Positions 1-21,556 of a stretch of DNA of 21,556 nucleotides are shown in pieces. Below the pieces are notes generated by a model. The model saw nothing but the letters and a program-made list of their open reading frames with translations. It made no database searches and had not been told where the DNA came from. The number at the start of each line of letters is the position of its first letter. The first letter of the stretch is position 1. Source of the DNA: Deltaproteobacteria bacterium (GTDB lineage Bacteria > Desulfobacterota > DSM-4660 > Desulfatiglandales > HGW-15); the NCBI GenBank assembly GCA_016926135.1, contig JAFGPH010000535.1, positions 1-21,556 on the forward strand, given 5' to 3'. The translations under genes and the position numbers were made by a program.

Positions 1-279
1 CATGTTGCCAAAGAGCTTGATGAGTTGAAAGGTTCTGGAGATCCCCCGCCTGCATATCTGGTTCGGCTTCAGGCGGGTGATGTTCTCTCCCTTGAACCAT
101 GTGCTGCCGGAAGTGTGGGTATACGTGCCCGACAGCAAATTAAAAAGGGTGGTCTTGCCGGCCCCGTTCGGCCCGATCAGCCCAAGGATCTCCCCCTCTT
201 TGATGTGGAAATCCACATCGAATATGGCCGTCAAGCCTCCAAAGGCCTTTGTGAGCCCTCTTCCTTCAAGCAGTTCCAT
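1..279 (-). CDS. livG: ABC transporter ATP-binding protein, LivG type (partial, N-terminal 93 residues)
   Basis: The N-terminal 93 residues of a cytoplasmic ATPase of a branched-chain-amino-acid-type (HAAT) importer; the rest lies beyond the left edge. The start MELLEGRGLTKAFGGLTA leads to the Walker A motif GPNGAGKTTLFN, followed by the LivG-typical segment GISRTFQLIKLF. The ATG at 279 is chosen because an in-frame stop lies four codons upstream and a purine-rich AAGGGGG precedes it. It follows livM by 22 bases in the same direction, so it is the fourth gene of the importer operon. A livF gene would be expected further left but is not visible. The family call is firm; the substrate cannot be read from this subunit. 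Confidence 0.93.
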   Translation of the reverse strand, partial: MELLEGRGLTKAFGGLTAIFDVDFHIKEGEILGLIGPNGAGKTTLFNLLSGTYTHTSGSTWFKGENITRLKPNQICRRGISRTFQLIKLFGNM

Positions 280-301
280 GAACCCCCTTCACCCCCATGT
301 C

Positions 302-1216
302 TCACCTTTTGCGCATCAATCCGATCAGCCCCTTGGGGAGGAACAGGATGACGACGATCATGATCATGCCGAAAAGGAGCATATAGTAATAGGGAAACCT
401 GGTAATCAACACCTCTTCGATCAGTGCAAAGACGGTGGCACCCAGAATCGGTCCGTACAGATGCCCCGTACCGCCGAAGATGGCCATCAGGACGGGCATA
501 AAAGAAAAGAGTGGGTTAAAAGCTATGGAGGGATCCACATAGGTCCATCTCGTGGCCATGGTCGCTCCGGCCGCGCCCATGAAAAACGCGCTGATGGCAA
601 AGGTGATCGTCTTCAGCCAGGTGACGTGGATGCCGATGTGCAACGCGGCCTCCTCATGCTCTCCGATGCTCCGCAAGGCCAGCCCGAATCTGGAATGCCT
701 GATGAGGAAGGCGGTAAGCAACGCCGCCGCAAAGATGACCAGCATGACGTAGTAGACCGTCGTATGGTCAACGGATACGACGAATCTGCCGACCGTGCCT
801 TTCATGTTCGTCTCCCACCACAGGAGAAAGTGCCTCATGAGTTCGCTGATCCCGAAGGTGAATATGATGAAATACATGCCCCTCAGTCTCAAGGTGAGCA
901 GGCCCATGAAAAGGGCCAGAGTCAGGCTGACGAGCCCTCCGGCAATGATCGCCAGGGGCAGAGGCAATTCTTGTCCCACGACGGCCGAACTGTACACCCC
1001 CACCCCGAAGAATGCCGCCGACGCCAGCGAGATGTATCGGGTAGGCCCGGAGAAAATGGCCCAGCTCAAGGTGAGGGCGATGTGCATCAGGATGGTGTTG
1101 AGCAATATGACAAGATACGGGCTGACGTAAAGGGGGAGGGTCGCCAGAACGAGGAAGAACAGACAAACCACGCCATAGGCGAAGGGCCTGGAAGATAATG
1201 CTTCGATACGATTCAT
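302..1216 (-). CDS. livM: ABC transporter permease, LivM type
   Basis: An inner-membrane permease of 304 residues, the usual LivM size. Most of the protein is hydrophobic, with repeated membrane segments beginning near residue 13. The LivM-type core includes the stretch AISAFFMGAAGATMA around residues 210-224 and the later GGTGHLYGPILGA segment. It pairs with the LivH permease to form the transmembrane channel. The ATG at 1216 lies 4 bases after the livH stop, with a weak purine-rich ribosome site (GGAAGTAGAGAA) inside the end of livH, so translation is probably coupled. It belongs to the operon led by the binding protein at 3522. Family assignment is strong; the transported compound is not determined. 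Confidence 0.94.
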   Translation of the reverse strand: MNRIEALSSRPFAYGVVCLFFLVLATLPLYVSPYLVILLNTILMHIALTLSWAIFSGPTRYISLASAAFFGVGVYSSAVVGQELPLPLAIIAGGLVSLTLALFMGLLTLRLRGMYFIIFTFGISELMRHFLLWWETNMKGTVGRFVVSVDHTTVYYVMLVIFAAALLTAFLIRHSRFGLALRSIGEHEEAALHIGIHVTWLKTITFAISAFFMGAAGATMATRWTYVDPSIAFNPLFSFMPVLMAIFGGTGHLYGPILGATVFALIEEVLITRFPYYYMLLFGMIMIVVILFLPKGLIGLMRKR

Positions 1217-1220
1217 TTCT

Positions 1221-2090
1221 CTACTTCCCGAAAATGCCCGTTGGTTTTACCAGGATCAGAAGGATGAAGATCACATAGTAGGCGACCAGGGAAAGACCGG
1301 CATCAAAATAGGTCACAATGCTACCGATGAGGCCCAGGATGAACCCCCCGATGAGACTGCCGGTGATGCTGCCCAAGCCCCCCAGGACAACCACGATGAT
1401 GGCGATGATGGTGTACTCCAGGCCCATGGACGGCTGAATTTCGTACATCATGCTGATCAACGGGCCGGCCAGGCCCGCCATCAAGGCGCCGAGACCGAAA
1501 CAAATGCCCAGCACGCGATGGACATTGACCCCCATTACCTGAGCCGTCGTCGGGTCTTCGGCGGCCGCCCTGATCGCCTTTCCCATGCGTGAACGCGTCA
1601 GGAAGAAGTAGAAAGCCATGCTGATGCCCACGGCGAACAAAAGGGCGATGAGACGATTTGCCGCGAACAGGGCGCCAAGGAGATTTACCGAGGAATCCAG
1701 GTAGGAGTATCCCCTGATGTCGGCCTTCCAGATGATCAAGGCAATATTCTGAATGATGAAGAGCAGGCCGAAGGAGGCCAGGAGAGAGCTGTCGGCAAAA
1801 GCGCCTGGAGACTCCGCTTTCCGTCTGAGGTATTGAAAGAGGCTCCGATGGATGAGAAACCCGATGATGAAAAGGACCGGACCGCATATGAGCAGGGAAA
1901 GGAGAGGACTGATCCCCAGGAACGTGTAAAGAGACCAAGTGGCAAAGGCCCCCAGCATGATGAACTCGCCATGGGAGACGTTCAGTACCCTTCCAACCCC
2001 GTACTGAAGGCTGAGTCCTACCGCGATGAGGGCATAGATGCCGCCCATGATCAAGCCGCCGATGAATATGTCCAAGAAAATCTCGAACAC
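1221..2090 (-). CDS. livH: ABC transporter permease, LivH type
   Basis: An inner-membrane permease of 289 residues, a normal LivH length. The N-terminus contains the typical IMGGIYALIAVGLSLQYGVG segment, followed by NVSHGEFIMLGAFA. Near the C-terminus VLGGLGSITGSLIGG is the usual LivH signature. The start is a GTG at 2090, with an AAGGG element about eight bases upstream. It heterodimerises with LivM. It is separated from the binding-protein gene by 172 bases that carry a long inverted repeat (2131-2198), a common arrangement where the binding protein must be made in excess over the membrane parts. Confidence 0.94.
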   Translation of the reverse strand: MFEIFLDIFIGGLIMGGIYALIAVGLSLQYGVGRVLNVSHGEFIMLGAFATWSLYTFLGISPLLSLLICGPVLFIIGFLIHRSLFQYLRRKAESPGAFADSSLLASFGLLFIIQNIALIIWKADIRGYSYLDSSVNLLGALFAANRLIALLFAVGISMAFYFFLTRSRMGKAIRAAAEDPTTAQVMGVNVHRVLGICFGLGALMAGLAGPLISMMYEIQPSMGLEYTIIAIIVVVLGGLGSITGSLIGGFILGLIGSIVTYFDAGLSLVAYYVIFILLILVKPTGIFGK

Positions 2091-2130
2091 CAGGATGCCC
2101 TTTTCTCTTCGGGGTTCAAGGCCATGCGGG

Positions 2131-2198
2131 GGCTGCCCTGAGAGACACCGTGTACCGGAGAAGAAGGCCTCGCTGGTCAGAAGGTCTTCAGGGCAGCC
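2131..2198. repeat. Inverted repeat between binding-protein gene and livH
   Basis: Perfect 11-base arms GGCTGCCCTGA (2131-2141) and TCAGGGCAGCC (2188-2198), separated by 46 bases. With small bulges the pairing extends inward (AGACC against GGTCT-like bases). In the minus-strand transcript this would form a stem between the binding-protein stop (2263) and livH (2090). No U-run follows, so it is not a classical terminator. A role in stabilising the upstream mRNA end or partial attenuation is inferred. Confidence 0.6.
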
Positions 2199-2262
2199 TT
2201 CCTGGAACTACCGTCACATGGCCTCTGCAATGTAATCGTTCATCGCCGTGAGGAATGCCTTT

Positions 2263-3522
2263 TCATGGCCATGGAGGCTTGGGATAAATGGGTTTTGCGG
2301 TACGCTTTTCCTTTGCCGCCACGATCTCGAATGCCCCGTTCTGCCACTGGCCCACCTCGCCGGGTGATTGCACGTTGATCTGACTCTCGAATCTTACCGG
2401 ACCGATCACGGTCTCAAAGGTCCCTTTGGCAATGGCATCTCGGATCTTCACCCTGTCAAGACTTCCCACCTTTTCAATGGCTTGTTGCAGTATTTGAACG
2501 GAAGAATAGCAGAATGCGTTCCCATACCAGTCCACCTTCCCCGGACCGGCGAATGCCACCATCCTGTCCCAGAATTCCTTGGCTCCAGGATAGGGGACCT
2601 TCGGGTTCCATGCACCCGTACCCATCACGCCCTCCACCATCTTCACACCCATGGCCTCCCTGTAAGCCGCGAAGGCCGTTCCGATGCTTGTATAGAAGAG
2701 CTTCGGGTTGAACTCCACCGCCTTTGCCTGCTGGGTAAGAAGGAATGTCTCAGGGGGGTAGGAAAATGCAAAAAACGCATCCACGTTTGCGGCTTTGACT
2801 TTCTTGAGCAGGGGCGACAGGTCCTTGGCCCCCAGAGGATAGGTCTTGTACAGCACGACATCGATGCCGTTTACGCTCAACTGGGGTGTCACATAGCCGG
2901 CAAACTCGATCCCGTGGAGGTCGGTATGATGGACCACCGCCACCGACTTGACCCCCAGTTCCTTGCAGAGGGGAACAATGGCATCCGCCTTCACGGGGGG
3001 CTGATTCAGGACAATGAACATGTAAGGGATGGAGGGAGCCATTTCTTTCAACTTCATGGAGTCAACCGTTACCCCCAGTACCGGGTACTTGTACTTGGTG
3101 ACAATAGGGGCTATGGCAAAATTCATCGAAGTACTCCATGGGGGCAACAGGAGATCGACCTTGTCGTCCAGAATCAACTTCTCCACCAGTTTCACCACGG
3201 TTCCCATGTCGCTTTTGTCATCGTAACGGATGATCTCGACAGGGATCTTCTTGCCGTACTTCTTGACGAAGATTCCCCCATTTGCGTTCACCTCTTTGGC
3301 CCACATGTCATATGGTGTCATCTGTGTTGTGATGGCACCAGGTGCATAAGGCCCCGACATGGAGATAGCGTTGCCGATGCGGATTTTCTCCGGCGCTTCA
3401 GCCGATTGTGCCAGGCCTTGTGACGGCATAGTCCAGCCGGCCATGACCATCATCCCTGCCAGCACCAGAACCATCGCCAATTGACCCATTCGCGTAGGCA
3501 AACCTGTCCTTTCTCTCCTCAT
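2263..3522 (-). CDS. Periplasmic substrate-binding protein of a branched-chain/amide-type ABC importer
   Basis: A secreted solute-binding protein of the LivK/AmiC/UrtA-like (periplasmic binding protein fold I) family, 419 residues. The start is placed at ATG 3522 because a perfect AGGAGG stands seven bases upstream. It gives a standard signal peptide: MRRER, then a hydrophobic core around residues 15-30, and a likely cleavage near GLA-QS (about residue 38). An ATG twenty codons upstream would bury the signal sequence and has no good ribosome site. The mature protein opens with KIRIGNAISMSGPYAPGA, the family's ligand-pocket strand. It is the first gene of the importer operon, driven by a promoter at 3872-3901 with an unusually long leader. 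Ligand unknown; amino acids, amides, urea and aromatic acids are all used by this family. Confidence 0.93.
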   Translation of the reverse strand: MRRERTGLPTRMGQLAMVLVLAGMMVMAGWTMPSQGLAQSAEAPEKIRIGNAISMSGPYAPGAITTQMTPYDMWAKEVNANGGIFVKKYGKKIPVEIIRYDDKSDMGTVVKLVEKLILDDKVDLLLPPWSTSMNFAIAPIVTKYKYPVLGVTVDSMKLKEMAPSIPYMFIVLNQPPVKADAIVPLCKELGVKSVAVVHHTDLHGIEFAGYVTPQLSVNGIDVVLYKTYPLGAKDLSPLLKKVKAANVDAFFAFSYPPETFLLTQQAKAVEFNPKLFYTSIGTAFAAYREAMGVKMVEGVMGTGAWNPKVPYPGAKEFWDRMVAFAGPGKVDWYGNAFCYSSVQILQQAIEKVGSLDRVKIRDAIAKGTFETVIGPVRFESQINVQSPGEVGQWQNGAFEIVAAKEKRTAKPIYPKPPWP

Positions 3523-3871
3523 ATTGGCCCTCCTAGGATGATTGAAGGTGGCTTCAAAAAGTGTCTTTGTCGCTTGATTCATTACCGGGTGTTTTCATTC
3601 CTTGTTGCCGTGATTGAAGGGTTCACCTCCTTTCTGTCGTGTATATGGTGAGGGGGCGCACCCCGCTATCCTGCAGGGCGGTCCTTCAATACCCCATCTT
3701 GGGGTATCCAACCGATTCTCAACCCGGTCCGGCAGTGCGTGTTCGCATCCCTGACAAAAAGCCTGCCTTGGGCAGCTGTCGCGCAAAGCTTGCGACAGGC
3801 TTCCTCCTTGAGATTTTGATGCTGCTCCGATGGGAGGGTGAACCCTGAAGAAAGCAAGGTTCTATTGTCCT
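3523..3871 (-). other. Long untranslated leader of the importer operon
   Basis: About 340 bases without a convincing gene between the predicted promoter and the binding-protein start. It holds hairpins at 3777-3800 (CTGTCGC/GCGACAG arms) and 3689-3707 (ATACCCC, 5-base loop, GGGGTAT), and a GGGG/CCCC stem near 3653-3664. A perfect Shine-Dalgarno core AAAGGAGGTGA occurs at 3633-3623 but has no ATG at a normal distance. None of the stems is followed by a U-run. Function unknown; no known riboswitch is recognised. Confidence 0.45.
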
Positions 3872-3901
3872 ATCATTGAACGAAGTTTCCCTTTTGTCAA
3901 C
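3872..3901 (-). promoter_or_regulatory. Promoter and 17-bp operator for the importer operon
   Basis: On the minus strand GTTGACAA-AAG-GGAAAC covers 3901-3885. TTGACA (3900-3895) matches the sigma-70 -35 box exactly. Seventeen bases further on is AATGAT (3877-3872), a fair -10. The GGAAAC half lies in the spacer, as in the four sister sites. The site sits only 12 bases past the biotin carboxylase stop codon, so the importer can be both read into from upstream and started independently. Confidence 0.7.
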
Positions 3902-3912
3902 AAAAGAGAATT

Positions 3913-5397
3913 CTAAGAAGATGAAGGTTTTTGGGCAATGATCCGGGTGAGGACGGCGGCCGCCGAAATGGCGGCAATCCTCCTTTTGTCCGCGGAGAGA
4001 TGGGAGAGTTTCCTCTCCAAGGGTTTCTCCTGCTCGGTGATGGCCCGGATGTCGTCGATTAAGGTGGTTTCCCGGTCGATAAAATGGGTCTCCAGTTCGC
4101 CCTTCACAAAACGCGGGTTCCCCATCACAGCTTTGTGGAACGCCATGTTGGTTCGAATTCCCACGATCACGTATTCGTACAGGGCCCGCTGCATTCGACG
4201 AATCGTTTCATCCCTGTGTCTTCCCCACGCGATGATCTTCGAGATCATGGGGTCATAGTAAGGCGGGATGGTGTAGTGGGCGTACACCCCGTCGTCCACG
4301 CGAATTCCGGCTCCTCCAGGAGGATGGTAGGCTTTGAGCTTGCCCGGGCAGGGCTCGAAGTCGTTCAGGGGATCCTCGGCATTGATCCGGCATTCCATGG
4401 CCGAGCCGTTCATTCGCACGTCCTCCTGCCGGATGCTCAGAGGAAGTCCGGATGCGATTCGGATCTGCTCCTTAACGATGTCCACCCCTGTCACCATCTC
4501 GGTCACCGGATGCTCGACCTGGACCCTGGCATTCACTTCGAGAAAGTAGAAGTTCCCGTCTGAGAAAAGAAACTCCATGGTTCCCGCACCCTCATACCCC
4601 ACAAGTCGGGCCGCCCTTGCTGCAATGGCGCCCATTTCCGCTCGCATCTCGGGCGTCACGGCCGGCGACGGGGACTCCTCGATCAATTTCTGATGCCTTC
4701 TTTGAATGGAACACTCCCGTTCCCCCAGGTGAATGGTATTGCCCGTTGAGTCGCCCAGGATCTGGAATTCTATGTGGCGGGGATGGGGCAGGTATTTCTC
4801 CATGTACACGTCACAAAGACCGAAGGTGGTTGTCGCAATGGCCTGCGTGGATCGGAGGGCATTGGTTAATTCCGCTTCATGGGCCACGATGGTCATCCCG
4901 ATTCCCCCACCACCGCCGGAGGGCTTGATGATCACCGGGTATCCTATTTCCCTGGCCAGATCCGCCGCTTGCCCGGGATCCAACACACATTCCTCTGTGC
5001 CCGGCACCACAGGGACACCCGCCTTCCTCATTTCGCGGCGAGCCTCTATTTTGTCGCCCATGAGCTCAATCACCCGGCTCGATGGCCCGATGAACGTGAT
5101 ACCCGCTTGTTCACAAGCCCGGGCGAATTCCGGGTTTTCCGCAAGGAAACCGTAGCCGGGATGGATCGCGTCAGCCCCGCTCTGCGTGGCCACTTCAACC
5201 ACTTTTTCAATGTTGAGATAGCTTGCCCTTGCCGGCGGGGGACCGATACAGATGGCCTCGTTGGCATATTTGACAAAGAGCGCGTTCGCGTCGGCCTCAG
5301 AGTAGACTGCGGTGGAGGCAATGCCCATCTCCCGGCAGGCCCTCATGACGCGGACAGCAATTTCGCCTCGATTCGCGACGAGGATTTTCTTGATCAT
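3913..5397 (-). CDS. Biotin carboxylase subunit of an acyl/ketone-type carboxylase
   Basis: A cytoplasmic ATP-dependent enzyme that carboxylates biotin, 494 residues with a full biotin carboxylase fold. The N-terminal MIKKILVANRGEIAVRV and HPGYGFLAENPEFA are standard. The ATP-grasp glycine loop reads KPSGGGGGIGM, ERECSIQRRHQKLIEE gives the bicarbonate/ATP site, and NARVQVEHPVTEM holds the catalytic Arg-Gln-Val-Glu. Residues after about 450 form a basic, alanine-rich tail. The ATG overlaps the stop of the carboxyltransferase gene (TAATG), so the subunits are probably translated in step. In other organisms this layout is called pyruvate carboxylase subunit A or AccC. The acceptor is set by the partner, which is atypical, so no gene symbol is assigned. 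Confidence 0.95.
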   Translation of the reverse strand: MIKKILVANRGEIAVRVMRACREMGIASTAVYSEADANALFVKYANEAICIGPPPARASYLNIEKVVEVATQSGADAIHPGYGFLAENPEFARACEQAGITFIGPSSRVIELMGDKIEARREMRKAGVPVVPGTEECVLDPGQAADLAREIGYPVIIKPSGGGGGIGMTIVAHEAELTNALRSTQAIATTTFGLCDVYMEKYLPHPRHIEFQILGDSTGNTIHLGERECSIQRRHQKLIEESPSPAVTPEMRAEMGAIAARAARLVGYEGAGTMEFLFSDGNFYFLEVNARVQVEHPVTEMVTGVDIVKEQIRIASGLPLSIRQEDVRMNGSAMECRINAEDPLNDFEPCPGKLKAYHPPGGAGIRVDDGVYAHYTIPPYYDPMISKIIAWGRHRDETIRRMQRALYEYVIVGIRTNMAFHKAVMGNPRFVKGELETHFIDRETTLIDDIRAITEQEKPLERKLSHLSADKRRIAAISAAAVLTRIIAQKPSSS

Positions 5398-7148
5398 TAT
5401 TCCACCACCATCAAAACGTCTTCAGGGGCGACCATTTGCCCTTCATGGGCCCAGATTTCTTTGACCACGCCGCTGCGGGGAGAGTTGACATGTCTCCTCA
5501 TCTTCATCGCTTCGATGATGGCCACCAAATCCCCTTCTCTGACAGGATCACCCACCTTTGCTTCGATGGATAGGATTAGTCCTGCCATGTTGCAGAGCAA
5601 AGTGCCCGGAGGCAATTCCCTCGTGCTCTGGGTTGCCTCCCCTTTCTCCGCCTCTGTGGTCCTCTGCTCGCCGCCAACCCCGTCCCACTTCGGCGAGATC
5701 TTCACGTTAAATACTTCCCCATCCACCTCCACGGCAAATTCCGTGGGCAACCCTTCAGGCGGGATGACGGGCGGTTTCGCTTTGGCTACAGGCGGTGCAG
5801 ACGCTTTCTTGGTCTCGACGCGTTTCACGGGTTTTCCCGGGATCAGGATTTTGAGCAGCAGAGCGTCGTCGGACAGTTCCGCACCGATTTCGCGGCGCAT
5901 CTCTTCAATGGGTCTTTCGTATCCTTCGGGTTTCCAGTGGATGAATTCCTTGGCCCTGGGCAAGTTCATGACCCGGTCCCTCACGTTCTGATCGACCGGG
6001 ATCACCGGCTCTCCATAGAGTCCCATCACGTATTTGATGGCCTCATCGGTGAATCGTTCGTAGCGCTTGCCCGAAAGAATGTTCTCTATGGCCTGGGCTC
6101 CCACGATCTGTGAATACGGGGTGGCCATGACGGGATATCCAAACTCCTTGCGGACCAGAATCACTTCCTCCAGGATCTCTTCCAGCCGGTTTTCCATTCC
6201 CACCTCTCTGAGCTGCCGGGTGAGGTTGGTCATCATTCCGCCGGGCACTTGGTGCTCAAAATGAAAGAGGTCATACTCCATGGGCACGCCAATCGGCATT
6301 CCCTCTGTTTCGGCAATCTTTCTGAAATGCGCCGAAACCGCGGCCAGGGCGTCCTCATCGATGTCCGAGGAATAGCCCAATCGCTTGGCGTTTTTCAAAA
6401 CCGTCTCCGTGGCAGGAAGAGATGTGCCATTGGCAAGAGGGGCGACAGCCGTGTGCACGGTGGTCGCCCCTGATTTGATGGCCTCCAGATAGCACAGCGG
6501 AGCCAGCCCTGAATTGCAGTGGGAGTGGAATTCCAAGGGGAATCCATGGGCGTTTTCTCGGATGGTGGTGACGAGTTCCCTTGTTTGGTCAGGTGTGATC
6601 ACTCCTGAGGCGTCCTCAATCATAATCCGGTCAATCCATTCCTTCGCCTGCATCAACAGCCGCGTCTTTTGTGCCCAAACCTCCTGGGTATGGGCGGGAC
6701 TGGATGTGTACATCACGGCAGGCACGATTTCCGCTCCCTCGGCCTTGGCGATGCGCGCGAAGTAAATGAATTTCTCCATCTCGTACTGGTAGTCGCAAAT
6801 CCAGAAGCTCTTTATGCCATTGGCGACGGATCGTTTGATCCAGAGGGTGATGATGTCCCGCGGGGTGCTCAGGTCGAAGGAGGAAAGGCTCCCGATCTGG
6901 TAGGATCCGCGAAGAGGGGTCCGGGTGATCAACTTGGCCAGAGTTCTGATTCTCTCCCAGGGATCTTCGTTAAGATTTCGGACCTGCACCGTAAAGGCTT
7001 GGCTGCCCACCGTCGCAATGGAGAGGTACCCGACTTTGTCCATCGTTTCCGCAATGGGGACCATCTGGTCGGTTCTCATCGTGAACCCCCAAAGACTCTG
7101 TTGGGCATCACGCAAGGTTTGATCCACAAAATAGATCCTGTCTCCCAT
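5397..7148 (-). CDS. Biotinyl carboxyltransferase, pyruvate carboxylase subunit B-like with altered active site
   Basis: A carboxyltransferase with its own biotin domain, 583 residues. The N-terminal TIM barrel (about 1-290) belongs to the pyruvate carboxylase/oxaloacetate decarboxylase family: RDAQQS at 13-18 gives the metal-binding Asp14, and HSH at 208-210 gives the two metal histidines. The C-terminal biotinyl domain has EAMKM with Lys549 as the biotin site, after an Ala/Pro/Lys-rich linker. Unusually, the position of the carbamylated metal-binding lysine (normally IKDMAG) reads IEDASG with Glu178. The GGATFD substrate motif is replaced by GSQAFT, and the usual FR-FD motif is changed. A substrate other than pyruvate is inferred. 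The start at ATG 7148 (AAAGGA 12 bases before) is preferred because upstream in-frame sequence overlaps the promoter. Confidence 0.9.
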   Translation of the reverse strand: MGDRIYFVDQTLRDAQQSLWGFTMRTDQMVPIAETMDKVGYLSIATVGSQAFTVQVRNLNEDPWERIRTLAKLITRTPLRGSYQIGSLSSFDLSTPRDIITLWIKRSVANGIKSFWICDYQYEMEKFIYFARIAKAEGAEIVPAVMYTSSPAHTQEVWAQKTRLLMQAKEWIDRIMIEDASGVITPDQTRELVTTIRENAHGFPLEFHSHCNSGLAPLCYLEAIKSGATTVHTAVAPLANGTSLPATETVLKNAKRLGYSSDIDEDALAAVSAHFRKIAETEGMPIGVPMEYDLFHFEHQVPGGMMTNLTRQLREVGMENRLEEILEEVILVRKEFGYPVMATPYSQIVGAQAIENILSGKRYERFTDEAIKYVMGLYGEPVIPVDQNVRDRVMNLPRAKEFIHWKPEGYERPIEEMRREIGAELSDDALLLKILIPGKPVKRVETKKASAPPVAKAKPPVIPPEGLPTEFAVEVDGEVFNVKISPKWDGVGGEQRTTEAEKGEATQSTRELPPGTLLCNMAGLILSIEAKVGDPVREGDLVAIIEAMKMRRHVNSPRSGVVKEIWAHEGQMVAPEDVLMVVE

Positions 7149-7226
7149 AACGCATTGTTTTCCTTTCCAGAAACAAATTGTGGGATGGCAGACCGGGTTT
7201 GCCCACTGCCATTTCCTGCATGATCT

Positions 7227-7257
7227 ATAATGGGATGAATGTTTCCTTTTTGTCAAC
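7227..7257 (-). promoter_or_regulatory. Promoter and operator for the carboxylase operon
   Basis: Minus-strand GTTGACAA-AAA-GGAAAC covers 7257-7241. The -35 TTGACA is at 7256-7251 and the best -10 is CATTAT (7232-7227) with an 18-base spacer. The predicted transcript starts near 7220, giving a leader of about 70 bases before the carboxyltransferase ATG at 7148. It faces a second copy of the same element at 7381, so the 124 bases between them form a divergent control region. Confidence 0.72.
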
Positions 7258-7380
7258 CAAAAAACTCATAGCTACCCTTTTCGTGTCCTTACAACCGGAG
7301 AATGGAAAAGCGGGCGTGGTGTCTCAATGCTAACTCCTTCTCCTTGTGTTGAGAAACCGGAAGGCACCAATTATTTTAAG

Positions 7381-7410
7381 GTTGACAGATAGGAAACAAG
7401 ACGCTATAGC
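7381..7410 (+). promoter_or_regulatory. Promoter and operator for the phosphatase-thiolase-ligase operon
   Basis: GTTGACAG-ATA-GGAAAC covers 7381-7397, one base off the other copies. TTGACA (7382-7387), a 17-base spacer and TATAGC (7405-7410) make the best promoter of the set. The transcript should begin near 7417 and reaches the first start codon at 7483 after about 65 bases. The remaining bases between the two divergent promoters show no gene. Confidence 0.8.
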
Positions 7411-7482
7411 CATTTTTCGGGGTGGCGAAGGATCGGGTGTTCCCGAAACCCTTGTAACGGAGATCCGGGTGAAAGGGCATAG

Positions 7483-8076
7483 ATGGATGAGAATCCTCAT
7501 GTGACCTTTGTCTGCGTGAGAAATCGCGTGCGAAGCACTTTCGCGAAGTTCTACCTTGAGGATTTTCTTGGGAAAAGGGGCGGGAAAGCGACCGTCTCGT
7601 CAGCGGGGTTTGTGCCCCAGGTGCTTAAGGATCAACTGGCTGGGGCTGGGATACCCTTTCCGGTGCCCCTTTTCAATGCACCCATGTCCCGATTGACCCG
7701 TGAGTTCTTGCTTGAGAAGGGGATCAGGGTCCCTCAAGATTGGCGGTCCAAAGAATTGAGCCCTGAAATGATCGACCGATCAGACCTCCTCATTACGGCG
7801 CTTGGCGCGCAGAAGGACGAACTCTGTGATCTTTACATGGAGGCGAGCGCGAAAATCGTCTCCATCCGGGAACTGTCGGAGAGGAAGGGCTATCTGGTGT
7901 CTGAAGATTTCTCGGCCCTTCCTCTCGATCAGAACTACTGGTATTACGCGGAGGAAGAGCCAGGATACGTATCCCGGGTGCTTCGGGAGTGGGAGAAAAC
8001 CCTCGTGAGCGCCATCCCCAACATCACCCGGAGATTGGCGCTGAGTAGAAATGTGCCGGTGGCAAGGGACAAGTGA
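7483..8076 (+). CDS. Low-molecular-weight protein-tyrosine phosphatase / arsenate reductase fold protein
   Basis: A 197-residue cytoplasmic protein with the LMW phosphatase P-loop: FVCVRNRVRST near the N-terminus gives the CX5R-Ser signature (Cys11, Arg17, Ser18). VSSAGF a little further on matches the family's conserved strand. At 197 residues it is longer than the usual 130-160. The DP loop that normally carries the general-acid Asp is not obvious in its C-terminal third, which instead has LPLDQNYWYYAEEEPG. The ATG follows AAAGGG by five bases. It is the first gene of the operon driven from 7381. It may hydrolyse a phospho-intermediate of the pathway or a phosphoprotein, or it may only bind; the sequence does not decide. 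Confidence 0.75.
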   Translation: MDENPHVTFVCVRNRVRSTFAKFYLEDFLGKRGGKATVSSAGFVPQVLKDQLAGAGIPFPVPLFNAPMSRLTREFLLEKGIRVPQDWRSKELSPEMIDRSDLLITALGAQKDELCDLYMEASAKIVSIRELSERKGYLVSEDFSALPLDQNYWYYAEEEPGYVSRVLREWEKTLVSAIPNITRRLALSRNVPVARDK

Positions 8077-8167
8077 CGATGAACAAGAAGGCCTGTAGGT
8101 CACGTGCGGAATGCGTCAGTTGTTCCTTGTCACCTCTAACGCGTTACGCTTTGTTGGGAGATATTTC

Positions 8168-9580
8168 ATGGTTGGAATTACATCCTTTGCAGCCTATGTG
8201 CCTGCCTATCGGTTGAGCCGAGACGGGATATCCAAGTTCTGGGGAACGAGAAGCCTGGGAGGGGAGCGGGCGGTCGCGAAATACGATGAAGACAGCCTGA
8301 CCATGGCCGTGGCGGCCACCGTAGGCTGCCTCAGGCGAAGCTCGCTCCCCGTGGAAGGGGTTTATTTTGCCAGCACCACCTTGCCCTACCAGGAGAAACA
8401 GGCGGCTGCCTTGGTGGCCGCGGCCGCAGATCTTTCGAGGAAGATCCGAACCGCCGATTTCTCCGACTCCCTGAGGGCAGGGACGATCGCTTTGAGTGCC
8501 GCATACGATGCTGTGAAAAGCGGTACGGCGGAAAACATTATCGTGGCGGCAGCGGACTGCAGGATGGGCGAAGGAAAGAGCCCATCCGAGCAAATGTTTG
8601 GCGAAGGGGCGGCGGCCATCGCTGTTGGAAGGGAAGATGTCCTTGCGAGCATTGAAGGAAGCTATTCCCTGTCCAGCGAACTGATCGATTCGTGGAGGCT
8701 CATGGGGGACATCTTCACCCGATCCTGGGAAGAGAGATTTGTCATCACCGAAGGGTACCTGAAAACCATGGAGCAGACGATCTCCGGCATCTTGGAAAAG
8801 TATCGTCTCACCGCGAGGGATTTTTCAAAGGTGGTCTTTTATGGACCGGACAAAAAAAGTCATGCCCTTTTGGCAAAGCAGCTCGGTTTTGATTCGGGTG
8901 CCCAGGTCCAAGAGACTCTTTTTGATGCCATTGGGAACACGGGATCTGCAGCGCTTCCGTTGATGATCGTCGCCGCACTCGAAAAGGCGAGCCCGGGCGA
9001 ACTGATCCTGGTTGCCAGTTATGGAGATGGCGGTGATGCGTTCATTCTTAAAGTAACCGAAAACATCAAGATTCTCCCGGAAGATCAAGGGATGAGTGCC
9101 CTATTGGCGAGAAAGATGCCTATCGGATATGAGAGGTATCTGAACTGGAGGAATCTGGTGCCTCTCCATGAGATTTCCCGGCCTCCGTCGCCTTCCCCCT
9201 CCATCACCTGCTTGTGGCGCGAGAGCCGGAATGTTCTCGCCTTGTATGGAACGAAGTGCCGGCACTGCGGGCATCCCCAATACCCCGCTCAAAGGGTTTG
9301 CGGATACTGCCAGACCAAGGATCAATATGACGATTACAAATTCTCGGACAAAAAGGGAACCGTGGTGGCCTATACCATCGATTACTTGACCACGAACCGA
9401 GAGGCCCCTGCCGTTGTAGGAGTCGTGGATTTCGAGGGAGGGGGCAGGATGATGTGCGAAGTCACGGAATGCGAGCCCACTCAGATCAAAGTGGGAATGC
9501 CGGTGGAGATGTGTTTCAGGAAAATCGGCCTGAAGGGCGGTTTCCAGAACTACTTCTGGAAAGCCAGACCCGTAGGTTAA
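8168..9580 (+). CDS. HMG-CoA-synthase-like protein fused to a DUF35 zinc-ribbon/OB domain, catalytic residues replaced
   Basis: A 470-residue fusion. Residues 1-300 align by eye with archaeal-type HMG-CoA synthase (VGITSFAAYVPAYRL, AIGNTGS, ILVASYGDG). Residues 355-470 are a DUF35 rubredoxin-like zinc ribbon (Cys364, 367, 378, 381) plus OB fold. Against the archaeal enzyme the three catalytic positions differ: SESHPY becomes STTLPY (Glu to Thr70), ACKAGT becomes SLRAGT (Cys to Leu102), and VFHQP becomes VFYGP (His to Tyr225). A normal HMG-CoA condensation is thus unlikely. In archaea DUF35 bridges HMG-CoA synthase and thiolase in a channelling complex, and here the thiolase gene follows directly. 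A scaffold or acyl-CoA channelling role is inferred. The ATG at 8168 has GGGAG upstream; an ATG at 8111 lacks a usable ribosome site. Confidence 0.85.
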   Translation: MVGITSFAAYVPAYRLSRDGISKFWGTRSLGGERAVAKYDEDSLTMAVAATVGCLRRSSLPVEGVYFASTTLPYQEKQAAALVAAAADLSRKIRTADFSDSLRAGTIALSAAYDAVKSGTAENIIVAAADCRMGEGKSPSEQMFGEGAAAIAVGREDVLASIEGSYSLSSELIDSWRLMGDIFTRSWEERFVITEGYLKTMEQTISGILEKYRLTARDFSKVVFYGPDKKSHALLAKQLGFDSGAQVQETLFDAIGNTGSAALPLMIVAALEKASPGELILVASYGDGGDAFILKVTENIKILPEDQGMSALLARKMPIGYERYLNWRNLVPLHEISRPPSPSPSITCLWRESRNVLALYGTKCRHCGHPQYPAQRVCGYCQTKDQYDDYKFSDKKGTVVAYTIDYLTTNREAPAVVGVVDFEGGGRMMCEVTECEPTQIKVGMPVEMCFRKIGLKGGFQNYFWKARPVG

Positions 9581-9652
9581 GTAACTGAGATTGGTAAGCA
9601 GCCTAAGGGTCGGCTATGGTTCAGGCAGCCGGCTGAAAGGGAGAATGGGCAA

Positions 9653-10855
9653 ATGTGTGCCATTAAAGACAAAGTGGCCATCATCGGGATGGGCTGTACC
9701 AAGTTCGGGGAATTGTGGGGGAAAAGCGTTGACGACCTCATCACCGATGCGGCCTACGAGGCTTGCGAAGACGCGGGCGTAGATCTCAAGGATATCCAAG
9801 CGGCGTGGTTGGGGACAGTTTTTTCAGGGCAGACGGCCCTCAGTCTCTCGTCGCCCCTTAAGCTTCAGTACATCCCTGTGACCCGAGTGGAAAACATGTG
9901 CGCCACGGGCACTGAGGCGCTTCGGGGTGCTGCCTATGCGGTGGCCGCCGGCGCATGTGACATCGCCCTGGCGGTGGGGGTTGAAAAACTCAAAGACACG
10001 GGATGGACCGGCGTTCAGCCTGCAAACGTCGTCGGAAGAACGGCGATGGGGACGGCCGGCACGGAATTGGAGCTTTCCCCCCCGGGGATTTTTGCGCTGC
10101 TCGCTTCAGGGTACTTTCATAAACATGGCCTGGATCAGGACTACGGGAAAAGGCTTTTGGCTGAAATCGCGGTAAAGAATCACCATAACGGCAGCCTGAA
10201 TCCTAAAGCCCATTTTCAGAATAGAATCACTGTGGAGCAGGTGCTCAAGGCCCCCATTGTCGCGGCGCCCCTGGGCGTGCTCGATTGCTGCGGGGTGAGC
10301 GATGGCGCGGCAGCCGCGATCGTAACCCGTGCGGACAGGGCGAAAAGCTTCCGTGCTGACCCCATTTACATCAAGGCCATGGCCATCAGTGCAGGACCGG
10401 GACGTGATCCCTTGCTCCAGGATTATGATTTCGCCCATGTGGAGGAAAACGTGCGGGCAGCCACACTGGCGTATGCAGAGGCCGGCATCAAGAACCCTCG
10501 CAGCGAGATCAGTATGGCGGAAGTCCATGACTGCTTTACCATTCATGAGATGTCGGTTTACGAGGACTTGGGGTGGAGCAGGAAAGGGATGGCGAAGGAC
10601 GATATTGAAGCGGGAACCTTTCAACTCAAAGGGGATCTGCCGGTCAACACGGATGGGGGTCTGAAGTGTTTCGGGCATCCTCTGGGCGCGAGCGGCTTGA
10701 GGATGCTGTATGAGGTGTATAAACAGCTCCAAGAGAAAGCGGGACCCCGTCAGGTGAAGAACCCCCGCCTTGGGCTTACGCACAACCTGGGGGGGACGAT
10801 CTGGGGCGGCGTAGCCTGCATTTGCATCACAGGAAATGAACGTGACAGGAGCTGA
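9653..10855 (+). CDS. Thiolase, SCP-x/archaeal type
   Basis: A 400-residue thiolase that would cleave a beta-ketoacyl-CoA with CoA. All signature residues are in place: nucleophile Cys83 in ENMCATGTEAL, the EVHDCFTIHE segment, GGLKCFGHPLGASG with the catalytic His, and the final HNLGG. The divergent N-terminus (KVAIIGMGCTKFGE) and the HDCFT motif put it with SCP-x/archaeal-type thiolases, which usually work with a DUF35 partner; that domain is fused to the product of the preceding gene. The ATG at 9653 follows AAAGGGAGAATGGGCA; an ATG at 9645 is out of frame. It is separated from the upstream gene by 72 bases and from the downstream small gene by 4. As the only clearly intact C-C cleaving enzyme here, it probably sets the end product as acetyl-CoA plus an acyl-CoA. 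Confidence 0.93.
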   Translation: MCAIKDKVAIIGMGCTKFGELWGKSVDDLITDAAYEACEDAGVDLKDIQAAWLGTVFSGQTALSLSSPLKLQYIPVTRVENMCATGTEALRGAAYAVAAGACDIALAVGVEKLKDTGWTGVQPANVVGRTAMGTAGTELELSPPGIFALLASGYFHKHGLDQDYGKRLLAEIAVKNHHNGSLNPKAHFQNRITVEQVLKAPIVAAPLGVLDCCGVSDGAAAAIVTRADRAKSFRADPIYIKAMAISAGPGRDPLLQDYDFAHVEENVRAATLAYAEAGIKNPRSEISMAEVHDCFTIHEMSVYEDLGWSRKGMAKDDIEAGTFQLKGDLPVNTDGGLKCFGHPLGASGLRMLYEVYKQLQEKAGPRQVKNPRLGLTHNLGGTIWGGVACICITGNERDRS

Positions 10856-10859
10856 TATC

Positions 10860-11484
10860 ATGCCAAGGATTACCATTAGGGACTGGCCCCCGTATTCCCC
10901 CACCGATCAGAATCGACGCGACAGCACGGTTGTTGCAGCCAGACTGATGATGAACGCGGCTCTGACTGCGCCCAATGTGGGCGGGCTACCCATGACGGAG
11001 GGCGAAATCGTTTACGGCGAGGAGGAACAGGATGCGATTGCCCGGAAAATGGAGGAACTCGCCTATGAGAACGAGACGTGGAAACACATCTTTCTCTACG
11101 AGGCGGTCATGGCCCGGCAGGCCGACACCCTGCTCCTGCTGGGGAACACACGTGCCTACTCCAGCCCCTGGAACGGGAAGGGAGGATTATCGTCCCGCAG
11201 AAATGGAGAGACGGGGTCAGATTCTGCAGTATCCTCCGCTGTACATGCGCTTCACGGGTCGTGGCCGCGACCTGGGCCGCAGGGGGATCAACACAAAAGA
11301 CCGGTGGTGGGATCCACCCTATACCCGTCTTGAAATCGTGGAGGATGACAAGTGGGGGGATTCCGTTCTGGACCGAGATTATGCCATCTTTGTTGCGGCT
11401 GACGAGATTCGAAAGGAGAAGAAATGGAATCGCTTGAATTTGCCCAAGATCAAGGAGACCCTGGACAGCAAGAAGAGTCGGTAA
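10860..11484 (+). pseudogene. Frameshifted small gene, N-terminus resembling the DUF2148/COG4739 family
   Basis: The reading frame starting at ATG 10860 (AGGAGC eight bases upstream) codes for a protein whose opening AARLMMNAALTAPNVGG and following IVYGEEEQDAIARKMEELA resemble the N-terminal half of DUF2148-type proteins. That frame loses coding character soon after TLLLLGNTRAYSSPW. Another frame, one base later, becomes coding-like from about 11180 (MERRGQILQYPPLYMRF, then VLDRDYAIFVAADEIRK) and ends at TAA 11484. The junction lies in the purine-rich stretch around 11172-11186. A single-base indel would join the two parts into a protein of about 207 residues. The C-terminal part has none of the cysteines expected of DUF2148. 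Sequencing error, true mutation and programmed shift cannot be separated here. Confidence 0.55.
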
Positions 11485-11516
11485 TGCATCTTCTAGCCGA
11501 ATAGAGGAGGACACCG

Positions 11517-12299
11517 ATGATGCACCTCGCGGAAATAGAAGAGGCCATGTCGATCTACATCAGGCACCAGAGCCATCCCGTGGCCATTCAAATGCTGGCG
11601 GACGAGGATGGAATCCCTGGGGATGCGAAGAAACCATTGAAGGACTTCGGGGTGCCGTTTTCGCTTTGCCAGGCCCTGGCCCTGAGCCGAAAAGAGGGGT
11701 TGACGATCGTGCTGGACAGGGAGAGCCAGTCGTGTCCCATTGCGCTCAGCGGTTTGGGCTTTGTGCGGCCGGAGGCATTTCTGAGCGGGCAACATGTGCT
11801 GGCCCCTGTGAATCAGTCCCCAGAGGCGAGGAAGCAGGCTGTGGCATCATTGCCGAGGTTTCCCTTTGGAAAGTACCGGCATATTCTGATCTCCCCGCTG
11901 AAGACGGCCCGTTTTGAGCCGGACGTGATCGTATTTTACGGTAGCGGCGCGCAGGTGATGAGGATGATTCAGGCCGCCGTGTTTTCCTCGGGCGAAGCGC
12001 TGAATTCCACATCCACCGGCAGCGGAGGGTGCCTCCTGCCGATTGTCTCCCCCGTTCTGGAAGGGCGCTGCAAATTCGCTGTTCCGGGAAACGGAGATCG
12101 CCGATTGGGCCTGGTCGCTGATGGGGAGCTTTCCTTCGGCATGCCCCGGAACCTGTTCGAAGAGGTGATCAAAGGGCTGAAGCTCTCCCATGATGGAAAA
12201 CAGACCTATCCCATCAGCCCGGGGTATCTGAAGCTGGAGTATCAGTTGCCTCCCACCTATGGGGCGCTGAGAAAGGCGCTTCTTGAGAATTCCAAATAA
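11517..12299 (+). CDS. DUF169 family protein
   Basis: A soluble protein of 260 residues that matches the DUF169 pattern: HPVAIQMLADED near the N-terminus, PFSLCQALALSRKEG, SCPIALSGLGF, FEPDVIVFYGSGAQVMRM and GDRRLGLVADGELSFGMP. The family is common in anaerobes, often with reductive or one-carbon enzymes, but its biochemical role is not established to my knowledge. The start codon ATG 11517 has a strong GAGGAGG six bases upstream; a second ATG follows at once. It sits between the frameshifted gene and the CoA ligase in the same operon. No signal peptide or membrane segment is visible. I cannot assign a reaction. Confidence 0.8.
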   Translation: MMHLAEIEEAMSIYIRHQSHPVAIQMLADEDGIPGDAKKPLKDFGVPFSLCQALALSRKEGLTIVLDRESQSCPIALSGLGFVRPEAFLSGQHVLAPVNQSPEARKQAVASLPRFPFGKYRHILISPLKTARFEPDVIVFYGSGAQVMRMIQAAVFSSGEALNSTSTGSGGCLLPIVSPVLEGRCKFAVPGNGDRRLGLVADGELSFGMPRNLFEEVIKGLKLSHDGKQTYPISPGYLKLEYQLPPTYGALRKALLENSK

Positions 12300-12346
12300 A
12301 AGCAAGCATAATGCCGGCACGATAAATTCGTGAAGGAGGGTTCGTC

Positions 12347-13942
12347 ATGTCAGAGGGGAAAACGCCTTACGTACTCGGCGAACTGATCGAAGACAGGGCC
12401 AGAAGGAACGGCGAGAGGATTTTTCTCTGGTTCAAGGACCGGACATTCACGTATGACGAGATGAATCGCTACGCAAACCGGTGCGCAAACGCTTTCCTGC
12501 GGCAGGGCGTGGTGAAAGGGGACAAGATCAGCATCATGCTCCCCAACTGCCCTGAGTTCCTGTTTATATGGTTCGGTTCGGCAAAGGTCGGAGCCGTGGA
12601 GGTTCCCATCAATACGTCCTACAAGGGCGAGTTTTTGCGCCACCTCGTCGACCAGTCCGATTCAAAGGTCCTGTTTCTTGATCATGAATGGCTGGACCGC
12701 CTGAAACTGATTCAGGACGATCTGAAGAAGCTCAAGCAGGTGGTGGTCCTCGGAGGGCTCACAAAAGAGGAGGCGGCGGGTTCCAGTATCCCCATGATCA
12801 GCTTTGAAGAGTTTTTCGATGCCCCTGAGACCCCGGTTGATATCGAGATCTATCCCCACGATCCCCAGAACATCATCTACACGTCTGGCACTACGGGCGT
12901 CTCCAAGGGCGCTCTCGGCCCCCACAAATTCTGGATCGTGGTGGCGGAGCAGTTGCTTCCCCTTCGCGAGGGAGGCAGGGATGACATCTTTTACACCTTC
13001 CTGCCCCTCTACCACATGAACGGGCAATGTCTTACCACCATCACCGCTCTGCTTGCAGAAGGCCAGATGGTCCTCTCGGACAAGTTCAGCGCCAGCCGCT
13101 TCTGGGAGGATATCCGCAAGTACAAGGCGACCCAGTTCAACTACCTGGGCGCCGTGATTCCCATTCTCGAAAAGCAGCCCGAGAAGCCCGATGATATCGA
13201 CAATACGGTTAAGATTGCCTTCGGCGCCGGATGCCCCCAGGCCGTCATGGACCGCTTCGAAAAAAGGTTCGGTTTAAAGTGTATGGAAGGTTTCGGCATG
13301 ACCGAGATCGGCATCCCGGTTCACACCACCCTCTACGACCGGAGACCGGGCTCCTGCGGACAACCCCTGCCCATTTACGAGATCAAGCTCTTTGATGATG
13401 AAGACAGGGAGGTACCGCCGGGAGTGCCCGGAGAGATCGTGTTCCGCCCGAAGGAGCCCTTCATTATGATGCTTGAATACTACAGGATGCCCGACAAGAC
13501 CCTCGAAACGTTCCGAAACCTCTGGTTCCATACCGGTGACCTGGCAAAGAGGGACGAGGACGGCTACCTCTATTTCGTGGACCGGAAGAAGGATTCCCTT
13601 CGGAGAAGAGGGGAGAACATCTCCTCCTTCGAGGTGGAGCGTGCGATCAATACTCACCCCAAGGTTCTTGAGTCGGCAGCCGTTGCGGTTAAGGCTGAAA
13701 TGCCGGAAGATGAAGTGAAGATATGTGTGGTTCTCAAACCCGGTGAGAAACTGACTCCCGAGGAGTTGATCGCCTACGCAGTCGAAAGGATGCCCCATTT
13801 TGCGGTGCCCCGCTTCGTGGAGTTTATGGACAGTCTGCCCAAGACCCCCACGGAACGGATACAGAAATACCTGCTTAAACAGGCAGGCATCACGCCAAAC
13901 ACATGGGATCGTGAAAAAGCGGGGATTCAAGTGAAACGGTAG
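12347..13942 (+). CDS. Acyl-CoA ligase, AMP-forming (CaiC-like)
   Basis: A 531-residue class I adenylate-forming enzyme that activates a carboxylic acid with ATP and CoA. The ATP loop YTSGTTGVSKG lies at 178-188. The region FHTGDLAKRDEDGYLYFVDR and KDSLRRRGENISSFEVE are the hinge and core motifs typical of the crotonobetaine/carnitine-CoA ligase-like group. At the C-terminus the usual catalytic lysine motif (P-x-T-x-x-G-K) reads PKTPTERIQK, with Arg504 in place of the Lys; I recall the same change in several relatives, so it need not mean inactivity. AAGGAGGG lies upstream of the ATG. It is the last gene of the operon and meets the regulator gene tail to tail with nine bases between stop codons. 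It probably activates the pathway acid before thiolysis; exact substrate unknown. Confidence 0.92.
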   Translation: MSEGKTPYVLGELIEDRARRNGERIFLWFKDRTFTYDEMNRYANRCANAFLRQGVVKGDKISIMLPNCPEFLFIWFGSAKVGAVEVPINTSYKGEFLRHLVDQSDSKVLFLDHEWLDRLKLIQDDLKKLKQVVVLGGLTKEEAAGSSIPMISFEEFFDAPETPVDIEIYPHDPQNIIYTSGTTGVSKGALGPHKFWIVVAEQLLPLREGGRDDIFYTFLPLYHMNGQCLTTITALLAEGQMVLSDKFSASRFWEDIRKYKATQFNYLGAVIPILEKQPEKPDDIDNTVKIAFGAGCPQAVMDRFEKRFGLKCMEGFGMTEIGIPVHTTLYDRRPGSCGQPLPIYEIKLFDDEDREVPPGVPGEIVFRPKEPFIMMLEYYRMPDKTLETFRNLWFHTGDLAKRDEDGYLYFVDRKKDSLRRRGENISSFEVERAINTHPKVLESAAVAVKAEMPEDEVKICVVLKPGEKLTPEELIAYAVERMPHFAVPRFVEFMDSLPKTPTERIQKYLLKQAGITPNTWDREKAGIQVKR

Positions 13943-13951
13943 GCCCGGGAA

Positions 13952-14533
13952 TCAAGACCTACGGTAGTTGTACATCACGGCCAGAAGTTTAGCCTTCTTC
14001 TTTCCCAGGCTTTTGCCGGTGTGGGGCACCGCTGCATCAAAGTAAACGCTGTCGCCCTTTTCCATGAGATACCGATTCCCGTCGTAGATCAATTCATGCT
14101 TGCCCTCCAGGACATACATGAATTCTTCGCCCTCGTGCTGGAAAATGGCCTCTTCGTCGAAAGCGGGCTCAATGATGAAAGGCTCCATGTTCTTGCCTGA
14201 TTTATCCGAGGCAAGGGCTTCGTAGTTATATCCGTATAAAGACCCCTCTGCCAGAGACCCTACCACCTTGACGATCTTTCCCTTCGTTTTTTTGGTGAAC
14301 GAGATTTGGGTATTCTTCTTCTCTTGAGGGTCTTCTTCCAGAAGAGAGGCGGCATCCACCCCAAAGGCCATGGCAATTTTGTTGAGGGTGGAATAGGGGG
14401 GGGCCTTCTTTGCCCTCTCGATTTTTGACAGGTAACCCTTGGTGAGGCCTGTCAGTTCGGCCAGTTTGTCCAAGGTGATCTTTCTTTTTTTTCGCAGATG
14501 GTGGATGTTCCTGGCAATCAGTTCTTCGCCCAC
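13952..14533 (-). CDS. XRE-cupin transcriptional regulator
   Basis: A 193-residue DNA-binding protein with an N-terminal helix-turn-helix of the XRE/HTH_3 type at about 8-62 (LAELTGLTKGYLSKIERAKK) and a C-terminal cupin at about 110-190 (HEGEEFMYVLEGKHELIYDG, then EKGDSVYFDAAVPHTG). In this family the cupin usually senses a small metabolite. It starts at GTG 14533 with GGAGG seven bases before it. It is the last gene of the minus-strand unit from 17226, after the kinase ATP-binding subunit. It is the only regulator in the window, and its unit carries the shared 17-bp element, so it is the best candidate to bind that element and control itself and the cluster. Activator or repressor cannot be told, though the operator overlaps the -35 box and spacer. 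Confidence 0.9.
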   Translation of the reverse strand: MGEELIARNIHHLRKKRKITLDKLAELTGLTKGYLSKIERAKKAPPYSTLNKIAMAFGVDAASLLEEDPQEKKNTQISFTKKTKGKIVKVVGSLAEGSLYGYNYEALASDKSGKNMEPFIIEPAFDEEAIFQHEGEEFMYVLEGKHELIYDGNRYLMEKGDSVYFDAAVPHTGKSLGKKKAKLLAVMYNYRRS

Positions 14534-14570
14534 GAGTGGACCTCCGCAAAAGGTGTCTCAGGATGCTCTC

Positions 14571-15593
14571 TTATGCCATTCTACTTAGCATGAGATCGAG
14601 AATGCGGTCAACGGGCTTTTTCTGTTCGGCGATCACCTCTGCCCGGGTCTGCAACAGAACGACGCTCTCAGGGCACTGGAGATCCTGGTCCACGGCCCAT
14701 TCCGTGTCCTGGGGAACCCCGAAGTGCGCTTCGAGGACCTTCCCCAACCGGCCTATTTCTTTCACTTCTTGATCGTTCAGACAGAAAGCATTGCAACGAT
14801 CGGGGGAGGTTTCCACTTCAGCAACGCCGACCTCCTGACAGGTGATACACCTCTTTTTGCTGCCCAGTTTCATATCTACGATCTCCAGGCTTTCCTTGTC
14901 CAGGACATACACATCCGGCAGTGCTTCCCCTCCCACAACGCTTTCCCCCAGCCCCCAGTTGGCCTCGATGAACATGGTGGAGCGGTTTCCCGTATTGGGA
15001 TCCGCTGTGAATAGGACTCCTGCAGAGCGGGCGTTGACCATCTTGATCACGGCCACGCCAATCGGGTCTCTTCCCAGTGGCAATCCGAGCCGTTTTCTCG
15101 CTGACAGGGACCTGGCGTTGAAGGTGCTGGACCAGACCTTTATGATGTTCTTGATGAGATCGGCTTCTCCGATGACGTTCAAATGGGTTTCATATTGTCC
15201 CGGGTGGCTTGAGGCCCCTGCCGACCTGGTTGAAACGGCGACCCTTTCAACCTCACATTTCTGACAGATTTCGCGGTAATGGGACAGAATTCGTTCCTTC
15301 AAGTTAGCCGGCATCTCCTTTGATTCCACGATCTTTCGTAAATGCGCACTCGCCTCGTCGAAATGCGCAATATGCTGGAAACCATGGTCGATGTTCCCGA
15401 GATAGTCGTCTATCTCCTCGGCTGCTCCTGTTTCCGACATGAATCTCTCATAAGCCTCAAGAGAGAGGGCAAACCCCGGCGGCACCCGCAGGCCGATCTT
15501 CGCCATTTCGCCCAGATTGGCGCACTTCTTTCCGACCACGGAGTTGAACTCCTGACCCAGTTCTTCAATTCTGAAGGAATAATGAATCGGCAT
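14571..15593 (-). CDS. PEP-synthase-type ATP-binding subunit (phenylphosphate synthase beta-like)
   Basis: A 340-residue stand-alone version of the N-terminal nucleotide-binding domain of PEP synthase/pyruvate phosphate dikinase. Typical motifs are VGKKCANLGEMAKIGLRVPPGFA at the N-terminus, STRSAGASSHPGQYETHLNV in the middle, ARSAGVLFTADPNTGN, GLGESVVGG and near the end DTEWAVDQD with VLLQTRAE. There is no phosphohistidine or PEP-binding domain. The size and makeup match PpsB of phenylphosphate synthase, which passes a phosphoryl group from ATP to the histidine of the PpsA partner. That partner is probably encoded divergently at 17638. AAAGGAG precedes the ATG. Such enzymes act on phenol in known cases; here no UbiD-type phenylphosphate carboxylase is present, so the acceptor is probably different. 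Confidence 0.88.
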   Translation of the reverse strand: MPIHYSFRIEELGQEFNSVVGKKCANLGEMAKIGLRVPPGFALSLEAYERFMSETGAAEEIDDYLGNIDHGFQHIAHFDEASAHLRKIVESKEMPANLKERILSHYREICQKCEVERVAVSTRSAGASSHPGQYETHLNVIGEADLIKNIIKVWSSTFNARSLSARKRLGLPLGRDPIGVAVIKMVNARSAGVLFTADPNTGNRSTMFIEANWGLGESVVGGEALPDVYVLDKESLEIVDMKLGSKKRCITCQEVGVAEVETSPDRCNAFCLNDQEVKEIGRLGKVLEAHFGVPQDTEWAVDQDLQCPESVVLLQTRAEVIAEQKKPVDRILDLMLSRMA

Positions 15594-15655
15594 CTTGCTC
15601 CTTTTTCCCTCCCTTGCACTGATGAGAGTCCAGTGCTTTGGTTTCTCTCAAGTCG

Positions 15656-16360
15656 TCAGTTCCAAACCCTCTCCAATCCAGACACCAAGCTTTCAGAGGT
15701 CATCACCCAGCCGAAATGGGACTTGACATTGAGCAAGGTCGTCTCCTGCGTCGTGCTTGGGCCCGCATGGCTCACGGCATCTGAAACAAGAAGTGAAAAA
15801 AAGTCCAAGAAAAATGCGTGCCGAAGGGTCGATTCCACGCACAGGTTGGTCGCCGTTCCGACAAAGACAAGATACTTGATGCCAAAGGTGCCTAAAATGA
15901 GTTCCAGATTAGTTCCTATGAATCCGTCATATCTCTGCTTCCTGACGATGATGTCTTCAGGCTCTGGCTTGAGTTCTTCTATGATCTCAGCTCCCCAAGT
16001 GCCGTAAATATAGAATTTGTCTCTAAGCTCGGGTTGCTGATGAATCAGTCTCAGCCCTTTTGATTTCAGATTGTAGGGCGCATCGGCTGGACCTCTGTCT
16101 GAGAAATCAGGGCTGCATCCCATCAGGAGGTATATAATCCTGGCACCCTTTTTTCGGGATGCAGCAATGACCCTTTGGCACGGCGCGATAATGCGTTGTG
16201 TGTTGGAAATATCGTGACCGGTTACGTCGAAGTATCCCCCTTTCTTCACAAAGGCGTTCTGCATGTCCACGACGATGACGGCCGTCTTCAAGACATTGAT
16301 GGAAATAGGCTCCGGTTCCGCTTCGATCACCGTAAGGCGTTTCCGATGGTCATCCGCCAT
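15656..16360 (-). CDS. Isochorismatase-fold cysteine hydrolase (RutB/carbamoylsarcosine hydrolase-like)
   Basis: A 234-residue cytoplasmic hydrolase with the family's Asp-Lys-Cys triad visible: Asp32 in VVDMQNAF, Lys141 in VRKQRYDGFIGT and Cys174 in TATNLCVEST. The spacing and the segments KQRYDGF, GT-NLELIL and SHFGWVMTSE resemble RutB-type ureidoacrylate hydrolases and related amidases more than isochorismatase itself. The likely reaction is hydrolysis of a C-N bond (amide, carbamoyl or ureido). It sits 45 bases after the DUF2284 gene and 62 bases before the kinase subunit in one transcription unit, suggesting the pathway substrate or a side product has an amide-like group, or that it repairs an off-path product. 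The true substrate is unknown. Confidence 0.85.
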   Translation of the reverse strand: MADDHRKRLTVIEAEPEPISINVLKTAVIVVDMQNAFVKKGGYFDVTGHDISNTQRIIAPCQRVIAASRKKGARIIYLLMGCSPDFSDRGPADAPYNLKSKGLRLIHQQPELRDKFYIYGTWGAEIIEELKPEPEDIIVRKQRYDGFIGTNLELILGTFGIKYLVFVGTATNLCVESTLRHAFFLDFFSLLVSDAVSHAGPSTTQETTLLNVKSHFGWVMTSESLVSGLERVWN

Positions 16361-16405
16361 AACGCCGCCTACCTCACCATCGCCTTTCTATCTTCTGGCA
16401 ACCTG

Positions 16406-17065
16406 CTAACAGATGAAGACAATCCCTACAGACAAGGCCCTCGGCACTTCTGTAGGGTTAACACTTCTGTAAATCGGATAGACCTCCCAGCCGACCCTGG
16501 TAACCAGTCCGTAGACATCGATCCCTACGGCCTCCATGGACGGCCTGGCCTTGAGGGGGTAAGGACAACTGCCCCCTTCGAGGACGAGGCATTTATCTTG
16601 TCCGCAGAGGGCCCCTCTGCAACTGCCCTGACCAAAGCCCATGGCAAGGTAATATCCACTTCCAAAAGCAAGCGTCTCCAGGCTGCCCGTAACCTCGAAG
16701 CACTTCTTGGTCCAATTCGAGGCTACTTGGCGCTGTATGGATCGTACGGAGAAGTGGTCAACAGGAACGACCTCAAGGGCAAACACTATGGCATGATGGT
16801 ACCGAGACAAGGCCGTTCTCATGAATTCCGCAGAGGGGGTATGGGGTGGGCAAAAGAGGCATTTGGCATAGTTAGGGCAAAGAGGGATGGAGCACTTCAG
16901 TTTGACCCTCTCATCGATTTGCACCCAATCTGCTGGAATGACCTGGGCCATGGATGCACCGAGCTCCAATGTTTTTTGTTTGAAGTGATCGAGATCCTTT
17001 TGGATATGAGCACAAGGGATTTCTGACATGATGACTCGGGACGGACCCAGTTGACCACTCAACAT
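16406..17065 (-). CDS. DUF2284 cysteine-rich putative metal-binding protein
   Basis: About 219 residues with many cysteines arranged as in DUF2284: KCSIPLCPNYAKCLFCPPHTP gives five closely spaced Cys, and GSCRGALCGQDKCLVLEGGSCPYPLKARPS adds more before the family end motif MEAVGIDVYGL. An iron-sulfur or other metal site is likely; the family's reaction is not established to my knowledge. The start at ATG 17065 is chosen for GGGAG eight bases upstream. ATG 17029 (MSEIPCAH) is the next choice and has no clear ribosome site; a TTG at 17146 would extend it by 27 residues and looks less likely. It is the first gene of the unit that leads to the hydrolase, kinase subunit and regulator, with a leader of about 125 bases from the predicted promoter. 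Confidence 0.82.
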   Translation of the reverse strand: MLSGQLGPSRVIMSEIPCAHIQKDLDHFKQKTLELGASMAQVIPADWVQIDERVKLKCSIPLCPNYAKCLFCPPHTPSAEFMRTALSRYHHAIVFALEVVPVDHFSVRSIQRQVASNWTKKCFEVTGSLETLAFGSGYYLAMGFGQGSCRGALCGQDKCLVLEGGSCPYPLKARPSMEAVGIDVYGLVTRVGWEVYPIYRSVNPTEVPRALSVGIVFIC

Positions 17066-17197
17066 CCGCTCTTCTCCCGGAAGACTCGACGCGACCCTCT
17101 GCACAGAATGGGGGTATGGCAGGGCGACCGGGCCCGCAACACCCAAAGGGGGCCTTTACAGAGAGGGCAGGTCGCCCAGGGGGTTTCCCTCCACGCT

Positions 17198-17227
17198 ATT
17201 AAGAACACTTGTTTCCAAATTGTCAAC
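17198..17227 (-). promoter_or_regulatory. Promoter and operator for the DUF2284-hydrolase-kinase-regulator unit
   Basis: Minus-strand GTTGACAA-TTT-GGAAAC covers 17227-17211. TTGACA (17226-17221), a 17-base spacer and CTTAAT (17203-17198) form the promoter. The -10 is moderate (4 of 6). It diverges from the sister site at 17299, leaving 71 bases between the two elements with no gene. Confidence 0.72.
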
Positions 17228-17298
17228 AAAAAACGACCTACGCTGCGACCGTCAAGTTCCGGTTGGCTGGCGGATGAGCAGGGCGGGGATGCTTTTCT

Positions 17299-17328
17299 GT
17301 TGACAAAGAGGAAACAGAGGGCTAGAAG
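17299..17328 (+). promoter_or_regulatory. Promoter and operator for the kinase phosphohistidine subunit
   Basis: GTTGACAA-AGA-GGAAAC covers 17299-17315. TTGACA (17300-17305), a 17-base spacer and TAGAAG (17323-17328, 4 of 6) form the promoter. The element has the same phase relative to the -35 box as its four sisters. The transcript would begin near 17335, about 300 bases before the start codon. Confidence 0.7.
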
Positions 17329-17637
17329 AATAAGACTTCTCCGCAAGAGATTTTTCATTGCCCATTTCTTTTTGACATTCCGAACAGGCGCTCTGAATCC
17401 TGCTCTTCGATCGGGATGTTGGTGGTTTTCCACGGATGAGTGAGTCCGTTGATGTGGGGAGTGTGAGTCGGTATCCCGGCAGGGATCGCCACAGGTGGCA
17501 TCATGTGCTTTCCATCGGTTTTTTGCACTGAGTCTATGCAACGTGAGATCAAGGGGAGTTTGTCTCAGGCATAGACCTGTCAACCCTGAACCACATCCTG
17601 AAGGGATGGGTTCCAAAGTGTGAAAGGAGGAATGAAG
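17329..17637 (+). other. Leader of the kinase phosphohistidine subunit gene
   Basis: About 300 bases without a convincing gene. A stem at 17589-17612 (AACCACATCC against GGATGGGTT, one-base bulge, 5-base loop) sits ten bases before the strong ribosome site AAAGGAGG (17623-17630) and could affect its access. No known riboswitch or terminator is recognised in the rest. Confidence 0.4.
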
Positions 17638-19320
17638 ATGTTGCACCCGGCGTACGATCTTACCTTCTATGAATTCGATGATGAGCGCGACACGAAAGTC
17701 TGGGATGTCCTCTTGTGCGATCTCGTGCACGGAAAACCTCCTCTGAAACCCCTTTATTTGGGCATTGGCTGGTACTGGTATGTGTACGCCATCTCAAATG
17801 CCGCCGAGACGCTCCACCTTCCCACCACGAAGGGCTGGGGCTATCGTGTGAAGGATGGGTATCTATACCTCACCGCACTGAAAACGACCAAAGAGGAAGC
17901 CAAGGCCCGTGAACCCATATTCAGAGAGAGGATCAAGCCCTTCATAGAGGATTTTGTCGGCATATGGAACCCTCTTAAAGCGGAATTGATGGATACCTAT
18001 AAGAAGTACAAGGAGACGTACAGTCTCGTTGAGTGGAACGACATTCGAAAGCTGAGCAACATAGATCTCCTCAAGTTCTTCCTCGACTACGCCTTTGTCA
18101 TCAACCGCAAGGAAGCCGAAATTCACATGCTCACGTTGGTGGCTACCAACTATATCAACGGACTGTTCCAGCAGATGTGGTATGAGCTTTTCGGCAAGCA
18201 GGCTCCCATCGATCCGGACTTCAGTGCTCTCATGACCGGTTTCGAGGCGCAGGACGCCCTGGTGAACAGGGAATTGTGGAAAATCTCAAGAAAGGCCCAT
18301 GAGTGGGGCCTGGATAAGGCCTTCGAGAACGAAAACAATGAGACGGTGCTCAGAGAACTTGAGAAAAGCGATCAAGGCAAGAAATGGTTGAAGGTCTATC
18401 ATGAATTTCTCATGGAGCATGGATGGCGATGTGAGCGGATGCATGCCTACGATAATCCTGCATGGATCGAAAAACCCTCCTTGGCCATCGGGCGGGTTAA
18501 GTTGTATATGCATCGCGAGGTTTTCCCTTTTGATACGGAACGAAAGCGTCTCCTGGAGAAGAGGGAAAGAACGGAAAAGGAGGTGCTGACCAGGTTGGCT
18601 CCCGAGCAGAGGGAGTGGTTTGGCACCTTGATGAAATCGGCCCAAAAGTCCGGGTTTTGGAGCGAGGATCACACCTATTTCTGTGATTTCTATGTCGGGG
18701 CTCTGGGCCGGTGTATCGTCACCGAGATCGGAAGGCGTTTTGCCGAGGCCGGGTGCATCGATTCCCCTGAGGACATCCATTTCCTTCATGCCCATGAGAT
18801 CAGGAAGGCGGCCGTGCCTATGGGAGATGTCAACCTGAGGCCTTATGTGGAGCGAAGGAAGGAGGCCTGGGAAAAGGCCTTGAAGTCGGATCCGCCCACC
18901 TTTTTGGGGAACATAGAAAAGGCGGGTGAGGTATTGAAAAGCGATCCCACGCTCTCCGTATCTACCCAACTCCCCATTGTGAGGGAAGAACTGAAGGCGG
19001 ATCTCTACGGCGCTGCTGCCGCTCCCGGAATGGTTGAAGCGACGGCCAGGGTTATCATGGAGGCGAGACATCTCTCCGAACTAAAAAGCGGAGAGATCCT
19101 CGTCGCCCCCGGGACCTCCGCGGCGTGGACGGTGGCCTTCAGTTTCATTAAGGGTCTCATCACCGACGGCGGCGGTGCGCTGTCTCACCCTGTCATTATG
19201 GCAAGGGAGTATGGGATCCCTTGTGTCGCGGGATGCTTACAGGGAACCCAAAAGATCAAAACGGGACAGAAGGTCAGGATCGACGGAGACTTGGGTGTCG
19301 TTTACCTCCTGGATAAATAG
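17638..19320 (+). CDS. PEP-synthase-like phosphohistidine and substrate subunit (phenylphosphate synthase alpha-like)
   Basis: A 560-residue protein. The C-terminal 85 residues are a PEP-utilising mobile domain: SGEILVAPGTSAAWTVAF, then GGALSHPVIMAREYGIPCV with the phosphorylatable His517. The first 450 or so residues are helix-rich and Trp/Tyr-rich with no ATP-grasp or PEP barrel, as in PpsA of phenylphosphate synthase and the substrate domain of rifampicin phosphotransferase. It would take a phosphoryl group from ATP via the partner at 14571 and pass it to the substrate bound by the helical domain. ATG 17638 lies seven bases after AAAGGAGG; a GTG at 17620 and ATG at 17632 are badly placed. 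It is transcribed away from the partner's unit from a matched operator-promoter. The substrate is unknown. Confidence 0.85.
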   Translation: MLHPAYDLTFYEFDDERDTKVWDVLLCDLVHGKPPLKPLYLGIGWYWYVYAISNAAETLHLPTTKGWGYRVKDGYLYLTALKTTKEEAKAREPIFRERIKPFIEDFVGIWNPLKAELMDTYKKYKETYSLVEWNDIRKLSNIDLLKFFLDYAFVINRKEAEIHMLTLVATNYINGLFQQMWYELFGKQAPIDPDFSALMTGFEAQDALVNRELWKISRKAHEWGLDKAFENENNETVLRELEKSDQGKKWLKVYHEFLMEHGWRCERMHAYDNPAWIEKPSLAIGRVKLYMHREVFPFDTERKRLLEKRERTEKEVLTRLAPEQREWFGTLMKSAQKSGFWSEDHTYFCDFYVGALGRCIVTEIGRRFAEAGCIDSPEDIHFLHAHEIRKAAVPMGDVNLRPYVERRKEAWEKALKSDPPTFLGNIEKAGEVLKSDPTLSVSTQLPIVREELKADLYGAAAAPGMVEATARVIMEARHLSELKSGEILVAPGTSAAWTVAFSFIKGLITDGGGALSHPVIMAREYGIPCVAGCLQGTQKIKTGQKVRIDGDLGVVYLLDK

Positions 19321-19338
19321 GTTCCGGGTTCAAGGTTC

Positions 19339-19410
19339 AGGGCTCACGGCTCACGGGAATTCAAGAGGAAACGATTTGTTCCTTGGGCCGTGTGCCTTGA
19401 GCCCTTTTTT
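19339..19410 (+). terminator. Rho-independent terminator after the kinase subunit gene
   Basis: Arms AGGGCTCA (19339-19346) and TGAGCCCT (19398-19405) pair perfectly and run into six T residues (19405-19410). Additional inner pairing is possible between CGGC and GCCG and between GGAAAC and GTTCC. The loop is long, so strength is uncertain. The 5' side lies in a short imperfect direct repeat (GGTTCAAGGTTCAGG, then CTCACGGCTCACGG). It marks the end of the cluster on the plus strand. Confidence 0.62.
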
Positions 19411-19442
19411 CGGTCTCCCCACCACCCCATTGCTCCATCCTT

Positions 19443-20336
19443 TCAGAACCCCCTCATCCATTCCGGCTTGAGTCCGATTTTCCCCTGAAGGGCTCCATCG
19501 ATGAGGTGAAGGGCTTCCTGTTTCCCCTCCGGGAGCCGCACCATCACGGGAAGGTAATTGGATGCATGGTTAGAGGCGAAAACACCGTTACTCAAGTCCG
19601 TGTGGGCGAGCATCTCCCTCATCTCACTGAGCATCCCCATCGCATCGGGCAGATCCAGAGCGCCCGTCTCTAAGTCCCGCCAAAAGGGCGTGCCGGGAAT
19701 GGGTATCACGGTGAGGGCCGCAACATGGTCAGGATCCATAGCGCTCAACAGCTCTCCGGTAGCCCTGGCATGGTCAAGGGACCTGTCCCGGCCTGCGATT
19801 CCGAGAAGGACCGTGGCTATGAGTCGCATCCCGGCGCCCTTGATCTTTCTTCCCATCTCGGCACATTGCCGGGCGCTGGAACCCTTTGTGATCCTCTTGC
19901 GGACTTCGTCATCTCCGCTCTCAACACCGAGATAGATCCTGTCCAGTCCCTTCCCCCTTAGCTCGCTCAATTCCCTGGAGGATTTGCGACCAATGCTTTT
20001 GGTATTGGCGTAGGAGCCGATGCCTTTGACCCAGGGAAGGTGATCATGGACCTTGTCAAGGATCCACAGGAGCTTCTTCTGCGGAATGATCAGCGCATCG
20101 CCGTCCATAAGAAAGAGCCTGTCCTGGTTCTTCATGTATTCTGATGCGAACAGGATATCGCTCAGGATGACGTCGTCGCTTTTTATCCGGAAGGGCTTAT
20201 CCTTGTATGTGCCGCAGAAAGTGCACTGGTTGTGTGAGCAGCCCAGAGTCACCTGAAGCAGAATACTCAATGCCTCCGGCGGCGGCCGGATACAATTCCC
20301 TTCGTAGTGCATGCCCTCTTGCGATATCGGATCCAC
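19443..20336 (-). CDS. Radical SAM protein
   Basis: A radical S-adenosylmethionine enzyme of about 297 residues. The cluster motif is GCSHNQCTFCGTYK, the form seen in a group of uncharacterised radical SAM proteins that open with MHYEG-I-RPP-EA-S-LLQVT, as here. Later segments (GLDRIYLGVESGDDEV, VTVIPIPGTPFW-type strand) are standard for the barrel. The start is uncertain: GTG 20336 is chosen for AAAGGA five bases before it. ATG 20312 fits the family N-terminus but has poor spacing, and GTG 20396 overlaps an AT-rich possible -10 (TATTAT at 20385-20380). It lacks the cluster's operator, and its stop lies 33 bases beyond the terminator of the convergent kinase gene. Function unknown; membership of the pathway is doubtful. 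Confidence 0.85.
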   Translation of the reverse strand: MDPISQEGMHYEGNCIRPPPEALSILLQVTLGCSHNQCTFCGTYKDKPFRIKSDDVILSDILFASEYMKNQDRLFLMDGDALIIPQKKLLWILDKVHDHLPWVKGIGSYANTKSIGRKSSRELSELRGKGLDRIYLGVESGDDEVRKRITKGSSARQCAEMGRKIKGAGMRLIATVLLGIAGRDRSLDHARATGELLSAMDPDHVAALTVIPIPGTPFWRDLETGALDLPDAMGMLSEMREMLAHTDLSNGVFASNHASNYLPVMVRLPEGKQEALHLIDGALQGKIGLKPEWMRGF

Positions 20337-20443
20337 GGATTTCCTTTCTGCTGCTTTCGAACAGGATTCTATCGCTCCAATAATAAAAATTGACACCTTC
20401 GTAAAAAGCCGTCAAAAATTGGTTTTCGACCGGACTTTAAGTC

Positions 20444-21217
20444 TCAAGTTCGTGTTGATCGTCCCTGGTATCTGGGCTTTCTTCCCTCGGCCAGTGCGCG
20501 GAGTCCTTCTTGGTACTCTTCAGCGTGAAGCATCTCTTCAAAGAAGGCCAGTTCCAGGCGCAACCCATCTTCCAGAGTCATGTCCCTTCCGCGAATCATG
20601 GCCTCTTTTGCCCTTTGAATGGCGATAGGGCCCTTTTCACAGATTTTCGCCGCCCATTCCCTGGCTGTCGGCAGCAGGTGATCCGGTGGAACCACCTTAT
20701 TGACGAGCCCCAGGCGATAGGCCTCCTCGGCACTCATGGGAACGCCCAGAAAGATCACCTCTGCGGCCTTGGCCGGCGAGACCAAACGCGGCAGTCTCTG
20801 CGTGCCTCCCCAGCCTGGGATGAGTCCCCGCCCGGCCTCAGGTAGTTGGAGGGTTGCGGTCTCAGAAACGATGCGAATATCGCAGGCAAGGGCTATCTCC
20901 ACACCGCCGCCCCTGGCTGGGCCGTTGACAGCAGCGATCAGGGGCTTCCAGATCTCGAGGCCCCTCGTGATACTGGGGGGGGCCTGAAAGGAGCCTTCGG
21001 CCCAGGGGATCAACAGCTTTTCATGGTGGGCGCCGTCCGAAAAGGACTCGCCCGATGCGGTGATGATGGCGACCAGGCTTTCGGGATCGTCTCGAAAGCG
21101 CAGTAGCGCGTCGCTGAGACCCGTGAAGATGTCGGCATCGATGCGGTTGCGTGTATCGGGACGATTGAGGGTGATTAGTGTGATTCGATCCTCCTTCTGG
21201 TAAAGAACGGCAGGCAT
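20444..21217 (-). CDS. Enoyl-CoA hydratase/isomerase family protein (crotonase)
   Basis: A 257-residue crotonase, the usual length. Both catalytic glutamates of enoyl-CoA hydratase are present: Glu107 in GGGVEIALACDIRI and Glu127 in LPEAGRGLIPGWGGTQRLPR. The oxyanion-hole segment reads SFSDGAH where GAD is usual, so the Asp is replaced by His; substrate specificity may differ. Hydration of an enoyl-CoA is the most likely reaction. A very strong AAAGGAGGG precedes the ATG, and a good promoter lies 36 bases upstream. It is codirectional with the radical SAM gene, whose predicted start lies about 107 bases after its stop. It does not carry the 17-bp element of the cluster, so any part in the same pathway is conjectural. 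Confidence 0.92.
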   Translation of the reverse strand: MPAVLYQKEDRITLITLNRPDTRNRIDADIFTGLSDALLRFRDDPESLVAIITASGESFSDGAHHEKLLIPWAEGSFQAPPSITRGLEIWKPLIAAVNGPARGGGVEIALACDIRIVSETATLQLPEAGRGLIPGWGGTQRLPRLVSPAKAAEVIFLGVPMSAEEAYRLGLVNKVVPPDHLLPTAREWAAKICEKGPIAIQRAKEAMIRGRDMTLEDGLRLELAFFEEMLHAEEYQEGLRALAEGRKPRYQGRSTRT

Positions 21218-21252
21218 GGCTCCCTCCTTTGAATGGCTCTGATGGAGCAGGG

Positions 21253-21281
21253 ATTATAGTTGAAGAGAGAATCCCAATCAA
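21253..21281 (-). promoter_or_regulatory. Sigma-70-type promoter for the crotonase gene
   Basis: Minus strand TTGATT (21281-21276), a 17-base spacer, and a perfect TATAAT (21258-21253). The transcript would start near 21246, about 30 bases before the ATG at 21217. It has no GGAAAC in the spacer, unlike the five cluster promoters. Confidence 0.72.
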
Positions 21282-21556
21282 GAAGGTCTTCCCATCCCAA
21301 ATCCACCGTCAACTTTTAGGCACTCTGAGCGATGGCGTTCTTTGAGGATGATGGCCGATGGGGGGTGGTCTCTCAGGACCGCAACTGATCTTTTACGTTG
21401 CCGGTAACCGCCCCGTAGTATCGAATTACCGTTGCAGGGACAGGGCTGTAGCCCGTTTTGGGAGTCGCAGCCTGGGGCTTCTTGTGGGAAACGCAGAATG
21501 GGGGTCCCGTGTTGGAGGCATGGGAGAAATAGTTGCGGCCTGTACGACCACCCCCC
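21282..21556. other. Right-end sequence without a recognised gene
   Basis: I see no convincing reading frame, RNA gene or repeat here. Frames on both strands are short and without a good ribosome site. It may be the upstream region of a gene beyond the window. A GTCAAC at 21307-21312 does not have the other half of the cluster operator. Confidence 0.4.

Follow-up and report, generated by a model that had tools for sequence, protein, structure and literature searches.

Five copies of one promoter element in a metabolic gene cluster

The window, by which we mean the whole 21,556-nt stretch of DNA analyzed here, contains a cluster of metabolic genes and five exact copies of the 17-bp pattern GTTGACA-N4-GGAAAC, which we interpret as operator sites. 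The features are as follows, with A1 and A2 denoting alignments of orthologous promoters.

302-3582, minus strand: branched-chain-amino-acid-type importer (LivM-like, LivH-like and solute-binding protein)
3885-3901, minus strand: predicted operator site 1, GTTGACAAAAGGGAAAC, in the promoter of the solute-binding protein/LivH/LivM importer genes, with a TTGACA -35 box within it
3913-5397, minus strand: biotin carboxylase
5397-7148, minus strand: PycB/OadA-like carboxyltransferase carrying a biotin domain, its start placed at the ATG near 7148
7241-7257, minus strand: predicted operator site 2, GTTGACAAAAAGGAAAC, in the promoter of the PycB-like/biotin carboxylase genes, invariant in A2
7381-7397, plus strand: predicted operator site 3, GTTGACAGATAGGAAAC, in the promoter of the LMWP-like/HMGS-DUF35/thiolase/DUF169/AMP-ligase genes, invariant in A2
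7483-13942, plus strand: LMWP-like protein, HMG-CoA-synthase-like/DUF35 fusion, thiolase, truncated DUF2148-type ORF, DUF169 protein and AMP-forming ligase
13952-14533, minus strand: XRE-cupin regulator (HTH_3 and Cupin_2), the proposed binder, tied to the motif by linkage
14571-15593, minus strand: PPDK_N ATP-binding half of a split PEP-synthase/phenylphosphate-synthase-like kinase
15656-17146, minus strand: isochorismatase-like and DUF2284 proteins, front of the XRE-cupin gene run
17211-17227, minus strand: predicted operator site 4, GTTGACAATTTGGAAAC, in the promoter of the DUF2284/isochorismatase-like/PPDK_N kinase half/XRE-cupin genes, invariant in A1
17299-17315, plus strand: predicted operator site 5, GTTGACAAAGAGGAAAC, in the promoter of the PEP-mobile-domain kinase half, conserved in A1 except for the spacer
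17620-19320, plus strand: PEP-mobile (phosphohistidine) half of the split kinase

An earlier note on this DNA had reported the five sites at these positions and strands, and all proved exact. No sixth copy appeared even when up to two mismatches were allowed, and the number is above chance (mean of 0.52 in shuffled windows, with 0 of 100 reaching five). None of the sites falls inside an accepted gene, as had also been claimed: site 2 overlaps no more than the stretch by which the PycB-like ORF is mechanically extended to a TTG start. The translation of this ORF offers a plausible ATG near 7148, and its homology in two related genomes (G003 and G004) begins at residues 27 to 29, matching the trimmed start. 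The further claim that every unit of the cluster carries an operator in its promoter was slightly too broad; it fails for the enoyl-CoA hydratase/radical-SAM pair (20444-21217 and 19443-20396), where no site was found at up to four mismatches in the upstream part within the window. Searches of the region for riboswitches and tRNAs returned no Rfam match at gathering thresholds and no tRNA gene.

The proposed operator contains a consensus -35 box. TTGACA is exact in all five sites, and by our scoring a -10-like hexamer lies at 17 bp in four of them and at 18 bp in one, as the earlier note had described; for site 3, the predicted -10 is TATAGC (7405-7410). When the 38 exact sites of the window and relatives are taken together, the mean -10 score is 4.59, compared to 3.47 (largest, 4.01) in 2,000 shuffles of the downstream bases. 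Two features absent from the earlier description are a conserved T-tract just upstream of the site (T at -5, -4, and -3 in 34, 36, and 34 of the 38 sites) and T/A flanks (27/38 and 30/38 sites) which lengthen the dyad to 19 bp. The element had been described as a partial dyad, GTTNNC-N5-GNNAAC. Its dyad nature is supported by the palindromic forms GTTTCC-N5-GGAAAC and GTTTCC-N5-GGATAC found beside diverged XRE-cupin homologues. The looser formula also has one intragenic match, in the biotin carboxylase gene at 5134.

Conservation and targets in related genomes

Across six related genomes, the exact pattern gave 32 matches, compared to a single one for the reversed pattern, and 26 of the 32 lie no more than 2.5 kb upstream of, and are directed at, homologues or relics of the window cluster genes. 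The genome scan proposed in the earlier note, here run in relatives, therefore shows matches clustering at related genes. Homologues of the solute-binding protein in G001 to G006, for example, are preceded by sites just as in the window. The same note had named conservation of GGAAAC in orthologous clusters as a check, and in A1 and A2 the motif forms invariant islands of 25, 18, and 19 columns within alignments of only 49 to 50% mean identity, the conserved parts including GGAAAC, the G in first place, and the spacer. Taken together, the match counts, the targets and this promoter conservation strongly back the earlier proposal of a common transcription factor and one regulon. Chance, or mere conservation of a -35 box, is ruled out by the shuffles, the reversed-pattern control, the alignment islands and the 197-genome survey described below.

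The pattern alone also flags genes beyond those of the window: UPF0261 proteins, short-chain dehydrogenases, a beta-keto acid cleavage enzyme, an acetone-carboxylase-like operon and a second split kinase. Not every match was accepted. One exact match in G005 (C25, 5571) lies inside a long ORF and was taken as chance, and one in G004 (C98, 4352) is 85 bases from a contig end, so that its target falls out of view. In G003 (L041), a UbiD gene adjoins a second kinase pair; because no exact site precedes this UbiD gene, it was left out of the regulon.

The XRE-cupin protein as the candidate binder

Among the 18 window ORFs scanned, the XRE-cupin protein is the only one with an HTH domain. It combines an N-terminal Cro/C1-type HTH (HTH_3, E = 1.3e-12, residues 12 to 61) with a C-terminal cupin (Cupin_2, E = 2.9e-16, residues 121 to 186), and its sequence matches the solved HTH_3 regulator 1y9q over residues 5 to 176 (E = 3.6e-11). 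The best NCBIfam match is the PuuR family (NF007408), yet at 56.7 bits, far under the curated cutoff of 211, an identity as putrescine repressor was rejected.

To what extent do the sites follow this protein? In a survey of 197 relatives, with at least 70% identity as the threshold for an XRE-cupin orthologue, 28 of 52 pattern matches fall in the 7 genomes with such an orthologue and 3 in G001. The remaining 189 genomes share 21 matches, which is the control level: judged by the reversed pattern, with 26 matches in all 197 genomes, about 25 would be expected there. G069 and G085, with one exact site each, weaken the link, and a single match in G044 (C236) belongs to a genome with no orthologue at this threshold. 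In G002, the orthologue lies apart from the kinase cluster and has its own exact site 306 bp upstream.

Diverged homologues were inspected using a symmetrized matrix built from 32 sites and applied to 600-bp flanks. A dyad at p <= 1/500 was found beside 7 of 12 homologues, one of the seven being doubtful, compared to a match at p <= 1/300 beside only 1 of 23 paralogues. That one paralogue (L066) is beyond the chance level and counts against the XRE-cupin protein as binder. Homologues in G065, G030, and G138 likewise count against it, giving no significant matrix match in these flanks, and the match in G036 is to be discounted, being of a repeat type abundant in G036 and G030. The 11 full palindromes in each of these two genomes (control, 0) look like an unrelated dispersed repeat. 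As a genome-wide key, the full palindrome GTTTCC-N5-GGAAAC was rejected, being at or near the control in most of 17 genomes (in G001, 1 versus 1); in G001 and G051, it sits downstream of the regulator gene, a further point against the protein as binder. A change of Gly to Ser in the recognition helix accompanies GGAAAC to GGACAC in G065, G036, and G030. This covariation is no more than suggestive: G036 and G030 seem to be close relatives, and GGACAC forms, counted in any context, are present as well in G272 and G410, where the homologues keep Gly.

Co-occurrence, the G002 arrangement, and the paralogue control thus support the XRE-cupin protein as the binding factor. Could a factor encoded outside the window bind the operator instead, with the XRE-cupin gene as a mere passenger? 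Binding is predicted from sequence, and two genomes would fit such a factor: G057 has a 73% orthologue and no exact site (at up to one mismatch, 1 match versus 6 for the control), and in G001, where the homologue stands at only 56%, three exact sites are present. However, the G057 cluster contig breaks off at the kinase gene, and the two odd G001 sites precede relics of PYC_B and DUF2284, which suggests that the G001 cluster is decaying and weakens this exception. Moreover, same-type dyads adjoin diverged homologues in other clusters and are mostly missing beside paralogues, the G002 orthologue, located outside the kinase cluster, carries a site of its own, and half-site length and N5 center fit the PsdR site as given in the consulted part of PMC10965056. 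We therefore regard an outside factor as unlikely.

A predicted repressor acting at the -35 box

We consider it highly probable that the five sites are operators of the XRE-cupin protein, acting as a dimeric, autoregulated and ligand-released repressor; binding, repression, ligand and pathway are all predictions here. The dimer would bind the dyad (T)GTTGAC-N5-GGAAAC(A), in which the downstream GGAAAC would be the ideal half-site (ideal palindrome, GTTTCC-N5-GGAAAC) and the upstream half would be bent toward GTTGAC, thereby also supplying a perfect sigma70 -35 box, TTGACA. With one half merged with the -35 box, the bound protein would cover the -35 box and spacer and exclude RNA polymerase. 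Sensing of a pathway ligand by the cupin domain would then release the repressor, jointly turning on the importer, split kinase, biotin carboxylase, and thiolase/ligase genes and the regulator's own gene run, for a pathway in which a ketone or hydroxyphenyl ketone would be phosphorylated and carboxylated. Site 4 fronts the gene run containing the XRE-cupin gene, which implies autoregulation. It is very likely that the cluster is switched as a unit by this regulator.

Repressor action and ligand release are suggested by site position and by precedent in Pseudomonas aeruginosa. The same protein might instead activate transcription, and the fixed orientation of the sites relative to the -35 box could also be demanded by an activator contact. 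Yet most activator-dependent promoters lack a perfect consensus -35 box such as is present here, and a dimer over the -35 box and spacer, where the dyad lies, blocks polymerase. Every XRE-cupin regulator studied in P. aeruginosa is an inhibitor, according to the portion of PMC7901475 consulted, and we consider activation quite improbable. That the element is instead an extended promoter, for which sigma70 on its own or some special sigma factor would suffice, fits the exactly sigma70-like TTGACA with a -10 at 17 bp and the UP-like upstream T-tract but is very hard to reconcile with GGAAAC and a leading G outside sigma70 recognition, palindromes without TTGACA adjoining regulator homologues, and control-level exact matches in relatives without the orthologue.

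Relation to known systems and significance

The repressor reading has close parallels in P. aeruginosa. According to an excerpt of PMC7901475, XRE-cupin regulators there are inhibitors of adjoining metabolic genes and recognize palindromic sites within core promoters; by sequence, the window regulator likewise has a palindromic predicted operator in core promoters of adjoining metabolic genes. The consulted parts of PMC7901475 and PMC10965056 show PsdR, PauR, and ErfA to be alike in HTH-plus-cupin architecture and core-promoter palindromic operator, these repressors to control adjoining uptake and catabolic genes, and PauR to have a multisite, autoregulated regulon as proposed for the window. 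The PsdR site, TTAAG-N5-CTTAA (PMC10965056, same part), has a 5-bp center like that of the window dyad but a different half-site (CTTAA versus GGAAAC). Compared to the P. aeruginosa repressors as covered in these parts of PMC7901475 and PMC10965056, the window operator differs in that, at every exact site, one half coincides with the -35 box, and the predicted regulon differs in serving a kinase/carboxylase pathway in Desulfobacterota-type bacteria.

With regard to pathway, the importer, split kinase, biotin carboxylase, and thiolase/ligase operon probably form a regulon for ketone or hydroxyphenyl-ketone catabolism. The excerpt of PMC9618137 describes the Hpe pathway for acetovanillone and 4-hydroxyacetophenone, with the HpeHI kinase and HpeCBA biotin carboxylase. 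By gene content, the window resembles this pathway, in which a single coregulated cluster combines a two-part phenylphosphate-synthase-like kinase with a biotin-dependent carboxylase and a CoA ligase (PMC9618137, same excerpt); judged by domain content and the common operator, it shares with the Hpe type a split dikinase and a biotin-dependent carboxylase in one predicted regulon. In contrast with the Hpe pathway as presented there (PMC9618137), its carboxylase is of the PycA/PycB type and encoded by two genes, an HMGS-DUF35 fusion and a thiolase are present, and there are five separate promoters. The phenylphosphate synthase of Desulfatiglans anilini phenol degradation, in the examined part of PMC6114531, is similarly split into phosphohistidine and ATP halves and related to pyruvate, water dikinase; that part of PMC6114531 names no regulator for the kinase, and unlike the phenol degraders it covers, the window includes no UbiD-type phenylphosphate carboxylase gene. 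We found no description of the motif or regulon in the open PMC full-text literature.

More tentatively, and with some doubt on our part, one XRE-cupin class may be a common switch for several carbonyl- or phenol-activating chemistries in Desulfobacterota-type bacteria: split kinase plus biotin carboxylase in the window and G003 to G006, an operon like that of acetone/acetophenone carboxylase in G002, and further split-kinase clusters in G065, G272, and the second G006 pair. An operator half would double as the -35 box, helix and half-site would have changed together (TKGY with GGAAAC; TKSY or TRSY with GGACAC), and the effector might be a ketone, a hydroxyphenyl ketone or its CoA product.

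The window offers a clear example of a predicted operator half-site and a consensus -35 box using the same bases. Loosely connected and mostly unnamed genes, from lineages represented here by metagenome-assembled genomes only, are brought together as a single predicted regulon for which both a regulator and an exact operator can be named. This operator serves as a search key to more genes and helps to define an apparently undescribed anaerobic route for ketones or hydroxyphenyl ketones.

A predicted operator repeated in five promoters of a gene cluster

The pattern GTTGACA-N4-GGAAAC matches the window exactly five times, at the places that an earlier note had reported from reading by eye. None of 100 shuffles reached five matches (mean 0.52), and no sixth site appeared in the window even with up to two mismatches. 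The five operator sites are as follows.

3885-3901, minus strand: before the importer genes
7241-7257, minus strand: before the PycB-like/biotin carboxylase genes
7381-7397, plus strand: before the LMWP-HMGS-thiolase-ligase genes
17211-17227, minus strand: before the DUF2284-isochorismatase-PPDK_N-XRE-cupin genes
17299-17315, plus strand: before the PEP-mobile kinase half

No site precedes the right-end hydratase/radical-SAM pair, as far as its upstream region lies within the window. Since intergenic gaps in the run that includes the XRE-cupin regulator gene (13952-14533, minus strand) are only 37-62 bases, this run is likely co-transcribed and hence autoregulated.

Conservation in close relatives

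A search with the kinase half at 17620-19320 turned up ten loci. Seven share 76-89% identity with it; of these, six belong to records titled as MAGs of Deltaproteobacteria or Desulfobacterales, and one is titled "bacterium" only. A whole-genome pattern search of six genomes of those loci (G001-G006) gave 32 exact matches (3, 3, 6, 6, 7 and 7) versus a single reversed-pattern match. By tblastn, with a shared strand and a distance of at most 2.5 kb as the criterion, 26 of the 32 precede homologues of window genes, including a second kinase pair in G006 (46%/32% identical) and two relics in G001 (PYC_B residues 41-72 and DUF2284 residues 28-119; loci L054 8176-8382 and L055 7787-8607). That exact operators precede these relics suggests a decaying, scattered cluster in G001. 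Of the remaining six sites, the one in G002 precedes acetone-carboxylase-like genes (Hydant_A_N, Acetone_carb_G, Hydantoinase_A), and the one in G003 a short-chain dehydrogenase gene accompanied by a Liv-type importer. Others precede UPF0261 genes in G005 and G006, one is at a contig end in G004, and the last, within a long ORF of G005, was taken as chance.

The earlier prediction that GGAAAC would be conserved in orthologous promoters also held in two alignments of divergent promoters. In A1 (four genomes, of which G006 contributes two of the five rows; mean column identity 49%), 25 consecutive invariant columns span site 4, and site 5 varies in its spacer only; in A2 (five genomes; 50%), 18 and 19 consecutive invariant columns span sites 2 and 3. 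By these alignments, the operator is the conserved island of the promoters.

Pooling the exact sites of the window and relatives gave 38 sites, including two likely chance matches and leaving out the G004 kinase-promoter pair. They share an upstream T-tract, T/A flanks and an A-rich centre. At a 17-bp spacer the first two -10 positions are enriched for T (19/38) and A (27/38), and the -10 score is 4.59, compared with a mean of 3.47 and a maximum of 4.01 over 2000 shuffles. The T-tract, at positions -5 to -3 relative to the operator, hardly varies (T in 34-36 of 38 sites); it lies upstream of all five window sites and may be a UP element or an additional contact.

The XRE-cupin protein as proposed binder

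An HTH domain is present in just one of the 18 ORFs scanned from the window, that of the XRE-cupin protein. Of 197 relatives, 7 have an orthologue that is 70% or more identical. The 52 exact matches divide into 28 in these seven genomes (6, 6, 7, 7, 1, 1 and 0), three in G001 and 21 in the remaining 189 genomes, one each. As the reversed pattern gave 26 matches over all 197 genomes, the exact pattern is at background level outside orthologue-bearing genomes. Orthologues are rare (of 395 genomes sampled from the phylum, 6 match at E<=1e-60). Counting against the XRE-cupin protein as binder, G057 has a 73% orthologue yet no exact site; at one mismatch that genome gave one match versus six reversed, and the contig bearing its cluster is truncated. 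G002 has its orthologue apart from the kinase cluster, preceded by one exact site, and a second precedes the divergent acetone-carboxylase-like genes. This acetone/acetophenone-carboxylase-like set (locus L056, 5826-9185) and the orthologue thus each carry an exact site; the adjoining genes checked showed no hydantoinase-B subunit.

A symmetrised matrix from the 32 close-clade sites was scanned over the 600 bp flanking either side of 12 diverged homologues outside its training set. Beside seven of them (G036, G296, G272a, G272b, G051a, G051b and G001) the top-scoring site had p<=1/500; it was weaker beside G194 (7/500) and G410 (14/500); the flanks of G138, G030 and G065 held no significant match (124, 153 and 443 of 500). 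We discounted G036, in whose genome this palindrome type is abundant, which leaves six matches from about three lineages. In the paralogue control (24 loci from G001-G006, one without a tblastn hit), only 1 of 23 XRE-cupin paralogues (L066) reached 1/300, and another 4/300. The dyad reads GTTTCC-N5-GGAAAC in G001 and G051 and GTTTCC-N5-GGATAC in G272 and G296, with similar forms elsewhere; it lies upstream of the regulator gene in G272a and G296, between that gene and the next same-strand gene in G272b and G051, and just downstream of it in G001. GTTTCC-N5-GGAAAC palindromes number 11 each in G030 and G036 (control 0), many with a CCGG-containing centre, and are probably an unrelated dispersed repeat.

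Kinase/XRE-cupin gene runs of G036, G030 and G065 are preceded by GTTGACA-N4-GGACAC, and their regulators carry the recognition helix TKSY or TRSY, where others have KGY or RGY. This is suggestive of covariation between helix and half-site, although shared ancestry makes the case weaker, as do the GGACAC matches (context unexamined) that G272 and G410 also contain.

Predicted repression

Since the dyad is centred on the border of -35 box and spacer, binding of a dimer would be expected to cover the -35 box. The promoters combine a perfect -35 with a fair -10 and should therefore be strong and in need of repression rather than activation. This agrees with accounts of P. aeruginosa XRE-cupin regulators, which bind core-promoter palindromes and inhibit metabolic genes nearby, with occlusion as the most likely mechanism (PMC7901475). 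The site of PsdR, TTAAG-N5-CTTAA, has a 5-bp centre in common with the window operator (PMC10965056). A term search of the main text of an XRE motif survey found none of GGAAAC, GTTTCC, GTTTC or GAAAC (PMC12565409).

The proposed pathway

A PPDK_N half and a PEP-mobile half encoded by different genes, here 14571-15593 (minus strand) and 17620-19320 (plus strand), is how phenylphosphate-synthase-like kinases are built (PMC6114531, PMC9618137). In the Hpe pathway, as described, 4-hydroxyacetophenone or acetovanillone first receives a phosphate group through a kinase of this type, then a carboxyl group through a biotin enzyme, and CoA ligation comes after (PMC9618137). The window, as judged from the domain content of its genes, has the same order of parts, and beyond these an HMGS-DUF35 fusion and a thiolase, assigned to thiolytic cleavage. 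Two acetone-using sulfate reducers are reported to take another, formylation-type route (PMC7888143).

Several individual genes deserve mention. The gene at the head of the thiolase/ligase run (7483-8076) partially matches low-molecular-weight phosphatases (PF01451); its product could be a counterpart of the Hpe-pathway phosphatase HpeD, which we offer as an idea only. In 10836-11516, the ORF at 10836 (165 aa) matches only the first ~70% of DUF2148 homologues of 252-292 aa, and the Fe-S/flavin oxidoreductase (770-783 aa) that follows the DUF2148 gene in G003 (L042) and G051 (L105) is absent between this ORF and DUF169, reflecting either a deletion in the window organism or an assembly fault. 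What follows an exact site or the XRE-cupin gene is repeatedly a UPF0261 (Tm-1-like) gene (L102, L109, L111, L052 and L056), which suggests an unrecognised role for these proteins in the pathway.

Overall, the proposal of a shared operator proved right, and stronger than the sequence alone could tell. Systems of this kind are known; as far as the literature was searched, neither the operator nor the regulator nor the regulon seems to have been described. Given the parallel with the Hpe order of parts, together with the HMGS-DUF35 fusion and the thiolase, our best guess is that substrate and inducer would belong to the ketones or hydroxyphenyl ketones.
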